Shown: positions 1-64,000 of the stretch, in pieces
Numbering within the stretch: position 1 is the stretch's first letter
How the letters are laid out: every line of letters begins with the position of its first letter
Assembly (NCBI GenBank): GCA_034620365.1
Contig: JAQGEQ010000054.1
Span: 186,001-250,000 of the forward strand
Length of the DNA stretch: 64,000 nucleotides
Source of the DNA: Pegea sp. RAD2-039
Taxonomy: Eukaryota; Chordata; Thaliacea; Salpida; Salpidae
Direction: 5' to 3'
The notes under the pieces: generated by a model
Told to the model about the DNA's origin: nothing
What the model saw: only the letters and a program-made list of their open reading frames with translations
Databases searched by the model: none
Translations under genes and position numbers: made by a program

Positions 1-3000
1 GCAGTTAGTTGTTAAATATTAGTCATAATTACATCCGTTAAGTAAAGATCTTTAATTTACTCCCAAAATGCAAACAGTTTAATTTGTGATAAATTAAGAT
101 CCCAAAAAACTCTCTTTCATCAATTTAAAAAGAAGTTTGTTCAAAATTATTAATCAGAAACAAATAAAAATTAGTTTTCTAGAAACACGAATCTTAATAC
201 TAATACCTACGGTAAGATTTTGAACAAACTTGAACTAAAAAAGTTAAAAATGTAGTTTTAAGACCTTAAAACATTTTTATTGAATATATCAATATTAAAA
301 ATAGAAACCTCTAGTTTTGCAAAAATTGTTTTGAATTATAAAATTGTAAAGTGAAAAATTGTCAAGGGAAATAAAAAGTATTATTGATTGAATGTTACAC
401 ACTGAAAGAGAGATATTTTGAATAAGAAGAACTATTAAAGAATTATTTTTAACATGATTTTTGAATAACTTAAGTTATATAAGTTTTGAAAATATTCATA
501 TAAACTGACGACTTACAGTTTTAAAACTAATTTAAAAAACAACTTAACAAAAATATTTAAATCAAATAACTCAGTGTTATATTCAATTAAAAAGGCTTTT
601 AACCAAACCTGTAACTAAAGTTTACAGTAAACAAAAAAGATTATTTTGTAATATTTTTATTAGATATAGTTTAAATTTTATAAAGTCAAACTATTTTATA
701 AGTTAGTTAACTTAGCAAGTAAATGTAAAGAAAATCTGTTCTGATAGAATTCTAGAAAAGTCTTCTTAAAAATGTCTATTAAAGTGTTTGTGGTTACATT
801 AATAGTAAAAACCAAATAAAAAGTTTTTAGTCAATAAAAGCTGTTTAAAATAAAAGCAATAGTACTTTCTATCTGTAACTGAAACAGTATTTCATTACTA
901 AGCAAAACTAATATTGTACAAATCAAACAGTTTCTGCTAGACAGCAAAAACCGACTCAAATAAAACCCTCACAAAAGCATTACATGATGGTTACGTCAGA
1001 ACTTATTGATGCATAGCATAAGAAGCTTCAAGATATTAAAATAGTTTTGAGATAAACCAAGCTAACTCCAAAAATAATTTTTTATTAATGTACATTTAGA
1101 ACTATTGGTAGAAGAATGTATTGTTCTACAACATAAACTTCAAAACAAACTGAAATTATGAAATACTTTTACAATAACTGAAATAAATTCTTTACAAAAA
1201 GAACAGTTTGAGTCACTCATTAAGTTTTAATCTTTTCGTTGTCATCTTTTTTGCTATGGTTCATTTTTTCAGTTATTGTTACACTTACAATGCTGATTTC
1301 AATGAATAGAAACTTTTTCCTCATCATTTTCCAGATTTCTCACAAAATATCTTGATTGAGAATATAACAACAAATTGAATCAAACAAAATTTGCTTATAA
1401 TAAACATAATTTTAAATTTGAAAAAATTTATGGTATTCTAAAAGCTGGCAAAGTTTGGTGTAAAATTTTATTCAAAACTTTTTGGTAAAAATATCACAAA
1501 TCAATTTTTATCCTTAAACCTTACTTAACCACAATAAACTGAACTTTTTTATTAGTTAATTCGATGATAAAATTTTGTCTAAATTTAATTTTAGATAATA
1601 TCAAAAAATTATTTTTTAAATAAAAGTTTATTTTTTATCTATAAAAATATTTGGAAAAAATAATAATTTAAAACAATTTTCTAATTCCAGAATTTTTCTA
1701 GAATTTTCAGAATTTTCTAATCTTATCAACAATATAGAAAAACTTGAACTTTACAACATATTGCTAATAATTTTACTCAGAAATTTACTACAAAATTTAT
1801 TCATTTATAAATTAAGTTTTGGTGATATTACTTTGAAACTTTTATTTTTATCATTAAATTTTATTGTGAGATGTTTAAGTAGTTTAAAAATTATACAATA
1901 AATTTTGTGGTTGATATTTAAAGAATTCTAAAATAAAATATCTGTCAAAAGTGATAAATACAAGAAATTTTGTCGCTAGCAAATACTGTTGACAAAATTT
2001 GATCTAAAGATAACTTAATAGTAACAAACTAAATTTTTCTAAATAGAATTTTTTCATATCTTAAACTTGAATATTTTGTTCATGAAAAAAGTAAAAGTTG
2101 TAACTTATATAAAATTGAAACAACTCAAAGTAAAAATATTTTGGAAATCAGAGCTTCTGAAATGATAATTTCTTTTTGACATTTTTGACAATAATAATTT
2201 TATTTTCTCTTGTAATAATAACTTAAATCAGAAAAACAATAATTTCAACTGTAAAACTATTTTATCTTCTTCAAAAGTTACTTAAGCATCTCGAAACAAA
2301 GCGCTTACTTTAAAAAATCTGAATAATTTTACATTAGGTTTAGTTTGGAAAGTATTGTGAAAATAAATAAAAATTAGAAATATATTTGTATTTTGTGAGC
2401 TTTAAACATTTCTTGAAATTATTGCTAATAAATAAATCTTTCAAGTTTTTACCTTTTCTATTTCAATTGTTTAACATGCGCATCATTTCTTCATCATTTT
2501 TTTACTTATTTCTTGTCAGTTTCTTTAAAGATGTCAATTATTTTTATGCAAAGTCTTTAAACGTTTAATAAAATGTTTTAATTTTTACATCATATTAAAA
2601 TATATCCTTTGCTAAGTTTGACTTACTAATTTCAGCTCATGTGTAAACAAACCCGACCGGAAACCTTTAAAACTTATTGAATTGAATCCAATATTTTCAA
2701 ATAGTTTTGATATTTGAGACTCCTTGCTTGCTTATCAAGGGTACCAGCTGGTCTAAATTCTTCTTTATGAAAATAAATTGAATAGTTTAAGATAGCTTTA
2801 ATTTAAAATTTACTAAAAGTTGGTAGAATATCTTTCATTACAAGTTCTATTTATCTTTAATTAAATCTACCACAAGCTTCACAGGTTATAAAATTAAGAA
2901 AGATAAATTGAAACTTTAATATTTAAATTTCATTCATGAAATGGCTTTATTGTTTCAGCTCAAAAAGTTTTAATTTCAAAGTGAGTTATTTCAACGGATT

Positions 3001-3770
3001 TATTTTTTTCTAATCAAAAAGTTAATTTTATAATTATTCGAAATTATCCTCAAACATATTAGAAACAGGGTGATGAGAATTAAATAACTTTCCAGTCCAC
3101 TTCATTCAGTACTCTGAAGTGTAAAGCTTCTCACCCAACAAAATCAAAACTTATCTAAAAATTGAATCTTTATTCGTAGTCGGATTACTAAATAGTAGTA
3201 TGCAAGTTATTCAAACAAACTTTGCAAATATTAACATTTTTCGTTGTGCTTTTTTGTTCTAATTTAACAAGCTGCCTTTAGTAGCATCTATTGAGCGAAT
3301 TAAGATAATTTTTATGTACAAAGCTCGTTAAAATAATAGAAAATTAAGAAAAAGAAGAAGAAGAAATTAAATATTTTTACAATTATGTTTTTATGGTTAG
3401 CATAACGAATCAAAAACAGATTTTTTTAAATCGTGTCAAAAAAATGTTTGAAAAATACATTTTAGTAAAATCTAAAGATTATATAAACTTTACATTCTTC
3501 AGTTTTAAAGTTTTTCTTAGAATTTACAAATTTTAAGTTATCACCGTTACACAGCAAAAATCAATTATCAAATTTCAGTTAAGTTTAAAAATTAATCTTT
3601 AATAATTTAAGAATGACTACAAAGATAAATATAAAAGAAAATAAATAACCATTCAATTTTCACTGGCTTTTGTAATAATAGTTTTGATATGATTATGCAA
3701 AGTCACTGTTACCAGCAAACAATTGAAGCTAGTAGGACGAGAAACGCTTTTCTTTTGTAGCTGTAAATCA
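1..3770. other. AT-rich non-coding stretch
   Basis: I see no gene here. The DNA is very rich in A and T, with short open frames only (one of 60 codons near 2386 is low-complexity and unsupported). A nested inverted repeat lies at 3068-3136. The right end runs into the promoter of the first glutathione S-transferase gene. Confidence 0.6.
3068..3136. repeat. nested imperfect inverted repeat
   Basis: GGGTGATGAGAA at the left is answered by TTCTCACCC at the right, and inside them CACTTCA and TGAAGTG form a perfect 7-bp inverted pair around a 10-nt loop. It could fold as a hairpin in RNA. The arms are interrupted, so a microRNA precursor is only a weak possibility. Confidence 0.35.
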
Positions 3771-3772
3771 GT

Positions 3773-3783
3773 TAATATATAAA
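3773..3783 (+). promoter_or_regulatory. TATA-box-like sequence upstream of GST gene 1
   Basis: TTAATATATAAAG lies about 120 bp before the start codon of the first GST gene. A polypyrimidine run ending in TTTTCAG (to about 3873) follows, so the 5' untranslated region may be spliced or trans-spliced. Inferred from position only. Confidence 0.4.
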
Positions 3784-3899
3784 GAGTGAGAAGGTGGGTG
3801 GAAATACCAGTTCAGTTTTCAGTTAGCTCACAATTTCTCTGATAGTTTTTTGACAAATAAAATTTCTTTTCAGAGTTTCTAAGTGTTTTTGGAAGTAAA

Positions 3900-4769
3900 A
3901 TGCCTCAATTTAAATTGACTTATTTCGATGGACCAGGAAGAGCAGAATTGATCCGTTTAATCTTTGCTGCTGCAAAAGTTGATTTTGAAGATCACCGTTT
4001 TGGATTTGATGAATGGTCTAAGATTAAACCAGGTGAAAAAATTTGAATATTTTGTCTAAGTTCATGCTTGATGACTTTTTATAATTCTATTTACAGCTTT
4101 CATCAGTTTTTCTTACAAATTTAGCGCTCTAAAAATAGTTTTTCGAAATACGATCTTTGAAATATTCTAAACGAAGTTGTTTACAGAAATGCCATTCAAT
4201 GCTGTACCAGTCTTATACATAGATGGTACTCCTCTATGTGAGTCTGGTGCTATTGTTAGGTATTTAGCAACTGAATACGGGTTTAATGGAGCAAATTCGC
4301 TTCAAGCTGCTTATATTGAGATGGTTTGTGGAGTTGTCAGTGATGTCTACTCAAAATTGCCTTTCATGGAAAAAGACAAAAAAGTCAAAGTTGGTTTGAA
4401 AATTATCGTCAAAGTGAAAATTAAAGTTGAATTTTATAATAGGATGAAAAAACGAAGAAAGTCCATGAAGAGGATATTCTTCCAGTTTTGAAGAAGATCG
4501 AAGATAAATTTACGAAAAGTAAAAAAGAGTTTCTGATTGGTGATGTAAGTTGACAAGTTGTTGAAAATGTTGATAAAAAATTAATCTTTTTCAAATGTCA
4601 GAAACTTTCTTATGCTGACCTAAAAATGACAAATAATTTGATTTTAACCGAGGAAAGAGCTCCCCAGATACTTTCTGATCTTCCATCTTTGTGCGCTCTT
4701 AGGGATCGAGTCCGAAATATGGACGGGATCAAACAGTATCTGAAAAATCGTCCAATCAGTCACTTTTAA
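3900..4769 (+). CDS. sigma-class glutathione S-transferase, copy 1
   Basis: Four exons (3900-4032, 4187-4389, 4443-4544, 4602-4769) give 201 residues, the usual length for cytosolic sigma-class GSTs (family of the haematopoietic prostaglandin D synthase), which conjugate glutathione to electrophiles. The N-terminal thioredoxin-like domain starts MPQFKLTYFDGPGRAELIR, with the expected catalytic tyrosine in LTYF. The glutathione-binding turn appears as AVPVLYIDGTPLCESGAIVR, with the Ser after Glu kept. The C-terminal helical domain ends GIKQYLKNRP. The phase pattern (1, 0, 0) is identical to that of copy 2. Intron 2 is only 53 nt and has an unusual donor, GTTGGT. A poly(A) signal AATAAA lies at 4803-4808. 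Substrate preference cannot be read from the sequence. Confidence 0.9.
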
Positions 4770-4802
4770 AAAAATCAAATTGAATTTTATGTTTTGTTTG
4801 TC

Positions 4803-4808
4803 AATAAA
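4803..4808 (+). terminator. poly(A) signal of GST copy 1
   Basis: AATAAA, 34 bp after the stop codon. Confidence 0.5.
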
Positions 4809-4809
4809 A

Positions 4810-6391
4810 TTTCTTCAAACAAATTGTTTGTGAAAAAATTTAAAGATTTTTGAAGATTTATTTTAATAAAATATTTTTATATGAAACCAAATTTAAATTG
4901 TAACAAACAGAAAATGTTAAACATATTTTCATGAAAGTGTAAAAACAGGTTTTCATCCTAAAATTATAACTTGATAAATGATGAAAATGTTTAAACTTTT
5001 TTATTTGCCACCAACAAGTCTTTTTAGCTGCTAAAAGAGATAAATAAAATGTTACGTAAAACCAAATAAAAAAAACTTTTCCATAAAAATGATAACGAAA
5101 AAAAAAAGTCAGATTTATCGACACAAACTGAATAGTGGTCTTTGTAACTAGCTTTCTTCAAATTCGAAAATAGTCAGTTTTCTTTTTCAAAAGATAAATT
5201 TAATCAATTAGTAATTTACAATAATTTCTGGAAATAGTAAAAATAAAAGAAATTCTTAACAAGAAATTGAATTTTGTGTTTATAGCAAACTTTCACATAC
5301 TCATTGAGAACAAGAATAAATAAATCGTCATAGATAAAAATGGTAAATAAATAATAAAAAAGTAAAATAAAGTAATTCTTTGTTGACTAAAATAACTTCA
5401 CACCTACAATTTACAAAAAAAAAACTTCAAATAATTTTAGGCTGATAAGTCATATCTAAGCTAAAAAGTTTTTTAATGATTATAAGCAACAACATGGATG
5501 ATAAAGTCGTTTATCATAAGCAACTGAAAAACTAACTTTTAATTTTTTTTTTATTTTACAGTTTAAAATTATTGATGCGTAAAACTGTTAAAAGATATCC
5601 AGAAATTTTTTAAATTACAATTTACAAAAAAACAAAATTTGAAATCTAATTGTAAAACACTGTTTGATAACACATCATAAAATTTGTTTAATAAATTAAC
5701 CACAAAGTAAAGAATAATTGTTCTTATAATTATCTTGTAGTTTTTCTAATGAAGTTTCAAATTAAAATTTTTACTGCATCATAATGACAGCAAAAGTTTG
5801 AAATTCTGAGTAGGCAAGTATTATATTAGTGGTTTGTAACTGTGATACAGCAAAAGGTATTGTTAAGAAAGATTTTTTTTATCTTGAACACACCTAAATA
5901 AACAGTAACATAATCAAAATCGAACCTTTATAACAACCAGTTGAAAACGTTTAGGCAGATATTTGAAAGTTTGTGTTTATTACAGTTTTACTTGAATAAT
6001 AGGTTTCATATTATTGTTATTAAGATAACAAAATATATTTTTAGATTATTTTCAAGGAAACAACTTTGAGAATTTTTCAAATTTTTCTGAGTTTCTTTTT
6101 TGTTGATTCAAATTACAAATTCTAGAAATATATCTTCGAAGAAATCCAAAAATTATTGAAAATATATTTTGTTAATTTGACTTTTAACAATTTTGTTCTG
6201 CTTAAGACTAATTTAAAATTATTTTAAATCAGCTGAGTAAAAGAAGGTAAGTAGGGATTTCATTGAGTGCCTCTGTTATTCTTCTGTCATTTCATCATCT
6301 TTGAAACAATTTATCAAACTTTTAAATTAGAAACTAATTGAATTCTCTGTCTTTATTGATCAGATTTTTTTCTTAAATCCTAATTTCAAAA
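4810..6391. other. spacer between the two GST genes
   Basis: AT-rich, with no gene recognised. Just before the second GST start there is a pyrimidine-poor acceptor-like TTGATCAG (to about 6362), so a 5' UTR splice is possible. Confidence 0.5.
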
Positions 6392-7488
6392 ATGCCAAAA
6401 TATAAGTTGAGTTATTTTGATTTTGCTGGAAGAGCCGAACTGATCCGTTTGATCTTCTCAGCTGGCAAAGTTGACTTTGAAGATCATCGCTTCTCATTTG
6501 ATGAGTGGAAGAAACTCAAAGCAGGTGACTAAATAATTTCGTTCTAAATGATCATTAAGTTCATCAAAAACTGAAAGTTACAAACAAGTTTTGGATAAAT
6601 TTATCTAACTGGCACCTCTACATTAGAAACACCTTTCGGCACCGTCCCTATTCTTTATATCGATGGAACACCTCTAGGTGAATCAGGTGCTATCATTAGA
6701 TACGTGGCAACTGAATGCAAGCTGAATGGAGCAAACTCTCTACAAGCTGCATACATTGAAATGATTCATGGAGTCCTTAGTGACAGCTATTCCAAGCTCC
6801 CTTTTTTTGAAAAAGATTTGAAACTTAAGGTTCTCAAATACTGCTTGATTTAAGTAACTAAGAAATTTTAATTTTGATGAATTATTTATTAATTTAATTT
6901 GTGACTGCAAGTTACAAATTCAACAACTTTTATAAACGGAGAAATAATTGAAAGGTCTTAGGTGTTAAAGACATAAAATAATTATTATTTTAATTATAAT
7001 TACTAAAAGTATGAACGATTGAATTTTATTTTAAATCAAATAATCAAATAATAGAATTATTTTTATTAAACTAAAAATAATAAAGCTTTGTGCAAAGTTT
7101 GTATAAGTTACTTAGAATCTAAAGCTTATTTTGATTTAATTTACGAATTTCTCATTTTATGATAGAAACAAAAGACAAATGAAGTTCATAACGAGAGTAT
7201 TTTACCGAACTTGCTAAAGATGGAGAAAAAATACATTGAAAGGAGAAAAGAATATTTAATTGGCGATGTAAGAATCGATTTTTAAAAGATCCGTTTTTAC
7301 AACTATTTTTACAGAGCTTGTCTTATGCTGACCTAAAACTGATGAATAATCTGATAATGACAGAAAATATCGCTCCTGAATTTCTTGCAAAAATTCCAAA
7401 GTTGAATGCTTTGAAAAACAAATTGAAAAATTTGGATGGAATAAAAGAATATCTGGCGAAACGACCAAAAAGCTCATACTATAAATGA
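6392..7488 (+). CDS. sigma-class glutathione S-transferase, copy 2
   Basis: Four exons (6392-6524, 6627-6829, 7166-7267, 7315-7488) give 203 residues. Exons 1, 2 and 3 have exactly the same lengths (133, 203, 102 nt) and phases as in copy 1, so this is a tandem duplicate. The catalytic tyrosine sits in KLSYFDFAGRAELIR, and the glutathione-binding segment reads VPILYIDGTPLGESGAIIR. The C-terminal helices include SLSYADLKLMNNL. The sequence has clearly diverged from copy 1, especially in exon 3, so the duplication is not recent. Intron 2 has grown to 336 nt against 53 nt in copy 1, and part of it resembles DNA downstream of the gene (about 7650-7755). Poly(A) signal AATAAA at 7501-7506. Confidence 0.9.
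6890..6980. repeat. dispersed repeat inside GST copy 2, intron 2
   Basis: The segment with GCAAGTTACAAATTCAACA and, further on, GGTCTTAGG closely matches 7650-7755, downstream of the same gene, with small indels. It probably belongs to a short interspersed family; no termini can be defined. Confidence 0.4.
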
Positions 7489-7506
7489 AAGTTGTAACTA
7501 AATAAA

Positions 7507-8662
7507 TGGTTATTCATAAAGTACTTTGATATCATAGTGGGTTACAGAAAGGTTGATTGAATTTGTTTAAACTCATTTCAACAAACAAAACTTTAAATGA
7601 ATCCCAGAAAAATGAAATGTTAAAATTATATTCTTATTATTTATTTACCACGTGGCTGCGAGTTACACATTCAACAGCTTTTATTACAAACAAAAACCAA
7701 ATTTTACGAGCGAATAGATAATTAAAAGATAATTAAAAGTCTTAGGAAATTAAAACTAGTTTCTGCAGTTGGACTTTTAGTAAAAAAATCGAAGACTAAA
7801 AAAGTTAAAACAAAAGCTGTTTTCTGTTCATTTTTAATCACAAAAGTATGAATTGTAAAGTTCATCAGTTTTATTTCCGAATACAAATTTAAGTTGGAAA
7901 CAATTTTACAAAAAATTTCTGGACCAGTTAACTTATCGAATTACTATTGGTAATAAATAAAATTATTTAATTTGTTTCTTTACAATAGCAAGAATAACTT
8001 AAACTTTGCTAATATGAAATCTTACGAAAATTGTGAAATAATTCAGTTAACTGCAGTTTGATTTCGCTGAAAAGGCATTCATACCACCAGTCAAGCTAGA
8101 AGCAATGATGCTTTAACAATCAAATGTTCGGTTATAAGACAAGTTGATCAAGGTCAAGCTGCTAAACAAGTAGATCTGTTTGTTATAGGAAAGCTTTCGA
8201 ATTTTATTAAACTATTTATTTGCTCTTCTTGCTGAAGCACAAGTTCTACTTATTAGTGATTCTACAATTTTCAAACTACAAAAGTTGCAAGATTCAATCA
8301 CTTCAGCTAAAATCTTACAATAATTAACTTCTTGATAATTAAATATTTTAATCTTCAAACATTGAAAGAAAAAATGAAGTGAGTTAGAAATTGTAATCTT
8401 CTGATTAATCAAATCACTTAAATCTGTTTTAACAAATTTATTCTTCAACAATTATTTACTAAGTAACCTGAAACATGTTAATAAAATTGTATAAATAACA
8501 ACATGCTGAGAAGCTCATTATAACTTTATTGAAAGCCAACAAGCAAGTAGGAATAAAATAGCATTAAACTAGACACTTTATCCTCCTTAAAGTCCTTAAA
8601 ACTTAGGAAGCAAAGGGTAGATTTTCACTAAACAAAGATCTTTTATATGAAGACGTTTTGAG
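7507..8662. other. spacer between GST copy 2 and POLR1E
   Basis: Contains the second copy of the short repeat (about 7650-7755). On the plus strand an open stretch of about 55 codons (8077-8234) has a coding-like look (for example VDQGQAAKQVDLFVIGKL) but has no ATG and no recognised homolog. Nothing else is seen. Confidence 0.45.
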
Positions 8663-9889
8663 TTAATCTTTTCTCTTTCCGCTTCTCACCACCATGGGTT
8701 TAGGAAACTTGAGTGGCAATGAAAGTGTAAAGACTTCTTTACGAATACTATTCGTTGATGTAATCTTACAACATCCACCAAGCGCGCGAACAACCGAATT
8801 AAACTTCTTTTGTGAAATAGAAAAAGCCTCTCGCAGCATTTCACAGTCACCGACAAAGCTATCGATATGCCAAGATAATACAGTCGCCAATGCAAGGGCT
8901 TTATCCTTCAAACGTTGTGGTAGAGTACGATGCCGCCCTTCACCAACAGTAAACTCACTGAGTACCCAGTTTCTTAAATTAGCTGGTTCATTTTCCATGA
9001 AAGCCATAGATCTGACTTGAGAAGCTCTTGCACGATAGATGAACACCATAAACTTGATGAGCTGTAAACACCCGGCATATTGCTCATAGTTCTTAGGGTC
9101 ATGTGAAAATTTCAAAGGGGGCTTCTCGATATGTGTGATGATATATCGAGGCAGACCGTCAATACAAAACTGTTTTAAATTATCTTGTGAAGCGTTGATG
9201 TAGGCTTTAGAAATTTGGACGATTGATGTGCTTACTGTGATAGGAACTAACTTTTGAAGTGAATAAATATCTTCAACTTCAGTAGCCTCTGGATTGTAAG
9301 GAAGTAAAGAGGATGCACGAATTGTTGATTTCTCTATATCCTTATTCAGTTCTGTAAGATCTGTTTTTTCGATAATTGCATCAACAGACTCTTGAACTTG
9401 AAAAGAATTGTCTGCAACATTGTTACGTAGTTTAGTGGCAAGCGCGCGCTTTTTCTTATGGCTCCCAAAAGCGGTTGTGAGCTCGTCTTGTTTCAGCGTG
9501 ATCGTTTTTGAATTTTTCTTCTTCTCGTTTATCTCATCTATAGTGAGTTCCTTTGCTACAGTTGGAATGAATTTAGAAATAAAAGGTTTCATCTCAAAGC
9601 AATCTGTATCAAATACTTCAGCAATCCCACTATCTGAATCATATTCTGCAAGAAAATATTTCACCCCAATATCTTTATCATTTACTTTATTAAAGCCAAG
9701 GTAGCTAGCGTCCAAAATCAGACTTGAAACTTCAATTATTCTTGAATCATTTTTTTCAAATTCGTTCATTTGAAATATGGATTTATCAAGCGGAGTTGCA
9801 TGAGTAAAATTAAGAAGTGATCGTTTACTTCCTCTATTATATTTCAGACAAATCTTTTTAGATTCAGGTTCTACATTTGAATCTGACAT
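8663..9889 (-). CDS. POLR1E: RNA polymerase I subunit RPA49 / PAF53
   Basis: A single open frame of 408 residues without introns. It matches the A49-like subunit of RNA polymerase I, which pairs with the A34.5/CAST subunit and supports initiation and elongation on rRNA genes in the nucleolus. Diagnostic parts are the basic linker motif HKKKRALATKLRNN (residues about 144-157), the segment EVEDIYSLQKLVP that opens the C-terminal tandem winged-helix part, and the C-terminal signature FTLSLPLKFP followed by a basic tail. Length suits the family (human about 420). The ATG at 9889 is the first in frame and is followed by MSDSNVEPES. Lack of introns contrasts with most neighbours and could reflect an old retrocopy or intron loss; the frame is intact and looks functional. 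Confidence 0.85.
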   Translation of the reverse strand: MSDSNVEPESKKICLKYNRGSKRSLLNFTHATPLDKSIFQMNEFEKNDSRIIEVSSLILDASYLGFNKVNDKDIGVKYFLAEYDSDSGIAEVFDTDCFEMKPFISKFIPTVAKELTIDEINEKKKNSKTITLKQDELTTAFGSHKKKRALATKLRNNVADNSFQVQESVDAIIEKTDLTELNKDIEKSTIRASSLLPYNPEATEVEDIYSLQKLVPITVSTSIVQISKAYINASQDNLKQFCIDGLPRYIITHIEKPPLKFSHDPKNYEQYAGCLQLIKFMVFIYRARASQVRSMAFMENEPANLRNWVLSEFTVGEGRHRTLPQRLKDKALALATVLSWHIDSFVGDCEMLREAFSISQKKFNSVVRALGGCCKITSTNSIRKEVFTLSLPLKFPKPMVVRSGKRKD

Positions 9890-12800
9890 TTTTAAATATA
9901 ATTTAATCTATAGAAGAAATTTTAAAATTGTTAAATTATTTTGAGTATATCAAAATAAAGACTTGATTGACTCAAAATAAAACTAAATTAAAAATTATAC
10001 TTAAAATAATTATTATGGAACAATTAACAGAATATAAAAAATATTTATCAGATATATCAGAAATATATTTGAAATAAAAATTATCTAGAAACAGGAAAAT
10101 TAACTTAAAAAAAAATAATGCGAAAATCTCTAAAATATTTTAATAAATTCATAAATACAATAAATGGACTTCAATTAAAGAAAATTGATGTCAGCTTACT
10201 AATTTATTATTAATGGAAAAGATGTTTTAGTATCTACTAGGGTTATGAATACATCAACAATATATAAATAAATACTTATAAAGAAGACATCTCCTAATAA
10301 TAAGAAAAATTATTAAACATTAGCAGTGGCATCTATAATTAAAACCAAAACAGATATTTCTTATTCTCATATAAATAAAGTCAAAAAAATGCTTAATAAC
10401 AGCAAACAAAGCTTTAAATCAACTTTAGCAGGATAAAAAAATATTAATATCTACCATCTAATTTATGTTAAAAGATTTAGTAAAGTTTGTTATTACTTTA
10501 AATTCAAGATTTAAAGGATAACTGGATATTGTGTCATCTATATATGATTAAATCAAAATGCGCTCAGCTCAATTAGTTGAAGAATTAGATTTATTCAAAA
10601 AAAATAGTTTAATTACAACAAAGATTAAATAATTAGCTATCAACAAAATTGAAAGATGAAACCAACTTGTTTAAACCATAAATAGTTACATAAAAAAGTA
10701 CAAGAAAATATAAAAAAACTTTAGAAGAAAATATTAAAACTTATTTATAGAATAAATCAAAATTATTTATTCAGAAACTTTATTTTAAATATTTTCAAGT
10801 GATTAAATCAATTAATCTTTATTTAAAGCCTTATCTAATAATGTATAGGCATTTTGACCAGATAATAACAAACAAAAATACAAATTGATTCATAAATAAA
10901 TAAAGTTATTCTATGAAATATAATTAATTAAATAAATAAGCAAATAAATAAATGTTAAAGAATTTTGCTTAATATTTATTAGCTACATGCATAAATTTCT
11001 GTTTGCATAAACTAAAATATCATAAATTAAAAAAAAGATATTAAATAACTCTATATAGGATGTTTAAATGTGAAAATTATTAGCTTAATTCTGCTGCAAA
11101 AGAAAAATTTCATTTTTTAAAATTTACTTTCTATCAACACCATGCTTTCCTCATTTGGTCCTACAGAGCAGTTGACAAAAGTGGCTTTTAGGTATTTTGT
11201 AAATATTATTGTTGGTAGTTTAACGTCCAAAGATGAAAAAAAAAGTTGCAAAGTAATAGTTTGACATTAAAAAAAGTATAAAATAATCAACAGGAGAAAA
11301 AAAAAACTGTGATGCAGAAAACTTCCTTCGTGACTAGACAGGCCAATGTCAATACTGGCCCCATTTTCTTACAGAGGTATGATGAATACACTTCCTTGAA
11401 GGCAGTAGAATCTTCTAGGCGCTTTCTTCCCTTTTTCTGCAGCAGTACCTTCGCTCACAAAGATATTGAGGTCTCTTTTTTATGCTGCATCATCTGCTGC
11501 AAGTTGAGGAAGCTAAGTGTGTATATCCAGCTGTTTCATCGAGGATTTTACTAGACCTTTGAGTATCTTTTTTGAAGGATCTTTACGATTTGCCCTTGAT
11601 ATTGCATTCTATAGATATAACCTGTATATAAATAGTCTGTATTTTGTAATTCTAATATTTTTCAATATTTTGTACTTTATTTTATAGTTGTACACTAAAC
11701 ATGATTATATGTGGTAAAGCTAAAGTTTTCAATTTTTAGAGTGGATTGAACTTTCATAAGAGGGCCTTATACCCTAATCACAATTTTACATTTCTGGTAA
11801 TAATTCTGATACATGATAAAGCTGACTATGAATTTTTTTACAATCTTCTGCAGGGCTGCTAAAAACTAAGTAAGAACGGTATAAGAAACTAAAGTTTTTA
11901 CAAATATTTCAAAGACATGTATATATCAGCTTCCTTCAAAAAAGGTATCGCTATTGAACTCCAAAGTAAAGATGAAATAAGAAGCTAAGAAATTACCTAG
12001 AAGTAGTTCTTTTTAATTAAGTACAGAATTATAGTGTAAATTAATGCTAAATAAGGAAACCTGTGTTAAAAAAAAACATATTTTACTCTAAATAAGTTCA
12101 TAATTAACTATATTTGACTTTATATTTACCGTATATATACTGTACTTTTAAAACTACTTAAGATCTATATCAAATTATCAAGTCTATTAATTTTTTTTGC
12201 TAAGCCTTTCATTTCTAATAGGTAATTAACACCACATAAGTCATTATAGTAAAACATTTTAAATGCATTGAAGACTTGTTAGTCAGTTGAAGCAGAATAA
12301 AAACCTTTTTGTTAAATATCTTATATCTGTACCATAAATTTTAGAAAAATGTATAATCATATAGATATAGCAGAAATCGTACACTCTGCAGGAAATCCTT
12401 TCAATCAATATTAGCACAAGATTTGTGACAAGTTATTTATGAATTAAAGCTTTTTTATAGCAATAGTGGGCACATTAGCATATTTCAATATTTAATCTTA
12501 AAACTTGAAGAATGTAAAATGTCAACTTTCGCTTATCTTACTATTTTATCCAGTTATCTAGTTCATCTTTATAAAAAAAATTAGAATATTAAAAGTAATT
12601 ATTTGGTTCTTGTAAAGATTAAGCAATTTAAACAATCATTTCACTAAATAGTTATCAATTTATTTTTTTGGTTGGATAATTTTTAGCTTTAATAATCATA
12701 ACTTTGTTTAACCGCAGTATGTTTAAAAATATAATAATCAAAAAATTTTTCTCGAATAATCGTAATCAATGTAAAAATCCATTTTCGTACATCTTTATCA

Positions 12801-14594
12801 AATCCACTCCTTAATTATTGTTCGAGCTAATATTTAGGTAGCTGTTCCATTTCGGGCGTTAACCAATTTTCCTTTTTAATGCTTTCTTTCCAACTGGAAA
12901 TTTTTGCGAATGATGCTATCGCTTTTATAGCAATACTAATAATTTGTATTTAATGATTTTATTAAAATAACAGATACCCTAATTATGCTTTAAATTTATT
13001 TTCAATGTTTTATTATTCATTTTAATCCTGATTAATTTATTAAAATGATATATACGACCTTAAATTAAATTTGTCCATGAATTTTTTTAATGAATATTTT
13101 AACATTTAAATGATTTTTATTTTGTTAATATTCAAAATTTTTTGTTGATCATCACTAATTACTTTTTGTTTTTTTCAATTATTTTTAGATCTTTTTCCTT
13201 CTGCGGTCTCATAATAAAAATATAAATTAATGATTGATCAGTTTTTAGTAAATAAAAATTTTCGAAATTGTCGATTCAATTATTTAAACTTATTATTGAC
13301 TAAATTAGAAATATATTTTAAAACAGAAATTGTTTTATAAATCAATTTCGTTAAAAAACTTATTTTGAATTTGTTAAGAGCTTTATATAATTTCTTGGCT
13401 AGTTTTTCTGAATTTTTTATGTTTTGGTTCAACAATTATTTTTTCTTGAGTTTGTTTTCTTAGTTATTTTGTTTAAAGGTTAACCTTCTTGTTCAAGTTT
13501 TTAGTTTCTAAGAATTTTCAGTTTTTAAGACTATAAAATTTTGTGACAAGTTTATTTCTTTTTTATCTTTTTCAGTTATTTTTTTTAGTCAAAGTTATAT
13601 TTCTGTTATTTAACTTTTTTTGTTTAGTATTTGTTATAAATATTTTTACATTTTATCTACATTTTTATATCTATGTGATTTAGTATTTATTTATTTTAAT
13701 TTAAGGATGATTTTTGTAAAACTTAATTAATTATAAAATATTTATTTAAAAGTTAGACATATTGTTAATCTAAAGTATTAGATAAACAAATTGTATTTTA
13801 GAAGCTTTAATATATCTTAATATAAATTTTTTAATAAGTGTTTTTAATTTTTTTAATAAAACTTTTTCTATAAAAGTTGAAAGTTTTATTTTTTTGTTTA
13901 TACCAACAAAAGTTTTAACTCTGGATTTGCCTATATAATGTTTTTAATAATACTTCCTTATATTATTCTATTATAAAATTTCACATTTGTTAGCAATCAA
14001 ATTTTATTTTTTATCTATTTTGTCCATAAAATTATCCAATTTTTATTTTTCTGTTTAAGATTATTTTATACTTATGTAGACAAGAATATTTTTATAAAAA
14101 TAGCTTGTTATAAGAAAAGTTTATTTCATATAGATTTATGCTTTGCCTTATGAATAAATGGATTATTTTTATTACATTCTTCAAATAGTTCTAAACCATG
14201 AGAAGTAAATATAAATCTATTTATATATTTTGCTTGAGGAAAAATCTGACTTCAATAAGCACTTTATGTTTAAATTTATTATCTGAAAACTCATTAGACA
14301 TGTAGAGTTTATTTATGATATAATTAAACTTTATAATAAATATGTATTCTTGTAGTAAAAAATTTGTTTAATGCTTATTTGTTTTATTTATATCTTGTTA
14401 TTTAACTTAGCTTTTATACTTTTTTAAAATTAGAATAATAATTTAAGAGCAATAAAAAATAAAAAAAATTATGCAATAAAAGAACTATTTAAGTAAATTA
14501 TCTTTTATATCCAGTTCATTTGCTTTGTGTTGAAATAAATTTATTTTTTTACAGAGTATTTACAACTTGTAATAAATTTTTAGTGTAGATAAAA
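9890..14594. other. long AT-rich spacer with one coding-like fragment
   Basis: No confident gene. The stretch 11100-11560 is less AT-rich and is described separately. The 3' end, with TTTTTTTACAG ending near 14555, looks like a splice acceptor in the 5' UTR of the RAB35 gene. Confidence 0.5.
11115..11560 (-). pseudogene. unassigned coding-like fragments
   Basis: Read on the minus strand, one open frame of 49 codons begins MSNYYFATFFSSLDVKLPTI and ends SMVLIESKF before TAA. Upstream, another frame reads NIFVSEGTAAEKGKK and continues after a frame change as CKKMGPVLTLACLVTKEVF. The fragments are in different frames and no splice arrangement joins them cleanly. I do not recognise the protein. 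It may be a decayed gene or transposon piece, or chance; the higher GC content against its surroundings favours something once functional. Confidence 0.2.
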
Positions 14595-16493
14595 ATGTCT
14601 AACACAAGAGAATATGATCATCTTTTTAAACTTCTTATCATTGGCGACAGTGGTAAGAATTATTTCTGTTTATTTGTGATTATTTTCTTGCTATCTTTCC
14701 TTTTTTTAAAGTTTATAAAAATGTTTAACTGAACTAGTTATAAAAAATATTATTTTGGTTATTTTATACCTTATTTTGATAGTATTTGCTATGATTTACA
14801 AATCTTTTGTCTTATTTTGTTGGTTTAATTCTTTTTTATTTATATGAAAGCTTTAATATTGAAAAGTTTTTTTGAAAATAAAGTTTCTTATATTCATGTG
14901 AGCTATTTCAAAGTTTAAATGCTTTTCAATTATATGTTTTTAAGTGAATTTTTTGTTGGTTTGAAATGTTTAATATGATTATTTGTTAACTTTAAACAAA
15001 AAACGTAATTAGTAATTACATCATATTTTATTACTTATTATAATTCAATTTAGCTAATACTTTTTAAACTGCTTATTACATTTATGCATTTGTAACTTAT
15101 ACAAAAAACAACTTAATTCTTCAATTTATGAAGCAATAAATCTTTTCATAAAGTAAACAACTTTAAAAGCGAAGATATATTATATCATTATTATAAATTT
15201 CTTAAAATTGTTGTATTTAAAACACAAGATTATTCATGAGATTTATATCTTCAACTAAATCATCATTTAATTGATTCAATTTATTGTAGGTGTTGGAAAA
15301 AGCAGTCTCTTGCTAAGATTTGCAGATAACACCTTCTCAGGTAGAAAACTTACAAACTTGAAATAAACTAAATTCGATTTTCTTTTGAATTATTTTTAAC
15401 ACTCCAAAACAGTTGTTTTGGAAAAAATTGTTGTGGATTGCTACGATAAGATTCAAAGTATTTTAGCGTCTTCTATCTTTACTTCTTTTGATTTTTAGGG
15501 AGCTATATCACAACCATTGGAGTGGACTTCAAAATCAGGACCATTGACATCAATGGGGAGCAGGTAAAGCTTCAAATATGGGACACTGCAGGACAGGAGC
15601 GTTTTCGAACCATCACCTCCACGTTAGTACTTGCATTTAGTCACGTGTTGATGGTTCAATTGTTTTGTTGATATTTTGAGAAGTTATTATCGTGGAACCC
15701 ATGGAGTGATCGTGGTTTATGATGTTCAAAGTATTGAATCGTTTGTGAATGTAAAAAGATGGCTTCATGAGATCGAACAAAATTGTGATTCTGTTAACAG
15801 AATCTTAGGTGAGTCATTTCTATAGAAACTATTTTCATTCACATCATTCTATGACTACAGAAACTAATTATTTGGTTTGAAACTGTTTTGATCAATTATA
15901 TTGGCAATAATAAATATTTAAGTAGTTTCCTTATCAAGTGATTTGTAACAATGAAAGTTTTCTCACTTTCTTCTTCTATTTTATCGTTTCAAATTTGTGC
16001 TTGTTGTTTACTATAAGAGCTGAATTTGTCACTCGCAGCCTCGCCTTGAAGAAATTATTTTCTACAAGATTTATTTTCAACTAAATTTTAAGCAACAATT
16101 TTTTCGCATTTCCACAAAACTGAAATATGTGGGAGATATCTTCGAAAATAAAATAACTAAAATGTTTATAACAAGTTTATCTGGTTGTAGTTGGAAACAA
16201 AGACGACTCACCTGAGAAAAAAGTTGTCGAAACATCTGATGCCCAAGACTTTGCAAAACAAATCAAAGTTGCCCTGTTTGAAACAAGCGCTAAAGATAAT
16301 AAGAACGTTGAAGAGGTTCATAAAATGATTGTTGAGGAAGCGGTGATGAATAATTATTTTTTAGATGTTCACTGAAATTACGAAGCAAGTCCTCAACACT
16401 AAAAAGACTTCCCTTTCACTACAAGCTGGAAATCAAGACCGAATTAAAATAGAAAAGAATAAAAAGAAGAAGAAGTCATCCGGATGTTGCTGA
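14595..16493 (+). CDS. RAB35: small GTPase Rab35
   Basis: Six exons (14595-14652, 15290-15340, 15499-15622, 15684-15808, 16191-16315, 16365-16493) encode 203 residues. All GTPase motifs are present: P-loop GDSGVGKSS, switch I threonine in [15 protein letters not shown], switch [13 protein letters not shown], base-recognition NKDD and the ETSAK loop. The effector region [18 protein letters not shown] and the segment [14 protein letters not shown] are those of Rab35 rather than Rab1, which share the same fold. The tail is polybasic and ends in CC, the double geranylgeranylation site. Rab35 works in endocytic recycling, actin control and cytokinesis at the plasma membrane. The last intron is only 49 nt. 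Poly(A) signal AATAAA at 16678-16683. Confidence 0.93.
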
Positions 16494-16677
16494 AGATGCG
16501 TGTTCTTCTTACTTTATTTGTCAATTTTTCTCACTTTAGCATCCCTTCTAATGAAGATTAAAGACATCTAAGATGAAATTAGACTTCAATTGATGATAAA
16601 CAAAAATGTCTTTTTTCACTTTTGGCCTTGGAATTGTTCGCTTTCAGTTTTTAGCTAATTTTATTTTGATTAAAACA

Positions 16678-16683
16678 AATAAA
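16678..16683 (+). terminator. poly(A) signal of RAB35
   Basis: AATAAA about 185 bp after the stop codon; inferred from position. Confidence 0.45.
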
Positions 16684-16885
16684 AGAGATTTTCTGTTAGT
16701 AACTTATCAGCTAGTTCCAAACTACAATTTGAACTTTTACAAGATGGCTTGAAATTATCAACCTTTTCAATCAATCTTTCGATATTTTTTGAAATTTTTT
16801 TTCAATTTTCTGTTTTGAAACACTTTAGGAACATATACACTTTGACACCAAACCTTCAAAAGGCGTGGTGTGTTCTGGTCCTTTT

Positions 16886-17056
16886 TCATTTCAAGTCATC
16901 TTCATCATCTGCATAAACTTTTATTTTATCTCTCTTCATAAAAAAACGAGCAAACATTTTGAGATGCTTCAGCTGTTGTGACAGCTGACTATCTTCATTT
17001 TCAATTTGCTGCAAGTACTCAAAGTTTGAAACTGAAGCTTTTTCGCATACGACCAT
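16886..17056 (-). CDS. small open frame, 56 residues, unknown protein
   Basis: Minus-strand frame starting MVVCEKASVSNFEYLQQIEN, containing a run with helix and coiled-coil character (QLSQQLKHLKMFARFFMKRD) and ending in the acidic tail KVYADDEDDLK before TGA. An in-frame stop lies four codons before the ATG, so if real it is either a complete small protein or a last exon entered through an acceptor near the start. Its amino-acid make-up is much less AT-driven than chance frames in this DNA. It is convergent with RAB35. I do not recognise the family. Confidence 0.4.
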   Translation of the reverse strand: MVVCEKASVSNFEYLQQIENEDSQLSQQLKHLKMFARFFMKRDKIKVYADDEDDLK

Positions 17057-17059
17057 TTT

Positions 17060-19642
17060 GTTTCTTCACCAAATTTATTCCTGTTATCAGAAGATAGGAG
17101 ACAATAAAGTGCTTTAACTCTCATCTTAGCAATCCACAACAATCTAGAAAACCTTTTTTTCTCTTATGCTTCTTCCTTTTAAGCTAGTATTCTGAGTTTA
17201 TTTGATTAATAAAATTAAAATCATGAAAATGTTTCAATTAATTTTTTTAGAACTTTCTGAACAAAAGTGTAATTTCAAGAAAACTGCAAATTATTTGTTT
17301 AATTTAATGAGTCAATGAAATTTAAACAAATTATTTGTAATAACTAGTTTGGTCTATCCTCGTGATTCATACTTCATTTTTTAATTTATGACATAAAAAT
17401 AAAAAGATATTATTTGTTAGCGGGAGGTGCTTTCTTCAAGCATCCTCCTTCGCATTTATTAAAATAAATAAAAGTTCACATTTTGATGAACACTGGTTTT
17501 TAGAGTTCTTTAATTAAATATAGAATAATATTTTGTTGAAAATCATCATTTACAAAATTAAAGATGACTTTTTCGAAGATTACATCATCCATATTTCAAT
17601 AAATAACTCTTATACAAAATAAGTTTTTTCGTCAAACTATTTTTAAGAGATGCTTTCCATTAGCTGGTAGATTTAAAAGTATGTTTAAACTTTCCAAATA
17701 CTTTTATACAGTTATATAAAATATTCATCTTTAAGTGGAGAACCAAGATATTTACGAGATACTCACTTTATCTGTTCCAATCAGGATTTTGCCATTTCGC
17801 ACTAAAATAAGTATTACGAAAAAGGAAGGTAAAAAAGACATAATTGGATTTTTTACTTTATTAAAAGTTTTTGTAAACTTTTGAAAAACTCGATAATTGG
17901 TCGATAAAACCTTTAAAGCTTATGAAAAAAACTACGGATCAATTAATAATAATTTTAATAATAATAATTTAACCTTTTAGGTCTTTCCACTATGATGTTA
18001 TTAAAACAACTCTTATTGAGTTCAAATTTGATTAAATCATTCTGACGCCTATTTAGGAACGTAAATTAGAAAAGATTTAAGTCTATTCAAATGTTCCTTT
18101 TATGTTATTTTTTTGAAACAAAATATTTTAACTCAATATTTACAAGTGTTTATAAATAAAAAAAAATGAATATCGCTACAGATTCCATGAGGCAGTAAAA
18201 TTTGTTTTCATAGAAAAAATATCAGTTTTTAAATGCTGACTTGAAGGTGAATTCAATTTAGCAAATCTAATTAACTATCTATTTAACAATGGATTATATA
18301 TTTTAGTTTGACCTAAATAATTTTGTAATTTTGTAGCAAAAACATTTCTCTACAGAGTGATTATGTTAAAGATTTCTTTAAATAATAAGTGTTAAAAATT
18401 AATCATTTAAATTTGTATAATTACCCAATTGAAGAAAATAAACATAAATACCTGAGAAATTTTTTTATAGTGTTTTAAGTGGTTGTCGAGTAGGAAAAAA
18501 GATGTTTGTGATATCAGATAAGTTATTTGATTTTGTTTAACTTTTTATACATTTCATTATATTTTAGCTATTTTAACTAAATATTTGTTAGTTTTATCTT
18601 TAATTTCTAAGTTGAAATAAATAAGTTCTTCTAATTATATTTTTAAAGATTACAGCTATAGGAACAGTTTAGTCAAAACCTTTTTTTTCTAACATTTATA
18701 TTAAACGTAAGATAAAAATCTTGTTTAAAAAATATTAACTTTATATCAACAGTAAAAATTTGATCATAGAATATAAGTATGATAGTTTTTTTTTGTTTTC
18801 ATTTCGATTTACAAATAATCTTTGAATAATTTAATTAAACTTTTATAATAATATTTGCAAAATTATTATAAACGTTTTTACAAATTGTTTTTTTAAATTA
18901 GTAATAAAACAAATTTATGTTAACTTGTTAAAGTATTTTAGTGAATCGTTTAAAATTTAGATTTTTTGTATTTAGATTTTATTTGGTTATTTTGTTTTAA
19001 GCGATATTTGTGCTTCTGGAATTTAAACACCTCAATTCCAAGAAATAAGTTCAAAAAATTAATTGGCTAAATTTAATGTACGAAAGTATGGAAATAGTTT
19101 TATTTTTCAACTTTTTTTTTAATTTTTGAAGTAACTTGAAAATAAATGTTTAAATTATATCAAAATATAAAAGAAATCAAAAAAATGCTTTGAATTATAC
19201 TTCATATAAATATTTTGAAAATTCTAGGTAAGATTTTATGTTTAAATTCAGCTAGAAATAAATTTATTGTTTTTTTGTTTAATTTAGTTGCTGCATTCTA
19301 TATTCTAAATATTCATGAGATAATTTCAGTTAGGAAAAGTTACTATTCAGCTAAAAATTTATTTTGAATTGTAAATTTGTTGTTTTTCACAATTTTCTTC
19401 ACTATTTAAGAGTTTAATTAATAACTAAATTTGATGAATACATGTTTTTAATGAGATCTGGTTTATTTAAAAACTAGACTTAATTACTATAGTTAAAATG
19501 TGTTTTTAGCAAAAGTATTGTTTTATTATATTAAAATTGTTATATAAATATTTATAAATTTATAATTGCTTTACATTAATTAAGCTTATTACAAGTTAGA
19601 GATAAAAGAAACTATTTTATAGGAGTTTTATTATCTCTAATC
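17060..19642. other. AT-rich spacer before the first KCTD gene
   Basis: No gene, RNA gene or repeat recognised. A short ...TTTTATAG acceptor-like sequence precedes the KCTD start codon. Confidence 0.5.
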
Positions 19643-20215
19643 ATGGATCAGTCTACATCTGTAGAAAATCCACAGATAAAAAAGTCACAGCAGTCTGCCA
19701 AATGGGTGAAACTGAATGTTGGTGGTGAACACTTTGTAACTACTACAGATACACTAAGCAAATATCCTGGATCATTTTTACATAAACTTTGTAATGAGAA
19801 TAATGATTTAGATTCTGATAAAGATGAGACTGGAGCTTATTTAATAGATCGTGCTCCAAGTTATTTTGCTCCCGTTCTTAACTACCTTCGTCATGGAAAG
19901 TTGGTAATTGATAAAAATGTTTCAGAAGAGGGGGTGCTTGAAGAAGCAGAGTTTTATAATATCGCTGAGCTTGTTAGTTTGGTGAAAACAAGAATTAGAG
20001 AAAGAGATCGAGTTGTTACATCTTATTTAAAAAAGGAAACGCCTAAACGCGTTTACAGAGTGATGCATTTATTAGAAAAAGAACTCACTGTTTTTTTAAG
20101 CTCTTTGGATGAGATGTGGAAAATTGAACAAATTGTTTCTAAAAATAAATCTGTTTGTGGAAGAAATCAGGCCGAATTTTTTTGTATTTTATCCGCAAAT
20201 AGCTTAAAGTCTTAA
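19643..20215 (+). CDS. BTB/KCTD protein, diverged copy
   Basis: An intronless frame of 190 residues. Residues about 20-105 form the T1-type BTB domain of the KCTD2/KCTD5/KCTD17 group ([59 protein letters not shown]), proteins that assemble into oligomers and act as adaptors for Cullin-3 ubiquitin ligases. The first 126 codons are almost base-for-base the same as in the minus-strand copy at 26439-27059 (one difference seen in about 388 bp, starting 7 bp before the ATG). After codon 127 the two genes differ strongly. The C-terminal half still aligns with the family (KRVYRVMHLLEKELT, MWKIEQIVS, NQAEFFCILS) but has lost many conserved residues, including the GW of DGWKFEQL, and the tail is shorter. 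Best read as an older paralog whose BTB half was recently overwritten by the other copy. Confidence 0.85.
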   Translation: MDQSTSVENPQIKKSQQSAKWVKLNVGGEHFVTTTDTLSKYPGSFLHKLCNENNDLDSDKDETGAYLIDRAPSYFAPVLNYLRHGKLVIDKNVSEEGVLEEAEFYNIAELVSLVKTRIRERDRVVTSYLKKETPKRVYRVMHLLEKELTVFLSSLDEMWKIEQIVSKNKSVCGRNQAEFFCILSANSLKS

Positions 20216-21425
20216 AATTGGTTTTAATTTTATGAAATTAGCAAACAATACATTTTTATGTAAACAGTTTGAAGAAATATGTCAAAATTTTCTATTTGAA
20301 ATTTGTGCTGATTAAATTTTATTAAATTAAAATTTATTTATTTGTTGTGAAAGTAAATCGAAATTATTTTTATTAGGTAAAAGTTATTTGAATTTAAAGG
20401 TATATATAATTCAAATTATTTGTTTAAAGAAAAGAATTAAATTTCAGTTTAGATAGTATAATTATTAATTCAATAAAAACTTTCTATGTTTATTTAACGA
20501 TTTTTTTTTTGCTTATTCAACTAATAATAGCTCAATAAAAACTTAGTTTTTATTTATGTCCAATTTATGTCTGATTATAAAACTAAGTTTACAAATTTTT
20601 TTTAAAAGTATATAAATTTGGTCGATGATTTTTTATTAATACAGTTCTTACCCTAAAATCTTATCATAAAAGATAATATTTTAGATCAATACTTGTGACA
20701 GTAAAAATCCAATCAATGATTTGTTGTATAAAATGACATTTAATATGATAATTTTATCACTTTAACAAAAAAAAGAGATAACATTTTTCAACCAATAAAG
20801 CTTTCATTCAGAATGGTTTTTTTTTGAAATCGTGTATTTAAAAATTGAAAGCTTTTAATCCCAGTAATAATCAATTTAAAGATTATTTGAATATTATCAA
20901 GTTTAAAAATTTATACAAAACGAAATAGTTATTTATTATTATTGGTTTATCATTCGCATTTAAGGATTTTAGAAGTGTAAATCTATATGAACTTATCGCA
21001 CAATACAACTACTTTTATAAATTCAGTAAAAAGTACTTCTTTTTATGAGGAAAAAGGAATATAAAGTTACTACATCCATCTGAATATAAATATAATCTGA
21101 TTAAGGGTCGTAATTTTTGTTTAGAGGCAAGTTTTTTTTCAAATCTGTAAATAATAATTGCTGAATAAAAATTGTAAATAAACAGCTGACAAAAGACTCA
21201 GATGTAGCAGAGTTAATACTAAAGAAATTTCTTTCCAAGATTTAGCTCGTAAACTTTTCTTAGTTTCTATATAAGTTAAATTATATCTCGTTTAGTTACA
21301 GATTCTAGAGATTTATAAGTCTAAATTCCTCTTAAAAAGTAAAGTATTTTTTCGATTTTCTAACTCCTATAACCGAAAATGTTTTTAATTTTCATATCTA
21401 AAAATTGTAAATTATTCTGACTTAG
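20216..21425. other. spacer between KCTD copy and ARFGAP1
   Basis: AT-rich DNA; no gene recognised. Confidence 0.45.
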
Positions 21426-21564
21426 AATTATTATTCAAACAACTTGCATCACTGAATATGAAGATCAACTTGTTGATGAATCAAATATACATCAGGATGT
21501 TAATACATCAGTAAACACGTGGAAACCTGCTGAAAATATTTCATCTTTTTCTGTAGACTTATAA
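21426..21564 (+). CDS. possible terminal exon of an unknown gene
   Basis: After CTTAG the frame reads IIIQTTCITEYEDQLVDESN and then a second stretch ending WKPAENISSFSVDL before TAA, about 46 codons in all. Codon use looks coding and it sits in very AT-rich DNA, but there is no start codon, no recognised homolog and no upstream exon identified. It could be chance. Confidence 0.2.
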
Positions 21565-21887
21565 AAATATGATTTTTTTACGATCTTAACTAATTACGAT
21601 GATCAATAATCTAGGTTTTGACTTTTGGAAGATATATCTTCAAAAAAAGTTGTTTCAAGACGAATAAATTACATTTTGTAAGATTATATTTCTTATAATA
21701 GCAAAATATTTAGTATAGCGTCATTAGAGGTGAGAAAATATCAGATAGAGATGGAATGGAGATTTATCACCAAGCTAATTGAATCCGAATTTTACTGATT
21801 AATAATTTGCTGGTGGAAATATTTCGCGCCAAAATCCACCAATCAAATCAGAGCAATAAGTTAAATGAAGAAAGAATTTCTCGAAGG

Positions 21888-24800
21888 TTATTTGGCGGTG
21901 GACGTGTTGTCCCAGGCAACTTCTTCCCACCCGTCCCAGTCATCTGTGGTTTTTGTATCCTTCTTAGAAGGCTCATCTTCATTTAACCAAGCTTCTAGGT
22001 CCACATCGTCACTTTTTGAGGTAGACTTTGTTGTGATGCTGTCGCCTTGCACTACTTGGTCGAACTCCGTCTTGGTGACCACTTGTTTTGGTTTTGTTGG
22101 GACAGTGGTCCCAAAAGTGTCCCAGAACTCATTGTTGACGTGGGCGTTGGGAGCTGGTTCACTAAAAATCGAAATTAGGTCAAATTTTCATCTTTAGAAC
22201 TTTCGATAATTTATTTTTATCAAATAAAATGACTTTTTATTAAAATGAGTTTTTTTTAAATGAGATCAAACCTTTTGTTGTGTATGATGTTGTTTATACT
22301 CGAGAAGCTCGATTTACCGTAATCACTCAACTGGAACATAAAAACTCGATTAAAACTGGAAATAATCCAACTAATTTAGTACCTTAGAAGCCCATGACGT
22401 CACACTGCTTGTGATGTCATCAACCACTTTTCGATCCGACAGTTTCTGCTGCGCAGGCTTTAAAACGCGATCGCTCATCTTACTCGAGATGTCAGTGGCA
22501 AGTTCGTTTGCTTGTGAGCCTAACTTCACAGCCTGAAAAGGGAAGAGATGAAAGCAAAGAAGAAAATCTCTTGCTTCTGATGATCATTTTGTTTAGAGTT
22601 TAAATCTTAAAAGTTTATTTGATGAATGTTGAAAACTCTGGACTACTCTTATTTATTAAATTAAAAGCGATAAATGAGATTGGGTATCAAATAAAATGTC
22701 TTGTGACATTTTCAAATAGTTCTTAAATGTCAAAAGGGCATTTTGTTGACCGGATGACATTTAATAAAGCGAGTTCCAACCCACACAGTTAGTAATTTGA
22801 ATAATTGATTAGGTTGGAAATAGGAATTGGTGAGAAAATCTGTAGATGAAACGAACATTTTCTTTCGCAGCTGAAGCTGCTGATGAGGTCCATTTAGCTG
22901 CAACTTGCCAACCAGTGGTGAGAGATGACATTGCATCAGAGAGAAAATCGTTCTCGTTAGGTGGTTGGGTAGCTTGCCAACCTACGCCGCTACACGATGT
23001 AGTCTGTTCTACATGAAAAAAATCAATAGTTTGAAAAGAATCGAGTAGAAAGTACTTGTAGGGCTTGATATGGTGTCATTATTCAACCAGCTTTCAAAGT
23101 CGTCGATATCATCGCTGACTGGATCTTCCTTTGGACTTTTTGAGGAGCTGAAAGAAGATTCAGTGGTTGGAAGAAATCAATAAAAGATTATTTCAGTCAA
23201 ATCGCGACATTTTGAGATCTTAGAAGCGATCAATTATTTTGTGTTTAAAAACAAACTTGACAATAACTGCTGGAGTTTTGAAGTCTTACTGATGTGTAGA
23301 AGATAGTTGGGAAGATTTTGTGGGAGGTTTATAGCTCTGAGCAGAGGAAGACTCTTCATCCCAAATCTCTCCTTTAGATTCTACTAAAATCTGTCATCAA
23401 AACAGAGAATTTTATTTGTTAAAATTTAATGAAGAAGAATTTGTATAAAAAAGATTTCAAATCAGAAGTGAAACAGGAAGATGGAAGTTTAGAGTTGATA
23501 ATCGCTTCATTTTCACAACTATTTAAAACATAAGAAGTTTCTGGTTGAAGGAAATTAAATATTTAGTGACCGGTGAAGATGTTTCTGTAAAAGTTTACCA
23601 ACAAAATCAGTTTCAAAATGAAAAGTTTTCAATTTGTGAAAAAGAAATTCTATCAGATGATGAAGATGATACTTTCAGATCTTTATATAATTTCAAGACA
23701 TCTTTTTTATTTTCAAAACAAGAAACATAACCTTGCTGCTAAGAAAGTTAAAATAATTGATTATTTTGATCTTTACAAATTTTCAAATAAATTAAAAGAA
23801 GATTTGAAAATAAGTGAGCAAGGAAGATGTTGGTTTGAAGTCTTCAAAACTCTTCACCTTATCACGGAGTAGTGCCGCAGTTTTACTTTCATATTTTTCT
23901 TTTATATTCCAATCTTCTTGATAATCTGGATGAGATTGGAAGAAATTTTTCGCTTCTTCATTTCCGCCAACCTAAAATTCAACAAAATGTTAATTGGACA
24001 TTTCCAAATGTCGATCTTAAAAGCAAAATATTAGAAAAAACCCCGAGAGAGCATCAGGGATTACAACAGATTCTATCAGATAATTTGAGCTTTTTGAAAA
24101 TTTTGAATCGATTTAATTGGAAACATCAAAATAATTAAATCTCCTGAAGATGTAAAAGATCTTTTGTTGGAGTTTTATAAATCTCCACAATTTACCTTCA
24201 TCTTCTCCAATTCAGAGTCCTTCCATTTGTCCATGGTGGTTGATCTAACAAAGCTGAGATGAACACCAAGACCTCGGTGTTTACCTGAGCACTCCAAACA
24301 AATCCAAATTCCATATGTGACAGAGACCCATTGAGGGTTAAGTGCCCCACATTCAAAACATTTCTAGAAAAATTGAAAAATGATCATCCTCACATCTCAT
24401 TTGTAACAAAATTATTTCAGTATGAAGTTTAAAAGATGAAAAAGTTTGTACATTTCACTTGCTAACATTTCATTTGAATATTTTTGGTTTATTTTGTAGT
24501 AATTTGGAATAACTTAATTTAAAAATAAAAGAATCATTTTCAAGATGAAATTAAAAGTTAGAAATCGATTTTTGACTAAATTCTTGAAGGCCAACTAGAA
24601 ACTATCAAGTTATTTGTATTTTACTAAAATTTTTTATATTATGACATATTATGTTATATAATTAACTTATTTATAAAAATATATTTAAGGAATATTATTT
24701 ATAAAAGCTTTATACTTATATAAAGAAAACATCAATTTATTTTATTTAAGTTTTCTAAAAACAATTTCTTATGTTAGGTGATCTTCACTAAGGCACCTTC

Positions 24801-25143
24801 GACTACTAACCACAATAACCAAATAACACATTGTTGGCTTGATGTTGTTGACCAAAATCTTTTATAATTAAGGAGCTAGACATAGGATAGTGCTTTTATC
24901 AAGGTTTAATGCTTTAAGCACGATATTTGTCTAATATTACAATAATGTTATTATTGTTAACCATTAAATAATTTCATTGAAATGATATCACCTTTTTTTA
25001 CTTATTTTAACAAAATCAATTGTAACAGAAGAAATAAAAACCCTAATAATTACTTAATGTATAACATTTAATCTAATTTCTACCTTGTTTCCATTTGTTG
25101 TTCTTAGATTATTGAGAATTGCTTTGCTTTCTTGGCTGGCCAT
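21888..25143 (-). CDS. ARFGAP1: ADP-ribosylation factor GTPase-activating protein 1
   Basis: Nine exons in transcript order: 25143-25084, 24363-24196, 23971-23858, 23390-23290, 23147-23056, 23008-22857, 22532-22383, 22330-22272, 22161-21888, total 389 residues (human about 406). The N-terminal ArfGAP zinc finger begins [20 protein letters not shown] and continues [20 protein letters not shown]; the four zinc cysteines and the catalytic arginine of GKHR are visible. The C-terminal part keeps the ARFGAP1 pattern: membrane-curvature-sensing (ALPS-like) stretches rich in Ser, Thr and Trp ([20 protein letters not shown]) and acidic Trp motifs ([33 protein letters not shown]). It stimulates GTP hydrolysis on Arf1 in COPI coat dynamics at the Golgi. 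All phases close. Exon 6's donor (GTTCGT) is weak, so its end is the least certain junction. It lies between two inverted KCTD genes. Confidence 0.88.
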
Positions 25144-26438
25144 AACTAAACAAACTGTTACAATTATTTCATTACATACAAAATTCTAAGAGAATTGAAT
25201 GAAGAAATGTATTACATTAGTAGAAGACAGATGATAACTACAAACAGGTTACCAAGATATATATAATCTCTGGTAGCTTAATATATTAGATCTTAAGTTG
25301 AGACATGATGATTCTATGAAAGATTTAAAAAACGAACGAAAAAACGAGGTGTATATTGGAGATAAACATGTTAAAAACCAAAGAAAACAGAATCATGCTT
25401 AGTAAACAGAAGAAACTTATTAAAGCTACTAAAACTTCAAAAAAGCTTCATTTTAATACCCAAAAAAATGTTGAATTTAAGAGGATTGTACAAATGATGA
25501 TTTCTAAATAAGTGTAAGCAAAAAAAGTTGTTTCAATAAAGTGTACACAAGAAAAGCATTATTTAATGCATAGGTTGTATACATATATGTTCATAAGAAA
25601 GAGAAGTTTGTAGAAATCTTATTGGTTGCATATGAATCTATAATCCTTTTGGAGTGGAGCACTACAGGCAATTATTAAATCAAGTTTACCTAGATGTCAT
25701 ATTAGAAGATTAAACACAAAAAATTAAATGAATTTAAAATCAAAAAACTTCATGTCTTACTTTTAAGAAAACTTTTTTTAAAATAACAGTTTTAAGTTAA
25801 GCTTTATATTGTCAATTAAAAGTATAACAAAAATATTAATAACTTGTTAGCTGGCCTCAAAAATACATTATATAAAGATTAATTATTATGTATCAACTAA
25901 ACAACGTTTCAATTAAACTAAAAAATCTTTTGATAAAATTTTATTTTTAAAGTTTTTTATTTATATTTTGTATCAGCTAACATAAACAAGATTTATTTAA
26001 AAGAGTTGTGTCAGGGATAAGTTGAAACATTATTTGGTGAAGTTAGGAAACTAGCAATAATCATTAAGCTTTCACTAAAACTAATTATTGATGTCATGCT
26101 AATAGATGTTATACTGATAGGGATAGACAACACTTCTAAAGTTATTTTTTTAGTTTTATAATCTTTACACTAATCATTAAAATAGTCACCTACTAGAAAA
26201 CTGACACAAGATGAAAAAAACTAAAACTAAACAGTTTAATAGTTGAATTGAAGTAGGAAATAGTTTATAAAGATAACCAAGCAATTATTCTATGGTTTCC
26301 ATGAAAAATTGCATTTAATTAGTCATTGTTGAATATATTCTGATTTACTTCAAGTTTCCAGGGTCTATTTAAACTTGTTGACGTTCAAAATGACCAAATA
26401 GTTACATGCATCTTTCTTGAGCAAATTATTCTTCAAAC
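25144..26438. other. spacer between ARFGAP1 and the second KCTD gene
   Basis: AT-rich; holds the ARFGAP1 promoter by position, but I see no clear promoter motif, RNA gene or repeat. Confidence 0.45.
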
Positions 26439-27059
26439 TCAAAGCTGTAGAATTTTTGCAGACGACGAACGCTCCAAATGAGAACCATTCATGGTATTAT
26501 TAATTTCTTTTGAAACAACACACAAAAATTCGGCCTGATCAGGACTTGTATAAGGATAAGGACTACTTACACTAATCAATTGTTCAAATTTCCACCCATC
26601 AGCTATAGATGAAATAGTATTAGTGAGTTCATCTTCTAAACATTGTATAACACGAAAAACATGTTTAGTTGGTTTGCCAGATGTAACAACTCGGTCTCTT
26701 TCTCTAATTCTTGTTTTCACCAAACTAACAAGCTCAGCGATATTATAAAACTCTGCTTCTTCAAGCACCCCCTCTTCTGAAACATTTTTATCAATTACCA
26801 ACTTTCCATGACGAAGGTAGTTAAGAACGGGAGCAAAATAACTTGGAGCACGATCTATTAAATAAGCTCCAGTCTCATCTTTATCAGAATCTAAATCATT
26901 ATTCTCATTACAAAGTTTATGTAAAAATGATCCAGGATATTTGCTTAGTGTATCTGTAGTAGTTACAAAGTGTTCACCACCAACATTCAGTTTCACCCAT
27001 TTGGCAGACTGCTGTGACTTTTTTATCTGTGGATTTTCTACAGATGTAGACTGATCCAT
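26439..27059 (-). CDS. KCTD5: BTB/KCTD adaptor, KCTD2/5/17 type
   Basis: Intronless frame of 206 residues and the better-conserved member of the inverted pair. The BTB/T1 domain (residues about 20-105) is identical in protein sequence to the plus-strand copy. The C-terminal half matches KCTD5 well: [29 protein letters not shown], then [17 protein letters not shown] and a Ser-rich tail ending SSSAKILQL. This C-terminal fold follows the BTB pentamer in KCTD5 and contributes to substrate contact; the proteins bridge Cullin-3 to targets in the cytosol. The symbol is chosen by likeness; KCTD2 and KCTD17 are equally possible orthologs. Vertebrate members have several introns, so the single exon may mean a retrocopy origin. 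Confidence 0.88.
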
Positions 27060-27066
27060 GATTAGA

Positions 27067-29644
27067 AATATTTTTTGGTAAAAAGGTTGAAAAAATTTAT
27101 AATCTATATCAACAAGAATAGCTAAAAAAAGTTAAAAATTTGATTAAATAGAAATTAAAAATTTTTATAATTAAAAAGTCACAAATTATTTTAAAAGGTA
27201 AGTATAATATTAGTAGAAAATATTCATAAATTCAATTTTGAAGAGTTAATTAGAGTCTTAAGTTTTAGTTTTGCATTCAACAAAATATTTTATAAACAAT
27301 TTTATAATCAGACGACAAACTAAAAAATTTAATTATAATTAAACCAAAACATTTTTAATTTATTTTTCTAATTTACTGTGTTAAAATAGCAATTCCATTT
27401 TATTTAACTCAAGGCTGCAGATGATAAATTTTAATGATTATTAATGGATAATTAATTCTAAAAAATTATTCAGCTCTTCTAGCAGACACAAAACAATATG
27501 AGCAGAAAGATAATAAAAAGGTGTTAAGTAACTCAGTACCTACACTAATTAAGCATTAAAATTTAGTATAAATGATATAGAAAGAATGTGATAACTGTAG
27601 AAGCATCAGTAAAATTTAAATTTCAAATTAGAAGTACAAACTAAGTAAAGAAACTGGTTAGCAAAATTACTTAAATCATAAATCTTGTTTAAACTATTCC
27701 AATTATAATAATGCCTAAAAGTTGTGTATAAGGATAAATGTAAAGTAATATGCTAAAAATTAAATTAAAAAGCTAATTTCAAATTATTTTAATAAACTTG
27801 ATAGTAATATTTATTCTATAGCTAAGTAAACTTCAAAATTAAATTTTTATTTTAAATAGTTCAAAAGCTTTAGAAGTAAATCTCAAACTTTTAAAAACTG
27901 ACAAGTAGAATTTTTATAATTCTAGATTTCAAAATATTCTAAATGCAAAAATTATTACATTCATTTCTATAATTATAAAATATTTAATATATTTAACTAA
28001 AAATTGTTCAACAATAGAAAGTAAGAGATAAATTTAAAATAATTTAGAGTTTTTAGTCTAAAAATTAACAACTTAATGCTAAACAATAAAAGCTAAAACT
28101 AAATGCAATAAAGGTTCTAAAGTTGAATAAAAATAAGTATATATAAGATCAACACAACATAGAAGATATGAAACGATAAGAACATATATTTTACATTTGA
28201 TATCATCAAAAAAATTTAAATCTGATTATAAGACACACAAATTTTAAAGTAAATCTATCACAACAATTTCAACAAAATAGAATTTACGACGTGGACTCAA
28301 TTTCGCCCAATTAAAATTGAAATTAAATACGTACTCCAAAATGACTAAATTAGATTATTGATTATTGCTTTTTTTGTTTTTGACAATTTTAACCACTTAA
28401 ATTTTGAAATAGTAATAAGTTTTTAATAGTTAATTGGCAGAAAGATGAAAAATATTAATTTACAATAGCAATTCAATTATAGCACAAACTTTTAAATTTG
28501 TTTAAAAAAACTTCCTGTAAGAATTGTTGATATGCTATAAAAAGATTTATCTTTAGAAAGTTATTTTAAAATAGATTTAAGTTTGGGTTTGAAAGGAGTG
28601 AAAATTATTTTGGTAGAGTGACATTATTGTATTTTGCGCTGATTGAAGTTCAGAACAATGCAACGGTTAAGTATTGCTTTAAGTATATTTTACTATCGTA
28701 AAATATTTTATGATCATCAAATGATTAAATTTAAGATAAATTTGTCAGAGAGAATTTACTTATATGACAAAGAATCAGTGGCTGGCTTAGAATCCATGAT
28801 TGACAATATCATCAACTTTAAAACAAGTCTTTACAAAAGATACAAGTAATACCACTAGTAAAAAAATTAATAAATACGTAAGTGAGAGAAAATTTATATT
28901 AATAATTAGCTTCCAAGGTTTGAAATGCTCAAACGTTACTTCATAAAATAAATGATTTTAAATATAGTAATTTTTTTATAAATCATTAGATAACAAACAA
29001 TTACATCGTCAAAAATACCTTCAACTAGTTAAGTATAAACTATTAAAAGTAGCCTCAAGTATAATTCTTTTAACTTAGACGGCTATCCTATTTTAGATAT
29101 TTCCTGGATATTTCATTAGTTTTTTATGATTGTAAGTCAGTTGGGATATTATCATGTCAAAAGAATAAGTTCAAACAATAAAAAAAGTTTATCTAGATTT
29201 GTATTCTTCATACTACTTAGTTTTAGAATATAGATACTTTGGTAATCAGTAAACAAGTGAAAAAAACCTTTTAAAAGAAAAACAGTCTTAGAGTTTCTTA
29301 AAGAAGGGCTAATCTACCAACAACTTAATAAATATCGGATTTATATATTAGGAGCTTAAAAGTATTTTTAATATGTTTAAAACCTTTTTTATGTGTTTTT
29401 AGTAAATATTTTGATAATGTTTTCACACAGAACATCATTTTTAGATTTTTTGAACTATAAAGATGTTCGAAATAACATGAAGCAATCAATTTTTATATTG
29501 GTATGTGTGAGCAATCATCAAATTTACAAATTTGCTTGAATTCTTATCAAACTTGAATATCGATCGAATTCAACTTGGGAAATAAATTCAAGTTTTTACC
29601 GCTGCTGGCGGTAAAGAGCCGCATTGTTGTTGAAGTATTACTGT
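27067..29644. other. AT-rich spacer before SSR3
   Basis: No gene recognised; a 68-codon plus-strand frame at 28643-28849 has no start context or homology I know. Around 27410-27530 a stretch containing AACAATATGAGCAGAAAGAT resembles one near 31830-31890 and may be a short dispersed repeat. Confidence 0.45.
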
Positions 29645-29652
29645 CCACGTCA
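29645..29652 (-). promoter_or_regulatory. ATF6/XBP1-like site upstream of SSR3
   Basis: CCACGTCA, the complement of TGACGTGG, lies 95 bp before the SSR3 start codon. TGACGTGG is the known core of the unfolded-protein response element bound by ATF6 and XBP1 in animals. SSR3 is an ER gene, so the placement makes sense, but a single 8-bp match is weak evidence. Confidence 0.4.
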
Positions 29653-29746
29653 TATGGTAAGGTACTTACGTGTAAAGGTTTTCGATTCACTTGTTTAACT
29701 TCATTTATAGTATTCATCTAAAACTCGGAAAAGCTTCGATACGACG

Positions 29747-31412
29747 ATGGCCCCTAAATCTAATTTTACTAAGGAGGAGGAACTGTTGCTTCAAGATTTT
29801 GGACGGGGACTCTCGCCTAAATCTTCTGCAATTTTTTACACCCATGCTTTGGTAGTCTCTATTCTTCCTCTTTGTAAGATATTTTTTTATTTGATGGAAA
29901 AGTTATTAAGTTTTATTGATAATCTTCAAATAGACAATTTTATTTTTATATTATTAAATATATTTGGTGAATAATTTAATTCATTAAAGATGTAATTGAA
30001 GTTTATGCATTCTGATGATTTATAAATTTATAATAACTAATTTTTTAATTATTTATCTTAAATGTCAATATAGCAAATAGTAAATCATTCTTATTTGTTC
30101 TTTTTAAAAATGTATAAATTTAAAACTATTTCAAAAGTAAACGTTTTGAAGTTGTAAAGTTTTAATTGTTATAAAATAAAAATTATCATATTATTGAGTT
30201 TTTAGAATATAATTTATTTTTGACTATTAAAAATTATTAATTGTTTTTATCTGCCAAACTTTTTTTAATTATATTTTTAACATTAAACTTTAAAAATTTT
30301 GCTTTCAAGTATAATTGGCAATAGAAAATTAATTTTATTTAAATTAATAAAGAATCTAAATTAATTAATTAAATTAGTATCCTTAATTAACAAACTAGCA
30401 ACTTCATTCATATTTTTTAAATACCTTTAATCAAAAATATATAATAATAATACTTTATCTTCTTTGTAATTCTAATTACCAATAAATAAAAATGTATTGT
30501 GTTAAAAATTATACAATAATATTCTGATTGATTTATAATATAAAATATTCAGCCAATACTGCTTCATTTTAGAATTAATTTTTTATAATTGAAACAAAGT
30601 TAATGATATTTTTTTATTTCTTTTAAGGGCTCTTCATTCAGATTCACCAGATGGAGCTAGTTGATAATGCAATTGTGTTTGGGGTTGGTTCTTTGATCAG
30701 CACTTACTTTATATCTCTTGCTTATAAAAACAATAAGTTTGATTATAAACATAAGTAAGTATATTCAGCAAAAGTGGAGATATTAGTTGAAATCAATCTT
30801 CTATTTATAGAATTGTTCAAAAACGAAGTGAAGGTGTTGCCGCTGAAGTCTATAGCATGATGAGTGAATCAGATTCCAAGAAGATATCAAAAAAAGAGAG
30901 AGATGAGAGGTTGGTTGGTTGATCAGGTTCACTTTCTTATCTTTTTATCTTTTAGAATCTTATGGAGAAAGAACGAGGTCGCTGAAACTGAATCTATGCA
31001 GTTAGCTGTCTTCTACACCAATTCAATCTTCCTTGGTGTCCTCATCTTTCTCTCCTTCTTTGTTTTCAGAAGCTACAATCCAATGCCGTATCCTTTCATA
31101 TGATTAGAATTTGTCCAAAAATTTTAGCTGGAAATTTTATAGAAAAGTTTTAAATCGATTTAAATTAATAGAAAATATTTAAAGACTTTAAAATATTATT
31201 TTAGAATTTTATAAACTGTTTTCTATTTTTTTAACTTTATTAAATTAAAAGTAATTACAAGAAGCTTCTTTTAAAGACCTTTAAAATTAACTTCTTGATG
31301 CAAATAACTGTAAACTTCCTTAGCTAACTGATTGATCTTTAGAAACTACATCATCTCAATGTTTATTGCAAGTGGTGCCGCGGCTCTTTTGTCAACATCT
31401 TCCAACAATTAG
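29747..31412 (+). CDS. SSR3: translocon-associated protein gamma subunit
   Basis: Five exons (29747-29873, 30628-30754, 30811-30909, 30956-31087, 31343-31412) encode 184 residues, as in vertebrate TRAP-gamma (185). The start MAPKSNFTKEEELLLQDFGR, the middle DNAIVFGVGSLISTYFISLA, the cytosolic KKISKKERDERILWRKNEVA and the final SMFIASGAAALLSTSSN all match the family. Four hydrophobic segments can be seen (THALVVSILPLWLF; NAIVFGVGSLISTYFISLAY; FYTNSIFLGVLIFLSFFVF; NYIISMFIASGAAALL). The protein is part of the four-subunit TRAP complex attached to the Sec61 channel in the rough ER. Exons 3 and 4 are separated by 46 nt only. Poly(A) signal AATAAA at 31648-31653. Its convergent neighbour SERP1 acts at the same channel. 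Confidence 0.93.
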
Positions 31413-31647
31413 ATCTTCAACTTTCTGTTGATGTCTTTTGATTGGTTAATTCAATAACCAACCACAACCAACCTTCAAAAGAAGATGGAATCTTTATTTT
31501 TTAGCAAAGTTTTTTTTTGGTTTGTTTTCTTCTCACAAATAATATTAATGAAGCAAAAAATAATATTGTTGAAGTAGTTTTAAATATCTGAAGAGTAGTT
31601 TCAACAATCTCATTTGTATCGGAATTACTTTTTGTTGTAATCCAAAC

Positions 31648-31653
31648 AATAAA
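31648..31653 (+). terminator. poly(A) signal of SSR3
   Basis: AATAAA 236 bp after the stop codon; positional inference. Confidence 0.4.
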
Positions 31654-31659
31654 ACGGCT

Positions 31660-33170
31660 CAAAAAGACTAATGAATTTATTTAAAAAAATCTGAACTCTT
31701 TGATGGCTCTTCTAGCATCAATTCAAGAAGCATTTAAAGACTTTTAGGAAATAAAATCTTGAATTAAGTGATGAGGAGGTGGAAAGGATTTTCTTGTAGC
31801 TACTTAATTAGTTTGTTTATTAGCATGGCTGCAGACCAGAAATTGTAGCGAACAAAACAGTATGAACAGAAAAAGATAATGAAAAGTAGGTTTAGAAAAA
31901 AATAGGATCCTGCAGAGATGCTACTAGTACTTTATGTTTATATAAATTATGAATACAAAATAATTGAAGGAACTAGCAGCATTGTATCATTTGAAACTTA
32001 AATCATATTTGTAAACAAAATGTTGAAAAAGCTGTTATCCACATCTTAGAAATGCTTTCCTAGTAAATGATTAAATTTAGCTTGCTCATATAATAGTAGT
32101 CATTTGCAAAAAGTATATTCCAGATATAAAAATAGATTTGTCAAAATAGTCTTCATCTGATTTAAAATTCAAATCTTTCAAACTTAAATTTTTTATGAAA
32201 CTGTGAGATGGTAGATACTGAAGTTAATTCAAATTAATTAATTTAATGCTTTAAGTTTGATTTTGTTAAAACATTTAGAAAAACTCGACTACTCATGATT
32301 TTTCTTGAAGATCTTTACTTTTCAACATTTATTTTAAAAACAAAAAGTTTTGAAGTAAAAATGAATCAGTGATGTGAAGACCTTTAGCTGATAGGGATAT
32401 TACTTCATATTCATCAGCAACATCAAAATGAAACTTACAAGTTTGTTTTAATCTAATCTGAAATTACAATTTGATACAGTCATCTGCTTTTTTCGACAAA
32501 ACTTTATGCAAAGACATTTATGTCACTTGATCAAGATTATTTTCTTTTTAAGTCTTTCAAGCTATTCAGCCTAAGGAGAATAACAACACCAAGTTAAGGA
32601 AGACATTCACATAACAAACCTCACGTGGTTGAAGGTGCTGAGGGCCTGTGTACAGCTATTTAGGGAGGTTACTGGTTTTAAAAATTAAATTTAGTTGTCT
32701 TTCCTGCACTTAAATCTTTTTACATTTCTCATATAACTTCATTACAAATTATTTTTATCATTTTTTATCTATTTACAAAACAAAACCCATTATGAAAAAC
32801 GACCAAATTCTTTTAAACATGTTTAATTTCAATCAATTCGAAAATATTTCACTTTTTATGCAAATCTATATTCTAGTTAAACATATTTTGACCATTTAAT
32901 TCATCAGATGTTAAAAGGAAGCTAAAAGTGCCAACAAACTTTTAGAAGTCTTACAAAGCATCTACCAGATGAACAAAGAAGTTTTAATCGCAAGAAAGAA
33001 AATAAATCAGAAAAAGAATTGGAAATCTGAACATAGGATGTCTTAAGGAGCTGAGAGGTTTAGAAAAATTTCTTTTACAGATTATAGAAGTCAATTATAA
33101 TTAAATTCAGGGAAAATTGTTATAAGTTCCAGAAGAGCAAAACACCAAATTTGTCATCTTTTTAAAAAGA
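31660..33170. other. intergenic DNA between convergent SSR3 and SERP1
   Basis: AT-rich. Around 32570-32680 there is a GC-richer stretch (CCTCACGTGGTTGAAGGTGC) of unknown nature. No frame or RNA fold is convincing. Confidence 0.4.
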
Positions 33171-33175
33171 TCTTT

Positions 33176-37140
<3,965 letters not shown>

Positions 37141-37392
37141 TGCTTTGACCGAGAACGGTCATGTTGCAAGCCAGGGCAGAAGTTATTGAGATCCAGTTGT
37201 TGCCCATGCAGCAGGATTCCACGCCAACAAGGAAATGCAGCGGAACAGAAGGAATGATGCAGCTACACCCAACTGACGTCACAGGAGCTTCCAGAAAGAC
37301 ACTGAGTACAACGACAAACTGCCTACGAGGCTCCAACTCCGGTTTTAAATTCGGAGTTTTGCTTCTCTTAGAAATGTTGTCATGAAACTGAC
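37141..37392 (-). mobile_element. SINE copy, 5'-truncated
   Basis: This 250-bp block is the reverse complement of 48380-48635 with scattered mismatches and a few small indels. Shared marks are the stem AACTCCG/CGGAGTT around a 10-nt loop, a TGACGTCA, and the end GACCGTTCTCxGTCAAAGCA. The likeness stops at TCAGTTTCATGAC, so the tRNA-like head present in the other copy is missing here; 5' truncation is usual for elements copied by target-primed reverse transcription. Open frames of 74 and 103 codons across it are chance. Confidence 0.75.
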
Positions 37393-37429
37393 TAATAATC
37401 TTCATAATTTTTTCTAATGTTGCCACGAT

Positions 37430-38033
37430 CTCAAATTCAAAATGTTTTATAATAAATAAAAAACTAGTGTAATAAATTCAACTTTATGAGTTTAACTTTT
37501 TGTTCTTTAATGACGTCATTGATGAGTTGTTAGAAGAAAACATTTCAGAAGAAAAAGCTTCGAACATGTTGTCTGTGAGAAAAGTTTTCTTAGATAGATG
37601 TTGACAGACAAACTTTGTAGGTCAAAACACTCCATCTCAATAACGTCAATTTATTTTGCTTATGATTCAAACTATACTCACCAAAGTTTTAATGAATCCT
37701 ATATAAACACCAAATAATTACAAACAAGTTTACTTTCTAAAGTTTTGGATTTTATAAAAGTTTATGATTCAAATTTTATTTCAAAAATCAAATTTTCATT
37801 TTCACACAGAAAATCTTATATAAATTTAACAAATTATATTTTAATTATTAGAAAGTCAAATACTTTTTTTCGTTGTGTTTTGATCTTAACATTAAACGAA
37901 GCCAGTATAAAGTTCAATGAATGCATAAAAATAGAAATTAGAAAACAAGGAAATTTTTTGTTTACTTTATAATTTAACTATTTTTATAACTTTCTGAAAC
38001 TCAGATTTTAAATGAAAATTTTGTTTGCTTACG
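37430..38033. other. spacer before the tRNA-Cys array
   Basis: AT-rich with one TGACGTCA near 37510. A 75-codon frame at 37745-37972 has no support. Confidence 0.4.
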
Positions 38034-38041
38034 TTAAAAAA

Positions 38042-38112
38042 GGGGACACCCGGATTTGAACCAGGGACCTCTCGATCTGCAGTCGAATGCTCTACCACTG
38101 AGCTATATCCCC
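38042..38112 (-). tRNA. tRNA-Cys (GCA), copy 1
   Basis: On the minus strand a 71-nt cloverleaf: acceptor GGGGATA/TGTCCCC, D arm GCTCAGTGGTAGAGC, anticodon loop CTGCAGA with anticodon GCA, T arm CCTGGTTCAAATCCGGG. The downstream side (lower coordinates) is a T run in the transcript sense, the pol III stop. Confidence 0.95.
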
Positions 38113-38237
38113 ATGTTTCAAGTTCAGTTTTTTGAAATTAATTTTCAATCAGCTGTTTTTGGTGATAAATCAAATTTATTTTTTTATTCAAATAATTATG
38201 TGAGAGAATTACAAATCTTTAAAGAAAATTAAAAAAA

Positions 38238-38308
38238 GGGGACACCCGGATTTGAACCAGGGACCTCTCGGTCTGCAGTCGAATGCTCTACCACTGAGCT
38301 ATATCCCC
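38238..38308 (-). tRNA. tRNA-Cys (GCA), copy 2
   Basis: Same gene as copy 1 except one base in the 3' side of the anticodon stem (CGG for CGA on the plus strand), which changes a pair near the stem end. A run of seven T follows in the transcript sense. Anticodon GCA is intact. Confidence 0.93.
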
Positions 38309-38434
38309 GATGTTTCAACTTCAATTTTTTGAAATTAATTTTCAATGAACTGTTTTTGGTGATAAATCAAATTTATTTTTTTATTCAAATAATTATGTGA
38401 GAGAATTACAAATCTTTAAAAAAAATTAAAAAAA

Positions 38435-38505
38435 GGGGACACCCGGATTTGAACCAGGGACCTCTCGATCTGCAGTCGAATGCTCTACCACTGAGCTATA
38501 TCCCC
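38435..38505 (-). tRNA. tRNA-Cys (GCA), copy 3
   Basis: Identical to copy 1 over all 71 nt, with the T-run terminator. Internal A and B boxes (TAGCTCAGTGG and GGTTCAAATCC) intact. Confidence 0.95.
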
Positions 38506-38631
38506 GATGTTTCAACTTCAATTTTTTGAAATTAATTTTCAATGAACTGTTTTTGGTGATAAATCAAACTTATTTTTTTATTCAAATAATTATGTGAGAG
38601 AATTACAAATCTTTAAAGAAAATTAAAAAAA

Positions 38632-38702
38632 GGGGACACCCGGATTTGAACCAGGGACCTCTCGATCTGCAGTCGAATGCTCTACCACTGAGCTATATCC
38701 CC
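38632..38702 (-). tRNA. tRNA-Cys (GCA), copy 4
   Basis: Identical to copy 1, with the T-run terminator. Confidence 0.95.
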
Positions 38703-38827
38703 ATGTTTCAACTTCAATTTTTTGAAATTAATTTTCAATGAACTGTTTTTGGTGATAAATCAAACTTATTTTTTTATTCAAATAATTATGTGAGAGAATT
38801 ACAAATCTTTAAAAAAAATTAAAAAAA

Positions 38828-38898
38828 GGGGACACCCGGATTTGAACCAGGGACCTCTCGATCTGCAGTCGAATGCTCTACCACTGAGCTATATCCCC
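38828..38898 (-). tRNA. tRNA-Cys (GCA), copy 5
   Basis: Identical to copy 1. The flank on its upstream side (above 38898) no longer matches the repeat spacer, so it marks the array's edge. Confidence 0.95.
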
Positions 38899-40354
38899 GA
38901 CGTTTTCCATATTTACAGCTTTAATAAATTAATAAATTAATTTTATCTGCACTAGTTCTTACTTTTTAAGTTGATTTTTTTTTAATTTTGTGCTTTTTAC
39001 AGTGTTTAATTTAACAGTGCAAAGATTATGTTAAGTTCAAATCTTAAAGAAAGTAAATCTCGATTTAATAAATTGCAATAAATTTTTTTTCAAAGTTTTA
39101 ATATTTCTTCTTGATTGATAATTTCAACCAAGTTGATAAATAAACATCAAGTTGAAGCTAATTTGCAAATTGCTAGGTGACCAGATGTCTTATGAATAAC
39201 GTCATTCCGTCGTGCTTCATTGCACACCGACAATTTTTGTAAACTTATTGAAACTAATTTCCGAAAATATTTGGAAAAGTGGTTCAGTAAATCGACCGAT
39301 AACATGACGTCACACATGGATACGCTTGAGCTAGTGCGTATTTTCATATCGATGCGCTTGTGACAGAAAGTCTGATTTTCAAATTTTGTTGAAAAAATAT
39401 TAATTTTTCCAAAGAGTTCCAAAAATCTACTTAAAACTTCTAATGTACAAAATTGAGGAAGTTCGCGCTAGGCAGCTTCGACTTCCTGAACATGACGTCA
39501 CAAAGTAGGGCAGTGGGTTTGGAAGTTGCCTTCTTTATACTTGCAGTGGCGTAATCGCGGTATGACGTCATCATCTCAATCAAGGGTGATCAAAGTTTTC
39601 ATCAAAATATTTTTGAAAATCATGAAAAGTTGTGGTCACATGACTTTTACTGGAGGCGTATGCACTTTAGTATGACGTCATTAACGTCTTTGGCTTCGTG
39701 AAGTAAGTTGATAATGAAGAGAAAAAACGCGAAAAAGATATAGGATTTGAAAAGGGCAGCAAAGTGATAAGATACTGTCACAGTCTCTTTTATTTATTTA
39801 TATTTCTTTTTATATATATATAAAATTTTAAAGTTTCAATCTTGAACAGAAGAAATTTAGTTAAAAGTTGAAAAAAAGGAAAAATGTTTGTTTGAAAACA
39901 GCGACAAGAAGAAAAAGCAAGACGAAAAAAAGATAAAAAAAAGTTGCTACTGAATTTATGAGTAAGTTTTTATCATTTTTATGTTTTTAAAATATTTACA
40001 TTTAAAATATTCTTTTCTAAATTTGTAAAAATGTTAAAAAGTAGAGTTGAAAGCTTTTTGCTATTTTCTCTTATGTCAGCGAAAGGTCAATTAAACACGT
40101 ATCGCGCGCATTACACACCCACGCGCGCGTATATGCGACGTACATGTGATCGGGTACACATACGCGTTTCTGCCCTTGAAAACTAGTCACGTGACCAACA
40201 TCCAAATTTCTTTTCATTTGACGCCATTTTTTCGTCAATTACAAATAAGCGCCGTGACCGCAAAAAAAGCGACAGTGACGTCACTAATGTAAACTTTTAA
40301 CTTGACGTCAAAAAAACAAATGTTTGTCTTCAGCGATTTCTCCAACAAGTTAAT
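38899..40354 (+). promoter_or_regulatory. upstream region and probable 5' UTR of RAR copy A
   Basis: The base composition shifts here to more G and C. It contains TGACGTCA near 39304, 39493, 39562, 39672, 40276 and 40303. A purine-rich stretch ends in a good donor, GTAAGT at 39962, and an acceptor TTTGTCTTCAG ends at 40333, 21 bp before the RAR start codon, so a 5' UTR intron 39962-40333 is likely. Alternating CG/CA/TA runs lie at 40102-40170. Promoter position is inferred, not shown. Confidence 0.4.
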
Positions 40355-42743
40355 ATGAAACGCACGAAAGCGATGACGTCATCAGGACTATGTTCAGACA
40401 AACTGTCCGGACTAGCAGCGATTGTGACGTCAATACACTCGATGATCGAAAAGAAAGTCGGTTGTCTTCCAATGAAGAGCTGGGAATGTTACAATCAATT
40501 TGAAGGTTTGTGACGTCATCGATAGTCTCTGACGACTTAGGGGGTTTCCCAAAGCAGAAAGTCGATACTTTTGAAGTCATGCTTCAATGGTTTTGCTTCT
40601 AAAATTTCCTTTCAACTTAATTAAGATAAATTGAGATCACGTGATATGAAAACACCCGCAACAAGTCACGCTTTGTTGCCATGGTGATGAAGCGTGACGT
40701 CATCAATCAGTTTCGAGCGCGGGGTAGTAGGTGACATCTTTCTGCTTCTTCAGAAGCGCAAGAACTGAACACACCATTTGTGGAAAGTAAATCATGCGGA
40801 ACAGGAAGCGATTACGAAGCGATGACGCCATCGTCGCCACCGCCACCGCGATTGTACAAACCGTGTTTCGTTTGTGGAGATAAATCATCAGGATATCATT
40901 ACGGTGTGTCTTCATGTGAAGGATGCAAAGTAAACGCAAAAGAAGCATCGCGTGCATGTGACGTCATCACCATCATTACAGGGCTTCTTTCGAAGAAGCA
41001 TCCAGAAGAATGCCAAATATATTTGTCATCGAAACAACGATTGTAACATCACCAAGGCAACCAGAAGTCGATGTCAACATTGTCGATTACATAAATGTCT
41101 ACAAGTGGGAATGCTACGTGAATGTAATCAATTCAAAACCTTCTCGATGCTGTGTAACACGCGTTTGTGACGTCACAGCTGTACGCAACGATCGTCAACG
41201 CAAGCGTGGGAAAGAGAAGGTATCAAGAACGCGACTCCAACCTTACCTCCAAGCCTCCGGAGCTAATCCTCATCTTCTTCACCATTTTTTCCCTGCCATC
41301 ATTCCCGCCCGACTCCGTGACGTCATCGACATCATTACTCGTGCCCACGTGACCACATCACCTTCTCTCGATCAAATCAAACGTTTTCGATTGGTATGTA
41401 CTCAAGTATGCCGTCACAACCAATAAGATAATGACGTCACAGGAGGATGGAAGCGCGAAGCCGGCGATGAGCGCGACAGTGGATGTTGATCTTTGGAAGA
41501 TCTTCTCGGAAAGATCAACTAAGTGCATCGTGAAGATTGTCGACTTTGCGAAACAAGTTCCTGGGTTTGCTCAATGTTCGATTAATGACAAGATTACATT
41601 GATCAAAAAAGCCAGCATGGATGTGCTCGTATGTTAGCGCTGATGACGTCATCACATCAACTACTGATGACGTCACATGTTGCAGGTGTTGAGGTTGTGT
41701 TCGCGTTATGACGTCAACGAAGATTCGATGACGTTTTCCGATGGATTGACATTGAATCGAGCGCAGATGCACAACTGTGGGTTCGGACCAATCACATCGA
41801 CTGTCTATGAATTCGCTCAGAGACTTCTACCTCTTGCAATTGATGAAACTGAAATTGGACTTCTTAGTGCTCTTTGTATCGTGTGTCCCGGTTCGTCATC
41901 TTTCACATGTTTTCATCGCGCTCATTCTGACGTCATACACAGATCATAAAGATTTGGAAAGAAGTAGTCATGTTGAAGAGATTCAAGAGCCAATTATCGA
42001 ATCTTTAAGACTCTACTCCCGGAAGAAGAGACCTTCCAATCCTTTAATCTTCCCCCAGCTCCTGATGAAGATCTACGATCTCCGGACGATCAGTATGAGA
42101 GGTGATCAAAAAGTTTATCATTTGAAAAATTAGTTTTAGCTAATGGTCAATCTGAGACTGTTATTAAGTAAATATTACTAAGGCGTTATGGTAACTAGGG
42201 AGTCATAGTAACTAGGAAGTCATAGTAACTAGGGTGGCATAGTAACTAAGGAGTCATAGTAACTAGGGAGTCATGGCAACTAGGGAGTCATAGTAACTAG
42301 GGAGTCATAGTAACTAGGGAGTCATGGTAACTAGGTAGTCATAGTAACTAGGGAGTCATGGCAACTAGGGAGTCATAGTAACTAGGGAGTCATAGTAACT
42401 AGGATGGCATAGTAACTAGGGAGTCATAGTAACTAGAGAGTCATAGTAACTAGGGAGTCATAGTAACTAGGGAGTCATGGCAACTAGGGTGTTATAGTAA
42501 CTAGGGAGTCATAGTAACTAGGGAGTCATAGTAACTAGGGAGTCATGGTAACTATAGTGACATTAATCAGATTTGATCTTAACTGAAAAGTAATAAAGCA
42601 GTGGATGATAAAATTCTCTTCAGTAAATCATCATGACTTCATTTCGTGTAGGTTCAGAACGAGTACACTCGCTAAACAACGAGATACCAGTAGGCTCGAT
42701 GCCACCGCTCATCTCGGAGATGCTTCTACGTAATCAACAATGA
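40355..42743 (+). CDS. RAR: retinoic acid receptor, copy A
   Basis: Eight exons (40355-40505, 40754-40929, 40982-41123, 41179-41393, 41443-41628, 41686-41890, 41943-42101, 42652-42743) encode 441 residues with all phases closing. Residues about 88-153 are the two-zinc-finger DNA-binding domain: [21 protein letters not shown]-box EGCKGFFRRS, and [15 protein letters not shown] followed by the RAR-type LRESVRNDR. The ligand-binding domain carries [20 protein letters not shown] and the retinoid-contact arginine in LCSRY; helix 12 keeps the AF-2 core [11 protein letters not shown] binds DNA with RXR and switches genes in response to retinoic acid. Six introns (all but the last) carry TGACGTCA, and five of them are 49-57 nt. 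The last intron is 550 nt and holds a 17-bp minisatellite. The stop codon itself lies in a TGACGTCA. Poly(A) signal at 42781. The N-terminal A/B exon is the least certain part. Confidence 0.9.
42181..42555 (+). repeat. 17-bp minisatellite in the last intron of RAR copy A
   Basis: About 22 head-to-tail copies of AGGGAGTCATAGTAACT with single-base variants (GGCAACT, GGATGGCAT, AGGTAGTC). The matching intron of RAR copy B is 49 nt and has no such repeat, so the expansion is specific to this copy. Confidence 0.95.
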
Positions 42744-42780
42744 CGTCACTGCCTCTTTCTTTTCTTGATTCACAAAATTG

Positions 42781-42786
42781 AATAAA
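42781..42786 (+). terminator. poly(A) signal of RAR copy A
   Basis: AATAAA 38 bp after the stop codon. Confidence 0.5.
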
Positions 42787-42789
42787 ATA

Positions 42790-44243
42790 TTTAATTTTCT
42801 TTTAAATACAAAATAAAAAAACTCCCCACGTGATGGCGCTAGAAATCAGGTTTAAGTTTTAAGTCGATTTTTTTGCGAAGTTTAGTTTTTTAACTTCAAT
42901 TAGAGTTCTTTTATTGTGATAAATTTGAAGAGGTGATATTTGAAACAAAAAACCTTTCAAACTTGACAAATTTCTCGATAAAGTTAAAGTAGTTGAAACG
43001 ATTATTTTTGTTACAAATAATTGAGAATGAAATACAGATAATTTGTTACATCTGTTCAAGACGTTGTTAGAACAATGAATTGAAAGATGAACAAGAAACC
43101 TTTCACGGAGTTCACTTAATGTTCACTTATTTGAAAATTTATGTGAAAAAAGACAATTTTGAAAATAGTTTGTTTAAATTTCACTTTAATTTGTAAATGG
43201 TTGGTTGAAGAAAGTTTGAGTTTTTATCAAACTGGTTGTTGAGTCGATTATAGATAGAGGTTGTTGAAGTAACAATCAGTTCCAAACAAACTAAAATTTC
43301 TATATAGAAATATATAAAATATATAGAAAAGCGTTTTTCACCTTTTAATTGTAAATTAACATTTCAAAGTTTAATTAATTTTCTAAATAATAAAAGAAAT
43401 TTAATTTGAAATTAAGCTTTAAGACAAAATTTGAAAGTTTTTGAAAATTTCGATTTAAATAGTTGATTAAAGTTTAAACCTAAAATTTTTCTGCAGTTAA
43501 TCATTTATTTTTAATTTAAATTAAAAAGAATATATTTATTCGTGACAATTAAGTATTCAAAAATATCTTTTTTAACCAACTTATATTCAATTAAATTTGT
43601 GTTTTTTTCTTTGATGCATTTTGTAAATAAGATTTTGACAAAATTAAATTTTCATCTGGTTTTGAACAAACATATAACCACACCTATAGGTTCATCAAAC
43701 TCAAACCTAAAGATTAAAATATTTACAATTACCTTCAGAATTGTTTGAACATTATCTAAATATTTCTTAATCTAATTTCTTATCTACATTTTTTCAACAA
43801 ATTGATATTTTAAACGTTTTAAACCCCTAAAATAATCAGTATAGGTATTCAACAAAAATGATATATTCAGTAGCTTCTGAACCTTTTTGTAGCCAAATCA
43901 TTGTTGTCATCGGACCATAGTAGTCATGGCTTTGAAGTAAATTACAATTTTTAACGGATGTATTTAATACAATAGCACGGCTTGTAGATACAGTTTCCAG
44001 AAAATGTCTCTAAATCAGTTTATTTTCATGAAACTGATTCTTAAGTAGCAATCGTCTTTGGGGAGTCCTTAGCACCTCTGATCAGCCAACAGCTTCTCAA
44101 ATAGTCTAATTTATCTACTCATCACATAAACACATCATTTTTTTATCTAAATAAACAAATTGTGCGATGACGTGACGATGACGTCACCAGGTGATTTATA
44201 AATGACAAAATGGCAATTTGAGGATGTGGGCAGTGGTCAGTGG
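42790..44243. other. spacer between the convergent RAR genes
   Basis: Falls back to AT-rich composition with almost no TGACGTCA until about 44170. It separates the two 3' ends. A complement of AATAAA near 44022 could serve RAR copy B. No gene seen. Confidence 0.45.
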
Positions 44244-45984
44244 TCAGTCGTTGCGTAGCAACAGTTCAGAGATCAGCGGCGGCATCGTTCCGTTCGGGAT
44301 TTCAGTATTGAGGGAGTGCACGCGCTCCGAGCCTACAAAACGCGATCGTGACGTCATCAAGACCAAGTAAGAGACCTCTACCTTGGATGCTGATCGTCCG
44401 GAGATCGTAGATCTTCATCAGGAGCTGGGGGAAGATTAAAGGATTGGAAGGTCTCTTCTTCCGGGAGTAGAGTCTTAAAGATTCGATAATTGGCTCTTGA
44501 GCAGCTTGTACGCGATCTTCGCGCTCCAAATCTTTATGATCTGTGTATGACGTCAGAATGAGCGCGATGAAAACATGTGATAGATGACGAACCGGGACAC
44601 ACGATACAAAGAGCACTAAGAAGTCCAATTTCAGTTTCATCAATTGCAAGAGGTAGAAGTCTCTGAGCGAATTCATAGACAGTCGATGTGATTGGTCCGA
44701 ACCCACAGTTGTGCATCTGCGCTCGATTCAATGTCAATCCATCGGAAAACGTCATCGAATCTTCGTTGACGTCATAACGCGAACACAACCTCAACACCTG
44801 CAACATGTGATGTCATCAGTAGTTGATGTGATGACGTCATCAGCGCTAACATACGAGCACATCCATACTGGCGCATTTGACGAGAGTGATTTGATCATGA
44901 AGTGAAAAGTCGAGAAATCCAGGAAGGAGTTTGGCAAACTCGACAATCTTCTCGATGCACTTAGTCGATCTTTCCGAGAAGATCTTCCAAAGATCAACAT
45001 CCAACTTATCATCACTTGTCACTTTACCAGCCTACAAATGAATGACGTCACAATCGCGATAAGTACACGCGCGTTACAAACCAATTTGAAGCGCTTAATG
45101 TTATGCAGGCTTGGAGAGGTTTTGATATGAGCTTCGGTGATAGATTTGATTAGTTGGCGGGATTTCAGTGAAAGTTGAACCGGGAAGATCTCTTGTAATA
45201 CCGAAGTGTTTCCACCAAATGCATCCAAAAACATTTTTGTATGATTTGATGACGTATTTGATGACGTCAGCAGTGACATCGACATCTCACTCTTCTTTTC
45301 TTTCCCGCGCTTGCGCTGTCGGTGATTGCGTACAGCTGTGACGTCACAAACGCGTGTTACACAGCATCGAGAAGGTTTTGAATTGATTACATTCACGTAG
45401 CATTCCCACTTGTAGACATTTATGTAATCGACAATGTTGACATCGACTTCTGGTTGCCTTGGTGATGTTACAATCGTTGTTTCGATGACAAATATATTTG
45501 GCATTCTTCTGGATGCTTCTTCGAAAGAAGCCCTGTAATGATGGTGATGACGTCACATGCACGCGATGCTTCTTTTGCGTTTACTTTGCATCCTTCACAT
45601 GAAGACACACCGTAATGATATCCTGATGATTTATCTCCACAAACGAAACACGGTTTGTACAATCGCGGTGGCGGTGGCGACGATGACGTCATCATCGGCG
45701 ACGGTGGGTTGCGGAAGACTTCTATTCTGCCACTAGAAGGCGCCACAACTGCACAAATATCTAACTTTTAGCTAGAAGTTATCAATAACTCTATAGCGTC
45801 AACTATGACGTCATCAATGGTGATTAACGAGTGTTTTTCATGCATGAGTAAGCACGCAACTCAACTATCATTTATCTTAATTACTGGCCGACTAACCACC
45901 GTTGATATTTCGCAATCTATAGCTCGCTACTTGCAGTGGTTGCATCGATGACGTCATCGATGACATCATCGCGTAGTACGTCAT
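44244..45984 (-). CDS. RAR: retinoic acid receptor, copy B
   Basis: Eight exons in transcript order (45984-45900, 45748-45585, 45532-45391, 45335-45082, 45031-44855, 44797-44593, 44540-44382, 44332-44244) encode 424 residues. Exons 3, 6 and 7 have the same lengths as in copy A (142, 205, 159 nt), and all intron positions from exon 2 on are shared. The DNA-binding domain (about 62-127) is identical to copy A, whereas the A/B region, hinge (13 codons longer) and the exon that starts the ligand domain ([18 protein letters not shown]) differ. The AF-2 core reads PPLISELL. Every intron except possibly the first is about 50 nt and holds TGACGTCA or a one-base variant. The start codon is uncertain: I chose ATG in CACGATATGACGTAC; an ATG further up would need a 32-nt intron. 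It is convergent with copy A and divergent from the Sel1-repeat gene. Confidence 0.87.
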
Positions 45985-46806
45985 ATCGTGCTGGTTCTTG
46001 ATTCGACTCGATAAAATCTGAATTTAAATCAGTTGATGACGTCATCAACGCGATACGACGCTATTACTTTTTGGTCCATGTTGCTGGAAAGCTTAAATCT
46101 GTCCATAATAATACTGAATTTTCATTTCAAGCGCTCTGATTGGACGAAGTTAAGGTGTACTGATTGGTTAACTAGCTTGCAACTGAATAATTGAAAAAAA
46201 AACTGAAATTTAGAAAGTTCTTTTGCTGTAACCGAAGCTTTTAATACTTCTGAAACTGCTAGAAGTGAAGATCCTGAATATTTCTCATAAAAAACATTTT
46301 TTCACTTTTTTCATTCACTTGCTTCATTATGTAAATAGGTTTCGAGAAATTTGAACTTAAGTTGACCTCTCTCGTTTCCTGAGATCACATGACCTTTCAA
46401 CCTTGTGTATAAGTGCTCTGCAAATAATGGTGTCACGTGACCACTAAAAAGGACAATTTGCTTGATGATCTGGAAGTCAAATAAAGGTCAACAAATTTTC
46501 AAATTCTATTTTCATGGTTGCTATGGTGATGCGCGCGATCAAGTCATTGATAATGACGAGAAACAGCCGAGATTTGAGCCAAGAAGTTTTTGATTTGAAA
46601 ATTTTCCACCATAAAAGTAAAATTTGCAAATCGGATACTTTCACAGCTTCTAGAAGAAAAGCTTCTCATAAAAACTGGCCATCAATAATTCATAATGACG
46701 TCACGACAAGTTTATGATGACGTCACGTGATAAGATGAAAAATTGATGAAAAAGTGAAAATTGTTATTCAAAAATCTTCAGAAGCTTCGCGAAGTAACTA
46801 GAAGCG
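45985..46806. promoter_or_regulatory. shared upstream region of RAR copy B and the Sel1-repeat gene
   Basis: Head-to-head genes leave about 820 bp here. TGACGTCA occurs near 46036, 46694 and 46718. Half-sites for nuclear receptors (AGGTCA or complement) lie at 46363, 46390 and 46495 but are not spaced as a recognised direct repeat. A shared promoter is inference. Confidence 0.35.
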
Positions 46807-47593
46807 ATGAGACGTCGTAAACTTCATCCACAACAGTCTGAAGAAGAGGCTCCAAGGCATCACGAAGTCCTGAGTCTTGATGACGTCACTTGGACTGGAG
46901 GCGAGGTGAGATAAAGATGATGAAACAAAAGATGAAGATTGTTTTCTAGATCATGATGTTAATTGGTGTCATCTTCTTCGCTTCATTTGCATATTGTTAC
47001 TATGAAGCAATCACCTTTCACCTGGCCTATGGTTACGGTCGCCTTGGTTACCCAGCAGCACAACACGCGACTGGGCAACGATATCTAATTGGTCATGGGG
47101 TTAAAAAAGACGAAGATGAAGCAATGAAGTGGTTTAAGTAGGTGAAAGCGGATATGACGTCATCGATGTTGATTGATCTTGACGTAGGTATGCTTCAGAT
47201 CAAGGTCATCTTGGGTCATCTTATCATCTGGCAGTTGGTCATATAAAAGGTCACCAGACAACTTTAAAAAAAGGGTTAGAAAGTTTAATTTGTACGAATA
47301 GTGAAAACTGAAATTTGTCATCTTCTGTGGAAGCTTCTAGAAGCTCCTCTAAAAGTCATTTTTCTACGTTTCAAAGACTTCCTTAATTTTTGGAATTTGT
47401 TTTGAAAATATTTTTATTTTTTTTATCATTTTTATAAAAATCTTTTTTTATTTCAAATTATCTTGCGGTCTTCAAATTCTAATAACTTTTTCGAAGTGAC
47501 GCGACTCAATTGTTAAAACGCGCGAAGCTCGGCGGGGTGAAAGAGGCAGAGGAAGCGCTACAGATGTGCGCTCGAAGCAGCTGTGACGTTTAA
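46807..47593 (+). CDS. small membrane protein with Sel1-type repeats
   Basis: Four exons (46807-46905, 46950-47137, 47188-47274, 47497-47593) encode 156 residues with closing phases. After a short charged N-terminus (MRRRKLHPQQSEEEAPRHHE) comes one hydrophobic segment (IMMLIGVIFFASFAYCYYEA), then Sel1-like helical repeats: LGYPAAQHATGQRYLIGHGV with KDEDEAMKWFKYASDQGHLG, then SSYHLAVGHI and DATQLLKRAKLGGVKEAEEA. Sel1 repeats are short alpha-helical pairs used for protein binding, often in ER quality control; with a single anchor it may be an ER or Golgi membrane adaptor, but I do not recognise the specific ortholog. TGACGTCA falls inside exon 1 (encoding DDVT) and in intron 2. Poly(A) signal at 47620-47625. 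It is divergent from RAR copy B. Confidence 0.75.
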
Positions 47594-47625
47594 GCAAATC
47601 GTCGCTGTCGTGAGCTGAAAATAAA

Positions 47626-48246
47626 CTCTTTAATTAAAGTTTCTCGATGTTTAATCAATTCGACAGTTACCATAGAAACAGATCGCGTCTACGCGATGAT
47701 CATGTCATCAGAAGCAAAATTTAAAATGTAAAACTGTTGATAAACATTTGAAAGCTTTTAAAAGCGCGATGAAATGGCCTTTCGATGAGCTATATGACGT
47801 CATATTAACTTCAATTATCGAGTAATTTCATCGTAACTAGAAATTCTGCTTTTGATCACAGCGCTTCTTCGAGTCGATCACCACTCGCTCAAAGTGATAA
47901 GATCGCGATGTGATGACGTCATCGACTTTTTAAAAAATGCTTTTTTGAAGGGATGTCGACTCACTGTAGAAAAAGTTTTTTGCCGGTAAATATCCACTTG
48001 ACAAAAATTATTCAGCTAGACAAAAACAAGTTTTGAAAACTTCTCGACGTTTCGCGTTTCCTCAGTCGCTACTAAAGTTATCTCTAAGAGCTCTCTACTG
48101 TCGTTTAGTGCATTAGTTTGGAAGTTAGATTTTCCATACAGAGCCCACAGACCACTTTCAAAAGGATTGTATAGATTAGAAGCACAGTTGTACTTTTAGT
48201 CAGCTAACATTTTTTAAGATCTATTTATCAGATAGTCGTATTGTCA
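47626..48246. other. spacer before the SINE
   Basis: No gene recognised. TGACGTCA occurs near 47796 and 47915. Confidence 0.4.
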
Positions 48247-48635
48247 TGGTCCGTTAGTGGAGCGGTTATCATGCCCGCCCGCCTGACACGCTGAAGGTCC
48301 CGGGCTCGAGCCTGGGTGGAGAAAAATTTGCGACAAGAAAAAGTCCATAAAAAACCAGGGTAGAAGGACATTGTTGGTCAGTTTCATGACAACATTTCTA
48401 AGAGAAGCAAAACTCCGAATTTAAAACCGGAGTTGGAGCCTCGTAGGCAGTTTGTCGTTGTACTCAGTGTCTTTCTGGAAGCTCCTGTGACGTCAGTTGG
48501 GTGTAGCTGCATCAGTCCTTCTGTTCTGCTGCATTTCCTTGTTGGCGTGGAGAGTAGATACCAGCTACATAGGCAACAACTGCATCTCCATAATTTCTGC
48601 CCTAATACACGGCATGACCGTTCTCAGTCAAAGCA
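48247..48635 (+). mobile_element. SINE with tRNA-derived head
   Basis: The first 80 bp resemble a tRNA gene of Val/Asp type: A-box-like TTAGTGGAGCGG at 48254-48265, anticodon-loop region CCGCCTGACACGC and B-box-like GGCTCGAGCCT at 48303-48313. The anticodon stem no longer pairs well, so it is a relic, not a working tRNA. The body from about 48380 to 48635 matches 37141-37392 on the other strand and includes a stem-loop AACTCCG/CGGAGTT (48411-48434) and TGACGTCAG. Internal pol III boxes and a T-rich tail after 48640 fit a SINE. A 78-codon frame within it is chance. The family is not recognised. Confidence 0.75.
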
Positions 48636-48639
48636 GGCC

Positions 48640-50730
48640 ATTTTTCTTCTTCTTTTTATATTGAGTTAACAGATGTATAAGTCAGCAAATAAAAGAAAAT
48701 AATCTTTTGACTGATGAACACCACGAAACACTTTTTTAATTTAACTTATACAAATAAAACTATAAAAAATTGAACGTTTGCAGGTACTTCAAGACAAATA
48801 AAAGAATAAATATTTGTTGTAAATATTTAAACTACTTAAAAAGTAAACCTTATTCAACTTAAGGCTCTTCAACAATTTTTATTAAAGTTTACGTCTTCAA
48901 TAGTTATCAATCTGTGACTGCTGCAAATTAACATAAAACGCTGGGTAATATTAAAACTTCATAAAATATTTGTGAATACTAGCTAATTACAATATCAATT
49001 CAAGTGATGAGCTATCAAAAACTAAAGATTTCAGATAAATAAATAAAATAATTATTTATAAATACAACGAATTTTGAATCAAACTATTTACAAATTTACA
49101 GTTTGTAGGGCTTCCGTTATTTTACTAAAATTTATTTTTAGAGCTTTTTTGATACAATAGTAATAAATAGTTTTTTTTTTCAAAGTATCTTCTGAAATAA
49201 ATATCAGATAAGTCTAAACTAACAAATTAGTAAAAACTATTTATAATGGTGATCCATTCTAACAATACTTTACCAGAAAAGCTTATTCAAAAGTTCTGCC
49301 GAGTACAGAGTTTACTAAACTATTGGTTAAATAATTAAACTAAAGTTGTACACCTTTGTAAGCAAAAATAATTTATAAAAACCTACAAGACCATGGTGAC
49401 AATCAAGGATTTTCTTAAAAATATAAATTGTATGAATTTAAGAGCAAAATAATAATTGAGTTATATTTGTGAATCTTTTTGTAAAATGTTGACATAGGCC
49501 AATAAAATAAATCATTTGAATCATTTTCAAGTTTAAAAAAATTCAGAAATGCTTCTTTGAGTTATAATTGTCTTTTTTTTTTAATTACCTAAAAATAAAT
49601 TTGTCTTTTTTGTATAAAGAAAGATTCATTTAAAAGCTTAGAATTGTAATGCATTACAACTGTGTTTTCAACTCTAAGTTCACGGTCTTACTGATTTTTC
49701 TAGTAACCGTTTTAAATTGCCTTTTATTCTGAATTTTAACATATTTTTATAATATACTATTTATGTGTGAAATGCATTGACGAACCAGAAAATAGTTTTT
49801 ACGTCTGAAATTTCACATTTTATTTCCGTTAAAAAACATCTGTTTTGTCATTCGAATTGGTGCTTACTCAAGCGTAGCAAGCGGCTAATTCGATCGTTGT
49901 TTTGGTATAAGCCGTTAAACGCCAATCAGTTTTCAGTTGTCATGTCTTGTAAATTTGTAAACTTATATTTGTAAACAAATTAGTATTGAAAATTTGAGTT
50001 TTTTATGTGGATGAAAATATGTTCAAATTGATTGAATCAAATGTTCAAATGGTTAGAAATGATACTGCCTGAAGCTGTTGATTTATCCAGATTTTTACAG
50101 GCATGCATTTTTCAGATTTATGAATTCTATCTATGAATTGTTCATGTTATTTTACAGTCTTTTGTGCAATCGGTATTTTATGAAAAATATAATATGTATG
50201 AGTATATATAATTTTTTTCAATTTTTAAAATTTTTAAGAAAACGATTCAATTTTGATAAATTTATAATTGTTTTGAATTCTAGTTTTAAAGTTTTGTTTG
50301 TAAAAAATTTTGAACTATTTTTGTTTTTTATTATTATGTTTAAAATAAAAAATAAAATGTAAATATTAATAATTTTTAAGTATAATAATTATATCATTTT
50401 TCATTAATTGTAATTTATTTTTATCTCTAACCTTTAATAAATTTCTCTGATTGAATAGTTTAAAGTATTTATATAATATATATTTAAAACATTTTTTGTT
50501 TTGTCATTTTTATTATAATTTTAAAATCCTACCAAAAAAATTAAAGATATTTTTATTATATGTTTTTGGCAAAATTAAGTTATTATGTAATTATTATTAT
50601 TAAATGATTAAACTAAATTTGATTTTTAGGTCATTTTATAAACACTTTAGAAGCTGATTCATCTTAAATTCAAATAAAAATCAGTAAAAAACAGTAAATT
50701 CAGTCATCTAAAACCTACCAACTGTTTATT
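48640..50730. other. AT-rich spacer upstream of centlein
   Basis: No gene recognised. A GC-richer patch at about 49780-49960 (GCGTAGCAAGCGGCTAATTC, AAGCCGTTAAACGCC) may be the centlein promoter or 5' UTR; the 65-codon frame over it has no support. Frames after 50078 are low-complexity. Confidence 0.4.
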
Positions 50731-53700
50731 ATGAATAAGCTTGTCCAAGAAAAAGGTTTGTCTTTTAAATTAGCAAGTAATTGATAATTTTCATATAAAA
50801 TATTTTATATATTGTCTTCAATTTATTCAAACTAACATCACAAGATTGTACTAATATTTTATCTACATAATGTGAAATTATAATCAGAATATGACTTTAA
50901 TTTTTTATAATGATGTTCTTAAGTATGAATTATGGAAAAGTGCATACTGACCACTAGAATAATGGAAATGGGTGAAAACAGTGTTAACTTTATTAAAATA
51001 TTTCATTCTTTCAACAGATAATAAATAGTTTTCTCATAATTAAGCTGACTGCTGATGTATACTTAGGATAATTAACCCAAAAACCACATAAAATGTTTTT
51101 TTATAGATTAAGTTGCAAATTCAAATTTTAACAAATAGTTTCTAAGTGTTACCATATAAATGGAAAACTTTGATTCTTTTAGCTTTGAAAAATTTATTTT
51201 TAAAGCAAATAAATGAGGCTTATCTACTTTTAACTTATACCTGAATTTACTTTATCAAATTTATTGTGAAATTAAAAAAAATGGTATTATCAGAAAGATT
51301 TATTTATTATATTTGTTAATCTGTACAAACTTAGGCAAAACATTTGGTTTAAAGCAAGCCCAATTTTTAAGGAACAAATAAGTCAGTAATTAATCAAATA
51401 CTGCTCTAAATTTTCATGAATTTTGTATCAGCTGCAATGAATATAAATAATCATTCTAAACCAAACACAAGCGTCGATGGTGTAACGGTTAGCATTGGTG
51501 CCTTCCAAGCACTAGTTCCGGGTTCGACTCCCGGTCGACGCATAATTTTTTCAATTTTAAATTAGCAACTTAGAAATAACGATAAAAGTTGATGATTTAG
51601 ATGAAGAGATCGCGAAGCTTCTATTGGAGAAGCGACAACTAACCGGTGATTTGGAGCAATGTAAAGCCGATAAAGATTTTGTTTGGTCGCTATGGGAAAA
51701 ACTACAACAAGAATCACCCGATCTTACGCAAGTTTGTTGTTCGCTTGTTACTTGTTGCTATCATCATGTCGTGCTGTTGGTTGCTAGGCAATCAGTTTCG
51801 TGTTAGATCGCGAGAAGATGCAAACAGAAGCGAAAGATCAAAAAGTCTTGGAACTACTTGATTCTAAAGACACTGAAATCAGATATCTTCAAAATGAGCT
51901 TTGTAATCTACAATCCAAGTTAGTTATTTTCTCTAAATCTTCATCTTCTTCTAATTGTTGTCATAGAAACCTGGATATAAATTCGCAATTGAGTAATAAT
52001 TTATTGGAATGCCGACAACTTAAGGATGAATTACAATATATTAATAATTCCATCACTGACTTACCTTCAAAAAGTTGTCTAAGGTGATCTTTCTCTTCCA
52101 CAAAATTTCTTGTATCAATTATTCTTAATTTCTAACCCCTACCCCCAGTCTGAAGCCTTCAAGCACTATCTGAAACCACCTGAACCTATTTGTATCCCCT
52201 AAACCTTAGTTACACCCATCAAACCATTTTTGCAAACCATAAACCTTGTTTACAACAACTTAAACCCTCTTACTAATCCCAAAACCTACTTTCTAATCCT
52301 AAAACTATTAAACTTTGCAGTATGACAGAACTTTTCAAGAAACTGTCAGCAGAAACCACGAAATATGTGGAAAAGGTTAGTAGCCTCAAAAATGTTTATT
52401 AACAGGTCATAAACTTTCGTTTATAGATTGCACAATTGGAATCAGCATTAGTTGATTCACAGAACCACTGTGCACAGAGTGAAGACGAAAAACAAATACT
52501 GAAGAAAGAGTTGGATCAAATTCATAAAGTCATGTTGAATTCACCTGTAGGAAGTTCTCAAAGGTGATAGCTTATATTGAAACCTCTCAAAACCCTATTT
52601 GCACTAATCAAACCCTATTTGCAACCATCAAACCCTATTTGAAACCATCAAACCCTGTTTGCAACAATCAAACCCTATTTGCAACCATCAAGCACTAGTA
52701 CAAACCTCCACCTACGTTTGCACCATCTTAAACCCTCTTACTATTTCCCAATCTTTGTTTCTAATCCTTAAACTATTAAACTTTGCAGTATGACAGACGC
52801 TTTCAAGAAACTGTCAGCAGAAACCACGAAATATGTGGAAAAGGTTAGTAGCCTCAAAAATGTTTATAAACAGGTCATAAACTTTCGTTTGTAGATTGCA
52901 CAATTGGAATCAGCATTAGTTGATTCACAGAACCACTGTGCACAGAGTGAAGACGAAAAACAAATACTGAAGAAAGAGTTGGATCAAATTCATAAAGTCA
53001 TGTTGAATTCACCTGTAGGAAGCTCTCAAAGGTGATAGCTTATATTGAAACCTCTCAAAACCCTGTTTGCACCAATCAAACCCTATTTGCAACCATCAAA
53101 CCCTATTTGAAACCATCAAACCCTGTTTGCAACAATCAAACCCTATTTGCAACCATCAAGCACTAGTACAAACCCTCCACCTACGTTTGCACCAGCTTAA
53201 ACCCTCTTACTATTCTCCTAACTTTGTTTCTAATCCTTAAAATATTTAACATTGCAGTACGGCAGACGTTTTCAAGAAACTGTCAGCAGAAACCACGAAA
53301 CAAGTGGAAAAGGTTAGTAGCCTAAAAAATGTTTATAAACAGGTCATAAACTTTCGTTTGTAGATTGCACAATTGGAATCAGCATTAGTTGATTCACAGA
53401 ACCACTGTGCACAGAGTGAAGACGAAAAACAAATACTGAAGAAAGAGTTGGATCAAATTCATAAAGTCATGTTGAATTCACCTATAGGAAGCTCTCAAAG
53501 GTGATAGTTTATATTGAAACCTCTCAAAACCCTGTTTTCACCAATCAAGCTCTATTTGCAACTATCAAGCCATATTTTCAACCATCAAACTCTATTTGCA
53601 ACCATCAAGCCCTGTTTGCAACCAATCAAGCCCTGTCTGTACCAATAATATACTATTTACAACAATCAAATCCTATTTGCAACTATTAAACCTATTTGCA

Positions 53701-56700
53701 CGAATCAATTTCTGTTTGCAACCATCAAACCCTATTTGCAACCATCAAGCACTGTTACGAGCCTTCAAACCATATTGCACCAGCTTTAACCCTCTTACAA
53801 CTCCCCAAACTTTGTTTCTAATCCTTAAACTCTTAAACTTTGCAGCATGACAGACACTTTCAAGAAACTGTCAGCAGAAACCACAAAACAAGTGGAAAAG
53901 GTTAGTAGCCTCAAAAATTGTTTATAAACAGGTCATAAACATTCGTTTGTAGATTGCACAGTTGGAATCAGCATTAGTTGCTGCACAAAACAACTGTGCG
54001 CAAAGTGAAGACGAAAAACAAATGCTGAAGAAAGAGTTGGATCAAATTCATAAAGTCATGTTGAATTCACCTGTAGGAAGTTCTCAAAGGTGATAGCTTA
54101 TATTGAAACTTCTCAAAACCCTGTTTGCAACAATCAAACCCTATTTGCAACTATCAATCCTTATTTGCACCCAACAAACCCTATTTGCAACTATGAAATC
54201 CTATTTGCAACAATCAAACCCTATTTGCAACAATCAAACCCTATTTGCTAACATCAAACCATATTTGCACCCATCAAGCCCTGTTTGCAACAACCAAACC
54301 ATATTTGCACCAATCACAACCTTTTTGCACCAATCAAACCCTATTTGCACTAATCAAGCCTTATTTGCAACCATCAAACCCTGTTTGAAACCATCAAACC
54401 CTGTTTGCAACAATCAAACCATATTTGCAACCATCAGCACTAGTACAAACCCTCAAACTACGTTTACACCAGCTTAAACCCTCTTACTATTCCTCTTACT
54501 TTGTTTCTAATCCTTAAACTATTAAACTTTGCAGTACAGCAGACGTTTTCAAGAAACTGTCGGCAGAAACCACAAAACAAGTGGAAAAGGTTAGTAGCCT
54601 CAAAAATGTTTATAAACAGGTCATAAACTTTCGTTTGTAGATTGCACAGTTGGAATCAGCATTAGTTGATTCACAAAACAACTGTGCACAGAGTGAAGAC
54701 GAAAAACAAATGCTGAAGAAAGAGTTGGATCAAATTCATAAAGTCATGTTGAATTCACCTGTAGGAAGCTCTCAAAGGTGATAGCTTATATTGAAACTTC
54801 TCAAAACCCTGTTTGCAACCAACAAACCTTATTTGCACCCATCAAGCCCTATTTGGACCAATCAAGACCTTTTTGCAACCAACAAACCTTATTTTCAACC
54901 ATCAAACCTTATTTGCACGAATCAAGCCCTATTTGCACCCATCAAGCCTTATTTGCACGAATCAAGCCCTATTTGCACCCATCAATCCTTATTTGCATTA
55001 ATCAAGACCCTTTTGCAACCATCAAATGCTATTTTTAACCATCAAGCCTTATTTGCACCAATCAAGCCCTGTTTGCATCCATCAAACCCTATTTGCTACC
55101 ATCAAACCATATTTGCACCAATCAAACCGTATTTGCACTCATTAAGCCCTGTTTGCAACAATCAAACCCTATATGCACTAATCAAACCCTATTTTTGCAA
55201 CAATCAAGCCTTATTTGCAACTAACAAACCTTATTTTCAACCATCAAACTCTATTTGCACCCATCAAGCCCTATTTGCACCAATCAAATCCTATTTGCAA
55301 CCATCAAGCCATATTTGCATCAATCAAACCCTATTTGCTACCCTCAAACCATATTTGCACCAGTCAAGCCCTATTTAAAACCATCAAATCCTATTTGCAC
55401 CCATCAAGCCCTGTTTGCAACAACCAAACCATATTTGCACCAATCATAACCTTTTTGCACCGATCAAACCCTATTTGCACTAATTCAGCCTTATTTGCAA
55501 CCATCAAACCCTATTTGAAACCATCAAACCCTGCTTGCAACAATCAAACCCTATTTGCAACCATCAGCAATAGTACAAACCCTCAAACTACGTTTGCACC
55601 AGCTTAAACCCTCTTACTATTCCCCAAACTTTGTTTCTAATCCTTAAACTATTAAACTTTGCAGTATGACAGACGCTTTCAAGAAACTGTCAACAGAAAC
55701 CACGAAACAAGTGGAAAAGGTTAGTAGCCTCAAAAATGTTTATAAACAGGTCATAAACTTTCGTTTGTAGATTGCACAGTTGGAATCAGCATTACTTGCT
55801 GCACAAAACAACTGTGCGAAAGGTGAAGACGAAAAACAAATACTGAAGAAAGAGTTGGATCAAATTCATAAAACCATGTTGAGTTCACCTATAGGAAGCT
55901 GTCAAAGGTGATAGTTTATATTGAAACCTCTCAAAACCCTGTTTGCACTCATCAAACCATATTTGCACTAATAAACCATATTTGCACCCATCAAACCCTA
56001 TTTGCAACTATGAAATCCTATTTGCAACCACCAAGTTATATTTGAAACCATCAAGCCCTGTTTGCGCCAATCAACCAATTTTTGCATCAACCTAACATTT
56101 TTTCACCCCTCAAAACCTTATTTGCACCCATCAAACCTTATTTACAACAATCAAACCCTTTTTGCACTCATCAAGCCTTGTTTGCAAACTCTCAAGCACT
56201 GTAAAAAACCCTCAGACCATATTTGCACCAGCTTTAACCCTCTTACAACTCCCCAAACTTTGTTTCTAATCCTTAAAATATTTAACATTGCAGTACGGCA
56301 GACGTTTTCAAGAAACTGTCAGCAGAAACCACGAAACATGTGGAAAAGGTTAGTGGCCTCAAAAATGTTTATTAACAGGTCATAAACTTTCGTTTGTAGA
56401 TTGCACAGTTGGAATCAGCATTAGTTGCTGCACAAAACAACTGTGCGCAAAGTGAAGACGAAAAACAAATACTGAAGAAAGAGTTGGATCAAATTCATAA
56501 AGTCATGTTGAATTCACCTGTAGGAAGCTCTCAAAGGTGATAGCTTATATTGAAACCTCTCAAAACCCTGTTTGCACCAATCACATCATATTTGCAACCA
56601 TCAATCCCTATTTGCATCCATCAAAGCTTATTTTCAACCATCAAACTCTATTTGCAACCATCAAGCCCTATTAGCACCAATCAAGACCTTTTTGCAACCA

Positions 56701-59700
56701 TCAAACCTTATTTGCATCAATCAAGACCTTTTTGCAACCATCAAATCCTATTTGCAACCATCAAGCCCTATTTGCACGAATCAAGCCCTGTTTGCATCCA
56801 TCAAACCCTATTTGCTACCATCAAACCATATTTGCACCAATCAAACCCTATTTGCAACTATCAAACCTTATTTGCACGAATCAAGCCCTATTTGCACCCA
56901 TCAAACCGTATTTGCACTCATTAAGCCCTGTTTGCAACAATCAAACCCTATATGCACTAATCAAACCCTATTTTTGCAACAATCAAGCCTTATTTGCAAC
57001 CATCAAACTTTATTTTCAACCATCAAACTCTTTTTGCACCCATCAAGCCCTATTTGCACCAATCAAATCCTATTTGCACCCATCAAGCCTTATTTGCACG
57101 AATCAAGCCCTATTTGCAACCATCAAGCCATATTTGCATTAATCAAGACCTTTTTGCAACCATCAAAGCCTATTTGCAACCATCAAGCCCTAATTGCACG
57201 AATCAAGCCTTATTTGCAACCATCAAGCCATATTTGCACTTGTCAAGCCCTGTTTGCATCCATCAAACCCTATTTGTTACCATCAAACCAAATTTGCACC
57301 AATCAAGCCCTATTTAAAACCATCAAATCCTATTTGCAACCATCAAATCCTATTTGCAACAACCAAACATTTATGCACCTCTCAAAACCCTATTTGCACC
57401 CATCAAATCCTATTTGCAACAACCAAACCATATTTACACCAATCATAACCTTTTTGCACCGATCAAACCCTATTTGCACTAATCAAGCCTTATTTGTTAC
57501 CATCAAACCCTATTTGAAACCATCAAACCCTATTTGCACTAATCAAACCTTATTTGCAACCATCAAACCCTATTTGCAAAGATCAAACCCTATTCGCAAC
57601 CATCAAACCATATTTGCACCCATCAAACCCTATTTGCACCAATCAAACCCTATTTGCAGCCATCAAGCCCTATTTGCACCCATCAAACCCTATTTGCAGC
57701 CATCAAGCCCTATTTGCACCCATCAAGCCTTATTTGCACGAATCAAGTCCTATTTGCAACCATCAGCAATAGTACAAACCTTCAAACTACGTTTGCACCA
57801 GCTTAAACCCTCTTACTATTCCCCTAACTTTGTTTCTAATCCTTAAAATATTTAACATTGCAGTACGGCAGACGTTTTCAAGAAACTGTCAACAGAAACC
57901 ACGAAACAACTGGAAAAGGTTAGTAGCCTAAAAAATGTTTATAAACAGGTCATAAACTTTCATTTGTAGATTGCACAATTGGAATCAGCATTAGTTGCTG
58001 CACAAAACAACTGTGCGAAAAGAGAAGACGAAAAACAAATACTGAAGAAAGAGTTGGATCAAATTCATAAAACCATGTTGAGTTCACCTATAGGAAGCTG
58101 TCAAAGGTGATAGTTTATATTGAAACCTCTCAAAACCCTGTTTGCACTCATCAAACCATATTTGCACTAGTAAACCATATTTGCACCCATCAAACCCTAT
58201 TTGCAACTATGAAATCCTATTTGCAACCACCAAGTTATATTTGAAACCATCAAGCCCTGTTTGCGCCAATCAACCAATTTTTGCATCAACCTAACATTTT
58301 TTCACCCCTCAAAACCTTATTTGCACCCATCAAACCTTATTTACAACAATCAAACCCTTTTTGCACTCATCAAGCCTTGTTTGCAAACTCTCAAGCACTG
58401 TAAAAAACCCTCAGACCATATTTGCACCAGCTTTAACCCTCTTACAACTCCCCGAACTTTGTTTCTAATCCTTAAACTCTTAAACTTTGCAGTATGACAG
58501 ACGTTTTCAAGAAACTGTCAGCAGAAACCACGAAACATGTGGAAAAGGTTAGTGGCCTCAAAAATGTTTATTAACAGGTCATAAACTTTCGTTTGTAGAT
58601 TGCACAGTTGGAATCAGCATTAGTTGCTGCACAAAACAACTGTGCGCAAAGTGAAGACGAAAAACAAATACTGAAGAAAGAGTTGGATCAAATTCATAAA
58701 GTCATGTTGAGTTCACCTGTAGGAAGCTCTCAAAGGTGATAGTTTATATTGAAACCTCTCAAAACCCTGTTTGCACCAATCACATCATATTTGCAACCAT
58801 CAATCCCTATTTGCATCCATCAAAGCTTATTTTCAACCATCAAACTCTATTTGCACCCATCAAGCCCTATTAGCACCAATCAAGACCTTTTTGCAACCAT
58901 CAAACCTTATTTGCATCAATCAAGACCTTTTTGCAACCATCAAATCCTATTTGCAACCATCAAGCCCTATTTGCACGAATCAAGCCCTATGTGCAACCAT
59001 CAAGCCTTATTTGCACTCGTCAAGCCCTGTTTGCATCCATCAAACCCTATTTGCTACCATCAAACCATATTTGCACGAATCAAGCCTTATTTGCAACCAT
59101 CAAACCTTATTTGCATCAATCAAGACCTTTTTGCAACCATCAAATCCTATTTGCAACCATCAAACCTTATTTGCATCAATCAAGACCTTTTTGCAACCAT
59201 CAAGACCTTTTTGCAACCATCAAACCTTATTTGCATCAATCAAGACCTTTTTGCAACCATCAAATCCTATTTGCAACCATCAAGCCCTATTTGCACGAAT
59301 CAAGCCCTGTTTGCATCCATCAAACCCTATTTGCACGAATCAAGCCTTATTTGCACTCGTCAAGCCTTATTTGCACGAATCAAGCCCTGTTTGCATCCAT
59401 CAAACCCTATTTGCTACCATCAAACCATATTTGCACCAATCAAACCTTATTTGCATCAATCAAGACCTTTTTGCAACCATCAAGACCTTTTTGCAACCAT
59501 CAAACCTTATTTGCATCAATCAAGACCTTTTTGCAACCATCAAATCCTATTTGCAACCATCAAGCCCTATTTGCACGAATCAAACCCTATTTGCTACCAT
59601 CAAACCATATTTGCACGAATCAAGCCTTATTTGCACTCGTCAAGCCTTATTTGCACGAATCAAGCCCTGTTTGCATCCATCAAACCCTATTTGCTACCAT

Positions 59701-62700
59701 CAAACCATATTTGCACCAATCAAACCCTATTTGCAACTATCAAACCTTATTTGCACGAATCAAGCCCTATTTGCACCCATCAAACCGTATTTGCACTCAT
59801 TAAGCCCTGTTTGCAACAATCAAACCCTATATGCACTAATCAAACCCTATTTTTGCAACAATCAAGCCTTATTTGCAACCATCAAACTTTATTTTCAACC
59901 ATCAAACTCTTTTTGCACCCATCAAGCCCTATTTGCACCAATCAAATCCTATTTGCACCCATCAAGCATTATTTGCACGAATCAAGCCCTATTTGCAACC
60001 ATCAAGCCATATTTGCATTAATCAAGACCTTTTTGCAACCATCAAAGCCTATTTGCAACCATCAAGCCCTAATTGCACGAATCAAGCCTTATTTGCAACC
60101 ATCAAGCCATATTTGCACTTGTCAAGCCCTGTTTGCATCCATCAAACCCTATTTGTTACCATCAAACCAAATTTGCACCAATCAAGCCCAATTTAAAACC
60201 ATCAAATCCTATTTGCAACAACCAAACATTTATGCACCTCTCAAAACCCTATTTGCACCCATCAAATCCTATTTGCAACAACCAAACCATATTTACACCA
60301 ATCATAACCTTTTTGCACCGATCAAACCCTATTTGCACTAATCAAGCCTTATTTGTTACCATCAAACCCTATTTGAAACCATCAAACCCTATTTGCACTA
60401 ATCAAACCTTATTTGCAACCATCAAACCATATTTGCATCCATCAAACCCTATTTGCACCAATCAATCCCTATTTGCACCCATCAAGCCTTATTTGCACGA
60501 ATCAAGTCCTATTTGCAACCATCAGCAATAGTACAAACCTTCAAACTACGTTTGCACCAGCTTAAACCCTCTTACTATTCCCCTAACTTTGTTTCTAATC
60601 CTTAAATTATTTAACATTGCAGTACAGCAGACGTTTTCAAGAAACTGTCAACAGAAACCACGAAACAAGTGGAAAAGGTTAGTAGCCTCAAAAATGTTTA
60701 TAAACAGGTCATAAACTTTCGTTTGTAGATTGCACAGTTGGAATCAGCATTACTTGCTGCACAAAACAACTGTGCGAAAGGTGAAGACGAAAAACAAATA
60801 CTGAAGAAAGAGTTGGATCAAATTCATAAAACCATGTTGAGTTCACCTATAGGAAGCTGTCAAAGGTGATAGTTTATATTGAAACCTCTCAAAACCCTGT
60901 TTGCAACAATCAAGCTCTATTTGAAACCATCAAGCCCTGTTCGCAAACATCAAACCGTATTTATCACCATCAAGCCCTGTTTGCGCCAATCAACCAATTT
61001 TTGCATCAACCTAACATTTTTGCACCCCTCAAAACCTTATTTGCACCCATCAAACCTTATTTGCAACAATCGTACCCTTTTTGCACTCATCAAGCCTTGT
61101 TTGCAAACTCTCAAGCACTGTAAAAAACCCTCAGACCATATTTGCACCAGCTTTAACCCTCTTACAACTCCCCAAACTTTGTTTCTAATCCTTAAACTCT
61201 TAAACTTTGCAGCATGACAGACGTTTTCAAGAAACTGTCAGCAGAAACCACGAAACATGTGGAAAAGGTTAGTGGCCTCAAAAATGTTTATAAACAGGTC
61301 ATAAACATTCGTTTGTAGATTGCACAGTTGGAATCAGCATTAGTTGCTGCACAAAACAACTGTGCGCAAAGTGAAGACGAAAAACAAATACTGAAGAAAG
61401 AGTTGGATCAAATTCATAAAGTCATGTTGAATTCACCTGTAGGAAGCTCTCAAAGGTGATAGCTTATATTGAAACCTCTCAAAACCCTGTTTGCACCAAT
61501 CAAGCCTTATTTGCATCCAACAAACCCTATTTGCAACTATGAAATCCTATTTGCAACCATCAAATCCTATATGCACTAATCAAACCTTATTTTTGCAACA
61601 GTTAAGCCTTAATTCCACCCATCAAACCTTATTTGCAACCATCAAATCCCATTTGCAACCATCAAACCATATTTGCACCAATCAAACCCTATTTGCAACC
61701 ATCAAGCCCTATTTGCACAAATCAAGACCTTTTTGCAACCTTCAAGCCCTGTTTGCATCCATCAAACCCTATTTGCACTAATCAAGCCTTATTTGCATCA
61801 ATCAAACCATATTTGCACCAATCAAACCATATTTGCACCAATCAAATCCTATTTGCAACCATCAAGCACTAGTACAAACCTCCACCTACGTTTGCACCAG
61901 CTTAAACCCTCTTACTATTCCCCTAACTTTGTTTCTAATCCTTAAACTATTTAACATTGCAGTACAGCAGACGTTTTCAAGAAACTGCCAGCAGAAACCA
62001 CGAAACAAGTGGAAAAGGTGAGTAGCCTCAAAAATGTTTATAAACAGGTCATAAACTTTCGTTTGTAGATTGCACAATTGGAATCAGCATTACTTGCTGC
62101 ACAAAACAACTGTGCGAAAAGAGAAGACGAAAAACAAATACTGAAGAAAGAGTTGGATCAAATTCATAAAACCATGTTGAATTCACCTGTAGGAAGCTCT
62201 CAAAGGTGATAGCTTATATTGAAACCTCTCAAAACCCTGTTTGCACCAATCAAGCTCTATTTGCAACTATCATCCTTATTTGCACCCAACAAACCATATT
62301 TGCAACCATCAAACCATATTTGCACCAATCATAACCTTTTTGAACCATCAAACCCTATTCACACCAATCAAACCTTATTTGCAACCATCAAACCATATTT
62401 GCACCCAACAAACTCTATTTCCAACCATCAAAATCCTATTTGCACCCAACAAACCATATTTGCAACCATCAAATCCTATTTGCAACAACCAAACTATATT
62501 TGTAACCATCAAACCATATTTTCACAAATCAAACCATATTTGAAACCATCAATCGTTATTTGCAACCATCAAACCATATTTGCAACAATTAAACCTTTTT
62601 TGCAACCATCAAACCCTATTTGCAACCATCAAACTCTGTTTGCAACCATCAAACCATATTTGCAACCATTAAACCTTTTTTGCAACCATCAAACCCTATT

Positions 62701-64000
62701 TGCTACCATCAAGCCCTATTTGCAACAATCAAACCCTATTTGCACAAATCAAGCCTTATTTTCAACCATCAAGCTCTGTTTGCAACCATCAAACCCTATT
62801 TGCATCAATTAAAACGTATTTGCAACCATCAAACCAAATTTGCATCAATCATACCCTTTTTGCACCAATCAAACCCTATTTGCACAAATCAAGCCTTATT
62901 TTCAACCATCAAACTCTGTTTGCAACCATCAAACCATATTTGCATCAATTAAAACGTATTTGCAACCATCAAACCAAATTTGCATCAATCATACCCTTTT
63001 TGCACCAATCAAACCCTATTTGCACTAATCAAACCTTATTTGCAACCATCAAATCCTATTTGCAACCATCAACCCTGTTTGAAACCATCAAACCTTATTT
63101 GCACTAATCAAGCACTAGTACAAACCTCCACCTACGTTTGCACCAGCTTAAACCCTCTTACTATTTCCCAATCTTTGTTTCTAATCCTTAAACTATTAAA
63201 CTTTGCAGTATGACAGACGTTTTCAAGAAACTGTCAGCAGAAACCACAAAACAAGTGGAAAAGGTTAGTAGCCTCAAAAATGTTTATAAACAGGTCATAA
63301 ACTTTCGTTTGTAGATTGCACAATTGGAATCAGCATTAGTTGCTGCACAAAACAACTGTGCGAAAAGAGAAGACGAAAAACAAATACTGAAGAAAGAGTT
63401 GGATCAAATTCATAAAGTCATGTTGAATTCACCTGTAGGAAGCTCTCAAAGGTGATAGTTTATATTGAAACCTCTCAAAACCCTGTTTGCAACAATCAAG
63501 CTCTATTTGCAACTATCAATCCATATTTGCAACCATCAAATCCTATTTGCAACAACCAAAATATATTTGTAACCATCAAACCCTATTTGCACTTATCAAG
63601 CCATATTTGCAGCCATCAAACCTTATTTGCAACCATCAAACTCTATTTGCAACCATCAAACCATATTTGCAACAATTAAACCTTTTTTGCAACCATCAAA
63701 CCCTATTTGCTACCATCAAGCCCTATTTGCAACAATCAAACCCTATTTGCACAAATCAAGCCTTATTTGCAACCATCAAACCCTATTTGAAACCATCAAA
63801 CCCTATTTGCAACAATCAAACCCTATTTGCAACCATCAAGCACTAGTACAAACCTCCACCTACGTTTGCACCATCTTAAACCCTCTTACTATTTCCCAAT
63901 CTTTGTTTCTAATCCTTAAACTATTAAACTTTGCAGTATGACAGACGTTTTCAAGAAACTGTCAGCAGAAACCACGAAACATGTGGAAAAGGTTAGTGGC
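50731..64000 (+). CDS. CNTLN: centlein, 5' part, with an amplified exon pair
   Basis: First exons 50731-50755, 51601-51753 and 51807-52083, then the repeated exon pairs listed separately; the total is 3006 coding nt (1002 codons), and the gene continues past the window. Identification rests on the N-terminal segment LEQCKADKDFVWSLWEKLQ, SPDLTQVCCSLV and REKMQTEAKDQKVLELL, which matches centlein's CxADKxFVWSLWxxLQ...NPDLTQxxSLVxxREK pattern. Centlein is a coiled-coil centrosomal protein that links C-Nap1 and Cep68 and holds centrioles together. After about 151 residues the protein consists of at least 13 repeats of 64 residues, each helical and charged (FKKLSAETTKxVEKIAQLES; DEKQILKKELDQIHK). 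The junction at 51753/51807 was chosen because it restores the frame with a 53-nt intron. Orthologs I know do not show this repeat array. The start at 50731 is the phase-compatible ATG; earlier exons cannot be excluded. Confidence 0.82.
51471..51542 (+). tRNA. tRNA-Gly (TCC)
   Basis: 72-nt cloverleaf: acceptor GCGTCGA/TCGACGC, anticodon stem-loop GGTGC-CTTCCAA-GCACT giving anticodon TCC, T arm CCGGGTTCGACTCCCGG, and a discriminator A. An ATTTTTT pol III stop follows at once. It lies within the first intron of centlein on the same strand, 58 bp before its second exon. Confidence 0.95.
54778..55664 (+). repeat. minisatellite intron 5 of the array (887 nt)
   Basis: About 40 copies of the 20-bp unit between constant ends. 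A short block shared with the 1327- and 1887-nt introns (CATCAAACCGTATTTGCACT region) indicates exchange between introns. Confidence 0.85.
56537..57863 (+). repeat. minisatellite intron 7 of the array (1327 nt)
   Basis: About 63 units. Long parts match the 1887-nt intron at 58736-60622 unit by unit, including rare variants such as CTATTAGCACCAATCAAGAC and CCCTATTTTTGCAACAATC. Confidence 0.88.
58736..60622 (+). repeat. minisatellite intron 9 of the array (1887 nt)
   Basis: The longest block, about 90 units, related to intron 7 but with an additional inner amplification of a multi-unit motif alternating TTATTTGCATCAATCAAGAC and TTTTTGCAACCATCAAATCC (about 58900-59560). Confidence 0.88.
62206..63208 (+). 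repeat. minisatellite intron 12 of the array (1003 nt)
   Basis: About 46 units with some of their own variants (CATACCCTTTTTGCACCAAT; TTAAAACGTATTTGCAACC), which form a nested repeat of about 140 bp (seven units) near 62740-63030. The remainder of 3 modulo 20 is the lowest of the array because of small deletions in some units. Confidence 0.85.

Follow-up and report, generated by a model that had tools for sequence, protein, structure and literature searches.

How has one gene come to contain the same pair of exons many times over, and what does this do to its protein? The window in which the question arises is a stretch of 64,000 nucleotides, C77:186001-250000 (C77 being the contig that carries it); plain positions below are window positions, and the features of the gene placed there all lie on the forward strand.

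An exon pair repeated 22 times

A search allowing substitutions only found, in the window, 14 exons of 55 nt (exon A, 52321-63991) and 13 exons of 137 nt (exon B, 52427-63451), which confirms the near-identical, in-frame exons counted in the original prediction; the 13 A+B pairs contain no stop, and mean exon-pair identity is 93.7%. The same prediction spoke of at least 13 copies of the pair, a figure that is borne out and exceeded: the window count is too low because the array runs past the window's end, continuing on the same contig to C77:257069 and comprising 22 whole A+B units. Unit 22 is followed by a 23rd exon A, whose partner exon, B23, departs from unit exon B after 65 nt. A gap-tolerant BLASTN search with both exons, covering the window and the next 50 kb, recovered the same set of sites, 23 for A and 23 for B (the final B hit being a partial one of 65 nt), and no gapped match. 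Among the matches listed for the unit peptide in its own genome, all 36 are on C77.

The first three units occupy 52321-52563 (A 52321-52375, a 51-nt intron, B 52427-52563), 52789-53031 (A 52789-52843, B 52895-53031) and 53258-53500 (A 53258-53312, B 53364-53500). Unit 4, at 53846-54089 (A 53846-53900, B 53953-54089), is the only one with a 52-nt short intron, the range being 51-52 nt. Then come unit 5 at 54535-54777 (A 54535-54589, B 54641-54777), unit 6 at 55665-55907 (A 55665-55719, B 55771-55907), unit 7 at 56294-56536 (A 56294-56348, B 56400-56536), unit 8 at 57864-58106 (A 57864-57918, B 57970-58106), unit 9 at 58493-58735 (A 58493-58547, B 58599-58735), unit 10 at 60623-60865 (A 60623-60677, B 60729-60865), unit 11 at 61213-61455 (A 61213-61267, B 61319-61455), unit 12 at 61963-62205 (A 61963-62017, B 62069-62205) and unit 13 at 63209-63451 (A 63209-63263, B 63315-63451). 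The window closes within unit 14 (63937-64000), just into the intron that follows its exon A (63937-63991); what remains of this unit, together with units 15-22, the 23rd A and the modelled downstream exons, is found at C77:250001-261169. The gaps between units, that is, the long introns of units 1-13 (within 52564-63936), measure 225 to 1,887 nt and carry a 20-bp minisatellite, AAACCCTATTTGCAACCATC, with variants (detected by TRF).

Both the short and the long intron have GT...AG borders in all 22 units, and each of the 44 unit exons has intact splice sites and a compatible phase. With 22 of 22 units head to tail on one strand, the arrangement is that of a tandem exon duplication. In every unit, retention of the short or of the long intron would bring in an in-frame stop, and splicing is therefore needed. 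The exon-pair array is real.

Identity of the gene

The array fits into a spliced model of 56 exons, predicted from genomic sequence: three exons before it, the 22 pairs, and nine after. All its introns are GT-AG, and its 2,193 codons, in which the C-terminal exons are not included, are open in one frame, while the two other frames hold 143 and 149 stops. Together with the unit borders, this supports amplification in frame. The exons before the array are Ea (51574-51731, ...DKDFVWSLWEKLQQESPDLTQ), with an open frame, AG/GT borders and a provisional 5' end and start codon; Eb (51788-51918, AISFVLDREKMQTEAKDQKVLELLDSKD...), also open; and B0 (51967-52083). Intron 0 (52084-52320) leads from B0 into unit 1.

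The N-terminal block formed by Ea and Eb shares 62% identity over 53 aa (75.9 bits) with what we take to be a segment of human centlein, and a C-terminal block shares 32% over 190 aa (100 bits) with another such segment. Among 50 shuffles of each segment, the best reached 36 bits. Conserved blocks of centlein are characterized by DKxFVWSLW..LQ...PDLTQA at the N-terminus and ERDxTMKRHLIExL and on at the C-terminus, and by these alignments each has a counterpart here. Two of three middle segments align weakly (22 and 29 bits) to a putative human middle segment, the better of them scoring less than the top shuffle of a different segment, and the third gives no alignment. A Pfam search with the unit and five other exon segments gave no family above the curated cut-off, only coiled-coil look-alikes, and the comparison of the unit peptide with solved structures gave one match, at chance level (E 1.7). 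As judged by likeness to these putative human segments at both ends, the identification as centlein, already made in the original prediction, is supported.

Downstream of the array we observed a second young in-frame block duplication (exons X, Y and Z), with nearly identical copies. The exon ending this block looks hybrid, 10 of 16 tail bases matching B23, a stretch too short for a claim.

The genome itself was searched for tunicate markers. A GH6 match (C14:74494-74718) scores 27.5 bits against a cut-off of 27, and none of 14 control genomes has one. On the same strand, ending 1.7 kb before it, lies a cellulose-synthase-like (CesA) match (C14:71914-72770, E 2e-29), whose score of 106.8 bits falls short of the 699.1 cut-off; the CesA model also matches in 11 of the 14 controls. 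The portion of PMC6523144 concerned with GH6 reports the domain in 8 of 8 tunicates and 0 of 35 other animals, and places GH6 next to CesA in tunicates; in the present genome the two are adjacent. GH6 and this adjacency are the main grounds on which a tunicate assignment appears probable. A search for mitochondrial COX1, meant for a test of the genetic code, gave no match.

A probable hybrid exon at the origin of the unit

The two halves of unit exon B resemble different exons on either side of the array. Over the first 65 nt, 61 sites match B23; over the last 71 nt, 41 match the 3' end of B0, the next-best donor site reaching 32. Of the 215 AGGT sites on the forward strand that lie outside the array, that of B0 scores highest, and none of 5,000 shuffles attained its score. 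The register matters: with the exon end set 3 bases short, an anchored comparison of B0 with unit B showed nothing (1,026 to 1,363 of 2,000 shuffles did as well or better), and a gapped one was weak (71 of 500 shuffles), whereas adding the 40 following bases to both brought the latter to 0 of 500. The likeness continues into the intron: when the last 60 nt of intron 0 are set against the 3' end of each of the 22 long introns, identity averages 86% and peaks at 90%. From these matches we infer that unit exon B joins a B23-like 5' half to a B0-like 3' half, as unequal exchange would leave. The exchange would have taken place between B0, located before A, and B23, located after it, and its product would have contained a second copy of A together with the hybrid exon, frame and splice sites being kept.

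Growth of the array

Traces of later duplications are visible as long stretches shared between groups of units: units 17-19 and 19-21 share 1,786 nt with 19 mismatches, units 5-7 and 7-9 share 1,240 nt with 26, and units 11-12 and 14-15 share 1,230 nt with 3 (99.8% identical). Similarity exceeds the permutation expectation for units two places apart (P = 0.0002) but not for neighbours (P = 0.28). Mean exon identity among copies is 94.5%, with 21 of the 22 exon-pair sequences and 20 of the 22 unit peptides distinct. All four allele combinations were found at 293 of 630 site pairs, for a minimum of 13 exchanges, part of which signal could be due to recurrent mutation; this test left out three-allele sites and those with a minor allele seen once, and dropped the extra base of the unit 4 short intron for register. 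The copies are homogenized by exchange, as in concerted evolution.

In the genome of 105.7 Mb, an exact 23-nt minisatellite probe has 24 hits, every one of them within C77:238609-257457. Tandem repeats (period of at least 8, at least 4 copies) make up 52% of the gene span. The figure is 2.4% for the part of the window that precedes the gene, counting a tRNA array there, and 4.2% for the 31.8 kb that follow; in nine other loci (43 kb in total) none were reported. We considered whether the minisatellite is the site of exchange, since all 36 young-duplication segment pairs end, in ungapped matches, in long-intron sequence. This was rejected as proof: the count is biased, because the matches are ungapped and length changes occur almost only in the long introns.

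The array probably grew through unequal crossing over and gene conversion, some of the steps comprising two units and others three, while the private 20-bp minisatellite expanded in the long introns. Individuals may plausibly differ in copy number, because a young duplicated stretch differs at only 3 of 1,230 sites. The best explanation overall, in which we have good confidence, is a centlein gene with an exon pair amplified 22 times in tandem, in frame and spliceable, having a hybrid exon at its birth, stepwise growth and a lengthened product.

Is the added length used?

The added protein may be a neutral by-product, in the sense that a recombination-prone, minisatellite-bearing region carried the exon pair along, and that the extra residues are tolerated and inert. 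Among the copies, pN/pS is 0.73, synonymous variants number 8 against 8.6 expected without constraint, and exon variability is not below that of the adjoining introns; by these three measures there is no sign of purifying selection. The concentration of tandem repeats in the gene relative to its flanks, and the presence of another young in-frame block duplication downstream, fit the same idea. Against it, none of the 44 unit exons has a gap, a stop or a broken GT/AG, which is modestly below what neutral drift predicts, but for stops alone the expectation is 1.8 and the chance of finding none 0.15, weak evidence of function by itself. The copies give no proof of function, because coding constraint is lacking and exons vary like introns, and their exact number and sequence are probably only loosely constrained. 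We regard inert by-product as quite possible, if short of likely.

Alternatively, the pairs could be cassettes, included or skipped so as to yield isoforms of many lengths, a splicing repertoire. Exon A stops on a codon boundary and exon B two bases into a codon; given the exon lengths, skipping a whole pair keeps the frame and skipping a single exon breaks it. In addition, 20 of the 22 unit peptides are distinct. The splice signals, however, are nearly uniform: the long intron has donor GTGATA and acceptor TTGCAG in all 22 units, the short intron has donor GTTAGT in 20 units and, in the other 2, GTGAGT, and there is no sign of a one-of-many choice. This makes the cassette reading unlikely.

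A molecular ruler, proposed in the original prediction, would consist of fixed 64-residue steps in a rigid coiled coil, the copy number setting the distance between two centlein-bound structures. In the predicted product, 22 x 64 = 1,408 residues would be inserted between the N-terminal block and the middle and C-terminal parts, and centlein is described as a linker in passages of PMC9597181 and PMC8363609. The units are equal, and their coiled-coil periodicity is better than chance (87 of 20,000 shuffles reached the heptad score); at an upper bound of 9.5 nm per unit, 22 would span about 209 nm. But a ruler calls for whole heptads in an unbroken coil, whereas 64 = 9 x 7 + 1, such that the heptad slips by one per unit, and each unit ends in SPVGSSQ or a variant, likely a hinge or break. 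Moreover, the sequence of the copies shows no constraint, and the length probably drifts, as the 99.8% identical duplication indicates. The ruler is left unsupported by these observations, and we consider it improbable, although a jointed form of it is conceivable. In our preferred explanation, the repeat region would form coiled-coil segments of about 50 residues separated by short Pro/Gly/Ser hinges, most likely making the linker both longer and jointed and giving it many equivalent sites.

A more speculative idea, to which we give little weight, is that the minisatellite drives heritable changes in copy number in the manner of an accordion, with 64-residue jointed links gained or lost in twos and threes; the reach or valency of a centriole linker or of sperm head-tail coupling would then be tuned between individuals or species. 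That the array was inflated by haplotype joining or repeat misassembly, as the 1, 1 and 0 exon-base differences between units 11-13 and 14-16 and the nearly identical downstream block might suggest, is very unlikely in view of the absence of exact repeats of at least 800 nt in the array, the differing lengths of the long introns, the distinct exon pairs and a 6.1 Mb contig suggestive of long reads; in our judgement a few units at most could be spurious.

Relation to known systems and significance

A centlein orthologue would be expected to bind C-Nap1/Cep68, SUN5/PMFBP1 or microtubules. We know of no comparable exon array in the mammalian protein. Passages of PMC9597181, PMC8363609 and PMC10520482 describe mammalian centlein as a linker protein of the centrosome and the sperm neck. 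The amplified gene resembles mammalian centlein (CNTLN) in its conserved N- and C-terminal blocks, as compared with the putative human segments, but differs in length: the model has 2,193 residues without the C-terminal exons, 1,408 of them in repeats, while the mammalian fragments mapped in the relevant part of PMC8363609 go up to residue 1396.

The triplicate region of nebulin (NEB) and the segmental duplication of titin are likewise blocks of exons duplicated in tandem within a single gene, and according to PMC9109913 copy number varies in this type of duplication. Nebulin repeats eight exons three times; the present array repeats two exons 22 times and has, in addition, a hybrid exon where the repeat arose and a minisatellite in its long introns. 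The spider aciniform spidroin AcSp1 likewise has near-identical coding repeats homogenized within one gene, but its complete gene is without detected introns, in the part of PMC3933166 describing it, whereas each repeat here consists of two exons with their introns. In the open-licence literature we found nothing on centlein in tunicates, nothing linking tandem exon duplication, coiled coil and centrosome, and nothing on exon duplication with an intron minisatellite and unequal crossing over.

Gene lengthening by exon duplication is an already known kind of event, and any function of the extra length is putative. What the amplified centlein gene offers is a single locus with both a birth scar, the hybrid exon, and later growth in whole-unit steps, next to a minisatellite confined to the array. 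Even if it is not expressed as predicted, it is a clear case of intronic minisatellites going together with exon duplication. If copy number varies among animals, they would constitute a natural length series of a linker of the centrosome and sperm neck, and such a series could test whether linker length sets spacing.

Extent and identity of the array

The original prediction described 14 copies of a 55-nt exon and 13 of a 137-nt exon, all in frame, in the gene for centlein (CNTLN). Each is found at the described place with AG/GT borders, and the 13 exon pairs of the window contain no stop. The exon array is real, and larger than this count: in the window, which is C77:186001-250000, and in C77:250001-300000 of the same contig, 22 complete units extend from C77:238321 to C77:257069, each comprising exon A (55 nt), a short intron and exon B (137 nt). 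A 23rd exon A lies beyond them at C77:257935, and its partner exon, B23 (C77:258041-258190), is like the unit exon B over 65 nt and divergent thereafter. A gap-tolerant search of 114 kb again gave 23 A and 23 B places, with gaps in none, and found no decayed extra copies of either exon. When the unit peptide was searched against the whole genome (105.7 Mb, 387 contigs), contig C77 held all of the 36 matches listed.

Short and long introns alike have GT-AG borders in 22/22 units, and retaining either one introduces an in-frame stop. In a 56-exon splice model, which runs from the first recognised N-terminal exon to the exon at C77:260717-261169 (start codon and last exons lying outside), one frame is open over 2,193 codons, and the other two contain 143 and 149 stops.

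The gene is probably centlein, an identity that is well supported by comparison with human sequence: the block from the two exons preceding B0, the last exon before the array, is 62% identical to human centlein over 53 residues, and an open frame at C77:266740-267489 shows 32% identity across 190 residues, with scores of 76 and 100 bits against at most 36 bits in controls (50 shuffles per human segment). Among three middle segments tried, two gave weak matches (22 and 29 bits) and one gave none. No Pfam family covered the unit or the five exon segments scanned. A tRNA-Gly(TCC) gene (window 51471-51542), on the same strand as centlein, ends 31 bases upstream of the first recognised centlein exon, and may lie inside a centlein intron.

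Birth and growth of the repeat

The origin of the array is mostly explained. Its exon B is a hybrid, with a 5' part like that of B23 and a 3' part like that of B0. The first 65 nt share 61 identical sites with B23, and the final 71 nt, lined up on the splice donor, share 41 with B0 (window 51967-52083), a match reached by 0/5,000 dinucleotide shuffles and 0/5,000 codon shuffles. Of the 215 AGGT sites that the forward strand of the 114 kb carries outside the array, the B0 donor ranks first (the runner-up has 32). In addition, the intron that follows B0 has, in its last 60 nt, a mean identity of 86% to the long-intron ends. An unequal exchange in which B23 recombined with B0 would yield B0 - A - [B23 5' / B0 3'] - A - B23; because the three similarities observed fit this product, we infer such an exchange as the birth event.

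The exon pairs have a mean identity of 94.5%, 21 of the 22 being distinct as DNA and 20 as peptide. Similarity exceeds expectation between units two apart (P = 0.0002, permutation) but not between neighbours (P = 0.28). The three near-identical stretches of greatest length, with 19 mismatches in 1,786 nt, 3 in 1,230 nt and 26 in 1,240 nt, correspond to steps of two and three units. All four allele combinations occur in 293 of 630 site pairs, which, leaving recurrent mutation aside, amounts to a minimum of 13 exchanges in 277 nt. The long introns of units 18 and 20 are 99.4% identical, yet 8 of 192 sites differ between their exons, a pattern expected of mosaic exchange. The same gene contains a second in-frame tandem duplication, in which a block of three exons (X, Y, Z) occurs twice at C77:258191-260625 (stretches L009 and L010); two exons differ by 1/219 nt and 0/104 nt between copies, and the third is identical over 234 nt, then divergent. 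The first copy ends in a hybrid-looking exon.

Long introns range from 225 to 1,887 nt, a spread due to a 20-bp minisatellite; an exact 23-nt probe for it hit at least 24 genomic places, all within the array. Tandem repeats (period of at least 8, at least 4 copies) occupy 52% of the gene span, against 2.4% of the window upstream of the gene, where the tRNA array is counted, and 4.2% of the 31.8 kb downstream. For nine other loci totalling 43 kb no such repeat was reported, two being listed at 0% and seven having no entry. Upstream of the C-terminal open frame, the centlein region also contains a 21-bp minisatellite (C77:263826-266743; about 139 copies, 93% matches), and forward frames are open across long parts of it.

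Exon-block amplification and homogenized intragenic coding repeats are already known. As in the centlein array, a block of exons is amplified inside one gene in the nebulin triplicate region, where eight exons occur three times (PMC9109913), and coding repeats are homogenized in the spidroin gene AcSp1, a complete gene without detected introns (PMC3933166). The centlein array stands out by the gene affected, by how many near-identical pairs it has, by a hybrid exon that is still legible and by its private minisatellite. No printed precedent for a centlein array was found in the open-licence literature, among the best 25 of 55 papers on centlein.

Other features of the genome

The palindrome TGACGTCA occurs 42 times in the window, against 0.45 expected under a second-order model (at most 1 in 20 simulations), and looks like a highly iterated palindrome. 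Its distribution is patchy: 41 of the 42 sites lie in window 37274-48488, 65 occur in C77:270001-300000 (30 kb), and 11 across nine other loci (43 kb), 7 of these in one locus. By eye, introns, spacers and some open frames all contain sites. In window 1-51500, the runner-up among palindromic octamers with four or more G or C occurs 4 times.

Two inverted copies of a nuclear receptor gene (window 40821-42103, forward, and 44380-45693, reverse) have arms 94-98% alike; in both, zf-C4 scores above cut-off and the ligand-domain match below it. Judging by its motifs, the gene resembles a retinoic acid receptor; a receptor stretch used as query matched C25:636172-636306 on another contig (61%), not these copies. 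A 17-bp minisatellite of 21 copies (window 42191-42554) adjoins the gene. A BTB_2 (KCTD-like) gene also forms an inverted pair (window 19632-20023, forward, and 26679-27070, reverse), whose copies are 99% alike across 392 nt and diverge at their 3' ends. Five tRNA-Cys(GCA) genes stand in tandem at window 38036-38905 in units of about 197 bp, 97% alike, and a tandem repeat spaced by about 1.58 kb (C77:276435-279889; L011:6435-9889) has a 300-nt stretch 99-100% alike in three copies.

On contig C14, a GH6 match (C14:74494-74718; 27.5 bits, cut-off 27; 0/14 control genomes) follows a cellulose-synthase-like match by 1.7 kb on the same strand (C14:71914-72770; E 2e-29, under the model cut-off, the model also matching 11/14 controls). 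Tunicate CesA is described in PMC6523144 as a fusion of CesA and GH6 domains, the latter present in 8/8 tunicates and 0/35 other animals examined there. A tunicate is therefore the most likely source of this genome.

Selection and possible function

Among the 22 units pN/pS is 0.73, and the distinct variants comprise 8 synonymous, where 8.6 are expected without constraint, and 25 nonsynonymous changes; one further variant would be a stop only if standing alone, and stops occur in 0 copies. These results, and variability that is about equal in exon B and the short intron, and in exon A and the intron end preceding it, speak against a function that is finely tuned. Pointing the other way, neither exon has gaps across the 22 copies, and stops are absent where 1.8 are expected (chance of none, 0.15), a weak excess of intactness. 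Heptad 'a' positions vary at 0/8 sites, against 14/45 other positions of the segment, which is no more than suggestive. The molecular ruler of the original prediction is possible but unsupported, and a serious rival is that a tolerated tether grew neutrally.

The unit SMTDVFKKLSAETTKQVEKIAQLESALVAAQNNCAQSEDEKQILKKELDQIHKVMLNSPVGSSQ has a single heptad register over 53 residues ahead of an SP motif, followed by a Pro/Gly/Ser stretch; its heptad score, for a segment picked by eye, was reached by 87 of 20,000 shuffles. Since 64 residues are nine heptads plus one, the register slips one place with each unit. The product is likely a chain of coils of about 50 residues with hinges; as a single unbroken coil, 22 units would span at most about 209 nm. 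Mammalian centlein is counted among centrosome linker proteins (PMC9597181); in the sperm neck, it links SUN5 and PMFBP1 through binding regions within residues 601-1396 (PMC8363609), and its longest coiled coil binds microtubules (PMC10520482). Placed between the N-terminal block on one side and the middle and C-terminal parts on the other, the array would lengthen the tether that joins them; if the unit binds anything, it would also multiply that binding site.
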